63,591 nt of DNA, from positions 43,117 to 106,707 of the forward strand of contig NCHN01000025.1 of NCBI GenBank assembly GCA_002281875.1, written 5' to 3'. The translations under genes were made by a program, and so were the position numbers. The notes beneath the pieces are model-generated. The model searched no databases and was not told the DNA's origin. It saw only the letters and a list, made by a program, of their open reading frames with translations. This DNA comes from Sphingobacteriia bacterium 24-36-13 (GTDB lineage Bacteria > Bacteroidota > Bacteroidia > Chitinophagales > Chitinophagaceae). Below, piece after piece: positions 1 through 63,591 of the stretch; the first letter of the stretch is position 1; each line of letters starts with the position of its first letter.

Positions 1-724
1 GCGGCTTTGATCCCCACGAAACAATGCTTGCCTTTGTTGGCAATGAATAGGGTATATAATCGGATGCTATTATTATTTTACTTGCATTGGCAAATAATTT
101 TGTTTTCTCTGCTACTTTTTCTGTTACATTGGCAAACCCTTCATTGTGGGCATCGCCAATATTGGTGAATACTCCAACAGTTGGTTGAACTACTTCTGCC
201 AATGCTTGCATTTCTCCTTTTGCTGAAATACCCACTTCAAAAATGCCCAACTCATGTTGTTCATTCATTTGCCATACACTTAAGGGAACGCCTATTTGTG
301 AGTTGTAACTTCTTGGGCTTCTTACAATATTAAAATCGGGTTGTAATAACTGATACAACCATTCTTTTACAATGGTCTTTCCATTACTTCCTGTTATTCC
401 AATTACCGGAATAGTAAATTTTGTTCGATGATAGGCTGCAATAGCTTGCAACGCTTTAATGGTATTGGGTACTGTAAAAAATACTGCCTCTTTATATTCA
501 TTCGTATAAACAGCTTCGTCTATTACAAATGCTCGCACTCCTTGTTGGTAAACGTCTGGAATATAGGAAGCACCAGTTCTTCTAGGCCCTTTAATGGCAA
601 AGAATATACTCTGTGCAGGATCTACTATATTTCTACTATCGGTTACCAGGTATTGAATAATTGCATTGCCTTGGCCTTGAATAGGCTGTTGCAAAATTGC
701 CGCTATATCATTTAACTGAATCAT
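1..724 (-). CDS. murF: UDP-N-acetylmuramoyl-tripeptide--D-alanyl-D-alanine ligase (MurF), partial
   Basis: The first 241 codons of a gene running off the left edge of the window. The N-terminus begins MIQLNDIAAIL, and a Mur-ligase ATP-binding P-loop, GITGSNGKT, follows about 110 residues in. MurF adds D-Ala-D-Ala to the UDP-MurNAc tripeptide in the cytoplasm, the last soluble step of peptidoglycan precursor synthesis. The ATG at 722-724 lies inside the 3' end of the TerC gene (17-bp overlap), so the two are probably co-transcribed. In many Bacteroidota MurF is fused to alanine racemase; the window ends too early to see whether that holds here. Assignment to the Mur ligase family is firm; MurF over MurC/D/E rests on the N-terminal domain type. 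Confidence 0.85.
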   Translation of the reverse strand, partial: MIQLNDIAAILQQPIQGQGNAIIQYLVTDSRNIVDPAQSIFFAIKGPRRTGASYIPDVYQQGVRAFVIDEAVYTNEYKEAVFFTVPNTIKALQAIAAYHRTKFTIPVIGITGSNGKTIVKEWLYQLLQPDFNIVRSPRSYNSQIGVPLSVWQMNEQHELGIFEVGISAKGEMQALAEVVQPTVGVFTNIGDAHNEGFANVTEKVAEKTKLFANASKIIIASDYIPYSLPTKASIVSWGSKP

Positions 725-1715
725 CTACTACGTCTTTAGGAGTTCCTCTCTTTTCTAATACAATAGAATATAAAATAGAGCCTGAAATACATAATACAAT
801 TACGCCTAATGACAACGCTACCTGACTGGTCTTGCTCATCCACATACTCAAGTAGTGTTCACCCAACATTTTCACTCCAATAAATACCAACACAATGGCA
901 ATACCTTGTTGTAAGTAATCAAATTTAGTAACCGCTCCCCGCAACAAAAAGAATAAAGAACGCAATCCTAATACGGCAAAAATATTAGAAGTATAAATGA
1001 TCAATGGGTCTTTTGAAATACCCATTACTGCTGGAATTGAGTCTAGTGCAAATACCAAATCTATGGCAGCCAATAAGATAACAACTACAAACAATGTTGT
1101 ATAAGCAGGCTTTCCATTTTCACGTATCATATACTTTCCACCGCCATCGTGGTTTACCAATGGCAAGAAAGATTTTAAAAACTTATAAATTTTAGAATTG
1201 TGCGGATCAAACTGTTCTTCTTCGTTGGCTTTAAACATATGATAGCCAGTATAAATTAAAAACCCGCCAAAAATATACAGCAACCAAGAAAACTTAGCTA
1301 CTAGTGCTACTCCCAACGTAATAAATATTACCCTGAAAATAATGGCCATTAAAATTCCTAAAAGCAATACCCTTGAATAATATGCTTCCTTTACACCAAA
1401 TGAATTGAAGATTAAAATGAATACAAAAATATTATCAATACTTAAGCTCCACTCCATTAAATAAGCACTTAAAAACTCAAATGGCAATTGGTGCTTGCTC
1501 ACATCTGCTCCGCCGCTGTCTGCTGCTAATGCAGGTCCTTCTATCCACAAAAAAACAAAGAAAGCAATTGCTAGGCCTACCCAAAACATGGTTTGGTTTA
1601 GTGCTTGCTTAATAGTGATGCTTTTATTTTTTTTGCTCAGTAACCCTAGATCAAATATCAATGCAACTGACAATACAATTCCAAATACTAAATAAACAAT
1701 TTGATGTGCGTTCAT
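708..1715 (-). CDS. TerC/Alx family integral membrane protein
   Basis: A 335-aa polytopic membrane protein with about nine hydrophobic segments. The TerC family signatures are present: an acidic-residue membrane motif around residues 90-100 (SLSIDNIFVF) and a second around residue 215-225 (FALDSIPAVMG). Related proteins (Alx, MeeF/YceF types) export Mn2+ or other metals, or take part in tellurite resistance; the substrate here cannot be told from sequence. It starts 15 bp after the stop of gldFG and overlaps the start of murF, so it sits in a gldFG-terC-murF run on the minus strand. Confidence 0.85.
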   Translation of the reverse strand: MNAHQIVYLVFGIVLSVALIFDLGLLSKKNKSITIKQALNQTMFWVGLAIAFFVFLWIEGPALAADSGGADVSKHQLPFEFLSAYLMEWSLSIDNIFVFILIFNSFGVKEAYYSRVLLLGILMAIIFRVIFITLGVALVAKFSWLLYIFGGFLIYTGYHMFKANEEEQFDPHNSKIYKFLKSFLPLVNHDGGGKYMIRENGKPAYTTLFVVVILLAAIDLVFALDSIPAVMGISKDPLIIYTSNIFAVLGLRSLFFLLRGAVTKFDYLQQGIAIVLVFIGVKMLGEHYLSMWMSKTSQVALSLGVIVLCISGSILYSIVLEKRGTPKDVVDDSVK

Positions 1716-1730
1716 AATAATCGTTCAATA

Positions 1731-4190
1731 TTAAATGCTGTAGCGCTTTTTACGCCACCACTGAAATAAATAACCTATTACCAATATCAATACTACAGGT
1801 AATAATACATTAATCATTTGCCACAATGTTTTTTGCTCCTGTAATTTTTGCTTATTGAGTAGTCTTAAAACCACGGTTTTATTTCTACTCTCAAACAATG
1901 AATTATCAGATGAAAGATAATCTATACTATTCAGAAAAAATGCTTTATTGGCAAAGCGATAATTTTCCATTTGTATAAGTCCCATCGGCAAGGGTCCGGT
2001 TGTATTGCTAACTTCATTGGTAACAATATCTCCGTCTGCTACTACTATCTGCTTTCCAGCTTTAGTGGCTTTAGACAAATAAGGTCTTCCTGTATTGGCT
2101 GCTACAGAATCCATCACCGCCTTGGGCAATCGATTGCTAAACAGCGAACTAAATTTACCTTCTAATAAAACGGCTACAGGTACAAAACTTTTATTGAAGC
2201 TGTATAAGTCTTCCTGACTTTGTACACTGTTTAATGAAACCAATGCAGGGGATGGCAATATTCTACTATTGGTATCCGAAGCCAACAAAATGGTTTTCTG
2301 TATCCCCTTTGCCATTACGGTATCTATGCTCGATGGAAAAATGGGTAATACCCTGTCTAAATTTGCCGAGATAGGATTGGGTGTTCTTGCAGACAACAAT
2401 GGATAATATGGCCATGGCACTCGTTGCATTCGGATGCTACCATCTGGATTTTTTCCTATCACCAAAGGTATCTTTGAACAGTTGAGGTCTTGCAATAAAT
2501 CTCCATTAATTCTTACTCCATACTTAAATAACAATTCATCTAAACCCAGTCCTCTATCGAAAGCGGTATACTGTCCTTCGGTTCTTTTTAAACTATCTAA
2601 TTCCGCATGTAATTTATCGATGAACCATATGATATTACCTCCGTTCATTACATACTGGTCTAACTTCAAAAGGTCTTCTTCAGTAAAAGCTTGTTTGGGT
2701 TTTACTATTATCATTGTTTTGATAACAGCTGCATCTGGATATGCTTGTTTTAAATCGAATATTCCTAAGCGATAATCATTGCGCAAACTTTCTCCCAAAT
2801 CGTTCACTGTTAAATCGGTAGGTTCGCCATTCCCAACTACATAAGCAATGGTAGGCACTTCTTTTCGAATCAACTTATCAATGGCTGTTGCAAATTTATT
2901 TTCGAGCAATGCTTCTGCTGCATTTCTTGTTGCTTCAACATCTTCTTGTGGCTCTTCTGCTAGTACATTAAACTGTTTATAGATTTTTCTACTACTTCTT
3001 AAATCTACCGCAATTGGCAGCTGATTTTTTTGATAGTAAACCAATGCGCTCGGGATAATCAATTGGTTAATAGTAGCATCACCCGTTGATTGTTCAACGT
3101 TCAATTGCTCAAATACTACGCCCATTTTTTGTAAGCTGTCGTACAAAACAGCTTTAGCGGTATCATTGGGCAAACCCTCGCCTGGATTGCGAAAAACAAC
3201 CCTGATTTGATTGTTGGCATAATTATTAAAAGATGCCAAAATATCGCTAGTGGCTATGCTCAACTTTTTATAGTCAGTGGGTAATTCACCTGTTAAAAAA
3301 ACTTCTACTGTTATGGTAGAGTCTATATTTTCCAGCAATTCAATTGTTGAATTACTTAGTGTAAATCTTTTGTCTTCAGTTAAATCTAATCGATTACTAA
3401 TTAATGACCCTGCCACTGTAATGCTTACCAACAGTGCAACTGCAACGATTGCCTTTGGTGCCTTTTTGGGCTGTTTGGTTAATTGTAGTTGAGTCATATA
3501 CAAAAAGAACCCAATCACTGCTATAAAATAAATAATATCGGAAGCCGCTAATACACCTCTACTAATATTGGCTGCATGCAGTTGAATACCCATTAACTCT
3601 ATATAATAATCTGCTCCCCCACTAAATAAAGAAAGCTTAGCAATTGCAGTAAATCCTGCAAATAAAGCAAACGAAAGTAAGCCCCCTAACCCAAATGCAG
3701 CAATGGTATTATTGGTTACACTACTCGCATAAATACCAATAGCTGCAAACACTCCTGCCAATAAAAACAAACTGATATAACTTCCAACAGTTGCACCAAT
3801 ATCAATACCACCAGTAATACTTAATGCTTGCATAGAGAATGCATAAACAATAGTGGGCACCAATGCTATTAAAACAACAAATAGTGCGCCTAAGTATTTC
3901 CCAATAATAATTTGCCTTAAACTAAGTGGGAGGGTTTGCAATATTTCATAAGTACCTGTTCGTATTTCTTCTGAAATGCTGCGCATGGTAATTGCCGGAA
4001 TTAAAAACAATAATAACCATGGCATTAACTGAAAAAAGGGAGATAAACTGGCATACCCAAAATTGAGCAAACTGGTATCGGGGAAAACAAAAAACAACAA
4101 TCCAGTGAGCCCTAAAAAAACGCCCAAGACTAGGTATCCGGTTAAGGAAGCAAAAAATTGTTGCCACTCTTTTTTACAGATCATCCACAT
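1731..4190 (-). CDS. gldFG: Fused gliding-motility ABC transporter protein GldF-GldG
   Basis: An 819-aa protein. Residues 1-240 are an ABC-2 type permease with six membrane segments (contains PAITMRSISEEIRTGTYE, typical of GldF). After a further membrane segment at about 248-266, residues 270-780 are the GldG-type periplasmic ABC_transp_aux domain (RLDLTEDKRFTLS motif), and a C-terminal membrane helix ends in WWRKKR. In Flavobacterium GldA, GldF and GldG form an ABC transporter needed for gliding and associated with type IX secretion; there GldF and GldG are separate proteins, here they are one chain. A second in-frame ATG lies two codons downstream (4184) and could be the true start. No GldA ATPase gene is in view. 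Confidence 0.87.
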   Translation of the reverse strand: MWMICKKEWQQFFASLTGYLVLGVFLGLTGLLFFVFPDTSLLNFGYASLSPFFQLMPWLLLFLIPAITMRSISEEIRTGTYEILQTLPLSLRQIIIGKYLGALFVVLIALVPTIVYAFSMQALSITGGIDIGATVGSYISLFLLAGVFAAIGIYASSVTNNTIAAFGLGGLLSFALFAGFTAIAKLSLFSGGADYYIELMGIQLHAANISRGVLAASDIIYFIAVIGFFLYMTQLQLTKQPKKAPKAIVAVALLVSITVAGSLISNRLDLTEDKRFTLSNSTIELLENIDSTITVEVFLTGELPTDYKKLSIATSDILASFNNYANNQIRVVFRNPGEGLPNDTAKAVLYDSLQKMGVVFEQLNVEQSTGDATINQLIIPSALVYYQKNQLPIAVDLRSSRKIYKQFNVLAEEPQEDVEATRNAAEALLENKFATAIDKLIRKEVPTIAYVVGNGEPTDLTVNDLGESLRNDYRLGIFDLKQAYPDAAVIKTMIIVKPKQAFTEEDLLKLDQYVMNGGNIIWFIDKLHAELDSLKRTEGQYTAFDRGLGLDELLFKYGVRINGDLLQDLNCSKIPLVIGKNPDGSIRMQRVPWPYYPLLSARTPNPISANLDRVLPIFPSSIDTVMAKGIQKTILLASDTNSRILPSPALVSLNSVQSQEDLYSFNKSFVPVAVLLEGKFSSLFSNRLPKAVMDSVAANTGRPYLSKATKAGKQIVVADGDIVTNEVSNTTGPLPMGLIQMENYRFANKAFFLNSIDYLSSDNSLFESRNKTVVLRLLNKQKLQEQKTLWQMINVLLPVVLILVIGYLFQWWRKKRYSI

Positions 4191-4216
4191 GCCTCAAAAC
4201 TAAAGTTTTTATATGC

Positions 4217-4241
4217 AAAAACCCCGACGAATCGGGGTTTT
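4217..4241 (-). terminator. Rho-independent terminator after the isc cluster
   Basis: A perfect 10-bp inverted repeat (4218-4227 with 4232-4241) has a four-base loop that reads TTCG on the minus strand. It is followed on that strand by five T residues. It lies 30 bp after the iscA stop and before gldFG, so it should end the iscS-iscU-iscA transcript. Confidence 0.8.
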
Positions 4242-4270
4242 ACTATTGCAATTAAATTTATTTAACAAAG

Positions 4271-4627
4271 TTATACGGCAAAACTTTCTCCACATCCGCA
4301 ACTACGGCTGGCATTGGGGTTATTGAAATAAAATCCTTTGCCATTTAAGCCATCTGAAAAATCTAGTTCTGTATTTACTAAGTAAAGAAAGCTTTTTAAA
4401 TCGGTTACCACTTTCACCCCATTGTCTTCAAACACTTGGTCCATTGGTTTGATTTCGTTGTCGAAGTCTAGCTTATAACTCAACCCTGAACAACCTCCAC
4501 CAACTACACCTACTCTTAAGAAATAGCTTTCATCTCCAACCACACCTGCTTCTTCCATCAGCTGTTTTACTTTAGCCTTGGCTTTATCGCTTACGTAAAT
4601 ACTATTTTCTGTTGCTGTTTCGCTCAT
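4271..4627 (-). CDS. iscA: HesB/IscA-type iron-sulfur cluster carrier
   Basis: A 118-aa A-type Fe-S carrier. The three conserved cysteines are present: one in GGGCSGLSYKL near residue 45 and two in the C-terminal SCGCGESF. These proteins receive a cluster from the IscU scaffold and hand it to apo-proteins in the cytoplasm. It is the last gene of the iscS-iscU-iscA run, 18 bp after iscU and followed by a strong terminator. Whether it behaves like IscA or ErpA cannot be decided from sequence; the family call is firm. Confidence 0.9.
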   Translation of the reverse strand: MSETATENSIYVSDKAKAKVKQLMEEAGVVGDESYFLRVGVVGGGCSGLSYKLDFDNEIKPMDQVFEDNGVKVVTDLKSFLYLVNTELDFSDGLNGKGFYFNNPNASRSCGCGESFAV

Positions 4628-4645
4628 ACACTTTTATTAATGGTA

Positions 4646-5062
4646 TTAGTGAATTCTTTCTTCGAACACCAACTCTTCTAAACCATTCTTTTTTCTGTAA
4701 TCGTTGATGGCGCTTTTGATGGCGTCTTCTGCCAATACAGAGCAATGGATTTTTACTGGAGGTAAGTTTAGTTCTTCAACTAACTCCATATTATCAATAG
4801 CTACTGCCTGATCAAGGGTTTTGCCCTTTAACCATTCTGTTGCTAATGATGAAGAAGCAATTGCAGATCCACATCCAAATGTTTTGAATTTTGCATCAGT
4901 GATTACACCAGTTGCATCGTCTACCTCAATTTGTAAACGCATCACGTCTCCACACTCAGGAGCCCCTACTAAACCAGTACCAACATTTGTTTTAGATTTG
5001 TCTAGCGTTCCTACGTTCTTAGGATTACTGTAGTGATCAATTACTTTTTCCGAATATGCCAT
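4646..5062 (-). CDS. iscU: Fe-S cluster assembly scaffold IscU
   Basis: A 138-aa protein matching IscU over its whole length. It has the three cluster-ligand cysteines (in GAPECGDV, FGCGSAIASS and VKIHCSVLAEDA) and the LPPVK motif that in proteobacteria is bound by the HscA chaperone. The scaffold builds [2Fe-2S] clusters with sulfur from IscS. It lies between iscS (54 bp upstream) and iscA (18 bp downstream). No HscA/HscB/ferredoxin genes are in this window, although the chaperone motif is preserved. Confidence 0.95.
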   Translation of the reverse strand: MAYSEKVIDHYSNPKNVGTLDKSKTNVGTGLVGAPECGDVMRLQIEVDDATGVITDAKFKTFGCGSAIASSSLATEWLKGKTLDQAVAIDNMELVEELNLPPVKIHCSVLAEDAIKSAINDYRKKNGLEELVFEERIH

Positions 5063-5116
5063 GGTATGTTTATTTAATTTTAAATATATTTTTTTACTGA
5101 GAGATTCAAGCCACTA

Positions 5117-6334
5117 TTAATGGTGCGCCCACTCAATTTTATCCATATCTACTCCTTCCTTAAACATTTCCCATAATGGGCTCATGTCTCTTAGTTTCAA
5201 TACTGTTTCGCTAACCGATTTAATGGTATAATCAATTTGGTCTTCGGTAGTAAATCTTCCTAAACCAAAACGCAATGAGCTATGTGCTAAATCATCTCCT
5301 AAACCCAAGGCTTTTAATACATAGCTTGGTTCTAGTGAAGCAGATGTACAAGCAGATCCAGATGATAAGGCAATATTTTTATTAAAGCCCATCAACAATC
5401 CTTCTCCTTCTACATATTTAAATGAAATATTAGCTACATGTGGTAAGCGATGTTCACGGTTTCCGTTTACGTATGCTTCTTCTAATTGTACCAATGCAGA
5501 CTCTAATTTGTCACGCAATTTGCTTAAGCGTGCTGCATCATCAGCCATTTCTAAACGAGCTAGTTCGCATGCTTTTCCAAAACCTACAATACCTGGTACG
5601 TTTAATGTACCGCTTCTCATGCCGCGCTCGTGGCCGCCACCGTCCATTTGGGCAGTCACTTTTACTCTTGGGTTTTTACGACGTACATACAATGCACCAA
5701 TTCCTTTTGGACCGTACATTTTATGTGCAGTAAACGCCATGATATCAATACCATCTTTGTTTACATCTACTGGTATTTTTCCTACTGCTTGAACCGCATC
5801 AGAGAAAAACAACACCCCATTCTTTTTAGCGATGGCGCTGATTTCTTTTACTGGTTGTATTACCCCAATTTCATTGTTGGCATACATGATGGCAATCAAA
5901 ATGGTAGTTGGCTTAATAGCCGCTTCTAATTCTTTAAGGTCAATTAAACCATCGGGTTGAACCTCTAAATAAGTTACTTCGGCACCTGCACGCTCTAAAT
6001 GCTTACAAGTATCTAAAACCGCTTTGTGCTCAGTGGTAACAGTAATAATATGGTTACCCTTGGTTGCATACATTTCAAACACCCCTTTAATGGCAAGGTT
6101 ATCGCCTTCGGTTGCTCCTGAAGTGAAAATAATTTCCTTTGGGTCTGCACCTATTAATTTGGCAACTTGCTCACGGGCATAATCTACAGCTTCTTCTGCC
6201 TCCCATCCAAAAGGGTGGTTACGGCTGGCTGCATTACCAAAATGCTCGGTAAAATAAGGGATCATGGCTTCTAAAACCCTTGGATCCATGGGTGTAGTTG
6301 CATTATTATCTAAGTAAACAGGTAACTTCAACAT
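5117..6334 (-). CDS. iscS: Cysteine desulfurase IscS
   Basis: A 405-aa PLP enzyme that removes sulfur from cysteine for Fe-S cluster and thiouridine synthesis. Visible features are the N-terminal LDNNATTP motif, the PLP-lysine segment ([14 protein letters not shown]) and the IscS-type catalytic-cysteine loop SSGSACTS near residue 328-335. The open frame extends 14 codons further upstream to 6376, but the conserved protein begins [12 protein letters not shown], so the ATG at 6332-6334 is preferred. A TACTTTTG -7-like element sits about 30 bp upstream of this start. It is the first gene of the iscS-iscU-iscA set. Confidence 0.94.
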
Positions 6335-6362
6335 AAATGATTGCTTGTTTTTTCTATTAACA

Positions 6363-6370
6363 CAAAAGTA
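6363..6370 (-). promoter_or_regulatory. Bacteroidota-type -7 element upstream of iscS
   Basis: The minus strand reads TACTTTTG, matching TAnnTTTG, the -7 consensus of the Bacteroidota housekeeping sigma factor. It is 28 bp upstream of the chosen iscS ATG. I see no clear TTTG -33 element at the expected spacing, so this is tentative. Confidence 0.4.
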
Positions 6371-6385
6371 TAACAATAGGTTCTA

Positions 6386-6393
6386 TAATTTTG
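6386..6393 (+). promoter_or_regulatory. Bacteroidota-type -7 element upstream of mce
   Basis: The plus strand reads TAATTTTG, a match to TAnnTTTG, 63 bp before the ATG of methylmalonyl-CoA epimerase in the divergent iscS/mce spacer. No -33 partner is evident. Confidence 0.35.
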
Positions 6394-6456
6394 GGACCTT
6401 TGATACACAACGGTTGTTTTTCCTCAATTCGTAAGAAAACATATAAATAAATCGTA

Positions 6457-6858
6457 ATGAATAAAATTGAACATATCGGAATTGCCGTGAAAGACCTTGC
6501 CACCAGCATACCCCTTTTCGAAAAATTACTGAACAGCCCGTGCTATAAAACGGAGGAAGTGGCTTCCGAAAATGTGATGACGGCTTTTTTTAAAACGGGA
6601 GAATCTAAAATTGAGTTAGTGGCATCTACCGACCCAGCTGGGGTAATTGCTAAATATATTGACAAAAAAGGGGAAGGCATGCACCATATTGCTTTTGATG
6701 TAACCGATATTCAGGCCGAAATGAGCCGTTTGGTTGCTGAAGGATTTACCCTTTTGAATGAAACCCCTAAAAAAGGGGCCGACAATAAATTAGTTTGTTT
6801 TTTACACCCAAAAGGAACCAATGGGGTATTGATTGAACTTTGCCAGGAGATTAATTAA
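6457..6858 (+). CDS. mce: Methylmalonyl-CoA epimerase
   Basis: A 133-aa VOC/glyoxalase-fold protein that interconverts (R)- and (S)-methylmalonyl-CoA in propionate metabolism. The two VOC half-repeats are visible: the N-terminal IEHIGIAVKD and the later HHIAFDVTDI, each with a metal-ligand histidine, and the C-terminal glutamate ligand in GVLIELCQ. Length and motifs match the bacterial family. Its stop codon overlaps the stop of the convergent rnc gene by 4 bp, within TTAATTAA. Confidence 0.92.
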   Translation: MNKIEHIGIAVKDLATSIPLFEKLLNSPCYKTEEVASENVMTAFFKTGESKIELVASTDPAGVIAKYIDKKGEGMHHIAFDVTDIQAEMSRLVAEGFTLLNETPKKGADNKLVCFLHPKGTNGVLIELCQEIN

Positions 6859-7562
6859 AGTCCGAGCTTTTCAATAGCAACCTGTGCAGCTATTTGACTG
6901 GCGTCTTTTTTGTTGCCCGCTTTTCCTTGTGCAAATACTTCTCCGTCTAATACTGCATTCATAGTGAATACACGGCGGTTACCTTCTAATTTTTCTTCGG
7001 CCATATCAAACGTAATGGTCTTTCCATTCTTGTTGGCCCAACCAATTAATTTGTTTTTCAAATTAATATCAATCAATTCTAGGTCTTCCATAAACAAATG
7101 TGGTATCACAATTTGTTTCAGGATCCAATTTTGCGTTTTGGCATATCCCTTATCTAGGTAAACCGCTCCTATCAAGGCTTCTAGCGTATTGCCAAAAATT
7201 TGACTGGCTTTTAATGCATTGTCAAATTTGTTGTAAAAAGTGAGTTTACGCAATCCCATTTTTAAGGCAATATCGTTGAGCTGTTGACGATTCACCATCT
7301 TAGATCGCATCTCCGTTAAAAAACCTTCGCCTTTATAGGGGTATAATTTAAATAAGTAGTCTGCTACGACTGTGCTCAAGACTGCATCCCCCAAAAACTC
7401 TAAACGCTCATTGTTTTCATCGGGCGTTTCTTTAACAGAACGATGACTTAATGCACTGCGATAGAGTTGCAAGTTGCCAGGTTGTATACCCAACATATTG
7501 CTCAACTGCACTTCAAAATCAGTTGCTGCTTTTGGTTTAAATAACTTTATTAAAAATTGCAC
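6855..7562 (-). CDS. rnc: Ribonuclease III
   Basis: A 235-aa endonuclease specific for double-stranded RNA, acting in rRNA and mRNA processing. The catalytic signature NERLEFLGDAVLS is near residues 52-64 and the second acidic cluster (GNTLEALIGAVYLDKG) near 125-140. A dsRNA-binding domain fills about 165-233 and ends KKDASQIAAQVAIEKLGL. It is the last gene of an acpP-fabF-rnc operon and starts 4 bp after the fabF stop, an order widely conserved in this phylum. Confidence 0.95.
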   Translation of the reverse strand: MQFLIKLFKPKAATDFEVQLSNMLGIQPGNLQLYRSALSHRSVKETPDENNERLEFLGDAVLSTVVADYLFKLYPYKGEGFLTEMRSKMVNRQQLNDIALKMGLRKLTFYNKFDNALKASQIFGNTLEALIGAVYLDKGYAKTQNWILKQIVIPHLFMEDLELIDINLKNKLIGWANKNGKTITFDMAEEKLEGNRRVFTMNAVLDGEVFAQGKAGNKKDASQIAAQVAIEKLGL

Positions 7563-7566
7563 TTTA

Positions 7567-8820
7567 TTATGCTACGTATTTTTTCACGATAACGCATGCG
7601 TTGTGTCCGCCAAAACCAAAAGTGTTACTCAATGCCGCACGCACGGTTCTTTGTTGCGCTTTATTGAACGTGAAATTTAATTTTGGATCCAGTTCAGGAT
7701 CGTCTGTAAAGTGATTGATAGTAGGGGGGATAATATCGTAGATCACACTCTGGATGCATGCGATGGCTTCTATAACTCCGGCTGCTCCTAAGCAATGGCC
7801 TGTCATAGACTTGGTGGCACTGATATTTAAATTATACGCATGGCTACCAAATACTTCGGTAATGGCTTTGGCTTCTGCCCCATCTCCTAATGGTGTAGAA
7901 GTTCCATGTGTGTTAATATAATCAATTTCATCAGGCTGCATGCCCGCATCTTTAAGGGCTGCAATCATTACATTTCTTGCACCCAATCCTTCTGGATGTG
8001 GAGCAGTTAAGTGATATGCATCGGCAGTTGCGCCGCCTCCTGCAATTTCACAGTAAATTTTAGCGCCTCTTTTGATGGCATGTTCATATTCTTCTAGTAC
8101 CAAACAACCTGCGGCTTCTCCCATTACAAATCCATCTCTGTCTTTGTCGTATGGTCGGCTTGCAGTTGCAGGATCATCGTTTCTTTCGCTCATGGCTTTC
8201 ATGGCATTGAAACCTCCTACGCCTGCTTCACTAATAACGGCTTCTGATCCACCACTAATAATGATATCAGCCTTGCCCAGTCTGATGGTATCTACTGCTG
8301 CAATAATGCCATTAGTGCTAGATGCGCAGGCACTTACTACCGCAAAATTTGGACCGCGGAATCCATGACGCATGGAAATTTGTCCGGCCGCAATATCCAA
8401 AATCATTTTAGGAATAAAGAAGGGATTGAATCTTGGGGTACCGTCTCCGGTTGCAAAATTCTGTACCTCTTCCTGAAAAGTTCTTAGTCCACCTATCCCG
8501 CTGGCGAAAATCACACCTACTCTATCTGCATCAATATTTTCTTTATTGATTTGAGCATCTGCAACTGCCATATCACTTGCATACAACGCGAGTTGTGCAA
8601 AGCGGTCTAGCTTTCTAGCTTCTTTCTTTTCCATGAAACTGGTAGGATCAAAGCCTTTTACTTCACAGGCAAAACGGGTTTTAAATTTACTTGCATCAAA
8701 TAAAGTGATGGGAGCTGCTCCAGGTACACCATTGAGTAGTCCTTGCCAATAATCTTCTAGATTATTACCAATTGGAGTGATGGTACCTATACCAGTAACA
8801 ACTACGCGCTTTAATTGCAT
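7567..8820 (-). CDS. fabF: Beta-ketoacyl-ACP synthase II
   Basis: A 417-aa condensing enzyme for the elongation step of fatty acid synthesis. The catalytic cysteine is Cys165 in SACASS, and the two catalytic histidines lie in NTHGTSTPLGD and KSMTGHCLGAAG. The N-terminus MQLKRVVVTGIG is that of FabF. It is preceded by acpP (87-bp spacer holding a hairpin) and followed 4 bp later by rnc, so it is co-transcribed with its carrier protein. Confidence 0.96.
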   Translation of the reverse strand: MQLKRVVVTGIGTITPIGNNLEDYWQGLLNGVPGAAPITLFDASKFKTRFACEVKGFDPTSFMEKKEARKLDRFAQLALYASDMAVADAQINKENIDADRVGVIFASGIGGLRTFQEEVQNFATGDGTPRFNPFFIPKMILDIAAGQISMRHGFRGPNFAVVSACASSTNGIIAAVDTIRLGKADIIISGGSEAVISEAGVGGFNAMKAMSERNDDPATASRPYDKDRDGFVMGEAAGCLVLEEYEHAIKRGAKIYCEIAGGGATADAYHLTAPHPEGLGARNVMIAALKDAGMQPDEIDYINTHGTSTPLGDGAEAKAITEVFGSHAYNLNISATKSMTGHCLGAAGVIEAIACIQSVIYDIIPPTINHFTDDPELDPKLNFTFNKAQQRTVRAALSNTFGFGGHNACVIVKKYVA

Positions 8821-8842
8821 ACAACAAACCTGTTTATGTTAT

Positions 8843-8879
8843 AATCCGCCTTCTGGGGTAAAACCTCAAAAGACGGATT
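8843..8879 (-). other. Intercistronic hairpin between acpP and fabF
   Basis: Positions 8843-8852 and 8870-8879 form a 10-bp stem; the single non-Watson-Crick pair is a G-U wobble in the minus-strand RNA. The 17-base loop contains a possible short inner GG/CC pairing. No T run follows, so it is not a canonical terminator. It may be a processing, pausing or partial-termination site that lets acpP mRNA exceed fabF mRNA. Confidence 0.5.
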
Positions 8880-8907
8880 AAAATTATTCCTTACTAAATA
8901 GATATTC

Positions 8908-9144
8908 TTACTTAGCGTGCTCTTCTAAATAAGCAACTGCCTGACCAACAGTGGTAATGGTTTCAGCCTGCTCATCAGGGATAGAGATGTTAAATTCTTT
9001 TTCGAATTCCATAATTAATTCAACGGTATCCAAAGAATCTGCACCTAGATCATTGGTAAATGAAGCTTCGTTGGTTACTTCTGCTTCGTCTACGCCCAAC
9101 TTGTCTACGATGATTTTCTTTACTCTTGTTGCGATGTCTGACAT
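8908..9144 (-). CDS. acpP: Acyl carrier protein
   Basis: A 78-aa acidic four-helix protein. The phosphopantetheine attachment site is Ser37 in the GADSLDTVE motif. It carries growing acyl chains during fatty acid synthesis in the cytoplasm. It is the first gene of the acpP-fabF-rnc operon. A TATTTTTG -7-like element lies 25 bp upstream of the start codon. Confidence 0.97.
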
Positions 9145-9168
9145 TGTTAAAGTTTTTGTTTACTGCGG

Positions 9169-9176
9169 CAAAAATA
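9169..9176 (-). promoter_or_regulatory. Bacteroidota-type -7 element upstream of acpP
   Basis: The minus strand reads TATTTTTG (TAnnTTTG consensus), 24 bp upstream of the acpP ATG. This would give a short leader. No convincing -33 element is visible. Confidence 0.4.
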
Positions 9177-9201
9177 TACATTTTATGGTTATATTAGTAA
9201 T

Positions 9202-9630
9202 ATGGCTTTAAAAATGATTCAACACGGTTCTGGGGAATACGAACAAATGGTAGCATTAAGGCACCAATTGTTGCGTAAACCTTTGGGGCTTCATTTTAGT
9301 GCTGAGGAACTGGCCAATGAGAAAAATAATATTCTTTTGGCTTATACCGATGATGGAATCATGGAAGCATGTAGCATGTTGGTAAAACAGGATGACCGCA
9401 CGGTTCGTCTTAGACAATTGGCGGTATTATCGGGCTTACAGGGCAAGGGCATTGGACGGGCCATGGTGCAGTTTGCGGAAAATTTAGCCAGAGACAACCG
9501 TTTTCAAAAAATAATTATGCATGCCCGCCAAGATTCTATTCATTTTTTTGAGAAGCTGGGCTATGAGGTACTAAGTGAGCCTTTTATAGAATTAACCATT
9601 CCGCATGTGGTAATGGGTAAGGAATTGTAA
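9202..9630 (+). CDS. GNAT-family N-acetyltransferase
   Basis: A 142-aa acetyl-CoA-dependent acyltransferase fold. The acetyl-CoA-binding motif A is recognisable as LQGKGIGRAMVQFAE near residues 79-93 (the RxxGxG/A loop appears as QGKGIG), followed by the motif B region IIMHARQDSIHFFEKLGYE. The substrate is unknown. It is divergent from acpP. A second in-frame ATG four codons in (9214) is an alternative start. Confidence 0.8.
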   Translation: MALKMIQHGSGEYEQMVALRHQLLRKPLGLHFSAEELANEKNNILLAYTDDGIMEACSMLVKQDDRTVRLRQLAVLSGLQGKGIGRAMVQFAENLARDNRFQKIIMHARQDSIHFFEKLGYEVLSEPFIELTIPHVVMGKEL

Positions 9631-9668
9631 ACAGATAAGCAAGGTTTGGGGTGGATTATAGCCGCCGA

Positions 9669-10148
9669 TTATTTTGTGTTGATCCCTTTTTTTAAAGCTG
9701 CTCTTAATTCGTGCCGAAATTCTTCTCCCATTCCATCCTTAGGAACCATAAAAAAAGACCTTGAGCTAAAATACAAATGAAAGAAATGAGGACTTTCAAA
9801 GTAATGGCTAAACTGGTTCCAATCCCAATGAACAAATCCCTTCTCGTTTTCTAACGTAACTCCATTGTCTTTAAAAGCAATCGTGAATTGGTCTTTAAAA
9901 GTGTCAATTGCTTTTTTATAAATTGAATTAGGCAGGATGTACCAAAAACTCGCCATCATCATTACCCAAATAAAGGAACCCAATAAAAAGGGTTCGGGCC
10001 TAATTTTTTTACTGTAGAATAAAATGGCCGCAACAATGGCAAATACATTTACTAAGACCACCAATACTTTTACTTCGGGCCTTTGCACAAAATGGTATCT
10101 AAGCCCTTGAATTACTTTTTTCTTGTCGTAGGTAAAAGCGTGTTGCAT
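9669..10148 (-). CDS. YcxB-like membrane protein
   Basis: A 159-aa protein of unknown function. Two adjacent membrane segments occupy about residues 29-48 and 55-76. They are followed by a soluble C-terminal domain resembling the YcxB C-terminal domain, which is related to PH-like folds (a stretch reading FKDNGVTLENEKG, then WDWNQFSHYFES). It stands alone, with an inward-facing arrangement relative to the divergent MFS gene. Family assignment is by pattern of topology and motif and is moderate. Confidence 0.6.
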   Translation of the reverse strand: MQHAFTYDKKKVIQGLRYHFVQRPEVKVLVVLVNVFAIVAAILFYSKKIRPEPFLLGSFIWVMMMASFWYILPNSIYKKAIDTFKDQFTIAFKDNGVTLENEKGFVHWDWNQFSHYFESPHFFHLYFSSRSFFMVPKDGMGEEFRHELRAALKKGINTK

Positions 10149-10188
10149 GACGCAAAATTAGCTATTTTTAAAGACTAACTATTCAACT

Positions 10189-11523
10189 ATGCAATTGAGC
10201 AAGCCCAAACTCAGCTTCATGCAAATCATCAACATGAATGTGGGTTTCTTTGGAATTCAGTACAGCTTTGGGTTACAACAAAGTGCTGTGAATCCCATTT
10301 ATGATTTTTTAGGTGCCAAGCCCGATGAAATTCCCTTACTCAATTTAGCAGGACCCATGACGGGTTTATTGATACAACCCATCATAGGAGTGCTGAGCGA
10401 CCGTACTTGGCATCCACGTTTTGGCAGAAGAAAACCCTATTTTTTTATTGGTGCATTGTTTTGTAGCCTTTGCTTATTCTTATATCCATTTAGTACTTCG
10501 CTTTGGATGGCTGCCGGATTATTATGGGTATTAGATGCGGCCAACAATACTGCAATGGAACCTTATCGTGCTTTTATTGCCGACAAATTACCTGCACCAC
10601 AATTGGCTACTGGTTTTTTAACCCAAAGTTTTTTTACTGGATTAGGAATTACCCTTGCGAATATTTCCTTGTTCTTTTTTCAAAAATATATTCCAGGTCA
10701 GCATGGGGCCATTCCGTATTGGGTATTTGGTTCTTTCTTTTTAGGTTCTATTTGTTCTATTAGTTCGGTGATGTGGAGCATTTCTAAAACACCTGAAATT
10801 CCTCCAACCCCTGAAGAGTTGGCTGTTTTACGTGCGCAGAAAAAAGGAATCTTGCAACCCTTTATTGAAATTGGCGAAGCCATTGTGCATATGCCTGCTG
10901 TAATGTGGAAATTGGCGTTGGTCTATTTATTTCAATGGTATGCCTTGTTTTGTTATTGGCAAAATGCTTCTAAAAGCATTGCACAATCCGTTTGGAAAAC
11001 CAGTCCGAGTGAAAATAAAACCTTGTATGAAGAAGCCGTTGGTTGGGCAGGCCTAGTAAATGGTTGGTACAATGTGGTTACTTTTTTATCTGCTTTTGGA
11101 TTGGTATGGATGGCCAAAAAATTCTCTCCTAAAAAAGTGCATATTGTTTGTTTATTAATGGCAGGTATTGCCTTGTTGGCATTTCCGCAAATTGAAAACA
11201 AATACCTACTCTTTGTTCCGATGGCAGGTTTTGGTATTGCTTGGGCCAGCATGATGGGCATTCCTTATTTAATGGTAGTGAATGATATACCCAAAGAAAA
11301 ATATGGGGTTTATATGGGCATCATCAATATGATGATTGTTATTCCCATGATCTTGCAGACCACTACTTTTGGTTGGGTATTAAATAATTTCTTAGGAAAT
11401 GATTCTGGCAAAGCCATTTCATTTGCAGGTGTCTTGTTGTTATTGGCTTGTGCCGCAACACTTTTAATTAAAGATGTAAAACCAGAAGAAGAAATACAGG
11501 CGGTATCCGTTGGAGGACACTAA
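10189..11523 (+). CDS. SLC45/GPH-like MFS transporter, probably for sucrose or a related disaccharide
   Basis: A 444-aa, roughly 12-helix major facilitator protein. The loop after helix 2 reads [20 protein letters not shown], the GRRxP signature seen in plant sucrose carriers, animal SLC45 and bacterial disaccharide/H+ symporters. It begins the cluster transporter-fructokinase-amylosucrase, which argues that sucrose is taken up intact across the inner membrane. Maltose or another glucoside cannot be excluded from sequence. It is separated from the kinase gene by 63 bp. Confidence 0.75.
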
Positions 11524-11586
11524 AATTTAACCAAATGGTATTCAGCTGAACCCATTTACCTATTTATATTAACGAAATTTACTTAA

Positions 11587-12537
11587 ATGAAAATTCTCTG
11601 CATCGGCGAAGCCTTGATTGATATGATTTGTACCAACAAGGGTATGACATTGGCCGAAGGTTCCGATTTTTTGAAAAAGACAGGTGGTGCTCCTACTAAT
11701 GTGGCTGCAGCTATTGCTGCTTTAGGTGGTGAGGTAGAATTGGCTGCCAAAGTAGGTAAAGATCCTTTTGGCAAACAATTGATTCAAACCATGGAATCCT
11801 TTGGTGTAGGTACACATGCGATGTTAGAAGACCCGCATCATTTTACCACATTTGCTTTTGTTTCTTTAATGCACGATGGTGAGAGAGATTTTGTTTTTAA
11901 TAGGGGTGCCGATGGGCAATTATCTATTGACGATGTAGATGCCATCAATTTAAATAATGTAGGGATTATTCATTTTGGATCGGCCACGGGTTTTTTACCT
12001 GGACCATTGCAGGCTGCTTATTTACACTTGTTGCAAAAAGCGCTGCACCATAAAATTTATATCAGTTTTGATCCCAACTATCGACATTTATTATTCCCCA
12101 ATAATACCGACTCTTTTGTTAGCCAAAGCTGGCATTTCTTACGTAATTGTAATTTCTTTAAAGTAAGTGATGAGGAAGCAATGCTTTTAACAAACACGTC
12201 TACATTGGAAGCTGCTACTGCTTTTTTATTAAAAGAAACCTCGGGAGTGTTTGCAATCACTTTAGGGAAAGATGGCACTTTGTTGGGATTAAATGGAAAG
12301 CAATACATCATTGAATCCATCCCTGTAAAACCCGTTGATACCACTGGTGCAGGAGACGCATTTGTTGGTGCAGTATTGTACCAATTAAGTCACTTAAATG
12401 GAACAACTATTCAACAGCTTTCATTGGATGAATGGAATAAAATAATTTTGAACGCCAATAAAGCGGGTGCCAGAACTTGCGAATACATGGGCGCTATGGA
12501 AGCTTTTAAATACTTAAATAATCAAATTTTTCAGTAA
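11587..12537 (+). CDS. PfkB-family sugar kinase, probable fructokinase
   Basis: A 316-aa ribokinase-fold kinase. The N-terminal signature (CIGEALIDMI), the substrate loop GGAPTNVAAAIAALGG and the C-terminal catalytic/anion-hole motif DTTGAGDAF with its catalytic Asp are all present. It fits the bacterial fructokinase subgroup, which phosphorylates free fructose. Placed 12 bp before an amylosucrase gene, it would capture the fructose released when sucrose is split. Ribokinase or KDG kinase activity is possible in principle but fits the context less well. Confidence 0.8.
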   Translation: MKILCIGEALIDMICTNKGMTLAEGSDFLKKTGGAPTNVAAAIAALGGEVELAAKVGKDPFGKQLIQTMESFGVGTHAMLEDPHHFTTFAFVSLMHDGERDFVFNRGADGQLSIDDVDAINLNNVGIIHFGSATGFLPGPLQAAYLHLLQKALHHKIYISFDPNYRHLLFPNNTDSFVSQSWHFLRNCNFFKVSDEEAMLLTNTSTLEAATAFLLKETSGVFAITLGKDGTLLGLNGKQYIIESIPVKPVDTTGAGDAFVGAVLYQLSHLNGTTIQQLSLDEWNKIILNANKAGARTCEYMGAMEAFKYLNNQIFQ

Positions 12538-12549
12538 ACAATTTTATAC

Positions 12550-14544
12550 GTGTATCAATATTTACTTCATCAAAAGATTAAAAAAATTTGCAACGAGCAG
12601 CTACTAGATATTGCTGGTGTAGACCATGCTTTCTATATTAGATTCATTGCCAATGCCAATACTTTACAAGAGCTGTATAACAGTATTTATGGCAATCAAA
12701 AAAACGCCCTTCAAGATTTTGATGCATTATTGGTTTTAATTATTGAGTCGTATAAACTTCGCAAACCAGTATTTAGAAAGAAAGACCAAGTAAAAGAACA
12801 ACAAGCAGCTTGGTTTACCAGTAATCAAATTACTGGGATGAGTTTGTATGTGGATCGGTTTGCTGGAAGCTTAAAATCGATGCCTGAGCGATTGAATTAT
12901 TTGCAGGAACTCGGCGTGAATTTTTTACACTTAATGCCATTGTTTGAAAGCCCCGAAGGCGAGAGTGATGGCGGGTATGCTGTTTCCGATTTTAGAAAGA
13001 TTGATCCTCGTTTTGGTACTTTGAACGAGTTTAAAATATTGCAAGAGAAAATGCAAGCCGCTGGCATGTATTTGATGATAGATATTGTATTAAATCATAC
13101 CTCGCATCACCATGAATGGGCCCTTAAAGCCAAAGCAGGGGATAAAAAATTTCAAGACTATTACTATATGTACGATAGTCGTGAAATACCTGATCAATTT
13201 GATGCAACCATGCCAGAAATTTTTCCAGAATCATCGCCTGGTAGTTTTACTTATGTGCCTGAATGCAACAAATGGGCGATGACGGTTTTCCATAATTACC
13301 AATGGGATTTGAATTATACCAACCCTGCTGTTTTTAATGCCATGCTCTCCAATATTTTTTTCTATGCCAATTTGGGAGTAGATATTTTACGTATTGACGC
13401 GCCGGCTTTTATTTGGAAACAATTAGGAACAACTTGTCAAAACTTACCTCAAGCACATACTTTATTGCGTTTAATAAAACAGTGTGTTCATATAGCCACA
13501 CCTGGTATGGCCATTCTTGGTGAAGCAATTGTTGCACCTAAAGAAATCATGAAATATTTTGGCACCGAGTCATTCACTGCAAAAGAATGTGATGTTGCCT
13601 ACAATGCCACTCAAATGGCTTTACAATGGGATGCTTTAGCCACTGGAGATACTCGAGTAATGTTGGCCGCGCAGCATGAACTATTACAAAAACCTTATGG
13701 TACTACTTGGATAACCTATACCCGTTGTCATGATGATATTGGTTTGGGTTACGACGATTCCATGATTGCTGCAGCTGGTTTTAATGCTTATGAACATCGA
13801 AAATTTTTAAAAGAATATTATTCGGGCTCTTTCCAAAATTCACCTGCAAAAGGTGCGTTGTTTTCGGTAAATCCTAAAACACAAGATGCTCGTATTAGTG
13901 GAAGTTTAGCATCGCTTTGTGGATTAGAAAAAGCGCTTTTAAGTGTACCGAACAATAATAATCAATCTGACTCCAATGTAAAAGACGCTATTCAAAATAA
14001 TTCCGAAATAGATGCTGCTATAGCAAAAATTATTTTGATGCAAGCACAGTCGATGTTTTTAGGTGGAATTCCGATGTTGTTTTATGGAGACGAAGTGGGC
14101 TATACCAATGACTATAGTTATTTGGGAGACCCTGGTAAAAGTTATGACAACCGTTGGATGCATCGCCCCAATATTAACTGGGAAAAGAATGCATTGGCCA
14201 AACAAAAAGGAAGTATTGAAGAGCGCATTTTTAGCGCCACACAACAATTAATTCAATTAAGAAAATCATTAGATGTTTTTTCCGATAGTAAAAATTTAAC
14301 CTGGTTAAGTCCGCACAATATTCATGTTGCTGGGTTCATCAGAGCTAACAAAGAGAAAAAAATTTATTGCTTGTTTAATTTCAATAATAAAGCGGCTTAC
14401 GTTACTTGGTTCTTATTTAAAGAACATGGCTTAGTACCTACCCAATTAGTAGATCATTGGACTGGTAAAAAACATAAAGTAGGGTCCGATCACGAATACC
14501 TCGTAATGGAACCCTACCAGTTTTGTTTATTTGAAATTAACTAG
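12550..14544 (+). CDS. Amylosucrase (GH13)
   Basis: A 664-aa glucosyltransferase that splits sucrose, transfers the glucose to a growing alpha-1,4-glucan and releases fructose. The GH13 catalytic residues are D283 (nucleophile, LRIDAPAF), E325 (acid/base, LGEAIVAP) and D395 (CHDDIG). The amylosucrase pocket residues are also seen: SDGGYAVSDFR and the NRWMHRP arginine segment, plus GTTCQNLPQAH, all close to the Neisseria polysaccharea enzyme as I recall it. The N-terminal helical domain and C-terminal beta domain are of family length. No signal peptide, so cytoplasmic. The frame opens with GTG at 12550; the next ATG would remove about 95 residues, so GTG is taken as the start. Confidence 0.88.
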   Translation: MYQYLLHQKIKKICNEQLLDIAGVDHAFYIRFIANANTLQELYNSIYGNQKNALQDFDALLVLIIESYKLRKPVFRKKDQVKEQQAAWFTSNQITGMSLYVDRFAGSLKSMPERLNYLQELGVNFLHLMPLFESPEGESDGGYAVSDFRKIDPRFGTLNEFKILQEKMQAAGMYLMIDIVLNHTSHHHEWALKAKAGDKKFQDYYYMYDSREIPDQFDATMPEIFPESSPGSFTYVPECNKWAMTVFHNYQWDLNYTNPAVFNAMLSNIFFYANLGVDILRIDAPAFIWKQLGTTCQNLPQAHTLLRLIKQCVHIATPGMAILGEAIVAPKEIMKYFGTESFTAKECDVAYNATQMALQWDALATGDTRVMLAAQHELLQKPYGTTWITYTRCHDDIGLGYDDSMIAAAGFNAYEHRKFLKEYYSGSFQNSPAKGALFSVNPKTQDARISGSLASLCGLEKALLSVPNNNNQSDSNVKDAIQNNSEIDAAIAKIILMQAQSMFLGGIPMLFYGDEVGYTNDYSYLGDPGKSYDNRWMHRPNINWEKNALAKQKGSIEERIFSATQQLIQLRKSLDVFSDSKNLTWLSPHNIHVAGFIRANKEKKIYCLFNFNNKAAYVTWFLFKEHGLVPTQLVDHWTGKKHKVGSDHEYLVMEPYQFCLFEIN

Positions 14545-14549
14545 ATCAA

Positions 14550-16733
14550 TTATAGAGTAAATGAAATAGTACTAGAGAAGTTACGTCCATCTGAAGGCCA
14601 AATACCAGGACCTGGATAAAACAGAGGGCGTTTGGTAAAGTAGGACTGATTGGTAATATTGTTTCCATTAAATTTCAGTGAAATAAAACGATTCATTTGA
14701 AAGCTTGCACCCAAATCCACAATGCCATAGGATGGCACTATTCCAACTGCACCAGAATTAGAAGGCGAAACAATTGTATTGAGTGCATCTGCAAATGTGG
14801 CTGAAACATAACTGTATTGAAAAGAAATACTCAACTTGCCACTTTGAATTGATACCCCATTCCTACTTGTCATATCTGGAGCAGATTCAACCTTATTATT
14901 ATGTACAGATTGATTAGTGTTTCCAAACTTAACAAAGGCATTTTTATACCTGGCATCCATCAAAGATGTTGAAGTAAACACCGACAAGACGGTTGATTGA
15001 TTAATTGGCAAATCAGCTTGAACAAATAGTTCAAGCCCTTTACTTATAGAATTACCAATATTGGTTCTATAGGTCATTAAATTATTCATTGCATCTGTTA
15101 TAGCCAATGTGCCAAAACGATTGTTCATCTTTAAAACAAATGCAGTAATATCCCATTTAAACAATTTCCAATTCCCCTTTATACCAAATTCAGCATTATA
15201 TCCATAGGCGTCTTGAATTGCAGGATCAACTGTTTCATAAACAGATCCAGGAATTAAATCTTTAAATATCATTGGTCTGTAAGATTGAGCAATTCCGCCA
15301 TACACGATTATTGGTTTACCAATTTTATATTGAAAACCTGCAGCAAACAAAGGAAATTGTCTAGACATCGTGACTGGTATTTGGTTGCTTGGATAATACT
15401 GAATTGATCCAAACATATTTGTTTTGCCTTTTTCTAATCGAATACCTGTTGTAACAGATAACTGTTTGTTCAACTGCCATTGTTGTTCGGCGAACAATGC
15501 ATAATTAATTGTTTTAAAATGCAAGTCTCTCCCCCATAAAGGGTCCACCAAACTAAGGTCAAAGTTTTCACCAGTTGTTCCTTTCCCCAATTGTGTTCTA
15601 TGCAAATCGTTATTGATGTATTGAATACCAGCTGCAATTGAATGGAGTTGATTGTATAATCGAAATTGATGAAATAATCTTAATTCGGTGGTGTAACTAT
15701 TAAATTGATCTATATCAACTTGCCTATTATTATACTGACCAGTTGAATGGTTGATGGTATCGTTAATTTGCACGGGCTTATCAAACATTACACTGTTTCT
15801 TTTTCCCAATACGGCAGAACTGGTTAATAGTAATTTTGTTTTTGCATTCATAATCCAATGAATCTTAACAAATGGCAGGTGAATATCTGGATTAAAATAA
15901 TTCCTGTTTCTTGTTGCTTGTTGTGGATTTTCTCTAAACATTTGGTCATTTAATGCCCCAGGAATTTTATAGATATAAGCAGACTTAGACCATTCAAACT
16001 CAACTGAAAATCTTGTATTAAATTGGTAACTAAGAGAAACCTTTTGTGCATTTGACTTAGTATTTTCAATTTCTCTGAAACCATTTCGCATTTTAAAATA
16101 GGCGTATGCATAATACTTGAATTTCTTAATTGAACCCGAAATTGCATGGTATGAACTCACTAACCCATAAGAACCAACAGTTTGAATTGACTCAAATGCA
16201 AAAGGTTTTGAACTATCTGCTTTTTTACTTATGTAATTAATCATTCCACCAAATTGAGCACCATATTGTATTGAGCCAGTACCTTTTACTAATTCAATTT
16301 GTTCAATACTTTCTAAGGGCATACTATAATGACTAGCGGGATATCCATACAAATCTGAATTTGTCATGATTCCATCCTTACGGTTATTGAATTCCCAACC
16401 TCTATGCGGATCTAATCCCCTAGACGCTATATTAACTTGATTTCCTGCACCATCCATGTCATAAACAAAAACGCCAGGTACTTTTGCAAATACCTGACGG
16501 CCAGTTTTAGACGAAAAATCTGCATTTAAAATTCCAAGATGAATCAAGTTTGTTTTTTTACCTGTATTAATGAATAATTCATTCATTTCGTTCAAGTCAT
16601 AGTTTTTGTAAATGAAGCCATGTACTGTAACGCTATCCAATTTTTGTGCAATTATTGTATCTGCAAAAACGTTGGCTTTTGCAAAAAAAGCATTAGTTAG
16701 TAAAATAAAAAAAAAGAGGAAATAGGTTTTCAT
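14550..16733 (-). CDS. FecA-like TonB-dependent outer-membrane receptor
   Basis: A 727-aa receptor with a Sec signal peptide (ending about residue 20-24). A plug domain (GRQVFAKVPGVFVYDMDGAG, then RGLDPHRG and GSIQYGAQFGGMINYIS) runs over about residues 75-190, followed by a 22-strand-type barrel to the C-terminus. It lacks the CarboxypepD-like N-terminal extension of SusC proteins. FecA-type receptors import ferric citrate or other metal chelates with TonB energy; the ligand here is unknown. It is the last gene of an operon with two haloperoxidase-like proteins and a predicted porin-like protein. Confidence 0.85.
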   Translation of the reverse strand: MKTYFLFFFILLTNAFFAKANVFADTIIAQKLDSVTVHGFIYKNYDLNEMNELFINTGKKTNLIHLGILNADFSSKTGRQVFAKVPGVFVYDMDGAGNQVNIASRGLDPHRGWEFNNRKDGIMTNSDLYGYPASHYSMPLESIEQIELVKGTGSIQYGAQFGGMINYISKKADSSKPFAFESIQTVGSYGLVSSYHAISGSIKKFKYYAYAYFKMRNGFREIENTKSNAQKVSLSYQFNTRFSVEFEWSKSAYIYKIPGALNDQMFRENPQQATRNRNYFNPDIHLPFVKIHWIMNAKTKLLLTSSAVLGKRNSVMFDKPVQINDTINHSTGQYNNRQVDIDQFNSYTTELRLFHQFRLYNQLHSIAAGIQYINNDLHRTQLGKGTTGENFDLSLVDPLWGRDLHFKTINYALFAEQQWQLNKQLSVTTGIRLEKGKTNMFGSIQYYPSNQIPVTMSRQFPLFAAGFQYKIGKPIIVYGGIAQSYRPMIFKDLIPGSVYETVDPAIQDAYGYNAEFGIKGNWKLFKWDITAFVLKMNNRFGTLAITDAMNNLMTYRTNIGNSISKGLELFVQADLPINQSTVLSVFTSTSLMDARYKNAFVKFGNTNQSVHNNKVESAPDMTSRNGVSIQSGKLSISFQYSYVSATFADALNTIVSPSNSGAVGIVPSYGIVDLGASFQMNRFISLKFNGNNITNQSYFTKRPLFYPGPGIWPSDGRNFSSTISFTL

Positions 16734-16756
16734 AAAAAAGTTTACTTTATGTCCAA

Positions 16757-18301
16757 TTAATTTGCTCCATCATTTTGTGCACGTAGTATTGCAAAACCAC
16801 CAACTTTAGCTCCTTGTATTAATCCAATTTCGCAATCTGATCTATAATGAATAGACCCATAGATTCTAGATTCAGATGCTTCTTTAGCCATTGACTTATA
16901 TGTTTCAGCTTTTGATGGTATAATATGTCCTAAAATAGTTGCGGCTGCGCCACTAAAAGTAGAATGCCCAGATATGTATGCAGGAAAATTGGGAATCCCA
17001 GTATTTGTTTTAAGAGATGGGTCCATTTGGGTTGGTCTTGGGTTATAATAATAATATTTAGTGTCCCAACAAGTAATTGCAGCATCCATTTCTGCCATAT
17101 TTAATAGGGCAAAATTTCTTGCCCATCTTACTTCACTAAATCGTTGTTTTACAAAATCGTCTGCTGCTATTGCATTCCAATGCCCTGGCGGGGTATACGT
17201 CCCTACTCCATCCGCCCAATCATGCACAATGGCAATTTCCTTTCTTGTTGCATTTTTCGTGTACCTTCTCACTTCTTCTAATTCTGTTAATAGTTTGGTT
17301 GATTTAGTTGATGGAGGTGGCCCAGGTCTAATTGCAATAGTGGTAAGAGAATCAAATAAAAATGGTTTAACTCTGCCAAAAAAGGGAAGCATTGGAGGTC
17401 TTTTAGGAATATCTAGACTTACCCAAGGGGTTTCGCCTGTTGCTGCTGTTTGTGATTCCAAATCTGCCCACTGTGCTGGAGTGCCAATAGCCCTTGACAT
17501 ATTATCGCCCGCAGCTCTTGCAATCACTTTAGCAGCTACTTGCCTAGCTAATTGTATACCCGCTTCAATATCAGATCTTGTATTCATTCCTGCCATAATT
17601 CTGGAAAGCATATGTTCATCTGCTTTCTGCTGTATATATGCAATGTCTGCTGGAAATAACAATTTCAACATTTCAACACTTACTGCTGCTACTACAGCAT
17701 CTTCACTAGGGTAAGATGGTAAATTTGTAGCTGGTACTAATGGCTTAATAGTTGCATCAACACTATATGGTGCTGCTCTATTGTACAAGCGTTTATAATA
17801 ATAAGCCGCTACTAAAGCATCGTATTGTGCAACACTTACGTATGCATAAGCCCTTGCTGCATAAGGTGGATTAGCAAAAGGAAATTGCGGATATCCGAAT
17901 GGATTGGCCGCAGAAGGAGCTGGGTAAGTTCCATCAGGATTTGAAGCTGGTGGCAAATTTCTTTTTGCAACTAACTCTCGCATAATCTCATTCCACCTTA
18001 AAACACCACCAGCACTCCAATATTGAATACTAGCCTTTTGTTCTGCAGTTAGTGTTGCTTGAAATCCCTTTATCTCTGTTAGCTCTCTATTATAAACTGC
18101 AATATTGGTGGGGGTTGGTGCCGCCAATGGAAATTCATTGGCCAATGTTAAAACCACTGGTTTCCAATCTCCTGCGTTAGCGTCTATATTGCTTGGATTA
18201 AGTGGCTCATACAATTTATTCTTTTCTTCAATGGTTTGTTGACAACCAACTAGCAGAGGAAAAATGTAAATACTTAATGTAATAATCTTATTTGTTTTCA
18301 T
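16757..18301 (-). CDS. Vanadium-dependent haloperoxidase / PAP2-like lipoprotein
   Basis: A 514-aa lipoprotein (signal peptide ending with the lipobox LLVGC). It carries all three vanadate/phosphate-binding motifs of the haloperoxidase-PAP2 superfamily: KX6RP (K and RP around residue 410-420), SGH near 442, and SRX5HX3D (ESRIYGSIHYRSD) near 478-488. Such enzymes oxidise halides with H2O2 when vanadate is bound, or act as phosphatases. This copy keeps the complete motif set. Sites at 18310 and 18301 are both ATG; 18301 gives a standard signal peptide. It overlaps the upstream beta-barrel gene and is followed 23 bp later by the TonB receptor gene. Enzyme chemistry is not decided by sequence alone. 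Confidence 0.8.
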   Translation of the reverse strand: MKTNKIITLSIYIFPLLVGCQQTIEEKNKLYEPLNPSNIDANAGDWKPVVLTLANEFPLAAPTPTNIAVYNRELTEIKGFQATLTAEQKASIQYWSAGGVLRWNEIMRELVAKRNLPPASNPDGTYPAPSAANPFGYPQFPFANPPYAARAYAYVSVAQYDALVAAYYYKRLYNRAAPYSVDATIKPLVPATNLPSYPSEDAVVAAVSVEMLKLLFPADIAYIQQKADEHMLSRIMAGMNTRSDIEAGIQLARQVAAKVIARAAGDNMSRAIGTPAQWADLESQTAATGETPWVSLDIPKRPPMLPFFGRVKPFLFDSLTTIAIRPGPPPSTKSTKLLTELEEVRRYTKNATRKEIAIVHDWADGVGTYTPPGHWNAIAADDFVKQRFSEVRWARNFALLNMAEMDAAITCWDTKYYYYNPRPTQMDPSLKTNTGIPNFPAYISGHSTFSGAAATILGHIIPSKAETYKSMAKEASESRIYGSIHYRSDCEIGLIQGAKVGGFAILRAQNDGAN

Positions 18302-19250
18302 CAGATTCATTTTGATTGTTTGAAGATTTTGAAAAATCTAAAATGTAAAACATACCTGCTGAAATGGATGTTGCTTGCCCCATATTGCGTCCCGCAATTG
18401 TATACATCGCATTTCCTACCGCTGATAAACCTTCTACTTTTCCAAAATTGTATTTGAATCCAAAACCTACTCTGGAAGCATTCATCTGATTACTCAAAAA
18501 AGGCATATTGTTTCTAGTCATGTCAAAGCCTCCATTGGTTTGCATGATGTCTACAATCGCTTCTGCATATCCTTTTCCGCTTCTATATCCTGTTCTAAAA
18601 TTGAAATTGTTCATAGTGGGCATTTCAACTTGATTGGTATAGTGCATGCGTGTGGTGTAATATGCAATTCGATCAATTGTTACATTGCTTCTAGAAAAAT
18701 ATGCAGCCGAAACTGTTGTAAAGAAATTACCTAATTGATAATCAGCCATTAGACGCCCCATAGTTGTATTTGATCCAAGTCCTATTGATAACGGTAGATA
18801 ATCTTTTACATAATTGGTTAATGGTGTTGAATAAGAGCCCAATGCATATAAAGCAAAATCTGCTTTACCTATAGTGGTTTCAATGGGCATCCACTTTAAT
18901 GTTAATGTAAGATCTTGTAAACCACTCCTCCCAATTAAAGTACCCGCTGAAGCTTTATTATTAAAATAAGGAACCGAAAAAAGAATATTCAGATTATCCT
19001 TAATACCGTAGTTTCCCATTATTCCAATCATTTGAGAGCTTACTGTTCCTAAATTTTGATTATCCCTTTTTAATGTTCCCTCCCAATAATTTTTCCAAGA
19101 ACTATTTCCATACATTAAACCAGTACAGAAATTATTTTTAGACATCATCAGCGCATCTATGTCCGTTTGTGCATAGCTTATGATGGTCATTGCTGTAAAT
19201 ACTAGTGACATGGCTATCCCTTTCAAGACAAACCCGAATATATTTTTCAT
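18288..19250 (-). CDS. Predicted outer-membrane beta-barrel protein
   Basis: A 320-aa protein with a Sec signal peptide (MKNIFGFVLKGIAMSLVF..., cleavage near SYAQ). It is rich in alternating aromatic and polar strands, resembling the porin-like 'MetA-pathway of phenol degradation/transporter' proteins often seen beside metal or redox genes. I cannot name a substrate. The C-terminal tail after the last strand (SSNNQNESDENK) is polar. It lies between two haloperoxidase-like genes, overlapping the downstream one, so it should be co-expressed with them. Confidence 0.55.
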   Translation of the reverse strand: MKNIFGFVLKGIAMSLVFTAMTIISYAQTDIDALMMSKNNFCTGLMYGNSSWKNYWEGTLKRDNQNLGTVSSQMIGIMGNYGIKDNLNILFSVPYFNNKASAGTLIGRSGLQDLTLTLKWMPIETTIGKADFALYALGSYSTPLTNYVKDYLPLSIGLGSNTTMGRLMADYQLGNFFTTVSAAYFSRSNVTIDRIAYYTTRMHYTNQVEMPTMNNFNFRTGYRSGKGYAEAIVDIMQTNGGFDMTRNNMPFLSNQMNASRVGFGFKYNFGKVEGLSAVGNAMYTIAGRNMGQATSISAGMFYILDFSKSSNNQNESDENK

Positions 19251-19284
19251 GAATGATTTCTGTTAGGAAATAAATAAATGATGA

Positions 19285-20613
19285 CTACTTTTTCATTTTA
19301 AGTTTCGTAGCAATATGCTTGCCTACTTTTTGTCCTATATCTGTACTAATGATACAAGAATTGTGAAAATGTAAACCACCGTAAAATCTGGCCCAATTGT
19401 TTTCGTCAGCAGCGTGCCGGAAAGATTTGAAACTTCTATTAGCAATACCAAATTCTAATTCTGTTGAATCTGTATACGCAAAATTATCTCCATATACACT
19501 AGTCAACGCTTCTGCTGCTGCAGAAGAAATAGTGGAATGTCCACAAGTGTATTCTGGAAACGCTGGGGTTTGCAAATAGGGTCTCCAGTTGATATCGATG
19601 TATTGATTAATCACTGTTTCCGGACGTACTGTATTGTATTTATACTTAACATACCAGCATTGAATAAATGCGTCAAATAAAGCAATAGCGGTTGAAGTGG
19701 TTGCGTAAATAGTTTCTGCATAGTCACTCTTTGCTTGCTTAGCAGCAATACCAACTACACTCATCCAGTGACCTGGGGGAGAAAACTTTTTACTTCCAAA
19801 CATTACATGCCCCGTCACATTCATCTTAAAGGGATTATCGTCCCAAAATTCAGCGATATGTTTTTGTTCGGGGGTTAAACTATCTATTGCATTTTTAATG
19901 GCAATTACTTCTTGATAATATTTACTGTTCTTATCGGTAATATTGAAAGTTGGAGGCGGAGCTGGTTCATAAATACTCGCACTATCTATCACCATGGTTC
20001 TAATTTCCATCCAATGCGGTTCTGCTGCAGATGCATACATAGGTGGGGTTGGAACCCATCTTCCTGGTTCCTTGGTAACCGTGTATTTTTCCGCTCCTCT
20101 GGTTTCTAAATAATTGTCTTTTTTACTCCATCTAATGATAGCCGCACTTACACTATCCGCCAATGTTTTAGAAGCTTTCTCCACTTTTGATGGAAGACCT
20201 TTTTTTCTTGCCAACTCCAAAATACTGTCTGTATAAACTTGCATGCTTCCTTCCGGAAATGTTACCGACTCTCCCACTTTAGCATAAGCCAATAATGCAG
20301 CCAATTTCCAATCTGTATCTTCGGTAGTAGTAGGTAGTTTTAATTCGGGCAATCCATTTAATTGACCCCCTAAAGATTGGTATTGATTTCCATTATTAGC
20401 CGCCATTACTTCGTAAGCTGCAATTGCAGCATACGCATAATTTCGCGATGCCACCATGGGTGGAAAATTATTTCCCATGACCACCGTATTCAATTCATGA
20501 ACGGTTTTGCTGAATAAGATGGGGTCGTGTAAAAAAGTTTTATACTCTGTATTGTTGTTGCAAGAAATCAAGGCTATAATAAATAAGCCAAGCACCGCCA
20601 AGCGCTTTAACAT
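19285..20613 (-). CDS. Vanadium-dependent haloperoxidase / PAP2-like lipoprotein, divergent active site
   Basis: A 442-aa lipoprotein with lipobox ALISC. The first superfamily motif is intact (KYKYNTVRP, about residue 320-330). The second reads CGH instead of SGH (near 356) and the third reads ARFYGGLHFHNS, replacing the usual SR and the final Asp while keeping the vanadate-ligand His. The frame extends two codons upstream to a TTG, but the ATG at 20611-20613 is the likely start. It follows the unknown 186-aa gene by about 46 bp and precedes the beta-barrel gene by 34 bp. The substitutions suggest a changed or lost activity. Confidence 0.78.
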   Translation of the reverse strand: MLKRLAVLGLFIIALISCNNNTEYKTFLHDPILFSKTVHELNTVVMGNNFPPMVASRNYAYAAIAAYEVMAANNGNQYQSLGGQLNGLPELKLPTTTEDTDWKLAALLAYAKVGESVTFPEGSMQVYTDSILELARKKGLPSKVEKASKTLADSVSAAIIRWSKKDNYLETRGAEKYTVTKEPGRWVPTPPMYASAAEPHWMEIRTMVIDSASIYEPAPPPTFNITDKNSKYYQEVIAIKNAIDSLTPEQKHIAEFWDDNPFKMNVTGHVMFGSKKFSPPGHWMSVVGIAAKQAKSDYAETIYATTSTAIALFDAFIQCWYVKYKYNTVRPETVINQYIDINWRPYLQTPAFPEYTCGHSTISSAAAEALTSVYGDNFAYTDSTELEFGIANRSFKSFRHAADENNWARFYGGLHFHNSCIISTDIGQKVGKHIATKLKMKK

Positions 20614-20659
20614 AATCAATAATTAATAAGTAAATAAAAAAATGCTTAATATGCCAGCA

Positions 20660-21220
20660 TTAGGCTTGTGGCGGACGCTCTAAAAATGAAGTGTAATCAG
20701 CTAAAGCAAGCATTGGGTTGCTCAATTGAAAAGCTTTAGGGATGTCTCCATTACGAAACTGCCAGGTAAAGCAATGGTCACCTGTAAAGTCGGACAATGA
20801 GAACTTAAGTACTGTATGCTGATTGGTTGATTGTTCGTTATTGGTATTACTATTAAAATTAGCTGCCAAGCTTAAGAATTGATCTCTTGCATTGCGAATA
20901 CTGATTTTATCAATATTGGGTACACAAAGTAATTCCAATGAATCCTTAAAAAATCGACGCTTTACAAAATGATAAGTAACGCCATTGATGTCTACATCTC
21001 CTGTAGTGCTTTCATACACTTCTGAATTGGATCCATATGGGGTACTTGCAGCAATTTTGATATGAATTAAATTGGCTTCATCGTACTGATCTTGAAACAA
21101 GCTAGATTGAAAATCTTGGTCCGACTTGGTTTCTAAGTAGTTCAGCAACAGGTTGTATCCGCCCCAGCTAAAGAGCAGCAAACACAGGGATAATATGGTA
21201 AATACCCTTTTCAACTCCAT
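20660..21220 (-). CDS. Unknown envelope protein, first gene of the haloperoxidase/TonB operon
   Basis: A 186-aa protein I do not recognise. A hydrophobic N-terminus (residues 7-27) serves as a signal anchor or signal peptide. The rest is soluble and ends with the motif FLERPPQA. It has no lipobox cysteine and no obvious catalytic motif. It is the promoter-proximal gene of a five-gene minus-strand operon ending with the FecA-like receptor, so a role in that envelope system is inferred. Confidence 0.6.
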   Translation of the reverse strand: MELKRVFTILSLCLLLFSWGGYNLLLNYLETKSDQDFQSSLFQDQYDEANLIHIKIAASTPYGSNSEVYESTTGDVDINGVTYHFVKRRFFKDSLELLCVPNIDKISIRNARDQFLSLAANFNSNTNNEQSTNQHTVLKFSLSDFTGDHCFTWQFRNGDIPKAFQLSNPMLALADYTSFLERPPQA

Positions 21221-21254
21221 AAAAATACTTTAAATTTTTACATTTGAAATAATT

Positions 21255-21262
21255 TATTTTTG
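21255..21262 (+). promoter_or_regulatory. Bacteroidota-type -7 element upstream of the SRPBCC/GyrI-like gene
   Basis: The plus strand reads TATTTTTG (TAnnTTTG), 34 bp before the ATG at 21297, in the divergent spacer. No clear -33 element at the usual spacing. Confidence 0.35.
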
Positions 21263-21296
21263 TAGTATCATCTTTCATCATTACTCAATTAGCCTA

Positions 21297-22223
21297 ATGA
21301 AAAAAGTATTGTATATACTGGTTCCCGTACTGTTTTTTGTGATTATATCCTACTTATTACCCAATGAAAAAGCCACAACCGAAACCGTTTCGGTACCAAT
21401 GCCTGTAGATGCGGTAACAAGGGTGATGACCAACCAGCAAGAATGGGGTAAATGGTTCCCTGGTTCAAAATCGAACGACACTACGTATATGTATTACGAG
21501 GCGCCCATCACCATTCATAAAGTGTTGATGAATGGCTTTAAAGGCACGATGATTAATAAGGATATGGAAATTAGCTTAGACTTTTCATTCATAGCTGGTA
21601 AAAATGCCCGGACCGATTTTACTTTGAACACAGTAATGAAACTCTCGTACAATCCTATTTTACGATTCAAACAATTTCTTTCTTTGAATGCCGCAGAAGA
21701 CGATAGTAAAAGATTGCTTTACCAAATTCAAGATTATTTTTCTGATGTTTTAAAAGTATATGGTTACCCAATTGAAATGCAAAAAGTGCCCAACTCTTCT
21801 TATGTATCTACGAAACAAACCTACGACCACGAACCAACCACCGATGAAATATATGCGCTGATAGATGAAGTGAATGAGTTTATTGCCGGTGTTGAAGTTA
21901 AAATTGTCAACTTCCCCATTATGAATGTATTTAAGGAAGATTCTACCAATTATACTTTAATGGTTGCGGTGGCTACTGAAAGAGATATCCCTTCGAGCGG
22001 TAAATTCATGTTGAAGAATATGATGCTGGGTAATATTGTAGTATGTGAAGTAACTGGAGACAAAACCGTTATTCAAAAATGCAATGAAGCGGTTAAAAAC
22101 TATGTGCAAGACTACCGCAAAACCAGTCCAGCCATTTCTTTTGAAAGACTCATTACCAATAGAAGAACCATTAGAGACAGTACCAAATGGAGAACCACCA
22201 TTAATTATCCAGTATTTCAATAA
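21297..22223 (+). CDS. Membrane-anchored SRPBCC plus GyrI-like domain protein
   Basis: A 308-aa protein with an N-terminal hydrophobic anchor (residues 4-22). Next comes an SRPBCC/polyketide-cyclase-like module (about 30-150, containing the WGKWFPG segment), then a GyrI-like/effector-binding module (about 175-280). Both are small-ligand binding folds; no DNA-binding domain is present, so it is not a classical BmrR-type regulator. Ligand and role are unknown. It is the only plus-strand gene between the haloperoxidase operon and the CRTAC genes. Confidence 0.55.
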   Translation: MKKVLYILVPVLFFVIISYLLPNEKATTETVSVPMPVDAVTRVMTNQQEWGKWFPGSKSNDTTYMYYEAPITIHKVLMNGFKGTMINKDMEISLDFSFIAGKNARTDFTLNTVMKLSYNPILRFKQFLSLNAAEDDSKRLLYQIQDYFSDVLKVYGYPIEMQKVPNSSYVSTKQTYDHEPTTDEIYALIDEVNEFIAGVEVKIVNFPIMNVFKEDSTNYTLMVAVATERDIPSSGKFMLKNMMLGNIVVCEVTGDKTVIQKCNEAVKNYVQDYRKTSPAISFERLITNRRTIRDSTKWRTTINYPVFQ

Positions 22224-22237
22224 TTTGGATTAGCGAA

Positions 22238-25200
22238 TCATTTGATTTTAAGCACTTGCAAGGCTCCATTATTTTTAGCTAGGATCCAACATGAGGCATT
22301 GCCTATTTTGATGGTTGCTGTTTTTCTTACTTCACCTGTTATTGGTATATTACTCAATGTAGCAGCTTTGAATACACTTTGTTTATTCCATTGTAAGATG
22401 GTACCATAGTCTGCGTCTTGTCTGCCAATCTCAATATTGTTGTACCCGAAATTTCCTAGGAGTAAGAAACTATGCGGTTGCTGTTGGCTATTTGCAGGAT
22501 ATTTAAATGGAATTACTGCCCTATAGTTACTTAACTGCGCATTGCTCGGCATTTCAACGGGCTCAAATTTTCCATTCCCATTATTCATCAAAATAATATT
22601 GGCAAATTGGGTCGCTTTTAACTGAAGTGATTGATTCAATTTTTCTTTGTTAAACAATTGATCTAAAGAGGCTTTGGCAAAATCTTCGGCATAAAGAAAT
22701 TTCTTCTTTAAAACAGGTAAAGATTTTTCTAATTGAATTTTACTGGCAAAGGGCATTTCTTTCCCTTGTAAATAGTAAGTAATTACTTGCTCTGCTCTGC
22801 CATTATTATCAAAATCGTTCACGTACATGGTTACTGGTTCCTGCTCACTTGCTTTTAATCGGCTATTCAAACCAAAATTACCTGCAATGATGTCTAGATG
22901 CCCGTCTTCATTCATATCGGTTACCGTAAGCGATTGCCACCAACCTTTTTGATTCAATAGGGTTTGTTTGGTATACTTATTTCCACTTTTAATAAAAGCA
23001 TCGATGGTTCCCCAAGCAGCACTCAATAACAAGTCTTTTGTTCCGTCTTTATTGATGTCTACAAATTGAGCATCGGTAATCATTCCTGGGTTCAGCAAGT
23101 CTGTTGAATAACTACTCGTTACATCTTTAAACTTTCCTGTTCCATCATTCTGTAATAAATAACTTCTAGGTGCTACACCATATTTCCATGGTTCTACTCT
23201 TCCTGCAATAAATAAATCAATATGCCCATCCCCATTGATATCATCTGCTATAATTTTACTTTGGGTGGAATAAATGGCAGTAAATGCATCCACTTTTCGA
23301 GTTAATTTTCCTTTGCCATCATTCAAATATAATAATGGCAATAAATGAACATCTTCTCCATAATATTCATTCCCACCACTAGCAATGACTAAGTCAGTTG
23401 CTCCATCTTTATTAACATCGGCCCAAATAGCATCCGTATTTTCCCACATAGAATCTTGCAACAATGCAGGCTGTGGCATGGGTTTAAACTTCCCATTGGT
23501 CTGTTGTATGTACACCGCATTGTGAAATGATTTTGAAGCCCCTACAAAAACATCTTCTAATCCATCCCCATTGATATCAGCAATTGCTAAAGCTGGGCCT
23601 TCTGCTGAAGTCATATAAGGGATCAAAGGTTCACGATCAAATTCATTAAAAGGATTCTCTATATGCTGGTAATTTAATCCTGTTGCTTCGGTAATATCTT
23701 CAAAATAAGAGGGGTTTAACTTTTCTTGACTTTTGATCTGTTGTGCAAAATCATATTTTGGTAAACCCGACTGAAAAACGATTTGCTGTGTTTTCCCTGC
23801 TTGTAATTGAATTTGTTGAAAACTTTGATCGGGCCAAATTAGTATAGCAGAATCGGGTTTAATTTGATTGAGCCCCACTATTATAGGAACTTGCATGCTA
23901 GACAAGAACCCGTGTACAGGAAACTGTTCATGGGTATACACTTGATCTTTTGCATATACCAACAGCTTTGCTCCTACCGCTAATCGATTCTGCTTGGAAC
24001 CTACTAATTCAATTTTGGCATAATTATTAGCAGTGGAATCTTTATTGGTATTGTTTTGATAAACCAACACTGGATCATTAATATTATTCACTACAATATC
24101 TAGGTCTCCATCATTATCTAAATCTGCATACACTGCTCCATTAGAAAAACTATTGGGATTGTTGTTGATATTACTACTGATATTATTAAAGTTGAGTGAA
24201 CCCTTATTCAAGAAAAATTGATTGGGAATTTTTATCTCGGGAAACTGATTAATTAAGGTTAGGTCTTTGCTTTCTAAACTATTGTTCTTTAATTTTTCTT
24301 GCAAGGCTTCACCAGAAACAAAATTGATGTAATCAATATCATTCATTCTCTTGGGTATACCATTTGATACAAATAAATCCTTGTTCCCATCATTATTAAA
24401 ATCCATCCACAATGACGCCCAGCTCCAATCGGTTGCATGTATACCTGCATACTGTCCTACTTCACTAAATTGTAAGTTACCTCGGTTATATTGTAAATTA
24501 TTTCTAGCATATTGATGGGTATACCCAAAAGCCAATTTATTTTGAAAAATATTGTAATCGTCTTCAGATAAGGACCTTCTGAGCATATATGATTCATAGG
24601 GTAACATATCCATGGAAACGATTTCTGGAAGCCCGTCATTATTGGCATCTGCAATGTCTACACCCATAGTGAATTGACTGGTATGCATCAATTGCTTTTT
24701 TCCTTTTTCTTCAAATTGTCCTTTTTGATTATTGATGTATAAATAATCGTTCTCATGAAAATCGTTCCCTACATATATATCTGGCCATCCATCTAAATTG
24801 ATATCTGCTACTGCAACACCTAATCCATAACCTATTTTAGATCCATTGATGCCTACTGTTCTTGTAATATCAGTAAACCTTCCATCAGTTACTCCACTTG
24901 CATTTAATTTGGTATCGTTGCGATAAAATTTTTGCCCTGCCAAAGAATCAAATGTGTTTTCGAAGTTTTTTCTTGGCGCATAATTGCCATCATGATTAAC
25001 AGAGTGATTCAGTAAAAATAAATCAAGGTCTCCGTCTGCATCGTAATCTAAAAATGCAGCCTGTGTACTAAATCCCGAAAAATCCAATCCATATTGTGCT
25101 GCTTGATCTTGATAATGGGGAATTCCCTTTTCATCAATTTTTGTGCAAACCAATAGTTGATTTTTGCCTTTTAGCACTTTGTAATTTCCTACCCGGCAAA

Positions 25201-25597
25201 TATAAATATCTAGTAACCCATCATTATTAATATCAACAACTGATACGCCTGTGCTCCATGCAATATCAGTTGGAATTTCAGCAGCTTTGGTAATATCTTC
25301 AAACTGTAGTTGTCCTTTATTTAAATAAAGTCGATTGGGTTGCTGATTCGCTGCAAAAAACAAATCAACTTTCCCATCATTATTAAAGTCTCCTGCACCC
25401 ACTCCCGCACCATTATAATAATACATATAAGAGAACAAATTGAATGCGGGTGTTGGGGTGAGTGTATTCGAAAAATCCAATCCTGTTTTAGCTGAAGTAA
25501 TTGGGGTAAAAACAGTTTCCCCCTCTTGATTTTTACATGCTATAAAACCGAAGCATATGCTCCCAACTATCCATGATATCAAAGCAAATTTCCTCAT
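22238..25597 (-). CDS. CRTAC1-like VCBS/FG-GAP and ASPIC/UnbV surface lipoprotein
   Basis: A 1119-aa lipoprotein (lipobox GFIAC). An N-terminal beta-propeller is built from FG-GAP/VCBS repeats with at least seven calcium-type DxNxDGxxD loops (for example DFNNDGKVD, DINNDGLLD, DYDADGDLD). An ASPIC/UnbV domain follows at about residues 535-602 (NRLAVGAKLLVYAK to the IWPDQ segment), then a second propeller with about six more loops. The frame reaches a GTG at 25603 overlapping the upstream stop, but the ATG at 25595-25597 gives a cleaner signal peptide. It directly follows a paralogue (25603-28920). Probably exposed on the cell surface; molecular role unknown. Confidence 0.85.
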   Translation of the reverse strand: MRKFALISWIVGSICFGFIACKNQEGETVFTPITSAKTGLDFSNTLTPTPAFNLFSYMYYYNGAGVGAGDFNNDGKVDLFFAANQQPNRLYLNKGQLQFEDITKAAEIPTDIAWSTGVSVVDINNDGLLDIYICRVGNYKVLKGKNQLLVCTKIDEKGIPHYQDQAAQYGLDFSGFSTQAAFLDYDADGDLDLFLLNHSVNHDGNYAPRKNFENTFDSLAGQKFYRNDTKLNASGVTDGRFTDITRTVGINGSKIGYGLGVAVADINLDGWPDIYVGNDFHENDYLYINNQKGQFEEKGKKQLMHTSQFTMGVDIADANNDGLPEIVSMDMLPYESYMLRRSLSEDDYNIFQNKLAFGYTHQYARNNLQYNRGNLQFSEVGQYAGIHATDWSWASLWMDFNNDGNKDLFVSNGIPKRMNDIDYINFVSGEALQEKLKNNSLESKDLTLINQFPEIKIPNQFFLNKGSLNFNNISSNINNNPNSFSNGAVYADLDNDGDLDIVVNNINDPVLVYQNNTNKDSTANNYAKIELVGSKQNRLAVGAKLLVYAKDQVYTHEQFPVHGFLSSMQVPIIVGLNQIKPDSAILIWPDQSFQQIQLQAGKTQQIVFQSGLPKYDFAQQIKSQEKLNPSYFEDITEATGLNYQHIENPFNEFDREPLIPYMTSAEGPALAIADINGDGLEDVFVGASKSFHNAVYIQQTNGKFKPMPQPALLQDSMWENTDAIWADVNKDGATDLVIASGGNEYYGEDVHLLPLLYLNDGKGKLTRKVDAFTAIYSTQSKIIADDINGDGHIDLFIAGRVEPWKYGVAPRSYLLQNDGTGKFKDVTSSYSTDLLNPGMITDAQFVDINKDGTKDLLLSAAWGTIDAFIKSGNKYTKQTLLNQKGWWQSLTVTDMNEDGHLDIIAGNFGLNSRLKASEQEPVTMYVNDFDNNGRAEQVITYYLQGKEMPFASKIQLEKSLPVLKKKFLYAEDFAKASLDQLFNKEKLNQSLQLKATQFANIILMNNGNGKFEPVEMPSNAQLSNYRAVIPFKYPANSQQQPHSFLLLGNFGYNNIEIGRQDADYGTILQWNKQSVFKAATLSNIPITGEVRKTATIKIGNASCWILAKNNGALQVLKIK

Positions 25598-25602
25598 GTT
25601 CA

Positions 25603-28600
25603 CTATTTTTTTCCTACACTTGTTTTGCGTAAATACACTGGATACTGGTTATTCTGTAATAGCAAAAAGCCCGGTTGATTTTGAACCTGCAAAGGCAAAA
25701 CCTGTTTTATTTGTCCGTTAATACTGATACCGGATTGTTGTGGCGATGCAACATTAAATCCTCCTTTACCGTTGCCTAGTAATAGATTTCCATAAGATGC
25801 ATCAATGCTACAGAACTGAGGCAATAAATCAAAAAAGTTACCTGCCGCTAGAATATCTTTATTTCCATCATTATTTATATCCTCTACTACCAATGCTTGA
25901 ATGCTAGACAACTGTAATTGATAAGGCAATGGTTGAATGGTAAATCCTTTATTACTATTATTGATGGCGATAATGGAAGCCGCTGTATTCACTGTTAATA
26001 CTTTTGCATCAGAAAGCGTATTCGGGAACAGCGCTTGAATAGTTTTGGATGCAAAGTCTTGGTGCTTTAAATTTTCTTTTTTCAATGCAGGAAGCTGTTC
26101 TGTTATGTCTTTCTTTAAGAAAACGGGCATGTCTGCTCCGTTAATGGTATGGCTGAATATTTTTTCAACAGTACCATTCTTATCAAAATCTTTTAAGAAT
26201 ACTTTTACTGGCGCATTGTTACTTGCACGCAAATAAAAATTCTCTCCCAAATTACCCAATACTAAATCGGTATCGCCATCATTGTCTATATCAGACGCTA
26301 CTACTGTTTGCCACCATCCCAATTGATTTTCCAAACCTGATTTTTGTTCAATGAATTGCTTGCCATTAAAAGTATAAATATGTGGATACATCCATTCACC
26401 AGTAATAACCAACTCAGGCTCGGCAGAACCCATCACATTGGCATACACTGCACCAGTGATCATTCCCAAATTCATTAAAAATGGAGCAGCAGTATTACTC
26501 ACTTCCTTAAAATTTCCATTCCCCTCATTGTGATACAAAAAACTTTTAGGTGCAATACCATATTGTTGTGGCTCACTTCTACTGCCAATAAAAATATCCA
26601 ACTTTCCATCTTTATCATAATCCAAAGGAATGGCTATTCCACAATTGGTATGACTGATTAAAAAAGCGCCCGACTTCAAAGAAAAAGCCCCCTTTCCATT
26701 ATTGATATACAGTTGATTTTGATATAAGTCGGAACTAGCTGGAGCAGTGTTTCCTCCCCCGCCTACAAATAAATCCTGGTCTCCATCTTGGTCTGCATCA
26801 AAGAAAAATGCAGCTGTTACATCGTTGAATTTATATTGATTGAAATCTGCTACTTCTTGTAGCTTAAACCCAGCATTTGTTTGTAAGTACAACTGACTTG
26901 CTTGTCCATTGGCGCCGCCAATAAATAAATCGGGTAAGCCATCTTCATTTAAATCTGTTGATGCCGCTTTGGGTCCCAACTTACTAAGCATAAAAGGAAT
27001 ATTCCTCTCTGTATAAAAGTCTACCTGGTCATCTTCGGTATGCTTTGTGAATTGCATTGGAAATTCCTGCAATAATGATGGCACCGTTTTATTTGTATTG
27101 GGCAAAAATGGCTTTGCAGAAGAAACATCGTATACAATTTTGTGCAACTGATTAATGGCGGGTTTTGGTATAGTAGTAATGGCTCTATTCGGCCATATCA
27201 CTTGCATAGAGTCGGGTAATGATTTACCTAAACCGATTGTTTGTTTATATTCCACAGAACTTTGAAAACCCTTGCTGGGTATTAATTCTCGGGTTATTAT
27301 TTGTTTGCCCTGATAAATTTTTATAGTACTGCCTATAGCAAATGGATTGGGATTGCTGTAGGTTAAAGCCACTCCAATAAAGTGGTCTTTATTTTGTTCG
27401 CGACTTTTATTTTTATAAATAGTAGCCGGTTGATTTACATTGTTGATGACCAAATCTAAATCGCCATCATTGTCCAAATCTGCATATGCTGCACCATTGG
27501 AAAAACTGGGCTTGTCTAATCCCCAGTTCACATTTTCATTGGTAAACTTAAGGTCACCTCTGTTCTTAAACATACTATTGGGAATGGGAACAGATGGCAT
27601 TTTATCAATTACATTATTTACCTCTTCTTTTTTACCATTTAATACCATTTGATTCACTACATCATTGGCAAAAAAGTCAATAAAATCTTGATCTGTTACA
27701 TCTCTATAAATACCATTGCATACTAGTATATCTGCTAACCCATCATTGTCTGCATCAAACATGAGTGCACCCCAACTCCAATCACTTGCTGCAACTCCGC
27801 TATAAAAAGCGGTTTCTAAAAATTTTCCTTCCCCGTTATTTACTTGAAGTGCATTTTGTGTAAACTGATTAAAAAAGTCCTGATTTTTTTTAAGCATGAA
27901 CACGTCATAACCTTCAAAAGAAGTATTGGTTTTTAATCTATAATCATCCCCTGGTAACATATCAGTAGTAAAAATATCTGGCTTGCCATCATTATTAATG
28001 TCTTGCAAATCGGCCCCCATAGAAGAGAAACTGATATGTTGTGTTCTTGTTGCTATTTCATCTTTAAATGTTCCATTGCGTTGATTGATGTACAAATAAT
28101 CTTTCTCAAAAAAATCATTGGAAACATACACATCAGGATATCCATCTAAATTAATATCACCTACTGTAACCCCTAAACCAAAACTGATGATACTTCCATA
28201 AATTCCGGCTTCCTTGGTTACTTCAATAAATTTCCCATTTTCATTTTTATATAAATGATCTCCACCCCCTTTTAAGAATTCGGCGAATGGGGCTTGTGCG
28301 TCTGGTATATTACGCATATTTGCGTAATTAAGGGTATTCACCGGAATAGGACTATTGTTTACTAAAAAGCAATCCAAGTCTCCATCTAAATCATAATCAA
28401 AAAAACTGGCTTGTGTAGAATAGCCATCATTGTCTAATCCGTATTGGGCAGCCGATTCAGTAAATGTGTTGTTTTTGTTGTTGAGGTATAGCTTGTTTTT
28501 TCGCTTTTCTTTTTGCAGCATATTACCTGCATTGCACACATAAATATCTAACCATCCATCTGCATTAATGTCTACGAATACAACCCCTGTACTCCATTCT

Positions 28601-28920
28601 CCATTATAGGTAATACCTGCTTTTTGCGTAATGTCTTCAAACTCAAAATTGCCTTTATTCAAGTATAATTTATTGCTGCCTTGATTGGCAGTAAAAAACA
28701 CTTCTGGTAATCCATCGTTGTTTAAATCTCCTGTTGCAACTCCACCACCATTGTAAAAATTGCGGTATTTGAATACATTAAATGCATCTGACTCTACCAA
28801 TGTATTGGTGAATTCAATATTGGTTTTAACTTCTTCAAATAGAGTCTCTTTCAACTGATTTTTACAAGACCCCAATAAACCCATGGCAATAAATAATGCC
28901 ACCATCTGTTTCATACGCAT
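25603..28920 (-). CDS. CRTAC1-like VCBS/FG-GAP and ASPIC/UnbV surface lipoprotein
   Basis: A 1105-aa paralogue of the adjacent downstream protein, with lipobox LLGSC. It has the same plan: a signature YNGGGVATGDLNNDG near residue 55-70, a first set of calcium-type loops, ASPIC/UnbV at about 525-583, a second propeller, and a conserved C-terminal block (SIDASYGNLLLGNGKGG). It ends where the next gene begins and starts about 65 bp after the susCD terminator, so it has its own promoter or depends on read-through. A second ATG two codons in is possible. Confidence 0.85.
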   Translation of the reverse strand: MRMKQMVALFIAMGLLGSCKNQLKETLFEEVKTNIEFTNTLVESDAFNVFKYRNFYNGGGVATGDLNNDGLPEVFFTANQGSNKLYLNKGNFEFEDITQKAGITYNGEWSTGVVFVDINADGWLDIYVCNAGNMLQKEKRKNKLYLNNKNNTFTESAAQYGLDNDGYSTQASFFDYDLDGDLDCFLVNNSPIPVNTLNYANMRNIPDAQAPFAEFLKGGGDHLYKNENGKFIEVTKEAGIYGSIISFGLGVTVGDINLDGYPDVYVSNDFFEKDYLYINQRNGTFKDEIATRTQHISFSSMGADLQDINNDGKPDIFTTDMLPGDDYRLKTNTSFEGYDVFMLKKNQDFFNQFTQNALQVNNGEGKFLETAFYSGVAASDWSWGALMFDADNDGLADILVCNGIYRDVTDQDFIDFFANDVVNQMVLNGKKEEVNNVIDKMPSVPIPNSMFKNRGDLKFTNENVNWGLDKPSFSNGAAYADLDNDGDLDLVINNVNQPATIYKNKSREQNKDHFIGVALTYSNPNPFAIGSTIKIYQGKQIITRELIPSKGFQSSVEYKQTIGLGKSLPDSMQVIWPNRAITTIPKPAINQLHKIVYDVSSAKPFLPNTNKTVPSLLQEFPMQFTKHTEDDQVDFYTERNIPFMLSKLGPKAASTDLNEDGLPDLFIGGANGQASQLYLQTNAGFKLQEVADFNQYKFNDVTAAFFFDADQDGDQDLFVGGGGNTAPASSDLYQNQLYINNGKGAFSLKSGAFLISHTNCGIAIPLDYDKDGKLDIFIGSRSEPQQYGIAPKSFLYHNEGNGNFKEVSNTAAPFLMNLGMITGAVYANVMGSAEPELVITGEWMYPHIYTFNGKQFIEQKSGLENQLGWWQTVVASDIDNDGDTDLVLGNLGENFYLRASNNAPVKVFLKDFDKNGTVEKIFSHTINGADMPVFLKKDITEQLPALKKENLKHQDFASKTIQALFPNTLSDAKVLTVNTAASIIAINNSNKGFTIQPLPYQLQLSSIQALVVEDINNDGNKDILAAGNFFDLLPQFCSIDASYGNLLLGNGKGGFNVASPQQSGISINGQIKQVLPLQVQNQPGFLLLQNNQYPVYLRKTSVGKK

Positions 28921-28978
28921 ATGCTAAAATACACAATCTAATACGGACCATAACTCTTACGAACATATAAATTTGGGC

Positions 28979-29018
28979 AAAAAAAATCCCTCCGAAATCA
29001 GCAGATCTCGGAGGGATT
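28979..29018 (-). terminator. Strong Rho-independent terminator after susD
   Basis: A perfect 11-bp inverted repeat (28985-28995 with 29008-29018) with a 12-base loop is followed on the minus strand by a run of eight T residues. It lies 22 bp downstream of the susD stop codon and separates susCD from the CRTAC genes. Confidence 0.92.
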
Positions 29019-29039
29019 CGTATTCATTAACCAAGGATA

Positions 29040-30632
29040 TTAATATCCGAAGTTTTGCTTCAAGTTAGGGTTAGAAGACAATGATACAGTTGGGATTGGG
29101 TATACCACTTTGTATCCGTCTGATGCACTTGGTCTTTCTTCAACAGGAGCGTTGAATACACCAAAGCGAATCATGTCTGTTCTTCTGTGACCTTCTAGGT
29201 AAAGTTCACGACCTCTTTCAGCTAACAATGAAGTTAGTGTTACAGAAGCAATAGCAGTAGCTCTACGCTTAGAACGTAAATCGTTAACAATTGACAAAGG
29301 AGTTTCACCATTCGCACCTGTTGAACCACCTCTTAGTAAAGCTTCCGCTTTCATTAAGCGAACATCAGAGAAACGGAAGAAAGGAAACTCATTTGAACTT
29401 CCCCAAGCACCATCATTAATAGTAGTAGGATCTAGAGGGAACTTATTTACACGGATACCGCTTGCTTCTCCATTGAAGAAGATAGATGCATTACGAGTAA
29501 ACACCAATGGGTTACCTGAACGATCTTTTAAGTCTACAATTTCTCCACCAATCAATCCATTTTTTGGACCACGTGCCTGGCCTACTAAAAGTCCTGCAGT
29601 AGCACCAACAACGTTAGTAAAGCCGGCCAAGGTATCGCTCTTACGAACGTCGTTACCTTCAAAGCTATCGTAGAATTGAGAAAGCGTTACGAAACCATTC
29701 CAAGAGGATGGAGTTTGGTTGTAATGCCAGCTTTGAGAAGTCTGCCATCTTAAACCAGCACCATTTCCTGCTCTAGCATCGCCACCAGCCTTACGAACAA
29801 AAATATTCTCAGAAGATGCGGTACCATTGTCCCACTTAAAGTTATCCCAGTAGTAAGAGTCAATAGCCAAGTTAGTGTTTGCAGCAACTAAGTTACAATA
29901 CTCAATTACTTTGTTCATATCTGCAGCAGCAAATGTATAAGGACCAGCTGGCTTAGTTGGATCTTGCTTATAAACAGCTTTGTTTAAATAAGCTTTAGCC
30001 AATAGAGTCCAAGCAGCTTCTTTAGTTGCTTGTGCACGGTTTGCACCATTGTATGCAGGTAATGCTGGAACTGCAGCTTCTAATTCAGCAATGATTGCGT
30101 CAATAGCAGCAGATCTAGTTAATACATCAGGAATTGCACTTGCAGCAGCAGTTGCAGGTCTTGATTGTACTTGACCATAGATATCACAAGTTAAGAAACG
30201 GAAGTAAGCACGTAAGAACTGTCCTTCTGCTTTTTCTAAACCAGTTTTGGTTTCAGCAATTAAAGTTGTTTGGAACAATGCACCATTTAAACCATTCCAA
30301 GTATCGTTGATTTGGTTGTGGTCTGCAGCCCAAGTATGTAGGTGCAAACGACGCCATGTACCAAAGTCATCCCAGTCGGTACCACGTGTTGGTCCCATGA
30401 TTTCATCGGTAGAATGCTCTTGCAATCCAAACCAGTTACCCTGGCCACCGGTTAATTGGTTTAATTGCTCATAAACGGCAGCAATTGAAGGAGCCGTAGG
30501 AGCACCACCAGCTTGGTTTGGAGCGATGGAGTTTGGTGCCTCCAACTTTGGATCAAGCTTGGAACAAGACGAGATCGCAAGTACACTTACTGCCGCGGCA
30601 GGTAGAATGTAGCTTTTTATTAAATTTTTCAT
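29040..30632 (-). CDS. SusD/RagB-family nutrient-binding lipoprotein
   Basis: A 530-aa surface lipoprotein (signal peptide with lipobox AISSC). It shows the SusD hallmarks: a helical TPR-like core (for example AEGQFLRAYFRFLTCDIYG and TKEAAWTLLAKAYLNKA) and a C-terminal RagB/SusD segment (RGRELYLEGHRRTDMIRFG) ending in NPNLKQNFGY. SusD caps the SusC channel and captures a nutrient. The frame starts at TTG 30641; ATGs at 30638 and 30632 are preferred, the latter giving a typical MKNL signal peptide. It follows susC by about 28 bp. The substrate is not predictable; no glycoside hydrolase sits next to it. Confidence 0.92.
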   Translation of the reverse strand: MKNLIKSYILPAAAVSVLAISSCSKLDPKLEAPNSIAPNQAGGAPTAPSIAAVYEQLNQLTGGQGNWFGLQEHSTDEIMGPTRGTDWDDFGTWRRLHLHTWAADHNQINDTWNGLNGALFQTTLIAETKTGLEKAEGQFLRAYFRFLTCDIYGQVQSRPATAAASAIPDVLTRSAAIDAIIAELEAAVPALPAYNGANRAQATKEAAWTLLAKAYLNKAVYKQDPTKPAGPYTFAAADMNKVIEYCNLVAANTNLAIDSYYWDNFKWDNGTASSENIFVRKAGGDARAGNGAGLRWQTSQSWHYNQTPSSWNGFVTLSQFYDSFEGNDVRKSDTLAGFTNVVGATAGLLVGQARGPKNGLIGGEIVDLKDRSGNPLVFTRNASIFFNGEASGIRVNKFPLDPTTINDGAWGSSNEFPFFRFSDVRLMKAEALLRGGSTGANGETPLSIVNDLRSKRRATAIASVTLTSLLAERGRELYLEGHRRTDMIRFGVFNAPVEERPSASDGYKVVYPIPTVSLSSNPNLKQNFGY

Positions 30633-30659
30633 ATTCATCAATGTTTTTGTTGTTCTTTA

Positions 30660-33600
30660 TTAAAACCCAACGTTGATACCTAAAGTAATCACAGTTGGTC
30701 TTGGGTACTGTGTATAATCAAATCCACGAGAAGGGATACCGTTGATACTCTTGTCTACGTTAACCTCAGGATCAATACCAGAGTATTTACTAAACAATGC
30801 CAAGTTTTGGCCAGAAGCAAAAGCAGTTAAAGTCTTTATTGCTTTACCCTTGATGTCGAAAGCATAGCTTAAGTTCATGTTGGCTAAGCGAATAAAGTCT
30901 CCTTTCTCTAAGAACCTTGTTGATACTGAACCTGGGTTAAATGGATTCTCAGGACCGTTACCAATTGCATAAGTTACGTTACGTGCGTTACGCAAGCTAC
31001 CTTTCAATAACAACGCATTCGCAGTATTGTTGTAAATATAATGTCCGGTTACCGCATTTAAGAATACACTCAAATTCCATCTTCCATAAGAGAATGTGTT
31101 GGTTAAACCAGCAAACATTTTAGGCAATGCAGTACCAACCAATTGGTTAGCAGCACCTGCAGCATAACGTGCGTTACCGTTACCATCAAATCCTTGGAAA
31201 ACAGGCATTGACCAAGTAAAGATTGGGTTTCCGTTGGTTAAGGTTTGAGCAAATGCTCCAGTTAAACCTTGTCCACTTACCGCACCAGTATTAATTGGAG
31301 TTGGTAAACCAGTCACGTTATTGCTTACAGTTGTTACGTTCGCATTAACATCCCAGTTGAATTTATTTCCTTTAATTAGTTTGTAGTTTACACTAAACTC
31401 CCAGCCTTTGTTTACCACATTACCTGGTAAGTTGATCCACCAGCTGCTGGTTGGAGCGAATCCACCTGGAGTTGGAGCAAAGAACAACATATTGGTACGC
31501 TCATTCTTGTAGTAATCTACAGTTGCAGATAAACGACCATTCTTGGTAGTGAAATCTACTCCAACACCTGTTGTAGCAACTTCTTCCCACTTCAAGTTAG
31601 GGTTACCTTGCTGAATAAAACGAGTAACAGGACCGCTACCTACATCAAATGTTTGTTGAAGGTTTAATGCCGCATAAGAACCTAGGTTATCTTGGCTACC
31701 CAATTTACCGTAGTTTACTCTTACGTTGAAGTCACTGAACAATTTACCCAATGTTTTTTGAGCCCAAGCTTCTTCTAACACTCTCCATTTAAATGCAAAC
31801 GCAGGGAAAGTACCATAACGGTTGTTAGAACCAAACTTAGAAGATCCATCAGATCTTACTGTAGCAGTTAAGAAATATTTGTCTTTGTAAGTGTAGTTAA
31901 CACGAGCAAAAACAGATTGCAATTCGTTTCTGTCGAAGCCAGGAACAAAGTTTGCGTAGTTTTTAAACTTAGAAAAATCTTTTACAAATACATCAGTTGG
32001 TGTAACCACTGGTGTGTTTAAGCCCCAGCCAAATCTACCAGTGTAGCTGGTTTGGAAACTTTGATATGAATAACCTGCAACAGCGTTGATTGCATGAACG
32101 TTATTGAAAGTTTTGTCATAAGTAAAGTAGTGCTCAATCAAAGTAGACTTGGTTTCCAAATTTTGTCTGGTAACACGACCATTACCTTGGATACCATTTT
32201 GATAATCTCTTCCGAATACGTTGATAGTACCACCGTATGCGTTAGAACCCAAGCGAGGATCTGCAAATGCAGTACGCTCAGACTTTGAGTTATCTAAACC
32301 AAGCACAGCTCTGTAAGATAAGCTTGGAGTAATTTGATAAGTAGCAGATAAGTTAGTTAAGAATCTGTTTACAAAGTCGCGGTCATCAAAGTAAGCCAAC
32401 ATTTGAACTGGGTTACGCTGATCTCCTGGTTGAAAGAATGAACCGTCTTTGTTATAAACAGGATTGGTTGGGTTTAACTGTAAAGCAGCACCCAATAAAG
32501 AACCTTGGTATCCAGCATTGTTAGACAATGGTGCGTACTGGTTCTTAGTATTAGAATAAGTGATGTTCGCTTCTAATTTCAATTTGTCGTTAAACAACTT
32601 TTGACCCAAATTAGCGCGTGTAGTAATACGCTTTAATCCGCTGTTTCTTACAATACCTTGTTGATCATCGTAAGATGCACTTAAGCGAGCAGTTGTTCCT
32701 TTATGGCTGTAAGCCCAGCTAAGGTTGTAGTTCTGAGAAATAGCCTGACGGAAAATTTGGTCTTGCCAATCGGTGCTTGCACCGTTGTCAATTCCCCTAA
32801 CTGCAACACCTGCCGCAACTGGATCAGCACCACCATCAATGTTCGCTTTTTTAGCAGCCAACAAGAAGTCTTGTGCATTCATCAAGTCATAACGACGAGC
32901 AGTGTTCGCCATACTGGTAGTAGCACCAAAATTAAAAATGCCGGCTTTTCCACCTCTACCTTGTTTGGTAGTGATTAAGATTACACCGTTTGCACCTCTA
33001 GAACCATAAATGGCAGCAGCAGATGCATCTTTTAATACAGTAATGCTTTCAATATCATTTGGGTTTAAGAAAATCAATGGGTTTTTAGGAGTAGTACTTC
33101 CTTCAACACCACTAGCAGAACCCAAAGTACCACCTTGAATCAACGGAACTCCGTCAATTACATACAATGGTTCTTGTGCACCACTAATTGATCCGGTACC
33201 TCTAATATTGATTGTTGCAGCAGCACCTGGTTCACCAGTGGATGGAGTTACCAACACACCTGGAGTACGGCCTTGCAACAACTGATCTGGAGAAGCAATT
33301 TGACCTTTGTTAAAGTCTTTCTCCGTTACACGCGCAACAGAACCTGTTACGTCTTTTGTTTTTCTAGAACCATAACCAATTACCACAACATCAGTTAACG
33401 CATCAGCGGTAGATGTTAATTTGGCATCAGCAGTGTTTGATCCAGAAATATTCACTTCAGCATTACCAAAACCGGCGAATGAAATCACCAATGTTTTAGT
33501 GGTTGAAGGAACAGTTAACTTGAAGGAACCGTCTGCACCCGTTTGGGTACCTGTTGAAGTTCCTTTAGCTACTACAGATGCACCAGATAGCGGTGATCCG

Positions 33601-33716
33601 TCTTTTGAGTCAGTTACCTTACCGGTAACCGTTTTAGTTTGCGCATGCGAGAAGATGGCAAACAGACAAGCGAAGGCACCCAATAATATGGGCCTAGCAA
33701 GCAGTCTTAGATTCAT
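30660..33716 (-). CDS. SusC/RagA-family TonB-linked outer-membrane transporter
   Basis: A 1018-aa transporter. After a signal peptide comes a CarboxypepD-regulatory-like domain (TVTGKVTDSKDGSPLSGASV, about residues 28-105). The SusC TonB box/plug entry VVVIGYGSRKTKDVTGSV follows, then the plug with an AAIYGSRGANGVILITTK motif near 235-250, and a C-terminal barrel. It imports oligomeric nutrients with its SusD partner. No anti-sigma/ECF pair is adjacent, so regulation is unclear. About 350 bp of non-coding DNA lies upstream. Confidence 0.94.
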   Translation of the reverse strand: MNLRLLARPILLGAFACLFAIFSHAQTKTVTGKVTDSKDGSPLSGASVVAKGTSTGTQTGADGSFKLTVPSTTKTLVISFAGFGNAEVNISGSNTADAKLTSTADALTDVVVIGYGSRKTKDVTGSVARVTEKDFNKGQIASPDQLLQGRTPGVLVTPSTGEPGAAATINIRGTGSISGAQEPLYVIDGVPLIQGGTLGSASGVEGSTTPKNPLIFLNPNDIESITVLKDASAAAIYGSRGANGVILITTKQGRGGKAGIFNFGATTSMANTARRYDLMNAQDFLLAAKKANIDGGADPVAAGVAVRGIDNGASTDWQDQIFRQAISQNYNLSWAYSHKGTTARLSASYDDQQGIVRNSGLKRITTRANLGQKLFNDKLKLEANITYSNTKNQYAPLSNNAGYQGSLLGAALQLNPTNPVYNKDGSFFQPGDQRNPVQMLAYFDDRDFVNRFLTNLSATYQITPSLSYRAVLGLDNSKSERTAFADPRLGSNAYGGTINVFGRDYQNGIQGNGRVTRQNLETKSTLIEHYFTYDKTFNNVHAINAVAGYSYQSFQTSYTGRFGWGLNTPVVTPTDVFVKDFSKFKNYANFVPGFDRNELQSVFARVNYTYKDKYFLTATVRSDGSSKFGSNNRYGTFPAFAFKWRVLEEAWAQKTLGKLFSDFNVRVNYGKLGSQDNLGSYAALNLQQTFDVGSGPVTRFIQQGNPNLKWEEVATTGVGVDFTTKNGRLSATVDYYKNERTNMLFFAPTPGGFAPTSSWWINLPGNVVNKGWEFSVNYKLIKGNKFNWDVNANVTTVSNNVTGLPTPINTGAVSGQGLTGAFAQTLTNGNPIFTWSMPVFQGFDGNGNARYAAGAANQLVGTALPKMFAGLTNTFSYGRWNLSVFLNAVTGHYIYNNTANALLLKGSLRNARNVTYAIGNGPENPFNPGSVSTRFLEKGDFIRLANMNLSYAFDIKGKAIKTLTAFASGQNLALFSKYSGIDPEVNVDKSINGIPSRGFDYTQYPRPTVITLGINVGF

Positions 33717-34070
33717 AAATGGCAGTTTACTGGTTATTAAGCGTGTACAAAATACACATTTTTTGGATTAAATAAAATTTTTGTTAATTCTTTAGAAAAT
33801 TTTCAAAAAAAATTATTCAACACCTTTATATGAGTGATTTGTACCCTTGTTAAGACCGCTTCACTCAAAATAATGTTGCATCAATTAACAAACTATTTAA
33901 TAAGTAAAGCAGATTACTTAAACGCAAATATGTATGGATTAGTGCTGAAGGGGGGCTTAAAAAATGATGAAAAGTCGATTCATTCACTTTTCCGCATTTA
34001 TTTGCAGTATTTAAACCAAAAAGCCGCAAAAACTTTACAGTTAATTGCGGCTTTAAAATGGTGCGTTTCT
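33717..34070. other. Intergenic region upstream of susC
   Basis: This 354-bp AT-rich spacer holds the upstream region of susC (minus strand) and, at its right end, the terminator of the sortilin-like gene. I see no convincing TTTG/TAnnTTTG promoter, tRNA or conserved small gene. The 82-codon frame beginning with GTG at 33834 has no recognisable content and runs over the terminator and into the end of the neighbouring gene. Confidence 0.6.
34017..34054 (-). terminator. Rho-independent terminator after the sortilin-like gene
   Basis: A perfect 10-bp inverted repeat (34020-34029 with 34045-34054), with a further 4-bp inner pairing in the loop, is followed on the minus strand by five T residues. 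It begins 16 bp after the stop of the gene ending at 34071. Confidence 0.8.
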
Positions 34071-37000
34071 TTACAGCAATGATTTCAACCTATCTTGAAA
34101 TACTTTCATTTCTGCTTCTAACACATTAATACCCTTTTCTTGGCTTTCAGAAAGTGGCTCTAATGCTCGAACCATATCTAAATAAAAGTCACTAATTTTT
34201 CTTCTGAATTTTTGTTCATCAAAAAAGATAGACTTTCTGTTGAGTTCAATCAACTCTCTTTTAAAGCTGTCTAATGATTTTCTTTTTTTACTGATTTCAT
34301 CATTGGTTGTTTGATTACCCCACACAGACAACTTTGCATCGATTGTATCAACCATAGTAGCCAATTGCTCTTCTAATACAAACAACCGCATATTTTGCTG
34401 ATACATTTTCTGCAATGCAGCGTCACTTAATCCTACAGTAGGATTGGGCAACACAGATAAGATTTGAACACTACTGTCTTTACCTGCTTTTATTACTACG
34501 CGGTATTTTCCTGCAGGTACTTTAGGACCTAAAAATCCAGCAGCTTGCACAGAAGATTGTGCGATAAATCCACCTTTGGCAACTCGTGGTGGATTAGAGG
34601 TGAGTGTCCAGTAAACCTTATTTAATCCCTTCAGCCCTGATCCATTTAAATCTTTTATTTTCTTATTCTCCGAATTATAAATTTCTATTTTAACAATATC
34701 ATTACTGCGTTCTTTCAAATAATAATAAAAAGTAGGAGCCAAAGATTTTGAAGCACCTGCATAGCCTATTAAATTTGGAGCCGATTGAGGATACTGTGCA
34801 CCAAATTCATACTTGAATGGTTGAATGGGATAAAATAAAAATGGCTTACTTAAATCGGATTGAACCATTTCTCTTAAAGGCTGAATATTATCAATGATAT
34901 ATACGCCACGTCCATGTGTTGCTATAACTAAATCGTTTGTTGCAGGATGAATTTTAATATCTCTTACCAAACTGTACCATGGTAAATTTTGGTACTTACT
35001 TCTCATCCAAGTTTTTCCTGCATTCAATGAAATAAAGAAACCAGACTCCGTTCCTAAAAATAATAAAGAAGGGGTTTTAATGTCTTCTCGAATAATATGA
35101 GCAAATCCACTGAACTCTTCTGACTCGAACTTAGTAAAACTATTTCCACCATCATTGGTTACTACAACATAAGTATGGTTATCGCCATACATATGATGAT
35201 CGAGTGTTACAAAAATTCGATTGGGATTATGAGCAGATAATTCAATACTACTGATCCAAGCTTGCGCAGGAACCCCTGCTTTTGTAATACCCGCATTTTT
35301 ATTGGTCCAAGTTTTACCTCCATTATTCGTGAACATTAAATTACCATCATCTGTACCCACCCAAATAATATTTTCATTTTGTGGATGTTGAACAATGGTA
35401 AAAATAGTACCATGATTTTCTGCACTGGTATTATCTCCTGTTACACTTTCACTATTTTCTGATTTGTTGTGAATGGCTTTATTGTTGGTAGTTAAATCTG
35501 GAGAAATTCTTTCCCAATTTTTTCCATTGTCTCTAGACCTAAATAAATACTGCGCACCTACATACAAATTGCTTAGCGCTTTTCCAGTTGCAGACTTCGA
35601 GTTAGACTTGGCTGTTACAATTGGCGTATTCCAATTCCATCTATGTTCTTCTTCACCAGCTTGCAACTTGGGTTTAATTCCAGTAGACAAACCAGTTCTT
35701 AAATTGATGCGATACATTTCTCCACCTTGAGATTCCGCATACACTATTTTTTCATCCAGTGCATCTGGCTGAACCCAAAATCCATCCCCACCACCTAATG
35801 CTTTCCAGTCGGTAGAAGAAACCCCACCTGGTGCAGTATTCGGAACCATCCAATTGTTGTTGTCTTGTAATCCACCATAAATATTATAGGGCGATTGATT
35901 ATCTACACTAACATGATAGAATTGAGGTACGGGTAAATTGTTTAAAAACTCCCAAGTGATTCCTTTGTTATAACTCAAATAAACACCGCCGTCTGTACCT
36001 AAAAACAGCATATCTGTATTGGTAGGATTCACCCATAATGCATGGTGATCTGCGTGAGGTGCTACACCTCCTATAACGGTATTGCTAAAGGTAGATCCAC
36101 CATCATTGGAATAATTAAAATCATATGCGGGTCTATATACTCTTTTAGCATCTTTAGGATCAATTACTAAAGTGGTGCTAAAATAAAAAGGTCTAGCAGT
36201 TAACCCTGTAGCCGATGTTAGTTTGGTCCAAGTTTCGCCCTCATCATTCGATTGATACAAGCCAGATTCTTTTGCTTCTACAATAGCCAATACTTGAGAA
36301 GGCTTTGAAGGATTAATAGCAATTACAATTCTGCCTAAATTTCCTTCGGGCAATCCTTTGGTAATTTTATTCCATGATTTGCCACCGTCATTGGATTTAT
36401 ATAAAGCAGAACCAGCACCGCCTGATACAAATGAAAAAGGCTTTCTTCTAAACTCCCATGTGGACGCAAATACAATATTCGATTTAGTTGGATGAATGGC
36501 AATATCGGAGCATCCTGTATTTTCATTGATGTACAAGATTTTTTCCCAGGTTTTACCCGCATCCATTGATTTATATAATCCTCTGTGCTTAGAAGCTTTA
36601 AACAATGGGCCTGGAGCAGATACGTACAAGACTTTTTTGTCCGCAGGATCTAAAACGATTTTGCTGATATGTTCTGTACTATCTAAACCCAGTTTTTGCC
36701 AATTACTTCCACCATCTGTGGTCTTATATAAACCTTCGCCAATAGATACAGAATTACGCATATTGCTTTCCCCTGTTCCAGCATATACCACTCTTGCATT
36801 TCCTGGTTCTACTGCCAATGCTCCAATAGATTGATTGTATTTATCAAAAATAGGTGCGAATGATTGACCACCATTTTGACTTTTCCAAATTCCACCACCA
36901 GCTGTGCCTACATACAGATTGAGTTGAGCATCCGCATATACGCCTTCTATTGCAGTGATTCTTCCGCTCATGGTAGAGGGCCCTAAAGCCCTTGCACCCA

Positions 37001-37094
37001 TCACTTGAAATTGAGCCGTATTAAAAGATGGAATGTTTTGCGCATGCAATAGCATGCCTATGCCTGAAAACAGGACAGCAATTAGGTATCTCAT
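34071..37094 (-). CDS. Secreted sortilin/BNR-repeat (VPS10-like) beta-propeller protein
   Basis: A 1007-aa exported protein with a signal peptide ending HAQ. It contains many Asp-box/BNR loops of the form SxDGGxxW (for example TTDGGSNWQK, SNDGGKSWNK, TNNGGKTWTN) arranged as one or two large propellers over about residues 50-720. A non-repeat C-terminal part (about 760-1007) includes a predicted coiled-coil tail. Such proteins resemble the VPS10/sortilin and glycoside hydrolase family 74-type folds, but no catalytic pair can be assigned. I see no clear type IX secretion C-terminal domain. It is co-directional with, and 12 bp after, a LolA-like protein gene. Confidence 0.8.
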   Translation of the reverse strand: MRYLIAVLFSGIGMLLHAQNIPSFNTAQFQVMGARALGPSTMSGRITAIEGVYADAQLNLYVGTAGGGIWKSQNGGQSFAPIFDKYNQSIGALAVEPGNARVVYAGTGESNMRNSVSIGEGLYKTTDGGSNWQKLGLDSTEHISKIVLDPADKKVLYVSAPGPLFKASKHRGLYKSMDAGKTWEKILYINENTGCSDIAIHPTKSNIVFASTWEFRRKPFSFVSGGAGSALYKSNDGGKSWNKITKGLPEGNLGRIVIAINPSKPSQVLAIVEAKESGLYQSNDEGETWTKLTSATGLTARPFYFSTTLVIDPKDAKRVYRPAYDFNYSNDGGSTFSNTVIGGVAPHADHHALWVNPTNTDMLFLGTDGGVYLSYNKGITWEFLNNLPVPQFYHVSVDNQSPYNIYGGLQDNNNWMVPNTAPGGVSSTDWKALGGGDGFWVQPDALDEKIVYAESQGGEMYRINLRTGLSTGIKPKLQAGEEEHRWNWNTPIVTAKSNSKSATGKALSNLYVGAQYLFRSRDNGKNWERISPDLTTNNKAIHNKSENSESVTGDNTSAENHGTIFTIVQHPQNENIIWVGTDDGNLMFTNNGGKTWTNKNAGITKAGVPAQAWISSIELSAHNPNRIFVTLDHHMYGDNHTYVVVTNDGGNSFTKFESEEFSGFAHIIREDIKTPSLLFLGTESGFFISLNAGKTWMRSKYQNLPWYSLVRDIKIHPATNDLVIATHGRGVYIIDNIQPLREMVQSDLSKPFLFYPIQPFKYEFGAQYPQSAPNLIGYAGASKSLAPTFYYYLKERSNDIVKIEIYNSENKKIKDLNGSGLKGLNKVYWTLTSNPPRVAKGGFIAQSSVQAAGFLGPKVPAGKYRVVIKAGKDSSVQILSVLPNPTVGLSDAALQKMYQQNMRLFVLEEQLATMVDTIDAKLSVWGNQTTNDEISKKRKSLDSFKRELIELNRKSIFFDEQKFRRKISDFYLDMVRALEPLSESQEKGINVLEAEMKVFQDRLKSLL

Positions 37095-37106
37095 GTTTGG
37101 AATTAT

Positions 37107-37808
37107 TTAGTTCCCAGAAAAAATGGTTTCGTCAATAGTTGGGTTGATAGTTACTTTATTGGTAACCATCATCATCATACCCATATCTGATTTGAAAGCC
37201 ATTTTAATACCATTCTCCAAAGTCTTGTAGTCTAAGTACTTAACAGAAGCTTTCACTTCTTGACCTTGTTGTTTTGTAGTGGTTTCTTCTTTGTAAATTA
37301 AATTGGTAACTAAATCAAAATAGTAGGTTTTCTCATTGCCGTTTTTGGTGGTCAATTTTACCTTATTGTAAGAAGTACCTTCCTCTTCTTCTTTACCTAA
37401 AAACTCTACAGTAGAACCTTTTTCTTTATAGTTTACAAACTCATCTTGAACATCTAATTCGTCTAATTTAGATTTCAATTCTTCTGCAGTGATGGCTTCT
37501 AAACTGCTCTTACCCATTAAAGGATTTTGAGACCATCCTTTGGTTGGAGTGGTAATATCAATAATTTTATTACCCTGAAATTCTGCATCAACACGCATGC
37601 CTTTCATGTGAACTGCTTGCATGGTAAAAGGAATAGCAAGGCCTTGAACCTCAATTTGTCCTTCTACTTTTAAAGACAGTATTTTACTCCACTTGTCTGC
37701 ACCACCAATGGCAGTTATATACTTGTTAATCACTTCATCAGCTGTTTGAGCTGAAAGGCCAGCTACTGCTGCAAAAACTACTAAAACCGACAATAAAATC
37801 TTTTTCAT
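37107..37808 (-). CDS. LolA-like exported protein
   Basis: A 233-aa protein with a clear signal peptide (cleavage near GLSAQTADE). The fold pattern, starting DEVINKYITAIGGADKW followed by a succession of amphipathic strands, resembles outer-membrane lipoprotein-sorting (LolA/LolB-like) proteins common in Bacteroidota. No lipobox is present, so it is periplasmic. It is not the canonical LolA by context. It starts the two-gene unit with the sortilin-like protein and has a candidate promoter upstream. Confidence 0.6.
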   Translation of the reverse strand: MKKILLSVLVVFAAVAGLSAQTADEVINKYITAIGGADKWSKILSLKVEGQIEVQGLAIPFTMQAVHMKGMRVDAEFQGNKIIDITTPTKGWSQNPLMGKSSLEAITAEELKSKLDELDVQDEFVNYKEKGSTVEFLGKEEEEGTSYNKVKLTTKNGNEKTYYFDLVTNLIYKEETTTKQQGQEVKASVKYLDYKTLENGIKMAFKSDMGMMMMVTNKVTINPTIDETIFSGN

Positions 37809-37844
37809 AAAAGAATATTTTAAATATTTTGACCTATAGGTATT

Positions 37845-37876
37845 AAAAATTATACCAATATTACAGGTTTGGCAAA
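37845..37876 (-). promoter_or_regulatory. Candidate Bacteroidota promoter for the LolA-like/sortilin-like unit
   Basis: On the minus strand a TTTG (37873-37876) is followed after exactly 20 bases by TAATTTTT (37845-37852). This agrees with the TTTG/TAnnTTTG -33/-7 pattern except for the last base. It lies 37 bp upstream of the ATG at 37808. Confidence 0.45.
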
Positions 37877-37925
37877 AAAATCAGCTTTTTTATATGTTAA
37901 TGGTATATTAATTAAACAAACGGTA

Positions 37926-39464
37926 TTACTTACAAGATTTCTCCATTTCTAAAACAGCAGTTACATTGCCTAGTGCGGCGGCTTTTTGAAGATCGGCACA
38001 TCCGCCAGCAGCTTGCTTCAGTATTACTTTAACAATCCCTCTGTTTAAATAGATATCTCCATTACCAGAATCTTGCTCAATGGCTTTGTCGTAATCGGCT
38101 AATGCGGCTGCATATTGCTTTAATTGTCCTTTTGCAATTCCTCTATTAAAAAAGATATTAGGCATTTCAGGATCCAATTGAATTACTTTATTGTAATCGG
38201 CAATAGCACCTAAATAATCTTTTGCTGCATATTTAGACAAACCGCGATTGTACCAAGCCCCTGCATTTTTGGGTTTTAATCGAATGCAAATATTGTAATC
38301 GGCCAATGCTCCTTTTTTATCTCCCAATGCAGCTTTAACCACTCCTCTGTTAAAATAAATATCTCCATACTGCGGATCTAATTTTAAGGCACTATTATAG
38401 TCTTCTAAAGCTGCTTCAAAATCGCCCGACTTTTCATATTGAATACCTCTATTAAAATAGGCACCCACATTTTTCTTATTCAACTCAATTGCACTAGAAA
38501 AATCGTCAATTGCAGCAGCAGTATCAGCCAATTCTAAATGAATGAGTCCCCTGTTTACAAATAAGTCTGTATTCTTGGGATTCAATACTATGGCCCTATC
38601 AAAATCTTCTTTCGCTTCTTTAAACTGTTGCAAGCTTCGTAATGCTACTCCTCTATTAAAATAGATATCTGCACTAGATTGATTGTCTTCTAAAGCAAGG
38701 TCTAAATCGGGCAAAGCACCTGCAAAATCATTTAATTTCATTTTGCAAAGCGCCCTGTTAAAAAAAGCATTTTCTACACTGGAGTCTAGCGCAATCACAT
38801 TATTATAGTCTTCTAATGCACCCTTCTGGTCATTCAAAGCTACTTTAGAAATAGCCCTACTAAAATAAAAATCGGCAGCTGGTTCTATTTGAATGGCTTT
38901 ATTAAAATCCAATAATGCAGCTTTATGATTATTGAGTTTTGCTTTTATTACTCCTCTGTTAAAATAGACATCCCCATATTTAGGATTAAGCATTAAAGCT
39001 TTATCATAATCAAGAATGGCGGCTTGCAAATTGTTGAGGTTTTCTTTTTCGATTCCCCTATTGAAATACATATTCGCATTAGCTGGCCCAATTTTAATGG
39101 CTTTATTGTAGTCTTCTATTGCCCCTGCTGCATCCCCTGAAAGACCTTTAATAAAAGCCCTGCTAAAAAATAAATTGGGATCTGCAGGGGTAACTTCTAA
39201 AGCAAAACCAATGTCTTCTATTGCCCCCGCATAGTTTTTTAATTCCCGCTTAGCAATAGATCGATTCACAAATAAATTAACATCGTCAGGGGTTTCTTCT
39301 AGTGCTTGGGTAAAATCTTCTATAGCTCCTTGATAGTTTTTGGATGCCATTCGTTCTAAAGCACGCTTCACCAACTGGTCTAAAGTTTGCGACTTCGCAT
39401 CAGTAGTAAAAACCAATAACAATGCAATTAAAATCCCTTTAAAAATAAATTTACTATACACCAT
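37926..39464 (-). CDS. Exported 14-unit tetratricopeptide repeat protein
   Basis: A 512-aa protein with an N-terminal signal peptide (cleavage near TDAKSQ). About 14 very regular 34-residue TPR units follow, each with an IYFNRG-x-AK-like helix A and a GAIADYNKAI-like helix B, forming a superhelical protein-binding scaffold. A short cysteine-containing tail (AAGGCADLQKAAALG ... EKSCK) resembles a degenerate Sel1-like unit. It follows the czcB-like adaptor by 27 bp on the same strand, so it may be co-expressed with the efflux system, although TPR proteins of this type occur in many contexts. Confidence 0.85.
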   Translation of the reverse strand: MVYSKFIFKGILIALLLVFTTDAKSQTLDQLVKRALERMASKNYQGAIEDFTQALEETPDDVNLFVNRSIAKRELKNYAGAIEDIGFALEVTPADPNLFFSRAFIKGLSGDAAGAIEDYNKAIKIGPANANMYFNRGIEKENLNNLQAAILDYDKALMLNPKYGDVYFNRGVIKAKLNNHKAALLDFNKAIQIEPAADFYFSRAISKVALNDQKGALEDYNNVIALDSSVENAFFNRALCKMKLNDFAGALPDLDLALEDNQSSADIYFNRGVALRSLQQFKEAKEDFDRAIVLNPKNTDLFVNRGLIHLELADTAAAIDDFSSAIELNKKNVGAYFNRGIQYEKSGDFEAALEDYNSALKLDPQYGDIYFNRGVVKAALGDKKGALADYNICIRLKPKNAGAWYNRGLSKYAAKDYLGAIADYNKVIQLDPEMPNIFFNRGIAKGQLKQYAAALADYDKAIEQDSGNGDIYLNRGIVKVILKQAAGGCADLQKAAALGNVTAVLEMEKSCK

Positions 39465-39491
39465 GTTTATAGCTGATTGGGCGCAAGTTAA

Positions 39492-40616
39492 TTACTCTGC
39501 TTCATTCTTGAGCATCATTAACAAAGTGTAAGCACCTTTGGTTACAAAGTTGGCTGGGTCTTTTTGGGTTAATATGATCTCGGTAAAGCCATTTTCGGTT
39601 TCTCCTATATTTACTTCGGTTAGAAGATACTTTTGTTTGCCCACTTCTTTAAAAGCAAAGTGCTTCCCTTCAAATCTTACCACTGCATCGGCAGGCAAGG
39701 TAGTTGCCTTACGATTCTTCACTTTAATTTCTGCATTCATATAAGTGCCAGGAATTAACACTTTATCATAGGTTTCAAAATGACAATGAACATCGGTATA
39801 GCCTTCCGCATTTAAGTCTTTCCCAATAAGCAACACTTCACAATCGTACTTTTTATCTGGATTATTATTGGTGTAGGCAATAAGCGGTTGCCCAATAAAA
39901 AGTTTTGAAAGATCTTTCTCAAATATTTTTAAAGCCAAATGAATATCAGTAGGATTGACCAATTCAAACATGATTTCTGTTGGAGAAATATATTTACCAA
40001 TATTCACATTTACTCTAGTTACATACCCATCAATTGGAGAATAAATATTGACACTCTTGCTAATATTATTCTCATTCAAGGTATTCGGATTAATACCTGC
40101 CAATTGTAATTTTTGTGCTAGAGCAGAAACTAAAATTTTCTGCGTCTTATAATCCGACTCAGACTGTTGCAACATTTTATCGCTGGTTGCTTGGCTTGCA
40201 TTCAATTCTTTTTGTCGGGCAAACTCTTTCTCTAACATCACTTGTTTTACTTTAGCCATTAAAAAGTCTTGCTGCAATTGAATATACTGCTGGTCTTCCA
40301 TCACTGCCACCACTTCTCCCTTGTTTACATGCATCCCTGGCAATAGCTTACTTGTTTTTAAATACCCGCCTAAAGGAACACTTATAGAAACCATATTTTG
40401 AGGAGGCACATCCACTTTCCCATTCACTTTCATTAAGGATGCCATTTCCAACTCTTGCATTGGGCCAACTGCAATAGAAGCATTTTTTATTTGCGCATCA
40501 GATAAAACTAAAGTGTCTGCAGCTACTGTTGCTGCTACAGCGGCTTCTGGCTGATTTTTATTGGAGCAAGCCATGAAAAACAAACCGCTGCATAAAATAT
40601 ATAAATAGGTTTTCAT
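39492..40616 (-). CDS. Heavy-metal efflux RND periplasmic adaptor (CzcB/CusB type)
   Basis: A 374-aa lipoprotein (lipobox FFMAC) of the membrane-fusion protein family. A biotinyl-lipoyl-like half motif (LGGYLKTSKLLPGMHVNKGEVVA, about 80-105), a helical hairpin (about 110-165), the second lipoyl half (INIYSPIDGYVTRVNVNIG-type segment, about 190-210) and beta-barrel domains are in order. It couples the inner-membrane RND pump to the outer-membrane channel. It starts 5 bp after the pump gene stop. Confidence 0.9.
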   Translation of the reverse strand: MKTYLYILCSGLFFMACSNKNQPEAAVAATVAADTLVLSDAQIKNASIAVGPMQELEMASLMKVNGKVDVPPQNMVSISVPLGGYLKTSKLLPGMHVNKGEVVAVMEDQQYIQLQQDFLMAKVKQVMLEKEFARQKELNASQATSDKMLQQSESDYKTQKILVSALAQKLQLAGINPNTLNENNISKSVNIYSPIDGYVTRVNVNIGKYISPTEIMFELVNPTDIHLALKIFEKDLSKLFIGQPLIAYTNNNPDKKYDCEVLLIGKDLNAEGYTDVHCHFETYDKVLIPGTYMNAEIKVKNRKATTLPADAVVRFEGKHFAFKEVGKQKYLLTEVNIGETENGFTEIILTQKDPANFVTKGAYTLLMMLKNEAE

Positions 40617-40621
40617 AATTC

Positions 40622-43600
40622 TTATTGTTGAATATAGTAGGTTAATTGTATAATGGATTCGTTTAAACTTCTCACTGCTTCTGTGTAATCATTTTTTACA
40701 CTGGTTGCCTGATTAATTAATTGCACCCATTCTAAATAGTTGATTGATCCAGCTGATAATTGCTTATTAGCTGTTTCAGTTATTAATTGAGCATTTTTCA
40801 ATCCTGTCTTTTCTAAATATTGTACGGTTGCTAAATATTTAGAAAACTGTGCAATAGCTGTTTGGTATTCAGTTGTTAGCTTTTGCTTTACTTGTTCGTA
40901 TTTTGACTCAGCCATTTTTTCGGATAATGCAGCACTATTTATTCGAGCTTTTTGCGCCTTAGTAAATAATGGAATTCCCATACCAACCTGAACCGAACTG
41001 AATCTTTTACCACTGTAAAAAATATTATCTGCCCCTACTCCTCTAATACTTCCATTCAAAATTCCAACTGACAAATCCGGTAATAACTTACTCTTTTCTA
41101 CTTCCGTATTTGCCATTGCAATGGATTGTTGTTGGAGCATACTCTGCAAAACAGGATGATTCCGTAACAACGCAGTATCTAATAAAGAAGCAGGATTTAA
41201 GGGGCCTCTATTTGTTTCTGGCTGATAAGCGAACTTTGTATTTAATAACAACTGCAATTGCAATTGCATTATAGCAGCATCTTGATTGAGTTGCTGTACT
41301 TGTATTTTTATTTGACCCAATAAAGTTTCCGCACTGGTCTTTTCTAAAATATTGGATTCACCAGTTTTTAATCGCAATGCTGCTTTTTGGTAAAATGCTG
41401 AATACAAACTATCCGCAAAAAGCAATAGCTCTTTTTTCTTTTGCAAGTACACCATATTGTAATACACTTGTTGAACCTGCTTTTTTAAAAGGGCTTCCTG
41501 AATGGCTATATTCAAAACACTATTTTTGAATTCTGCCTCTAATAAGGTACGTTCTCTTTTATAAAATGTAGGAAAAGCAATGGATTGACTAATGCCCAAT
41601 CTAGTATCGGTATAAATACTATTGATTTGTCCTATCTCACCAATAACTGAAGTTTTTGGCAAGTTGCCAGCAGTCCCAATAAGCATTTGCTGATACTGCA
41701 TTTTTAACTGCTCATTTTTTACCAACAAATTATTCTTTAAAGCAGAGTCAACAGCAGCTTGCACAGAAATGGGTTGGGCGCTATATAATCGCACGCTATC
41801 GGTTTGCGCTATTGCAACAGATCCCACAAATAAACAACCCAACAATATTGCTACTCCCTTATTAATCGGCAAACTGGCATTAAAGCCTTTTTCGAACATC
41901 ATATATAATACGGGTAATACAAACAAGGTTAGAAAAGTTGCAATCATTAATCCCCCAATTACTACTGTAGCTAAAGGTCGCTGAACTTCGGCACCGGCTC
42001 CATTACTCAAAGCCATTGGAAGAAATCCTAATGATGCCACAAAAGCGGTCATTAACACCGGTCTTAATCTTAAACTTGTACCAGTTAGTACAATGGTTCT
42101 TAAATTATCCATCCCATCACTTTTAAGTCTGTTAAATTCTGCAATGAGTACAATACCATTTAATACTGCCACACCAAATAAAGCAATGAAACCTACACCT
42201 GCACTAATGCTAAAAGGCATATCTCTTAATGCTAAGAAAAAGATTCCACCTATGGCAGATAATGGAATGGCTGAATAAATGAGCAACCCATGTTTAATAG
42301 AATTAAACGCAAAATAGAGTAATAAAAATATGAGCAATAATGAAACAGGAACAGCAATCATTAATCTGGCTTTTGCTGCATTTAAATTTTCAAAAGCCCC
42401 TCCATAAGTGATGTAATAACCTACAGGAAACTTTACTTGCTTTTCTATTTTTTGCTGCAACTCTTTTACGATTGTTTCAACATCTCTACCCCTTACATTA
42501 AAGCCAATTACAATTCTTCGCTTAGCATCTTCTCTTTGAATTTGATTGGGACCATCTTTAATTTCTACAGATGCCAATTGAGAAAGGGGTACTTGAATTC
42601 CTGAAGGGGTAGGTATTAATAATTGTTGAATGTCTTTCAAGTCTTTTTTCAAATCGCCTTTAATACGTACCACTAAATCAAACCGCTTTTCTCCTTCAAA
42701 AAGCAATCCGCTACTTTGACCCGCAAATGCTGCATTTACTACTTTGTTGATGTCTTGAATATTCAAATTGTATTGTGCAATGGTACTTCGATTGTATTCA
42801 ATTAAAATTTGTGGCATACCAGTTACAGCTTCCACATAAATACTTTTAGCCCCTTCTACTGTACCAGCAATTTTACCAATACTTGAAGCATACGCTGCCA
42901 ATGTATCTAAATTTTCTCCAAATATTTTACAGACTACATCTTGTCTGGCACCAGTCATTAATTCATTGAATCGCATTTGCACTGGAAACTGGAAACCGGT
43001 AGTGATTCCTGGAACAGCAGACATAGTTGCTCCCATTTTATCTGCCAATTCATTAAAGGTTTTTGCAGAAGTCCATTCCTCCTTAGGTTTTAGTATAACC
43101 ATTAAATCACTGGCTTCCATGGGCATTGGATCGGTAGGAACTTCTCCACTTCCAATTTTAGTTACAATTTTCTCTATTTCAGGATACTCTTTTAGCAAAA
43201 GAGACGCAGCTTTTTGTGTACTCTCTACGGTTGTAGTTAAGTTGCTGCCTGTTAATACCCTGGTGTCAATGGCAAAATCTCCTTCTTCTAATGCTGGTAT
43301 AAATTCACCGCCCAGTCTACTCAAAATAAATAAAGCAACAATAAATAAACTAATTACAAAACCCAGCACCATTTTAGGGAAGTGCAAAATAAATTCCAAT
43401 GCTTTTTTATAATTGGCTTCTAGTTTTGCCATGATTCGATCGGACCAAGTAGGTTGATGATCTATTTTTTTACTTAGAAATACCGCACTCATCATTGGGA
43501 TATAAGTCAATGAAAGTATAAATGCACCCAATAATGCAAATGCTACCGTTTGCGCCATTGGCTTAAACATTTTACCTTCTATTCCTTGTAAAGTAAATAT

Positions 43601-44995
43601 GGGCAAGTACACTACTAAAATGATGATTTGGCCAAACACTGCACTATTCATCATTTTGCTAGCAGAATGATTTACTTCCTTATCCATCTGGCCTTGTGTT
43701 AATCTGTTGACCACACTAAACTTCTTACTATGGCTTAATTGGTGCATCACAGCTTCTACTATAATGACTGCACCATCTACAATCAAACCAAAATCGAGTG
43801 CGCCTAAACTCATTAGGTTACCGCTAACCCCAAATAAGTTCATCATGATAATGGCAAATAACATAGCCAATGGAATAACCGATGCAACAATTAATCCTGC
43901 TCTTAAATTGCCCAAAAAAACCACCAATACAAATACCACAATTAATGCCCCTTCTAATAAATTTTTTTCCACTGTACCAATGGCATTATTGACCATTTTA
44001 GTTCTATCTAAAAACGGTTCAATCACCACTCCCTTTGGTAAAGACTTTTGAATTTGAACTATTCGTTCTTTTACTAGATTAATTACATCATTGCTATTGG
44101 CCCCCTTTAACATCATCACCACCGCTCCTGATACTTCTCCTTGGTCATTATACGTCATAGCACCATATCGAGTAGCGTGGCCAATCTTAACTTCTGCTAC
44201 ATCCCTTATAAACAAAGGGGTGCCTCCAGTTGTTTTTTTAATAGCAATATTTTGGATGTCTTCAATATTGGACAATAAACCCTCAGTTCTAATAAACAAT
44301 ACAGTAGGCCCTTTTTCAATATACGCTCCCCCCGTATTTTGGTTATTGGTTTCTAATGCAGTAAAAACATCAGCAATAGTAATATTATAACTCAATAGTT
44401 TTGAGGGGTCTACTTCAACAGAATACTGTTTTAACTTACCACCAAAACTACTCACTTCAGCTACTCCTTTTACTCCTAATAATTGCCTTCGTACAATCCA
44501 ATCTTGCATGGTTCGTAGCTCTGTAACATCATATTGGTTTTCGTAACCTTTTTCGGGTCTTATTACATATTGATATATTTCTCCTAATCCAGTTGAAACA
44601 GGTCCTAATTGTGGTGTTCCAATACCAGCAGGAATTTGTGACTGCACTTGTAACAATCGTTCAGCCACTTGTTGTCTTGCCCAATAAATATCGGTTTCAT
44701 CATTGAACACAATGGTAACCAACGACAATCCAAATCTGGAAAAACTCCTTATTTCTAATAACCCAGAAATATTATTATTCGCTTGTTCAATAGGAAAAGT
44801 TACCAAACGCTCTATATCTGTTGCACCAAAGGAAGGCGCTACAGTAATAACTTGAACTTGGTTATTAGTAATATCAGGAACAGCATCAATGGGGAGTTTA
44901 GTTAAATTATAGGTTCCATAACCTATTAGGGCAATTACAAATAGCCCAATAATGAGTTTATTCCTTACGGAAAACTCAATAATTTTTGTCAGCAT
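40622..44995 (-). CDS. Heavy-metal efflux RND pump fused to TolC-type outer-membrane channel (CzcA-CzcC)
   Basis: A 1457-aa protein. Residues 1-1035 are a full CzcA/CusA pump with 12 membrane helices and two periplasmic porter loops, including the essential helix-4 acidic motif DFGLIVDGAVIIVE near residue 400 and AVLNGIVLIAEFNR near 935. The porter segment QMRFNELMTGARQDV is like CzcA/CnrA (divalent Zn/Co/Cd/Ni) rather than the Cu(I)-type CusA. After an internal hydrophobic, signal-peptide-like stretch ending SVAIAQ (about 1038-1060), residues 1070-1457 are an outer-membrane-factor (TolC/CzcC) domain. Known annotated relatives in Bacteroidota show the same fusion; how one chain spans both membranes, or is cleaved, is open. 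Confidence 0.9.
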   Translation of the reverse strand: MLTKIIEFSVRNKLIIGLFVIALIGYGTYNLTKLPIDAVPDITNNQVQVITVAPSFGATDIERLVTFPIEQANNNISGLLEIRSFSRFGLSLVTIVFNDETDIYWARQQVAERLLQVQSQIPAGIGTPQLGPVSTGLGEIYQYVIRPEKGYENQYDVTELRTMQDWIVRRQLLGVKGVAEVSSFGGKLKQYSVEVDPSKLLSYNITIADVFTALETNNQNTGGAYIEKGPTVLFIRTEGLLSNIEDIQNIAIKKTTGGTPLFIRDVAEVKIGHATRYGAMTYNDQGEVSGAVVMMLKGANSNDVINLVKERIVQIQKSLPKGVVIEPFLDRTKMVNNAIGTVEKNLLEGALIVVFVLVVFLGNLRAGLIVASVIPLAMLFAIIMMNLFGVSGNLMSLGALDFGLIVDGAVIIVEAVMHQLSHSKKFSVVNRLTQGQMDKEVNHSASKMMNSAVFGQIIILVVYLPIFTLQGIEGKMFKPMAQTVAFALLGAFILSLTYIPMMSAVFLSKKIDHQPTWSDRIMAKLEANYKKALEFILHFPKMVLGFVISLFIVALFILSRLGGEFIPALEEGDFAIDTRVLTGSNLTTTVESTQKAASLLLKEYPEIEKIVTKIGSGEVPTDPMPMEASDLMVILKPKEEWTSAKTFNELADKMGATMSAVPGITTGFQFPVQMRFNELMTGARQDVVCKIFGENLDTLAAYASSIGKIAGTVEGAKSIYVEAVTGMPQILIEYNRSTIAQYNLNIQDINKVVNAAFAGQSSGLLFEGEKRFDLVVRIKGDLKKDLKDIQQLLIPTPSGIQVPLSQLASVEIKDGPNQIQREDAKRRIVIGFNVRGRDVETIVKELQQKIEKQVKFPVGYYITYGGAFENLNAAKARLMIAVPVSLLLIFLLLYFAFNSIKHGLLIYSAIPLSAIGGIFFLALRDMPFSISAGVGFIALFGVAVLNGIVLIAEFNRLKSDGMDNLRTIVLTGTSLRLRPVLMTAFVASLGFLPMALSNGAGAEVQRPLATVVIGGLMIATFLTLFVLPVLYMMFEKGFNASLPINKGVAILLGCLFVGSVAIAQTDSVRLYSAQPISVQAAVDSALKNNLLVKNEQLKMQYQQMLIGTAGNLPKTSVIGEIGQINSIYTDTRLGISQSIAFPTFYKRERTLLEAEFKNSVLNIAIQEALLKKQVQQVYYNMVYLQKKKELLLFADSLYSAFYQKAALRLKTGESNILEKTSAETLLGQIKIQVQQLNQDAAIMQLQLQLLLNTKFAYQPETNRGPLNPASLLDTALLRNHPVLQSMLQQQSIAMANTEVEKSKLLPDLSVGILNGSIRGVGADNIFYSGKRFSSVQVGMGIPLFTKAQKARINSAALSEKMAESKYEQVKQKLTTEYQTAIAQFSKYLATVQYLEKTGLKNAQLITETANKQLSAGSINYLEWVQLINQATSVKNDYTEAVRSLNESIIQLTYYIQQ

Positions 44996-45068
44996 TTTAG
45001 TTGAAATTAATTATAAGTTGAATGGGACTGCCGCTTGTGCAAGACCCTAATTCTTAATCGGCGTTAAA

Positions 45069-45455
45069 CTATGCCATTTTGGGAGGCTGCCAGATATTTA
45101 CTTGATACCCGGAAAAAATAAATGCAGGTTGATACAAAGACCAATTAATATGGATGTCCTGATCTGGATATTGAATATCAATTTGTGCATTCAAAGGAAC
45201 AAAGGGAGTGGCTGATGTTGAAAAAAATTCCCCTGCAGTCTTAAAAGGGAGTTGCATATCCCTTTCATAATCCTTGTCTTTTACATTTCCTTGCATGTAA
45301 TGGATTTGTAAAAAATCAATGGCTGAAATTTGTGGATCTTCTTGTTGGTGTTCAATAAAATGTTGAAATACCACTGGAATTTTTAATAATTCATGTGCTT
45401 CAGTAGTAGAACACAGGTATATACTTAAAAATAATATGGCTATTCTTTTTCTCAA
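45069..45455 (-). CDS. Small exported protein of the metal-efflux operon
   Basis: A 128-aa protein with a signal peptide (cleavage near TTEA/HE). It contains the segment IPVVFQHFIEHQQEDPQISAIDFLQIHYMQG, rich in histidine, a pattern I have seen in small proteins next to Bacteroidota CzcA/CusA genes. It has no named domain. It lies 73 bp upstream of the fused pump gene on the same strand; a periplasmic role in metal efflux or sensing is inferred from context. Confidence 0.6.
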   Translation of the reverse strand: MRKRIAILFLSIYLCSTTEAHELLKIPVVFQHFIEHQQEDPQISAIDFLQIHYMQGNVKDKDYERDMQLPFKTAGEFFSTSATPFVPLNAQIDIQYPDQDIHINWSLYQPAFIFSGYQVNIWQPPKMA

Positions 45456-45476
45456 CGAGGTAAAGATACAACAAAT

Positions 45477-46211
45477 TTAATAATCAGAATATGGGGCCGA
45501 ACGCATGAGCTGACTATGTAAGGCCGACATATTGTTTTGATAAAAAGGCATTGCAACCAGTTTTTTCCATGTAGGAGATTCTGCAAATGCCTTCCAATGT
45601 TGATTTCTGCTTTCAATATTATCAAAACTGGTTATATACATCAAATTGGGCATTTTAGAACCGAACAATACGTCTGCATAAAATACCGCATTGAATTGAA
45701 GCTCATTGAACAAAGTAATTTCTCCACCTTCATTAAACATATGAACTTTATTTAGGTATTTTTCTTCAGTTGGGCTTTCGTAATTCCTTAGCTCATAAAT
45801 TCTTTCACCCTTTTTTGATGCGTCGTTAGGTACTTTCATTAATGGCATATCCTTGAATGCACGCAACAAAATTTGCTCATATCTTTTGTAAAGTGGATCA
45901 TTAAAACTAGTCTCCTCTTTTAAATTCCATTGAATAGGTTCAATTAATTTGTTCAAACTAGCCGAGTTAATTAAGAGTATAAGTTGCTTATCATTCGCAG
46001 TATCATTGGTGATTGGCTTAAATACACCAACCTGTTTAAAACCTTTCAAATGCAAAGCAGGAATAAATTGATTAGTAAGAAAATCATCCAGCTTTTTTTC
46101 TTGTGCAGTTGTAGAAAAATGATAAACAATTAGTTTATAATATTCCATTGAAGGTGCCGCATATAAACTGCTTACAATGAATATAGATAATGCGAATAAT
46201 GTCTTTTTCAT
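45477..46211 (-). CDS. Exported NIPSNAP-family protein
   Basis: A 244-aa protein with a signal peptide (MKKTLFALSIFIVSSLYA). Two NIPSNAP-like ferredoxin-fold halves follow: YYKLIVYHFSTTAQEKKLDDFL (about 20-110) and a second with YELRNYESPTEEKYLNKVHMFNEGGE (about 130-230), the latter carrying the ExRxY motif typical of NIPSNAP. Function of bacterial members is unknown. The frame extends 14 codons upstream to 46253, but the signal peptide begins at the ATG at 46209-46211. It lies 21 bp upstream of the small efflux-associated gene. Confidence 0.78.
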   Translation of the reverse strand: MKKTLFALSIFIVSSLYAAPSMEYYKLIVYHFSTTAQEKKLDDFLTNQFIPALHLKGFKQVGVFKPITNDTANDKQLILLINSASLNKLIEPIQWNLKEETSFNDPLYKRYEQILLRAFKDMPLMKVPNDASKKGERIYELRNYESPTEEKYLNKVHMFNEGGEITLFNELQFNAVFYADVLFGSKMPNLMYITSFDNIESRNQHWKAFAESPTWKKLVAMPFYQNNMSALHSQLMRSAPYSDY

Positions 46212-46218
46212 TTGTTGA

Positions 46219-46226
46219 TATTTTTG
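46219..46226 (+). promoter_or_regulatory. Bacteroidota-type -7 element upstream of the multi-PAS kinase operon
   Basis: The plus strand reads TATTTTTG (TAnnTTTG), 59 bp before the kinase ATG at 46285. It is the only such match in the spacer between the divergent genes. No -33 partner is evident. Confidence 0.35.
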
Positions 46227-46284
46227 TGTAAATTTAATAAGCTGCCTTGGCAATCAGCAAATTTAGCCCCCAATTGCTATATCC

Positions 46285-49200
46285 ATGCCTACAAAGAAAA
46301 ACAAAGAATTGCTTTCAGTAGCAGAGTCTATTGCCCACTTTGGCACATATGAGTTTGACTTGAGCAATCAAACCCTTATATGTTCTAGTGGAATCTATGC
46401 CATATTTGAATGGTCTTTGGATGAGCCGATACCATCCTTACCATCAATCAAAGAACAAATACACCCTGAAGATCGAAATCATATAGAGTCAGCACTCCTT
46501 TCTACCATAGAATTAGGCCGAGATCTTAATATAGAATTAAGGTTACTTATCAATCAAAAAAACCTGCACCATATTAATTTAGTTGCCTCCATTAAGAAAG
46601 ATAGCAATGGTAACCATATTGCCATTATTGGAGTAATTCAGGACATAACAGATGTGAAATTAAAAGAAGAGGAACTAGTTTCTACACAAAATAGACTTCA
46701 CAAAATATTAGACTCTTCGCCAGACATAATTTGCACTTTAGACGAAGATGGTTTTTTTAAAACAGTTAGCTCTGCTTGTTTTAGTATTCTTGGATACTTG
46801 CCGGAGGAAATGATTGACAAGCATTATAATCATTTTGTTCACAAAGAAGATTTTTTTGCCTCCCAACAAGCATTCTTACGCTTTATGAAAGGCTTTACAA
46901 TTACAAATTTTGAAAACAGATATATTACTAAAACAGGTGAGATTATCCCAATAATTTGGTCTGCACATTGGGATAGTTCAGAAAAGAAAATGTATTGCGT
47001 CGCCAGAGATGGTACTGAAATAAAAAAACAAGAAGAACTTCAAATTAAAAATGAAAAACGTTTCAGAGCTTTGGTAAACAATGCATCTGATGCAATATTG
47101 ATTTTAAACAAAGACGGGCATCCATTTTACAGCTCACCATCCATCTATAAAGTAACTGGTTATACAGAAGAAGAAATAATCAAACTTCAGTTACTTGACT
47201 TAATTCACAAAGAGGACTTAAAAACATTATTGCATCAATACCTACTTGCAGAACAAAAAATGGGAGAGACAGTATCTGCAGACCCCATTCGCTTTAAAAA
47301 TACCAATGAAGATTGGATTGTTATTGAATTAACCATTACCAACTTATTGAATGACCCTTTTATTGAAGGAATGGTGATCAATTTTAGAGATGTAACAAGT
47401 AGAGAGAAAGCATTGTCCGAATTAAAACTAATGGAATCGGTAGTCACTAATACCAGTGATGCCATCATTATTACTGAGGCTGAGCCATTTGAACATCCAG
47501 GGCCTAAAATTGTATTTGTGAACGAAGCATTTTGCAATATGACTGGTTATGCAAAGGAAGAAGTCATAGGAAAAACACCGAGAATATTACAAGGATCGAA
47601 AACAGACAAAGAAGCAGTTAAAAATATGAGTCAAGCCATTAAAAAATGGCAGAAACACGAAACAACTTTACTTAATTATAAAAAAAACGGGGATGAATTT
47701 TGGATCAATTTTACGATCAGCCCAATTGCCGATGAGAAGGGATGGTTTACCCATTGGATTGCAATAGAAAGAGATGTTACTGAAAATAAAATAGCTGATT
47801 TAGAAAAGACGCTATTAACAGAAATCAATCAGTTGTTTTTACGTCATAATAATTTGACCGAATTACTCAATAAAATTGTTAGAAAAATTCTAGACACTGC
47901 CGATTTTTGCATGGCTGAAATATGGTTATTGAGTGCAAGCAAAAAAACATTGAGTTTAACTGCATCTGCATTCAATAATGAAAATATGAAACTGTTTTTT
48001 GAAGAATCTATTCATATCAATCATATTAGTGTAAATGAGGGGCTACCAGGTATTGCTTGGGAAGATAAAAAAATTATTTACTGGGATAATTTAAGCGAGA
48101 ATGAGCATTTTATGCGCAGAGAATTTGCGTTAAAATATGGGTTAGCGTCTATGTATACCATACCATTGATAAATGGAGAACAGGTTATTGGCGTTTTGTG
48201 TTTAGGCGAACCGAAACATCATAAAGCCAAATCTGTTTCAAAAAATCTATTTACCCAATTAAGCCACCAACTTGCAGCAGAAATAATCAGGAAACAATTA
48301 GAGATTCAATTAAATAATATTTTTAATTCTTCTTTAGACTTAATTATCATTGCAGGACTAGACGGTTTTGTAAAAAAAGCCAACCCAGCTGCAAAACAAA
48401 TTTTAGAATACGAGGCTGCTGAAATAGTCAATTTACCCTTTACGCATTTTATACATCCAGCTGATGAAGCAATCACTATACATGAGGCTGAAAAACTAGC
48501 TAAAGGAGAAATCATTCCCTATTTTGAAAACAGACTCATTACTAAAAATGGAAACGTAAAATGGATTGCTTGGACATTTACCCCATCAAAAGAAGATAAT
48601 TTGATTTATGGTATGGGAAAAGATATTACCGAAAAGAAAAACTTGGAGGAAATATTAACGAAGTCGAATAAACTCGCAAGAATTGGAAGTTGGGAAATCA
48701 ATATCAATAAAGGGACTGTTTATTGGTCGGATATAACCAAAGAGATAAGAGAAGTAGAGCCTGATTTTGTTCCTACATTAGAAGCAGGTATATCCAAATT
48801 CAAAGAAGGCTTTCATAGAAATACCATTCAAAAAAGAGTGGAAGAATGTATTACAAACGGAACACCTTGGGATGAAGAATTGCTTATTGAAACCTTTAAA
48901 GGAAATTGGAAATGGGTAAGAAGTATTGGAGAAGGTGAATTTTTAAATGGCAAGTGTATTCGAGTTTATGGCAGTTTCCAAGACATAAACGATAAAAAGA
49001 AAGTACAGCAGGATATTATTGAAAGCAACGAACGTTTCAATTTGGTGGCAAAAGCTACCAACGATTTAATATGGGACTGGGATATTATTTCAGGAGAAAC
49101 CCTTCGACTCGGCAAATCATTTTTTGAAAATTTAGGCTACCCACAAAATTTTACCAATAGCAATAAACTATTGTGGCTTGAATTGATTCATCCTGATGAT

Positions 49201-50157
49201 TTAAATCGGGTAGAAAATAGAAGAAATCAGGTTTTTGATGACCCAAGCCAAAACTATTGGGAAGATCAATACAGATGTAAACGTGCAGATGGAAGCTATG
49301 CATATGTGTACGATAGGGGTTATATTGTAAGAACAAGTAATGGAATTGCCATTAAAATGATTGGCTCTACGCAAGACATTAGTAAATTAAAACAAAATGA
49401 AATTGAGCTAGCCAAATTAAATGAGCAGCTCATTATTCAGGCAAAAGATTTAGCACTATCGAATAATGAATTAGAAAACTTTGCTTATGTAGCTTCTCAC
49501 GACTTACAAGAACCTTTAAGAATGATTAGTAGTTTTCTTTCTCAAATAGAAAAAAAATACGGAGAAATATTAGATGAGAAAGGAAAAAAGTACATCTTTT
49601 TTGCAGTGGACGGAGCCAAGCGAATGAGACAAATCATTTTAGATTTACTAGAGTTTTCAAGAGTAGGTAGACAAGAGTTAGATGTGGAAGAAGTAAATAT
49701 CAGATTGATTATTGATGAAATTCTTGATTTGTATAAAAAACAAATAGAAGAGAAAAAAGCAATAATTGTTATTGGGAATATGCCCAATATAATCACTTTT
49801 AAAGCGCCTATCAGACAGGTTTTACAAAACTTAATTAGCAATGCATTAAAATACCAGCAGGACAGTATTATTCCTGAAATCAAAATTCAATGTGAGAAGG
49901 ATAATGATTGCTGGGAGTTTAGTGTAAAAGATAACGGTATTGGAATTGAAGAGGAGTATCATGATAAAATTTTTGAAATTTTTCAAAGACTACACAACAA
50001 AGAAGAATTTATTGGCACTGGAATAGGCTTAGCCATTGTAAAAAAAATAATTGAACGTATGAGTGGTAAAATATACCTGAACTCTCAAAAAGGAGTTGGA
50101 AGTACTTTTTATTTTACTCTCCCAATTAAACAATTTCAATCAACCAAAAAAGATTGA
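46285..50157 (+). CDS. Cytoplasmic multi-PAS/GAF sensor histidine kinase
   Basis: A 1290-aa soluble hybrid sensor without membrane segments. Repeated PAS/PAC units occupy about residues 10-500. A GAF domain at about 509-672 is followed by three more PAS units (about 675-1045). The dimerisation domain carries the phospho-accepting His1072 in ASHDLQEPLRM, and the ATPase domain shows an N box near 1185, DNGIGIEEE near 1216 and GTGIGLAIVKKI near 1245. It has no receiver. It is followed 2 bp later by a second, related kinase gene in a four-gene signalling operon. Ligands are unknown. Confidence 0.9.
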   Translation: MPTKKNKELLSVAESIAHFGTYEFDLSNQTLICSSGIYAIFEWSLDEPIPSLPSIKEQIHPEDRNHIESALLSTIELGRDLNIELRLLINQKNLHHINLVASIKKDSNGNHIAIIGVIQDITDVKLKEEELVSTQNRLHKILDSSPDIICTLDEDGFFKTVSSACFSILGYLPEEMIDKHYNHFVHKEDFFASQQAFLRFMKGFTITNFENRYITKTGEIIPIIWSAHWDSSEKKMYCVARDGTEIKKQEELQIKNEKRFRALVNNASDAILILNKDGHPFYSSPSIYKVTGYTEEEIIKLQLLDLIHKEDLKTLLHQYLLAEQKMGETVSADPIRFKNTNEDWIVIELTITNLLNDPFIEGMVINFRDVTSREKALSELKLMESVVTNTSDAIIITEAEPFEHPGPKIVFVNEAFCNMTGYAKEEVIGKTPRILQGSKTDKEAVKNMSQAIKKWQKHETTLLNYKKNGDEFWINFTISPIADEKGWFTHWIAIERDVTENKIADLEKTLLTEINQLFLRHNNLTELLNKIVRKILDTADFCMAEIWLLSASKKTLSLTASAFNNENMKLFFEESIHINHISVNEGLPGIAWEDKKIIYWDNLSENEHFMRREFALKYGLASMYTIPLINGEQVIGVLCLGEPKHHKAKSVSKNLFTQLSHQLAAEIIRKQLEIQLNNIFNSSLDLIIIAGLDGFVKKANPAAKQILEYEAAEIVNLPFTHFIHPADEAITIHEAEKLAKGEIIPYFENRLITKNGNVKWIAWTFTPSKEDNLIYGMGKDITEKKNLEEILTKSNKLARIGSWEININKGTVYWSDITKEIREVEPDFVPTLEAGISKFKEGFHRNTIQKRVEECITNGTPWDEELLIETFKGNWKWVRSIGEGEFLNGKCIRVYGSFQDINDKKKVQQDIIESNERFNLVAKATNDLIWDWDIISGETLRLGKSFFENLGYPQNFTNSNKLLWLELIHPDDLNRVENRRNQVFDDPSQNYWEDQYRCKRADGSYAYVYDRGYIVRTSNGIAIKMIGSTQDISKLKQNEIELAKLNEQLIIQAKDLALSNNELENFAYVASHDLQEPLRMISSFLSQIEKKYGEILDEKGKKYIFFAVDGAKRMRQIILDLLEFSRVGRQELDVEEVNIRLIIDEILDLYKKQIEEKKAIIVIGNMPNIITFKAPIRQVLQNLISNALKYQQDSIIPEIKIQCEKDNDCWEFSVKDNGIGIEEEYHDKIFEIFQRLHNKEEFIGTGIGLAIVKKIIERMSGKIYLNSQKGVGSTFYFTLPIKQFQSTKKD

Positions 50158-50159
50158 TT

Positions 50160-52018
50160 ATGGATAAAGATGAGGAAATAGAGCAACTAAAAAAATTGAA
50201 TGAACTATTTGAAGAGAGCAATAGAGCAGCTAAAATTGGGGTTTGGGAATTAGACATCCAAACCAATCATATATTTTGGTCAAATACGACTAAAGTAATT
50301 CATGGAGTTGAACCCGACTATATCCCGAACCTTAAAGAAGCATATGAATTTATTAAACCAGGAAGCAACCTTGAATTAGTTCAAAACCATGTAAACAATG
50401 CTATAACAAATAATATTCCTTATAATATTGAAATGCAAATTATCAGAAAAGATGGGGCAGAAATTTGGACAAGAGCTAGAGGTACACCTGAATTTAAAAA
50501 TGGGAAATGCATTAGGCTATTTGGTACTTTTCAGGATATCCAAGACCAAAAAGAAAAGGAAATTGAGCTTATCAACTCAGAATTAAAAATGGGTGCCATT
50601 TTCAACAACAATATTGACGCACTTTTTTTAACTAGTCCAATTGACGGCTCCATCTTAAGAGCCAATAGAGCAGCATCTGAATTATTTGGATATACTGAAC
50701 AGGAGTTTAACCAAATTGGGAGAAATGGAATTATTGATACTTCTGATCCTAAACTTCCCGAATTATTAGAAAAGCGAAAAAGAGAAAAACATATTACCAC
50801 CGATTTAATAGGGATTAAAAAAATGGAGAACGATTTCCAATAAGAGTTTCATCGGGAATTTTTTCAGATTCCCAAGGAAACACTCAAGCAAGCACCTGCA
50901 TCATAGATATGACCGATATCAAAAACTATCAAAATCAGGTTGAAGAAATTGCAAGAAAGTTTAAAGGCATATTTCATTCTACATTTCAATTCATTGGATT
51001 TTTAACCCCAGACGGCACTTTAACAGAAGCCAACGATTCTGCCATTCAGTTTGCTGGGCTTCAACCAGCAGACGTTATTGGCAAAAAGTTTTGGGACTGT
51101 CATTGGTGGAGGATCTCTGAGCAAACAAGAGCAGAGTTGAAAGCGAATATTGAAAGAGCTGCTAAAGGGGAATTTGTGCAATATGAGGTAGAAATACTGG
51201 GTGCAAATAATACCACCACTACCATATTATTTAACTTAAAGCCATTGTTCAATGAAAGAAATGAAGTCTATTCCATCATTCCAGAAGGAAGGTTGATCCA
51301 AGAAATAGTAGACACGCGCAAAGAATTAATCAGTAAAAACAATGAATTATCTAGATTTACTACGATTGTTTCACATGACTTGAAAGAACCATTGAGAATG
51401 GTCAGTCAGTTTATGAATAAATTAGAACAAAAATATGCTGGTTCATTAGACGATAAAGCAAGACAATATATATTTTATGCGGTTGATGGGGCAAGAAGAA
51501 TGAGTAAATTGATTGATGAATTATTGAATTATTCTAGAATTTCCGAAAAAGATAAAACGTTTGAAAGAATAAACAGTTTAAACTTACTTGATGATGTTAA
51601 GCAAAGTCTTAAACAGATAATTTTGGAAAAAAATGTTTTAGTTGAGATTTCAGAATTACCAGAAATTATTGCCATTAAAACCGCAATTCGAATTTTATTT
51701 ACCAATCTAATCACTAATTCCATCAAATACAGCAAAAGTGATATTGCACCAATCATTAAAATAGCTTGTATTGACGACATCAATTATTGGCAATTTTCAG
51801 TTTCAGATAATGGAATAGGCATCAATAAAGAGCATCATGAAATGATATTTCAATTATTCAGTAGATTACATTCAAGAGTTGAATACGAAGGAACAGGTAT
51901 AGGTTTAGCTACTTGTAAAAAAATTGTAGAGTTGCACCATGGAAAAATATGGGTAGATTCTGAATTAGATAAGGGTAGTACATTCTTTTTCACCATTAAA
52001 AAAAATATTGATGCCTAA
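50160..52018 (+). pseudogene. PAS sensor histidine kinase interrupted by a one-base frameshift
   Basis: Two frames make one gene. Positions 50160-50843 encode 227 aa with a PAS unit very similar to the sixth one of the upstream kinase and the first half of a second PAS. At the A7 run 50817-50823 the frame is lost and stops at 50841-50843. The other frame continues without interruption from the run (NGERFPIRVSSGIFSDSQG, then ASTCIIDMTDIKNYQNQ) through a third PAS, HisKA (VSHDLKEPLRM, His codon at 51374-51376) and the ATPase (DNGIGINKE, GTGIGLATCKKI) to 52018. With one extra A the product would be 619 aa. The ATG at 50160 is preferred over the upstream TTG. Sequencing error, pseudogene, or slippage-rescued gene are all possible. 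Confidence 0.85.
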
Positions 52019-52451
52019 AATAAAACCCAACCATGTTTTGTTAGTTGAAGATAATGAAGGGGATATTTTACTAACAACAGAAGCTTTAGAAGACCGCGAT
52101 TTAGCTGATAAAATCACTGTAATTAGAGACGGGAAATTAGCTATTGAGTTCTTAGAAAATATGGCTATAAAAGACAGTGCTTCTTTACCAGACATCATTT
52201 TATTAGATGTAAACTTACCAAAGAAAAATGGGCACCAGGTTTTGCATCATATAAAAGAGTCTTTGTTATTAAAGCAAATACCTGTTATCATGCTAACAAC
52301 CTCTTCTTCAGAAAAAGACATAATGGATTCTTATAAAAATCATGCGAATTGCTATATCACCAAGCCAACGGATGTAGACGATTTCAATAGGGCAATGGAA
52401 TCCATTGAAAATTTTTGGATGCAAACCGTAACGCTTCCTAACAATCACTAA
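52011..52451 (+). CDS. Single-domain response regulator (Rcp1-like)
   Basis: A 146-aa stand-alone receiver domain. It has the acidic pocket VEDNEGD, the phospho-acceptor Asp in IILLDVNLP (near residue 63), the conserved Thr/Ser in IMLTTSSSEK, and Lys in YITKPTD near 118. The insertion pattern is that of the Rcp1 type that partners phytochrome-like and multi-PAS kinases. Its ATG at 52011 overlaps the kinase stop by 8 bp, tying it to that kinase. No output domain, so it works through phosphotransfer or protein contact. Confidence 0.93.
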   Translation: MPKIKPNHVLLVEDNEGDILLTTEALEDRDLADKITVIRDGKLAIEFLENMAIKDSASLPDIILLDVNLPKKNGHQVLHHIKESLLLKQIPVIMLTTSSSEKDIMDSYKNHANCYITKPTDVDDFNRAMESIENFWMQTVTLPNNH

Positions 52452-52452
52452 A

Positions 52453-53463
52453 ATGATTAAAGACAAAAAGCCATATAATATACTTGTAGTTGAAGACAAC
52501 CCTGGCGATTTCTTGTTAATCTCAGATTACTTAGAAGAGCAGATCAGTAACCCAACTATTATTCATACTGTCAATTATAAAGAAACCAAAAAAATATTAG
52601 AAAATAGTGAGTCATCAATTGATGTTGTACTATTAGACCTTTCGCTGCCAGACAAGAGTGGGGAACTCTTGGTAGAAGACATTTTATTATTGTGTAGTCA
52701 AATACCTGTAATTATATTAACTGGGTATACCGATATCGATTTTAGTATCAACTCCATTTCTAAAGGCATTGGCGATTATTTGCTCAAAGATGAACTTAAT
52801 GCAGATTCGCTTTACAAGAGCATTATTTACTGTATTGAACGTTTAAAGAAAAATAATGAATTAACCGAGTCAGAAAAAAGATACAGCGAACTCTTTCATT
52901 TAAGTCCTTTGCCCATGTGGGTATATGATATAGATAGCCTTGAATTCTTAGACGTGAATGAAGCAGCCCAAAGACATTATGGTTTTACGGAAGAAGAATT
53001 CTTAAGTATGACACTTAGAGATATAAGACCTCAAGAAGACTTACCCTATTTTCAAGCACAGTTGGATTTAGCAAGAAAACATGCACATGAATATATGTCT
53101 GGAGTATTTAGGCATATAAAAAAGAATGGAGAAATCATCAATGTAGATATTCAAAGCAATTTTATCTCCTACAAGGGAAGAAACGCAAGGGTAATATTAG
53201 TAAATGATATTACCGAAAGACTTGAATACATCAGTGCTATTGAAACAAAAAACAAAGAATTGCAGCATATTGCTTGGTTACAATCACATGTAATTAGGGC
53301 CCCAGTTGCTAAAATCATGGGAATTGTACATTTATTGCAACAATTAAACTTAAGCGAAGAAGAAAAAGATGGACTTTTTATAGACCTCGTATCCTGCGCC
53401 AAAGAATTGGATACCGTCATTCACGATATTGCCAATAAAACACATGCTGCAAGATTGAAATAA
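52453..53463 (+). CDS. REC-PAS-HisKA protein lacking an ATPase domain
   Basis: A 336-aa protein. A receiver domain (VVEDNPGD, Asp in VVLLDLSLPDKSG, Lys in DYLLKDE) fills about residues 5-130 and a PAS/PAC unit about 140-265. It ends with a dimerisation domain carrying a candidate phospho-accepting His in LQSHVIRAPVAKIMG (near 280-290). The protein ends at KTHAARLK where a HATPase_c domain would normally begin. It starts 1 bp after the response regulator stop. It may receive phosphoryl groups from the neighbouring kinases rather than phosphorylate itself. Confidence 0.88.
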   Translation: MIKDKKPYNILVVEDNPGDFLLISDYLEEQISNPTIIHTVNYKETKKILENSESSIDVVLLDLSLPDKSGELLVEDILLLCSQIPVIILTGYTDIDFSINSISKGIGDYLLKDELNADSLYKSIIYCIERLKKNNELTESEKRYSELFHLSPLPMWVYDIDSLEFLDVNEAAQRHYGFTEEEFLSMTLRDIRPQEDLPYFQAQLDLARKHAHEYMSGVFRHIKKNGEIINVDIQSNFISYKGRNARVILVNDITERLEYISAIETKNKELQHIAWLQSHVIRAPVAKIMGIVHLLQQLNLSEEEKDGLFIDLVSCAKELDTVIHDIANKTHAARLK

Positions 53464-53468
53464 GCCAT

Positions 53469-54797
53469 TTATTCCAATTCTAACTGAAAAATGGTATTGA
53501 CGGGGTCTTGCTGAATATTTTTTAAGTAAATGAAAACTCCTTCATTTACTTGTTTGAAAGTAATATTCATATTGTTCGAAAATAATTTTGCCGATTTTAC
53601 TTTACCTACTGTATACGGAACAAAAATAAAATCGGAATTCACTTTTTTAAGTACATGTGCAAATAGGTTTTTTGATTTTGCAGTTAGCACTCCCCATTCT
53701 TGCGTTGGGATAATATTTCCTCTAGTTCCTTGAATAGTAGGGGCATATTGTTGCATCCATTTACCTAATAATTGAAGGGAATCAATATTCTCCAACTGAA
53801 TTTTACCATTTGGCATTGGACCTACATTCAACAAGAAATTGGTATTGAGTGATGCTGCTTTAACTAAATAATGAACCAAATCTTTTACGGACTTATGAGC
53901 ATGATCGGTTATATTATATCCCCATGAATTATTCATGGTTTCGCAGGTTTCTAAAGGCAATTGATCAGAGGGTTTTTGAAAGCTTAAACCGGTATGATTT
54001 TGACCAGGTAAATCTTTTTCAAACATTTGAAAATCTTCTCCTGGCAATGGGTCTAAGTGATGATTATTACCTATTAAGCAAGCTGGTTGTAACTGATGGA
54101 TGAGTTCATAAACTTCATTGTATTTCCAATCGATTCTAGCGCTTCGATCTTTAGAACCTTCGGGATTGGTTTGGTCCCAATGCCCATCAAACCAAATAGA
54201 CATGATATCTCCATAATTGGTTAAAAGTTCTGTGAGTTGGGCCTTCATGAACTGTAAATAAGAAGCATAGTTACCTCCTGTCTTTCTTCCTGTTCCTTGA
54301 CCTGTTCTACCGGTTGTATAGGGATAATCCTCTCTAAACCAATCTAAGGTAGAATAATATAATCCCAGTTGTATTCCTTGTTTTTTGCACTCTTCAGCCA
54401 ACTGTTTTAATACGTCTTTTCCGTAGGGGGTATTGGTGATTTTCCAATCACTCTGCTTGGTATCCCAATTAGAAAAACCATCATGGTGTCTGGTAATAAA
54501 AACGATATACTTCATACCAGCCGATTTTGCTGCTCCTACCCATTCAGCTGCACTAAACTGAGTCGGATAAAATGTCTCTTTTAAAAGAGCATAATCTTTC
54601 ACTTTGATATTTCTATTCTGCATCACCCATTCACCCGCTCCCAACATACTTGAAACGCCCCAGTGAACAAACATCCCAAATCGATTATCTTGAAATTGAT
54701 TTCTAGCAACCAAATTTTGTGGTGTTGGCTGATATGCTTGCCCAGTCATTTGAATACTAATCGCTATTAGAAAAAAAAATAAGAAAGTTCTTATCAT
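53469..54797 (-). CDS. Alpha-L-fucosidase (GH29)
   Basis: A 442-aa exported glycosidase (signal peptide ending MTGQA). It shows GH29 features: FGMFVHWGVSS near residue 40, RHHDGFSNWDTKQSDW near 100, and the nucleophile Asp204 in SIWFDGHWD. GH29 enzymes remove alpha-linked L-fucose from glycans. It follows a sugar-kinase gene with an ATGA overlap and a GH109 gene further upstream, making a glycan-degradation operon. It has no lipobox, so probably periplasmic. Confidence 0.92.
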   Translation of the reverse strand: MIRTFLFFFLIAISIQMTGQAYQPTPQNLVARNQFQDNRFGMFVHWGVSSMLGAGEWVMQNRNIKVKDYALLKETFYPTQFSAAEWVGAAKSAGMKYIVFITRHHDGFSNWDTKQSDWKITNTPYGKDVLKQLAEECKKQGIQLGLYYSTLDWFREDYPYTTGRTGQGTGRKTGGNYASYLQFMKAQLTELLTNYGDIMSIWFDGHWDQTNPEGSKDRSARIDWKYNEVYELIHQLQPACLIGNNHHLDPLPGEDFQMFEKDLPGQNHTGLSFQKPSDQLPLETCETMNNSWGYNITDHAHKSVKDLVHYLVKAASLNTNFLLNVGPMPNGKIQLENIDSLQLLGKWMQQYAPTIQGTRGNIIPTQEWGVLTAKSKNLFAHVLKKVNSDFIFVPYTVGKVKSAKLFSNNMNITFKQVNEGVFIYLKNIQQDPVNTIFQLELE

Positions 54798-55834
54798 AAT
54801 ATGACTTTTTTAAATTCAACTTCATGATCCATCAACCGCTCTAATAAAACCGTTTGATTAATAGCCCTAACTAAATTGTGGTTTTGATAAAGTACTTGAT
54901 AGTACTTGTCATCATTAAAATAATCTGTTAGAAATCTGATGGCCTGCATATAAATCATAAACTGTGCTGCATAAAAGAAATGGTTTTTCTCTACAGCAGT
55001 TAATTCATTTTTCATTTCTTTATAATAACCCTCTACAATAGCATAATAAAAAGATGGCCTCACTATTATCTTACTAATATCTTCCTCGTTTTCTGAAACA
55101 GGACATAAATAGGTTCTCATCATGTCTCCTACATCACTAATAAAATAACCTGGCATTAATGTATCTAAATCGATAATACATACTGCATTGTTTTCCTCAT
55201 TAAACAATACATTACTTATTTTAGTGTCATGGTGAGTTACCCTTTTCTTAAATGCAGGATTTTTTGTGATTGCCTCATATTGTTTTACTATATAATTGAA
55301 TTTAACTAACCGATCAATTAAAGCTTGTTCTTCTTTAACTCTAATGAGGTTACCTTTTTGTATGGAATCAAGGAATTGATTATATCTAAAAGATAAATCG
55401 TGAAAATTCGGAATGGTTACTTTTAATTTAGTAATGTCAAATCCCCCTAAATAAGCAGTAAATCTTCCAAACTGTTCCGCCGCTTCAAATGCCTGCTTAG
55501 TATTCTCAACAACATTAATAGTATGGGTTCCAGCTATAAAAGGGAACAGCCTATAGTACCCTTTCCCAAGAATATGTACCAGCTCTGATCCCTCTAAAGA
55601 AAGAATTGGAGCCGGGAATAAATAATGCTGGTAATTTTTCTTTAAATACAGCGCAATAGCTGCAATATTCTCATGGATGTCTTCTGGATTAGCAAAAACA
55701 TGGTCATTAATCCTTTGTAGAATATAATTCCCACGAGGAGATTTTACCTTCCAAGTACTATTAATGATTCCACTGGTAATTGGCTCTACCACTGAATCTG
55801 TTGACAAACCAAATGCTTGTAGAACAGTAATCAT
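54794..55834 (-). CDS. NahK-like sugar 1-kinase (aminoglycoside phosphotransferase fold)
   Basis: A 346-aa phosphotransferase with the Brenner-type catalytic loop THHDTKISNVLF near residue 200-215 and the metal-binding Asp in VCIIDLDTLMPG, plus DVGDMMRTY. These segments resemble N-acetylhexosamine 1-kinase (NahK) of the lacto-N-biose/galacto-N-biose pathway, which phosphorylates GalNAc or GlcNAc at C1. Directly between a GH109 alpha-N-acetylgalactosaminidase gene (1-bp stop/start overlap) and a fucosidase gene, GalNAc is the natural candidate substrate. Specificity is inference. Confidence 0.75.
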   Translation of the reverse strand: MITVLQAFGLSTDSVVEPITSGIINSTWKVKSPRGNYILQRINDHVFANPEDIHENIAAIALYLKKNYQHYLFPAPILSLEGSELVHILGKGYYRLFPFIAGTHTINVVENTKQAFEAAEQFGRFTAYLGGFDITKLKVTIPNFHDLSFRYNQFLDSIQKGNLIRVKEEQALIDRLVKFNYIVKQYEAITKNPAFKKRVTHHDTKISNVLFNEENNAVCIIDLDTLMPGYFISDVGDMMRTYLCPVSENEEDISKIIVRPSFYYAIVEGYYKEMKNELTAVEKNHFFYAAQFMIYMQAIRFLTDYFNDDKYYQVLYQNHNLVRAINQTVLLERLMDHEVEFKKVIL

Positions 55835-57186
55835 TAATATTGATCATTTAAAGCAAAAACAGGCTTCCGATACATCCATTGACCACCAGTAAAATCAGGA
55901 AATTCAACAGTTTGATTGCCCAATTCAATGGATTGTTCACTCAATGGAGTAATAGCACTCCAAGCGGCCGCATCGTATACATCCATTGGAGTAGGGGTTT
56001 GATTTTTTATAGACTCTATAAAAGCATGTATCACAAAAAAGTCCATTCCGCCATGCCCAGCTCCTGCAGTTTCTTTGCTCCATCTTACCCATAATGGATG
56101 GTCGTATTTATCAAACCATTCTTTTTGAGATTCCCATTGATGCGGCTTAGCTGATTTGCCTTCTATATAAACGGATTTATTCAAATCCATCCAAATACCT
56201 TCCGATCCCTGCACCCTAAATCCAAGTGAATAAGGTCTTGGTAAATTGGTGTCGTGTTGCAACAGAATGGTTTCCCCATTATTACAATCAATAGAAGTGG
56301 TTACTACATCTCCTAACTTAAATTTCACTTTTGCATTGGGGTGATTTTCACCTCCTTTTTTTACGATATAATCGTGCAATCCTTTTGCTTTAGAAGAGAA
56401 GGAGCACAAAGATAAAAATCGATTGCCTCTATTAATATTAATGTAATGGGCAATAGGTCCTATTCCATGAGTGGGATATAAATCTCCGTCTCTATACACA
56501 GAATGTGTGGTTCTCCAAGACGCTTCAGAAAATCCTTTCTCACCAAACTCTACCCCTCCCCCATAAGGACGAACGCCATCATTAAACTTCACTTCTCTTA
56601 AATCGTGTTGGTATCCTCCTTGCAAATGAATGATTTCACCAAACAAACCTTGACGTACCATGTTTAAAGCAGCCATCACGTCTCTTCTATAACACACATT
56701 CTCGAGCATCATGACTTGTGCCTTGTTTTGTTCTGCTGCTTTTACAACATCCCAATGATCTTGTAACGTAATACCCAACATTACCTCTGTAGCAACATAC
56801 TTAATACCTGCATGCAAAGAATCAATGATCATTTCTTTGTGCAATTCCCAAGGCGTTGCAATAATAACCCCATCTGGCTTTTCTTTTACAATCATTTCCT
56901 TCCAAGCCTGGGTACTACCTGTATAAATTTTAGGCATTTTTTTACCAGCCTTCTCAATCATTGCTTTAGCAGTAGAAAGCATTTTATCGTTGATATCGCA
57001 AATGGCTGTTAAGTCTACATCTTCTCTACGCAATAAAAGATCCAAGTGATTTTGGCCACGAAGACCCGTTCCTATTAGCACAATTTTTACCTTATTGGCA
57101 TTGTTTTTTGCCATCAACATAGATGAAGACAGCATCAAAGCACTTGAAGCTATTGCTGTTTTTTGAATAAAATTTTTCCGATTCAT
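55834..57186 (-). CDS. GH109 NAD+-dependent alpha-N-acetylgalactosaminidase
   Basis: A 450-aa Gfo/Idh/MocA-fold enzyme with a signal peptide carrying a twin-arginine-like start (NRKNFIQKTAIASSALM). It has a Rossmann NAD site (GTGLRGQNHLDLLLRR) and the TPWELH motif. Its long conserved blocks (ENVCYRRDVMAALNMVRQG, GAGHGGMDFFV, ITPLSEQSIELG) are those of GH109, a family that hydrolyses terminal alpha-GalNAc by transient oxidation with tightly bound NAD+. The founding enzyme removes the blood-group A determinant. It is the entry enzyme of the GH109-kinase-GH29 set. Confidence 0.87.
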   Translation of the reverse strand: MNRKNFIQKTAIASSALMLSSSMLMAKNNANKVKIVLIGTGLRGQNHLDLLLRREDVDLTAICDINDKMLSTAKAMIEKAGKKMPKIYTGSTQAWKEMIVKEKPDGVIIATPWELHKEMIIDSLHAGIKYVATEVMLGITLQDHWDVVKAAEQNKAQVMMLENVCYRRDVMAALNMVRQGLFGEIIHLQGGYQHDLREVKFNDGVRPYGGGVEFGEKGFSEASWRTTHSVYRDGDLYPTHGIGPIAHYININRGNRFLSLCSFSSKAKGLHDYIVKKGGENHPNAKVKFKLGDVVTTSIDCNNGETILLQHDTNLPRPYSLGFRVQGSEGIWMDLNKSVYIEGKSAKPHQWESQKEWFDKYDHPLWVRWSKETAGAGHGGMDFFVIHAFIESIKNQTPTPMDVYDAAAWSAITPLSEQSIELGNQTVEFPDFTGGQWMYRKPVFALNDQY

Positions 57187-57191
57187 ATCAT

Positions 57192-57617
57192 TTAATTAAG
57201 CCACTCAGCATAGGAGTCACTGGTTTCGTAAATTTTCAATTTTCTTAATCTGATTTCTGTTGGCAGTTCAGCTAATAAAACATTGCGTATATAAAGTAAG
57301 ATGTTTTCGGCTGTTGGTTCCATCTCCCAGATAATTAAATTTTCGGATGCAGCTGCATGGGGATGTTCTGCTAAAAAATCTTGTGATAAAATCAGTCGAT
57401 GATCTAACTGCTCTACAATAATCCTATTTACAATTTTTTTAAGGTCTTTAAAGTCTATTACAAAACCTGGTTTGGGTAAATAAGCCATACCATCTGCGTC
57501 TGAACCCACAGTCACATGCAATACATAAGAATGCCCATGAATATTTCTGCAATGTCCATTATAGCCGTGTATGGCATGCGCTGTTTCGAATCTAAATATT
57601 TTAGTTACCTGAATCAT
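57192..57617 (-). CDS. 6-pyruvoyl-tetrahydropterin synthase / QueD family enzyme
   Basis: A 141-aa protein with zinc-ligand histidines (ETAHAIHGY and the pair in NIHGHSY), the catalytic Cys of CRNIHGH, and a C-terminal IYETSDSYAEW. It fits 6-carboxytetrahydropterin synthase (QueD) or PTPS-like proteins, making a pterin or queuosine/7-deazaguanine precursor. The frame extends 30 codons upstream to 57707 into the haloperoxidase gene, but family homology begins MIQVTKIFRFETAHA at 57617. It overlaps the upstream gene by 17 bp and precedes GH109 by 5 bp, an unexpected position for this enzyme. Confidence 0.88.
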   Translation of the reverse strand: MIQVTKIFRFETAHAIHGYNGHCRNIHGHSYVLHVTVGSDADGMAYLPKPGFVIDFKDLKKIVNRIIVEQLDHRLILSQDFLAEHPHAAASENLIIWEMEPTAENILLYIRNVLLAELPTEIRLRKLKIYETSDSYAEWLN

Positions 57618-58932
57618 GAGGCAAAAATACAGTATTATAATAACTCCCAATTTGCTCCCCCTGTTTTTGCCCATTTTCGATTGCTGCGCGATAATGAATT
57701 CCTCCATACATTCTACTCATACTTACTTCATTGGCTGCAGCTTTAATAGAAGAAAATGACCTTTTCATTCCAAGGTATTTTAACTCCGTGGTATCAGTAA
57801 ATGGAGTATTCGATCCAAAAACATTGGACAGCACAGTTGCTGCAGCAGCTGAAATAACACTGTGTCCGCTGGTATACTCTGGAAAAGGAGGAGTTTGTAA
57901 ATAAGGGTTCCATTCCGACTCTATATTTTCCCGAATCACCGTAATTGGTCTTACGGTTTTACTAGTGAACTTTTCTTCCCAAGTTGAAATGAATCCATCA
58001 AATATGGCAAGAGAAGTTAACGCAAACGCTTTAGCAATATCTAACTCAGTCTTTTTTGATTGATTGGCTAGAATAATCGTGATTCCCATCCAATGACCTA
58101 CTGGTGTTGTTTTTTTATTCGCATAAGTTAAATGTCCTTTGTGCTCTGAAACAAAAGGATTGTCATCCCAATAACGGGCGATTGTTTTTTGCTCTTCGGT
58201 TAAAGTTTTACTCATTGCAAATAGCTCTTTAACTTCCTTATAATAAGGGCTATTGGGCTGCATGGAGAAAGCAGGTGGCCTTACTGGTTTAAACTGTGAG
58301 GCTGAATCTAGTAACATTGGTTTTATATACCTCCAATTGGGCTCAATTGCTTCTTCATAATCAGGTGGTGTTTGTTGCCAAATTCCTGTTTCTTTTAAAA
58401 CACTAAATTTAGGCATGCCTCTTGTAATTTTATACCCATCTTTTGATGCACGTTCCAAAATAGTAGCAGCAACCTTTTCTCCCCAATCAATAGATGCTGT
58501 TTGAATTGCGGTTTCTAGATGTGCAAAGTTTTTGACCAATAGCGCCCTAGTTTTCTGGATACTGTCTTTAGAAAAAACCAATGCCTCTGCCACTTTCATA
58601 AAAGCAATACCTGCAGAAAATGGATAATCAATCTTCAATGATGTATCTGCTTGATTGATACTCGAAAATCCTTTTAATTTAGGAAGCAGACTTTCATAAC
58701 CTGAATTCATTGGTCGAAGGGCTTCATAAAAAGCTAAATTGCTGTACGCGTACATTCTTCCAGCAACAGGTGGATTATTGATATCGTAAACAATCACATC
58801 AGTTAGTTGCTGAACACAAAAGTTTTGCAGTTCAGCCCCTGAATAGGTTTTCACTTTTTCCGTTTTACAACCGAAAGAAATTGCAATAAGTAACACCAAA
58901 AACAATTGTATATTTTTTAGGAATGCATTCAT
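57601..58932 (-). CDS. Vanadium-dependent haloperoxidase / PAP2-like lipoprotein
   Basis: A 443-aa lipoprotein (lipobox AISFGC). It has KFTSKTVRP (first motif, near 320-328), YTSGHS (second, near 350-355) and SRMYGGIHYRAA (third, near 405-416); the His is kept but the terminal Asp of HX3D is Ala. It is the closest in plan to the 19285-20613 protein (shared segments such as KTGIWQQTPPDYE versus the paralogue's GRWVPTPP, and WDDNPF). Its start codon lies 4 bp after the CRTAC-like gene, so the two are translated from one transcript. Catalytic activity uncertain. Confidence 0.8.
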   Translation of the reverse strand: MNAFLKNIQLFLVLLIAISFGCKTEKVKTYSGAELQNFCVQQLTDVIVYDINNPPVAGRMYAYSNLAFYEALRPMNSGYESLLPKLKGFSSINQADTSLKIDYPFSAGIAFMKVAEALVFSKDSIQKTRALLVKNFAHLETAIQTASIDWGEKVAATILERASKDGYKITRGMPKFSVLKETGIWQQTPPDYEEAIEPNWRYIKPMLLDSASQFKPVRPPAFSMQPNSPYYKEVKELFAMSKTLTEEQKTIARYWDDNPFVSEHKGHLTYANKKTTPVGHWMGITIILANQSKKTELDIAKAFALTSLAIFDGFISTWEEKFTSKTVRPITVIRENIESEWNPYLQTPPFPEYTSGHSVISAAAATVLSNVFGSNTPFTDTTELKYLGMKRSFSSIKAAANEVSMSRMYGGIHYRAAIENGQKQGEQIGSYYNTVFLPHDSGN

Positions 58933-58936
58933 TTTA

Positions 58937-61900
58937 TTAAGGTTGTATGGTTCTTGTTTTTTTAGTACCAGAAAAAATATCTACATATTTCATTTCTGGA
59001 GAAAGCAGCATATATCTGGATGATTGCGATAAAAAGCCCTGACCAAAATGATATTCCTCCTTTCGTTTTAACCCATTTTTAAAATGAATCATTGCATGTG
59101 TTTCTTGATCCTGTATTTTTAATGGCAGTTCCTTATTTACTGTCTGCTGAAATAATTTTATGAAATCTCTGTTTTGACCTGCCACTAAACCAGCTTGTCC
59201 ATTCACTACAAGCCCCGCTAATGCTCTTCCATTTGCTGGTGTATAAAATCCACTTTCTGCTATGGATAAGGTTCTAAACTTTCCTTTACCAAGATTCAAT
59301 AATACTATCCCATTTAAAGCATCTTGTCTTCCTAAATAAGGTGACATTGCATATTCATTACCCGTTGAAATTAAATCAACCCAGCCATCGTTGTTGACAT
59401 CCTTGGGCAGGATTCCAAATATAGGCGCCAGCTGAATTGATGCTGGTAGTTCATGCATTTCAAAATTAAAATTCCCTTTATTTTCTATCCAGCTTGTTGG
59501 TAAATAATTTACACTAGCCCTATATGCATCTTTCAATTGATCTGCAGTTAATAATTGATTCATATCGGTTTTAGCATAACCAGTATAATTAGGAAATCGT
59601 TCCTTCATTATACTCATTTCTCTTAACAATAGATCTCTACCCGCTAAAGGAAATTCTTTTTTTATACCACCTACTTGATCAACTATCCAATGACTAAAAA
59701 TTACATCTAAACTAAAATTATTATCAAAGTCTTTTGCATATACATTTAATGGTTCCTCATTGGAAGCATGCAAAAATGAATTGGTTCCAAAATTGCCGGC
59801 TATATAGTCTAAGTCGCCATCGTTATCCATATCAGCCGATACAATACTGTTCCACCATCCTTTATATGTATCTAATGGTGTTTTTATTTTGGTTAATTTG
59901 ATTCCATCGTTTTTGAATACATCAATACTTCCCCATTCTTTGGTTATCATCAAATCCATTTTCCCATCCGAATCTGCATCAGACCATATTGCTGCTGTTA
60001 CCATTCCAATTTTTACCAATTCAGGTGCTACTTTATTCGTTACATCTGTAAATTGAACTTGACCTTTTTGTGAATTATTTTGATAAATAAAACTACTTGT
60101 TGGCATTGGATATCGGCCTGGTATTACTCTTCCTCCAATAAATAAATCGAGGTCTCCATCTAAATCATAATCTGCAGCAACAACAGTACTTTTTGTCGCT
60201 CGATTATTGGTAAAATCAGTTTCCAATTCAGAAAAATTTCCTTTCCCATCATTCAAATAGAAATGGTCGGCATATGCTTTTGTTTGGGGTTGATTTTCTG
60301 CACCACCAGATACGATGAACAAATCTAAGTCGCCGTCTTTATCCGCATCTATTAATAATATTCCTGCATCATCTTGCAACTGTGGATTATTATTTCCTGG
60401 TAAAAATTTTCGAACAAATTTCCCTTTGGCTGTTTGAAAAAAAATGGATGCGTGAAAAGGGGAACCTCCTCCTGATACAATATCATCTAGCCCATCTCCA
60501 TTTAAATCTCCTGTTGCTAAGGAGGGGCCATACTGAGTAAGTTTATGCAGCAAGAGTCTTTGAATATCAAAATCAATAAAATCTACTTCTGAAAAACCGT
60601 AGGTGATTCCTGCCTTTTGGGTAATATCTGTCAGGAACGATTCAATGTGAGTCGGCGGTTGTAATCCCCCCGAATCTAAAGCAGAAGTATACCCAATATT
60701 CATTTGTAGATTGGCTTGAATATTGGTTTTAAGGGTAGTCTTACCATCGGGCCATATTACTCTTATTGAATCAATTACACTTTGTTTTCCAATACCAAAA
60801 TGTATCGCTTGTTCAACACTGGAAAGATAACCACGGTAGGGAGAATATTCCATTACTTGATGCTGACCTTTTGCATATAGATGTACCCATGCACCAAGGG
60901 CCATTTTATTTTGTGGTGTACCACTTAACAATATTCTTAAATAATTGTCGTGCTCTTTTTGTTGTTGTTGGGTATTTTCTAACAATGTAGCTGGCATATT
61001 GGTATTATTAATCACCAAATCCAAATCTCCATCTTTATCTAAATCGGCATAAGCCATTCCTGCTGAAAAACTAGGGCTATTAATTCCCCATTCTTTTGAT
61101 TGATCAGTAAAATGCAAATCGCCATTATTCTTAAATGCATAATTACTGATTTTGACTTCTGGTAACTGTCTAAGCACTTCTTCTAATGGAGCATTGGCTA
61201 CTGCATTCTGTCTATAAGCCATAAAGTCTTTATCAGACATGTCTTTGGGCAAACCATTGGTTACAAACAAGTCTTTAAACCCATCGTTATCCATATCCAT
61301 TAAAAGAGGCGCCCAACTCCAATCGGTATGTGCTACCCCACTGAAATAAGCAATTTCACTAAATGCTGGTCTTGAAATGGAATCATATCCCTTTGGAAGA
61401 AAACCTTGATTGAGTTGTAGCGTATTTCTTGGATACTGGTAAATATATCCATATCGATCACTATTTTGAAATGTTTGATAACTAATATCGGAGTGCATCA
61501 TTTTTTGACGATAATGATCGGCAGGCATCATATCTGTTTCAATAATATCTGCTAACCCGTCATTATTGATATCAGCAATATCATTACCCATTGCGTTTTT
61601 GCTGGTATGTTTTAAATAACGATCACATTGATCGGTAAATGTGCCATTTTGATTATTGATATAAAGCACATTATTTGATAAATAATCATTGCTCACATAA
61701 ATATCTTTAAATCCATCTTGGTTAATATCTGCAATACTGATACCCAATCCATGACCTTCTATCAAAATACCTGCCTGTTTAGAAACATCTTTATATACTG
61801 GATGACCTAGTATTGAATCAAAATTATTTTGTAATAATTTATCGGTATTTGGCCAAGATCCATCTTTTCTAATCGGCCTAAACTCATTGGGATAGGTTCC

Positions 61901-62482
61901 ATCTAAATCATTAATCAATAAATAAACGTCTACATCTTGGTCGTTATCGTAATCAAAAAATGCAGCCATATGGGTATTAGAAGCATCTGCTAATCCATAT
62001 TCCGCTGCTTGATCTTTAAACTCAGGAACACCTGTTTCTTTGTTTAATCCCTGATTAATATAGAGTATATTTTTTCTTTTATTGCTGTCGGGCAACACTG
62101 CCGCACAAACATAAATATCCATTAACCCATCGTTATTGATATCAATAATACTGGCTCCTTTACTCCATTTCCCATTTCCATCAACGCCTGCTTTTTGGGT
62201 AATATCTTCAAAAGTTAAATCGCCTTTGTTTAAAAATAATTTATTGGGCACTCGATTACCAGTAAAGTAAATATCAGGTAAACTGTCGTTATTGAAATCT
62301 CCTATACCCACACCGCCCCCGTTATAGATATATTCATAATTGAGCACGTTTAGCTCTTGGGTTTCGATTATGGTATTTGAAAAAATCAATCCTGATTTTT
62401 CAGGCTTGATTTCCTTAAAGAGTGGACGTTTTTGATTGCAAGACAACAGGAAGAAAAAAGCAAGGAATATATAAGACTTCAT
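58937..62482 (-). CDS. CRTAC1-like VCBS/FG-GAP and ASPIC/UnbV surface lipoprotein
   Basis: An 1181-aa lipoprotein (lipobox FFLLSC), the third paralogue in the window. It shares YNGGGVGIGDFNND near residue 55, calcium-type loops (DINNDGLMD, DYDNDQDVD, DINQDGFKD, DLDKDGDLD), ASPIC/UnbV at about 520-582, a second propeller (DLNGDGLDD, DADKDGDLD, DYDLDGDLD, DMDNDGDLD) and a C-terminal block like those of the others (GRQDALNGIVLLNLGKG). It is the first gene of an operon with a haloperoxidase-like protein, a PTPS enzyme and three glycan enzymes. Role unknown. Confidence 0.86.
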   Translation of the reverse strand: MKSYIFLAFFFLLSCNQKRPLFKEIKPEKSGLIFSNTIIETQELNVLNYEYIYNGGGVGIGDFNNDSLPDIYFTGNRVPNKLFLNKGDLTFEDITQKAGVDGNGKWSKGASIIDINNDGLMDIYVCAAVLPDSNKRKNILYINQGLNKETGVPEFKDQAAEYGLADASNTHMAAFFDYDNDQDVDVYLLINDLDGTYPNEFRPIRKDGSWPNTDKLLQNNFDSILGHPVYKDVSKQAGILIEGHGLGISIADINQDGFKDIYVSNDYLSNNVLYINNQNGTFTDQCDRYLKHTSKNAMGNDIADINNDGLADIIETDMMPADHYRQKMMHSDISYQTFQNSDRYGYIYQYPRNTLQLNQGFLPKGYDSISRPAFSEIAYFSGVAHTDWSWAPLLMDMDNDGFKDLFVTNGLPKDMSDKDFMAYRQNAVANAPLEEVLRQLPEVKISNYAFKNNGDLHFTDQSKEWGINSPSFSAGMAYADLDKDGDLDLVINNTNMPATLLENTQQQQKEHDNYLRILLSGTPQNKMALGAWVHLYAKGQHQVMEYSPYRGYLSSVEQAIHFGIGKQSVIDSIRVIWPDGKTTLKTNIQANLQMNIGYTSALDSGGLQPPTHIESFLTDITQKAGITYGFSEVDFIDFDIQRLLLHKLTQYGPSLATGDLNGDGLDDIVSGGGSPFHASIFFQTAKGKFVRKFLPGNNNPQLQDDAGILLIDADKDGDLDLFIVSGGAENQPQTKAYADHFYLNDGKGNFSELETDFTNNRATKSTVVAADYDLDGDLDLFIGGRVIPGRYPMPTSSFIYQNNSQKGQVQFTDVTNKVAPELVKIGMVTAAIWSDADSDGKMDLMITKEWGSIDVFKNDGIKLTKIKTPLDTYKGWWNSIVSADMDNDGDLDYIAGNFGTNSFLHASNEEPLNVYAKDFDNNFSLDVIFSHWIVDQVGGIKKEFPLAGRDLLLREMSIMKERFPNYTGYAKTDMNQLLTADQLKDAYRASVNYLPTSWIENKGNFNFEMHELPASIQLAPIFGILPKDVNNDGWVDLISTGNEYAMSPYLGRQDALNGIVLLNLGKGKFRTLSIAESGFYTPANGRALAGLVVNGQAGLVAGQNRDFIKLFQQTVNKELPLKIQDQETHAMIHFKNGLKRKEEYHFGQGFLSQSSRYMLLSPEMKYVDIFSGTKKTRTIQP

Positions 62483-62627
62483 ACTGCGTTTTAACGGTTA
62501 TTTTGATTAAAGTACTAAATTTATGGTTGTTGTTATAGTAAAAAGTCTTTTTAGAAGGAATGAATAAACAATGTTCCACCTTTAATTAATTTTTAATGTG
62601 AAACAGATCACCCCCTATTAATTAATT

Positions 62628-63591
62628 ATGTTTCATAATTACAGAATTAAATATATACGTGCAATTGGAATACTCATTATAACCATTGGTTTTTTTAACC
62701 TAATCGGATGGCAATTTGATATCACATTATTAAAGAGTTTTTCCAGTGACATCACTTCCATGAATCCACTCACTGCAATCACATTCATTGCAGCAGGCTT
62801 GTGGCTAAATTTTTATAAAGAAGAAAAGGCCAATAACAAAACAATTTTTTTGGGCATTTTTGTTTTACTAGTGGGTATTTTGCACTGTTTAGCCGATATT
62901 TTTTCTTTAGAGATTTTAAGATTCGATCATTTTATTTTTCAACACAAAGTTGAATCAAGTTATATCAACTCACATTTAGCTCCTACTACTGCTGTTTTGT
63001 TTGTATTAAGTGGGAGCATTATGATTAGTTCTCATTCGCAAAATAAATGGGTTCTAAATTTCAGACAACTGTTAAGCATTATTGTTTTTGCTATTGGATA
63101 TAGTTCTGTATTGGGTTACTTATATGGAAGAGATTCTGCTTATAGAGTAGAGGGTGTTTCAACCATTGCTTTAAGCACAGCAATCGTGTTTCTTCTATTG
63201 AGCCATGCTTTATTCTTATGTAATATCATGCATGGAATGCCTAAACTTTTTGCTTCTATATTAGAAGGCAGTGCACTTTTAAGAAGGGTCTCGTTCTTTA
63301 TGTTAGTATTCCCACCATTTCTTGGATATTTTAGAATTTGGGGAGAAAAGAAAGGGTGGTATAGTAATGAGTTTGGCATAGAATTACATACCATCATTTT
63401 TACACTGGTCATTTTTATTCTAGTTTATTTTTATGCCAATTTGCTCAACAATAAGCAGCACGCAAGTCTTGAATTAGAAAAGCAATTATCTGAAAGTGAA
63501 AAGAAATTTAAAAAACTGGTTGCTTCCCTAAGAGAAGGTGTTGCTAGCATAGACTATAACGGGAAAGTAGTTTATTGCAATCCCAGTTATT
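62628..63591 (+). CDS. Membrane-bound PAS sensor protein, partial
   Basis: An open frame of 321 codons that runs off the right edge without a stop. It begins MFHNYRIKYIRAIGILIITIG. Residues 10-260 contain about seven hydrophobic segments, similar to the N-terminal membrane sensor regions of some Bacteroidota kinases. A short coiled coil follows (LNNKQHASLELEKQLSESEKKF), then the start of a PAS domain (LVASLREGVASIDYNGKVVYCNPSY). A histidine kinase output beyond the window is likely but not visible. It is divergent from the CRTAC-haloperoxidase-glycan operon, with 145 bp between. Confidence 0.75.
   Translation, partial: MFHNYRIKYIRAIGILIITIGFFNLIGWQFDITLLKSFSSDITSMNPLTAITFIAAGLWLNFYKEEKANNKTIFLGIFVLLVGILHCLADIFSLEILRFDHFIFQHKVESSYINSHLAPTTAVLFVLSGSIMISSHSQNKWVLNFRQLLSIIVFAIGYSSVLGYLYGRDSAYRVEGVSTIALSTAIVFLLLSHALFLCNIMHGMPKLFASILEGSALLRRVSFFMLVFPPFLGYFRIWGEKKGWYSNEFGIELHTIIFTLVIFILVYFYANLLNNKQHASLELEKQLSESEKKFKKLVASLREGVASIDYNGKVVYCNPSY

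Follow-up and report, generated by a model that had tools for sequence, protein, structure and literature searches.

CRTAC-like and haloperoxidase-like genes in Bacteroidota and their possible place in an outer-surface uptake module

The usual SusCD utilisation loci provide SusE/F-type binders and surface glycanases, and we know of no SusCD system in which a substrate undergoes chemical activation at the surface ahead of uptake. CRTAC1 (cartilage acidic protein 1) is made up of an FG-GAP propeller and an ASPIC/UnbV domain; to our knowledge, ASPIC/UnbV proteins have no assigned function in bacteria. The vanadium iodoperoxidase family has been crystallised and studied as a stand-alone halide enzyme, and the residues that set halide choice are largely unknown according to PMC13198595. 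Within the open-licence literature, we found no paper describing linkage of CRTAC/UnbV genes with haloperoxidase genes, of haloperoxidase genes with SusCD or of FG-GAP genes with SusCD.

Here we analyze a window of 63,591 nt, the whole stretch of DNA under study. It carries a CRTAC-like gene followed by a vanadium haloperoxidase (VHPO) gene and, 24 kb from that pair, a SusC-SusD-CRTAC-CRTAC block, separated from further VHPO genes by a gene on the opposite strand (Table 1). Relatives hold the CRTAC-VHPO pair, the SusC-SusD-CRTAC-CRTAC run and the VHPO genes in a single 21-kb cluster. On balance, we favor the reading that a conserved uptake module of the Bacteroidota outer surface is present in the window in two versions, the module comprising SusC/SusD, one to three CRTAC propellers and, encoded last, a VHPO-fold lipoprotein. 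This judgement covers the module and its part in uptake but leaves its chemistry aside. Counting against it, the pair at 57601-62482 has no adjacent SusCD.

Two gene groups in the window

Table 1. Features of the two gene groups and their surroundings (window coordinates)
Feature	Coordinates	Strand	Basis and remarks
P0001, CRTAC-like lipoprotein	58937..62482	-	1181 aa; FG-GAP repeats, ASPIC/UnbV, second propeller half; type II CRTAC
P0002, iodoperoxidase-type VHPO lipoprotein	57601..58932	-	443 aa
SusC/RagA TonB-linked outer-membrane porter	30660..33716	-	TIGR04056, 3e-208
SusD-family lipoprotein, ahead of CRTAC pair	29040..30641	-	Profile matches
P0007, CRTAC-like lipoprotein	25603..28920	-	Pfam; "m2" clade of type I operon in tree
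P0008, CRTAC-like lipoprotein, last CRTAC of run	22238..25603	-	Pfam, tree
Weakly GyrI-like protein	21297..22223	+	E 0.0012 (below cut-off); between CRTAC run and VHPO group
P0006 ("MEM"), small, N-terminal membrane segment	20660..21220	-	No Pfam family
P0004, second iodoperoxidase-type VHPO	19285..20619	-	Cys replaces vanadate-site Ser
P0005 ("OMP", our own label)	18288..19250	-	No Pfam family
P0003, distant VHPO/PAP2 relative	16757..18310	-	Profile match
TonB-dependent receptor, adjoins P0003	14550..16733	-	Profile match
Sugar genes beside cluster: sucrose-symporter-like MFS, fructokinase-like PfkB, GH13 (treS-like)	10189..14544	+	NCBIfam, all below cut-offs

A preliminary description had paired a CRTAC-like gene directly with a haloperoxidase-like gene, and both open reading frames are confirmed, with P0002 downstream across a gap of 4 nt (58933-58936). 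In Pfam, P0001 matches FG-GAP_3 (4.3e-62) and UnbV_ASPIC (5.8e-20), and P0002 matches PAP2 (8.8e-10) and falls barely short of the VCPO_2nd cut-off (26.9 vs 27 bits). P0002 also matches the vanadium iodoperoxidase 4cit (E 3.7e-116, 47% identity). P0002 has the full vanadate-binding set, which we take to be K, R, S, G, H, R and H, at K321, R328, S355, G356, H357, R407 and H413. P0001 is the putative partner of the VHPO encoded behind it.

The same description placed more genes of both kinds elsewhere in the window, which is correct, and counted three of each. The CRTAC count stands: the three proteins score 71.4, 50.9 and 32.6 bits for UnbV_ASPIC against a cut-off of 23.4 and also have FG-GAP repeats. 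The haloperoxidase count needs revision. Because P0003 is merely a distant relative of P0002 (32% identity, E 8.3e-18), the close pairing family numbers two rather than three, and a single family of all three window VHPOs was rejected for P0003 on distance, tree and alignment. Lipid anchoring of all six proteins agrees with the hydrophobic stretch ending in cysteine that is visible by eye at every N-terminus. The window holds three of the four ASPIC domains of its own genome and all three of that genome's P0002 relatives at E ≤ 0.01.

The two CRTAC genes of the second group (22238-28920) come straight after tandem SusD and SusC genes. The preliminary description had overlooked these SusC/SusD genes, as well as the opposite-strand gene that separates P0004 from the CRTAC run. 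Homologues of the latter gene's product are encoded in or beside the cluster in five relatives' loci (L033, L034, L041, L140 and L141). P0006 recurs beside VHPO in L033, L041, L140 and L141. P0005 is again found near VHPO in L033 and L041; in L141 it sits between two VHPO genes. L141 repeats the gene order of the 16757-28920 block, with a 57% identical protein at the position of P0003, and adds GH65 and trehalase. In the window, a GH13 gene lies beyond the cluster on the opposite strand (12550-14544), and the MFS protein is 66% identical to one adjoining the operon in L146. GH65 was not found in the window's own genome, where trehalase gave one weak partial match.

Linkage across the phylum

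The CRTAC-haloperoxidase pattern reaches far beyond the window. Among 148 genomes sampled from the Bacteroidota phylum, with the window's own genome excluded, 32 of 53 VHPO genes have an ASPIC domain within 5 kb, compared with 0.61 expected under uniform placement, a null that ignores the clustering of surface genes. Proximity beyond chance, as first proposed from the window, is thus strongly upheld under this null, and the cases span 25 genomes in 7 family codes rather than a few close relatives. The other 21 of the 53 VHPO genes have no ASPIC domain within 5 kb, and of the 144 ASPIC domains in the 35 VHPO-positive genomes only 57 have a VHPO within 10 kb. Distant VHPO relatives (≤215 bits) are near ASPIC in 1 of 10 cases, versus 31 of 43 for the others.

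Gene order was compared in the best 80 of at least 583 relatives, of which 6 have under 1.5 kb of upstream sequence, leaving 74. A same-strand CRTAC-type gene stands immediately upstream of VHPO in 45 of these 74 loci, a count that includes two short haem-bearing forms adjoining VHPO (L044 and L046); in the other 29, the next upstream gene is not CRTAC-type. The gap has a median of 8 nt across 45 pairs. A recurrent order is SusC-SusD-CRTAC(1-3)-VHPO, although SusC is present in only 32 and SusD in only 24 of the best 80. Named loci with CRTAC beside VHPO come from Flavobacteriaceae, Cytophagales genera, Chitinophagaceae, Mucilaginibacter and Haliscomenobacteraceae. The preliminary proposal is partly supported, through the linkage of the genes, yet the linked set commonly takes in SusC/SusD as part of a bigger operon, a point that had gone unmentioned. 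A physical CRTAC-VHPO complex, in which the propeller might be an adhesin or position the substrate, would be a candidate arrangement. No natural CRTAC-VHPO fusion was seen among the open frames searched: the longest VHPO frame in the relatives searched did not exceed 531 aa, and the 1636 aa examined of the one long ASPIC frame (G017, 2163 aa) gave no match to VHPO.

In quick FastTree trees, CRTAC paralogues cluster by operon position (15 changes vs 57.5 when shuffled). Two CRTAC types, I and II, were read by eye from the CRTAC tree, with 4cit, P0003 and P0004 set to type I by assumption or distance, and these partner types change just twice on the VHPO tree, or 8 times for type I and 4 times for type II when unlinked rows are counted. 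CRTAC and VHPO distances correlate at 0.83 (n = 51, without correction for the species tree). At the level of genes and trees, these comparisons demonstrate a recurrent gene order, enrichment, position-specific CRTAC clades and matched CRTAC and VHPO clades. The uncorrected correlation would also suit a single ancient operon passed down vertically within a few lineages. We consider that account very unlikely, given the spread over family codes, the different CRTAC clades of the two types and the mixture of divergent, convergent and same-strand neighbors seen by eye in the order sample. Moreover, an operon conserved for a long time implies selection.

A second alternative treats CRTAC and VHPO as separate cargo of SusCD loci, adjoining because surface lipoprotein genes cluster and sharing no task. 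CRTAC is indeed linked to SusCD without VHPO as well, and VHPO also occurs without CRTAC. SusD was therein compared in ten genomes hand-picked, not at random, from the 35 VHPO-positive ones (hence 12 of 13 for VHPO there), using 97 of 101 SusD rows after 4 second pieces of a gene were dropped. In these ten genomes, SusD lies just upstream of 15 of 32 ASPIC clusters (0.14 expected), and only 2 of 13 VHPO cases have a SusD within 5 kb. Even so, just 15 of the 97 SusD genes from this hand-picked set are near ASPIC, against the 32 of 53 VHPO genes (Fisher 3e-8). Together with the tight CRTAC-VHPO spacing and the fidelity of partner types on the VHPO tree, this makes independent cargo unlikely.

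Proposed uptake role and chemistry

Since VHPO is encoded behind CRTAC, often with SusC/SusD, it is probably part of a machine for taking up nutrients. In such a machine, CRTAC proteins and SusD would capture a soluble ligand on the outer face, VHPO tethered to the same face would act on the ligand or its surroundings, and SusC would import the product. In part of the type I loci, a kojibiose hydrolase, a trehalase and sugar transporters would then use that product, and their presence points to an alpha-glucoside as the probable ligand. Within 7.5 kb of VHPO lie 5 of 9 short GH65 genes (0.06 expected), 5 of 16 GH37 trehalase genes (0.10 expected) and none of 14 long GH65 genes; all 4 short GH65 proteins scanned exceed the NCBIfam cut-off for kojibiose hydrolase. 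This excess of kojibiose hydrolase and trehalase over chance suggests sugar uptake. These counts used 37 of 55 VHPO rows (the own genome's two and lower-scoring rows omitted), full-length trehalases only (16 of 34 rows), and GH65 genes with 9 second pieces merged.

Sugar genes are confined to part of the loci, with GH65 in only 11 and trehalase in only 8 of the best 80 of at least 583. Type II loci have different companions: GMC, GH30, GH3 and haem-bearing FG-GAP proteins. A MIP channel and a glycerol-kinase-type kinase stand behind VHPO in a few loci (L105 and L144; 100 of 145 operon-run neighbors were scanned), which hinted at alpha-glucosyl-glycerol. This compound was rejected as a general substrate, since GlpK is near VHPO in just 1 of 27 cases by eye, compared with about 0.19 expected if each genome has one GlpK; the glycerol link is thus not a general feature.

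For the chemistry, we tentatively rank phosphate-ester hydrolysis of a phosphorylated alpha-glucoside at the vanadate/phosphate site first, closely followed by the oxidation of iodide or a different halide with peroxide, which is also quite possible; some other reaction appears less probable than either. Speaking against the phosphatase choice are the iodoperoxidase name of the studied relative and a Trp/Phe pair that is invariant in all of the best 80 VHPO loci (of at least 583) and absent from the four acid phosphatase chains aligned.

If halide oxidation is correct, VHPO could be a true surface iodo- or haloperoxidase that makes hypohalous acid from iodide (or bromide) with H2O2, serving iodine uptake, peroxide removal or attack on competitors and glycans, with CRTAC and SusCD binding or importing the product. 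We regard this as a serious but still minority possibility. The structure 4cit carries the name vanadium-dependent haloperoxidase, and the title of its paper says iodoperoxidase; a 98% homologue of it is encoded behind three CRTAC genes. In the best 80 of at least 583 loci, the vanadate-site K, R, G, H, R and H are invariant (80/80) and Ser is present in 75. The iodine-accumulating Arenibacter C-21 has at least five such genes (PMC5064120), and a Zobellia vIPO3 gene shows raised expression on the brown alga A. nodosum (PMC9296495). A. palladensis has the order CRTAC-CRTAC-VHPO (L097). Haem-bearing FG-GAP proteins (8/80) and GMC oxidoreductases (6/80, both among the best 80 of at least 583) suggest surface redox in some type II loci. 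However, many carriers belong to soil or freshwater genera (Mucilaginibacter, Spirosoma, Dyadobacter, Segetibacter and Sediminibacterium), where iodide is scarce. Nor was any H2O2-forming enzyme recognised among the identified recurrent neighbor families of type I loci, where sugar hydrolases recur instead.

Within the favored uptake module, a more speculative and rather doubtful step is that the VHPO-fold enzyme is a functional subunit of the SusCD machine, with dedicated CRTAC partners presenting the substrate for chemical activation at the surface before import. On that reading, the iodoperoxidase activity known from bacteria could be a by-product of this role. More broadly, the iodoperoxidase family now appears within nutrient-uptake-linked gene sets, in soil and freshwater genera too, and ASPIC/UnbV proteins gain a testable setting as SusCD partners.

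Comparison with known systems

The Zobellia galactanivorans iodoperoxidase (4cit/4usz) shares its vanadate-site residues with P0002, to which it aligns over residues 12-432. It differs from P0004 at the Ser of that site and, as read from the alignment, from P0002 at two positions: P0002 has Glu instead of the Asp that follows the conserved Trp, and Phe instead of the Tyr in the NPY stretch. The PAP2 acid phosphatases (7f17, 1d2t and class A PhoN 2ipb) share the catalytic motif but lack the Trp/Phe positions conserved in VHPO and are far shorter (217-261 aa). Among the window VHPOs, only P0003 was seen to reach them by sequence (E 6.6e-10 for 7f17 to 0.009 for 2ipb); its best match is still 4cit, and it scores 27.4 bits for NF045654, far below the cut-off of 430.

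The likeness to CRTAC1 extends to fold and profile. The predicted structure of P0001 (pLDDT 88.9) has murine CRTAC1 (9etn) as its best match (E 5.8e-26, TMt 0.72), the only meaningful one in the 50 rows shown, the rest, mostly DDB1, having TM-scores ≤0.30; the sequence-profile match of the bacterial CRTAC-like protein is 5.1e-31. Unlike CRTAC1, the bacterial lipoprotein spans about 1100-1180 aa and includes a second propeller and a C-terminal part, and TMq is only 0.35. Finally, these loci resemble SusCD utilisation loci in that SusC and SusD precede the CRTAC genes and that glycoside hydrolases and sugar transporters occur near some of the loci. They differ in that the accessory surface proteins are CRTAC propellers and a haloperoxidase.

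Pairing of CRTAC and haloperoxidase genes

Propeller lipoproteins that combine FG-GAP repeats with an ASPIC/UnbV domain (CRTAC), vanadium haloperoxidases (VHPO), and SusCD were individually known before our work. The new element is the CRTAC–VHPO linkage, of which we found no description in the literature searched (nonsubscription papers). The preliminary description paired a CRTAC-like gene with a haloperoxidase-like gene, and this is borne out (see table below). It also counted three genes of each kind, all lipid-anchored; the further genes are present, and predicted lipoprotein signals were recognized by eye, but P0003 is only a distant relative of P0002. Three of the genome's four ASPIC domains and all three P0002 relatives lie inside the window.

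Features of the window
Feature	Coordinates	Strand	Description
P0001	58937-62482	-	1181 aa; FG-GAP repeats and ASPIC/UnbV domain
P0002	57601-58932	-	443 aa; PAP2/VHPO-type; 4 nt after P0001 gene
Two further CRTAC-like genes (P0008, P0007)	22238-28920		
Two further VHPO-like genes (P0003, P0004)	16757-20619		
P0003	16757-18310		Distant relative of P0002
P0004	19285-20619	-	Cys for vanadate-site Ser (TCGH)
Opposite-strand gene	21297-22223		Splits CRTAC run from VHPO group (16757-21220)
PTPS-like protein, GH109-type oxidoreductase, APH-like kinase, alpha-L-fucosidase	53469-57707	-	Downstream of CRTAC-VHPO pair
Sortilin/Vps10-like BNR-repeat protein	34071-37094	-	1007 aa; adjoins SusC gene; homologues in L080 and L111 flanks
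RND transporter plus OEP	40622-44995	-	Single 1457-aa frame: whole ACR_tran (residues 5-1034), OEP to residue 1455; inner-membrane pump apparently fused to its outer-membrane channel; HlyD-type gene adjoins

Among 148 genomes sampled across Bacteroidota, 35 hold a VHPO relative (E <= 1e-20), and all 35 encode ASPIC domains. With the window's own genome excluded, an ASPIC domain is found no more than 5 kb from 32 of 53 VHPO genes, where uniform placement would predict 0.61 (P about 3e-49). Thus, the pairing exceeds chance, and because the 32 cases are spread over 25 genomes and seven family codes, it is not confined to a few close relatives. In the 34 close pairs obtained when the own genome is included, ASPIC is upstream on the same strand in 32, downstream on the same strand in one, and on the opposite strand in one. 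As a control, SusD lies near ASPIC in 15 of 97 cases (Fisher 3e-8 versus VHPO), a comparison of ten genomes hand-picked by us with all genomes for VHPO. Distant VHPO relatives are not linked to ASPIC (1/10 versus 31/43 of the others). When 40 genomes were drawn independently from the order alone, 18 of 31 VHPO loci had a P0001-like open reading frame in their 1.5-kb flanks, the own genome contributing three of the 31 and one of the 18. Since only 57 of the 144 ASPIC domains in the 35 VHPO-positive genomes have a VHPO gene no more than 10 kb away, CRTAC is the wider family.

Operon architecture and shared history

In the 80 best loci, drawn from at least 583 relatives, CRTAC-type genes occur within 10-kb flanks in 54, SusC in 32, and SusD in 24. 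A recurring order is SusC-SusD-CRTAC(1-3)-VHPO, with a GyrI-like protein nearby in 16 plus 3 of these 80. Of the 74 among these loci that have at least 1.5 kb of upstream sequence, 45 carry a CRTAC-type gene directly ahead of VHPO on the same strand; with start codons picked by our own rule, the median gap in 45 pairs is 8 nt, and 33 gaps are <=30 nt. In ten genomes that we picked, SusD stands immediately upstream of 15 of 32 ASPIC clusters (0.14 expected), and it is rarely within 5 kb of VHPO itself (2/13) because the CRTAC genes stand between.

The window's CRTAC–VHPO pair is ∼24 kb from the SusC gene. The nearest relative, L032, has the same CRTAC-VHPO-PTPS-GH109-fucosidase neighborhood. 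L033 and L041 unite, in one ∼21-kb cluster, an OMP-VHPO-MEM group (our labels for P0005-like and P0006-like proteins) with GH65, a CRTAC–VHPO pair, and CRTAC-CRTAC-SusD-SusC. L141 runs P0003-like, OMP, VHPO, MEM, GyrI-like, CRTAC, CRTAC, with GH65 inside and trehalase at the end.

A tree built from 121 full-length CRTACs shows clades that follow position relative to VHPO (m1–m3), with 15 changes versus 57.5 when shuffled. P0007 falls within the m2 clade, P0008 in a large clade containing most m1 and m3 rows, and P0001 in a separate clade, many members of which are single CRTACs ahead of VHPO (partner type II). The VHPO tree requires two partner-type changes among 54 labeled rows, and P0004 groups there with copies from L033 and L041 rather than within the main type I clade. 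VHPO and adjacent-CRTAC distances correlate (r = 0.83, n = 51; highest of 2000 shuffles, 0.155), a value that ignores species-tree kinship.

Sugar genes and a candidate surface module

A VHPO gene is found no farther than 7.5 kb from 5 of 9 short GH65 genes (0.06 expected), from 5 of 16 GH37 trehalase genes (0.10 expected), and from 0 of 14 long GH65 genes; all four short GH65 proteins scanned exceed the NCBIfam kojibiose hydrolase cut-off. Other neighbors include GH32 (L146), GH15 (L141), and sucrose-type MFS transporters (3 of the 80 best loci, plus L144 and L146); L142 has a GH100, which sits in a GH65-trehalase-SusCD locus lacking VHPO. Three genes flanking the window's cluster encode an MFS resembling sucrose symporters (66% identity to the L146 protein), a kinase resembling fructokinase, and a GH13 resembling treS; none reaches its NCBIfam cut-off. 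The GH65 and GH37 enrichment and these neighbors therefore point to alpha-glucoside use in part of the type I loci. In the window's own genome, a genome search found no GH65, and trehalase gave one weak partial match.

Type II neighbors differ, with GMC oxidoreductases in 6 of the 80 best loci. In 8 of these 80 (L044, L046, L050, L055, L056, L070, L073, and L087), FG-GAP proteins of ∼500–525 aa with one CxxCH heme motif (by pattern in seven, by eye in L056) stand beside VHPO and are possible surface cytochrome-propeller proteins. An MIP channel and a glycerol-kinase-type gene follow VHPO in L105 (11503-15377) and L144 (17983-19899), joined in L105 by a glycerol-3-phosphate dehydrogenase/oxidase-like protein; we rejected glycerol genes as a general feature, as a count over genomes placed 1 of 27 GlpK genes near VHPO (about 0.19 expected).

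On balance, we lean slightly toward a module with a putative outer-face location, in which CRTAC and SusD would capture at the cell surface, a VHPO-fold enzyme would be tethered alongside, and SusC would import. A crude pattern detects lipoprotein signals in 87/123 CRTAC, 56/87 VHPO, and 17/34 SusD open reading frames. The enzyme's natural reaction may be phosphate-ester chemistry, a reading that suits the neighboring sugar genes and the carriers from inland habitats.

Comparison with known proteins

The predicted P0001 structure is a confident model (pLDDT 88.9, pTM 0.89). Murine CRTAC1 is the top hit of the fold search (TMt 0.72, TMq 0.35), and a profile built from 30 CRTACs matched integrin-alpha propeller stretches in both halves. 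We read P0001 as a probable CRTAC1-like half with another propeller after it. One ASPIC domain (G017:C47:109962, L118) lies within a 2163-aa open frame, far above the length of other members.

At what we take to be the vanadate-site positions of P0002 relatives, lysine, arginine, glycine, and histidine are invariant in the 80 best relatives, as are the Trp and Phe presumably beside the site; serine occupies its position in 75, and Ala in the other five. Given this Ala and the Cys of P0004, part of the family may, judging from these residues, differ in chemistry. The Trp/Phe pair of VHPO is missing from the four acid phosphatase chains with which P0003 was aligned. The natural reaction may instead be halide oxidation, a reading consistent with this pair, the family's name, the heme-bearing neighbors, and the induction of a Zobellia vIPO3 on a brown alga reported in PMC9296495.

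P0002 matches 4cit, the crystallized iodoperoxidase of Zobellia galactanivorans, across nearly its full length (residues 12-432 of 443, E 3.7e-116). The top matches of 4cit in the 80 best loci are the final genes of CRTAC runs in Flavobacteriaceae. In genome G183, by inference Zobellia or near kin, a VHPO 98% identical to 4cit stands in the order CRTAC-CRTAC-CRTAC-VHPO-GyrI-like, with no SusD recognized within the 20 kb examined; in G411, of the same genus, SusD lies farther upstream, past an opposite-strand transporter. Arenibacter palladensis (L097) has the order SusD, CRTAC, CRTAC, VHPO, and an iodine-accumulating Arenibacter carries at least five such VHPO genes, according to PMC5064120.
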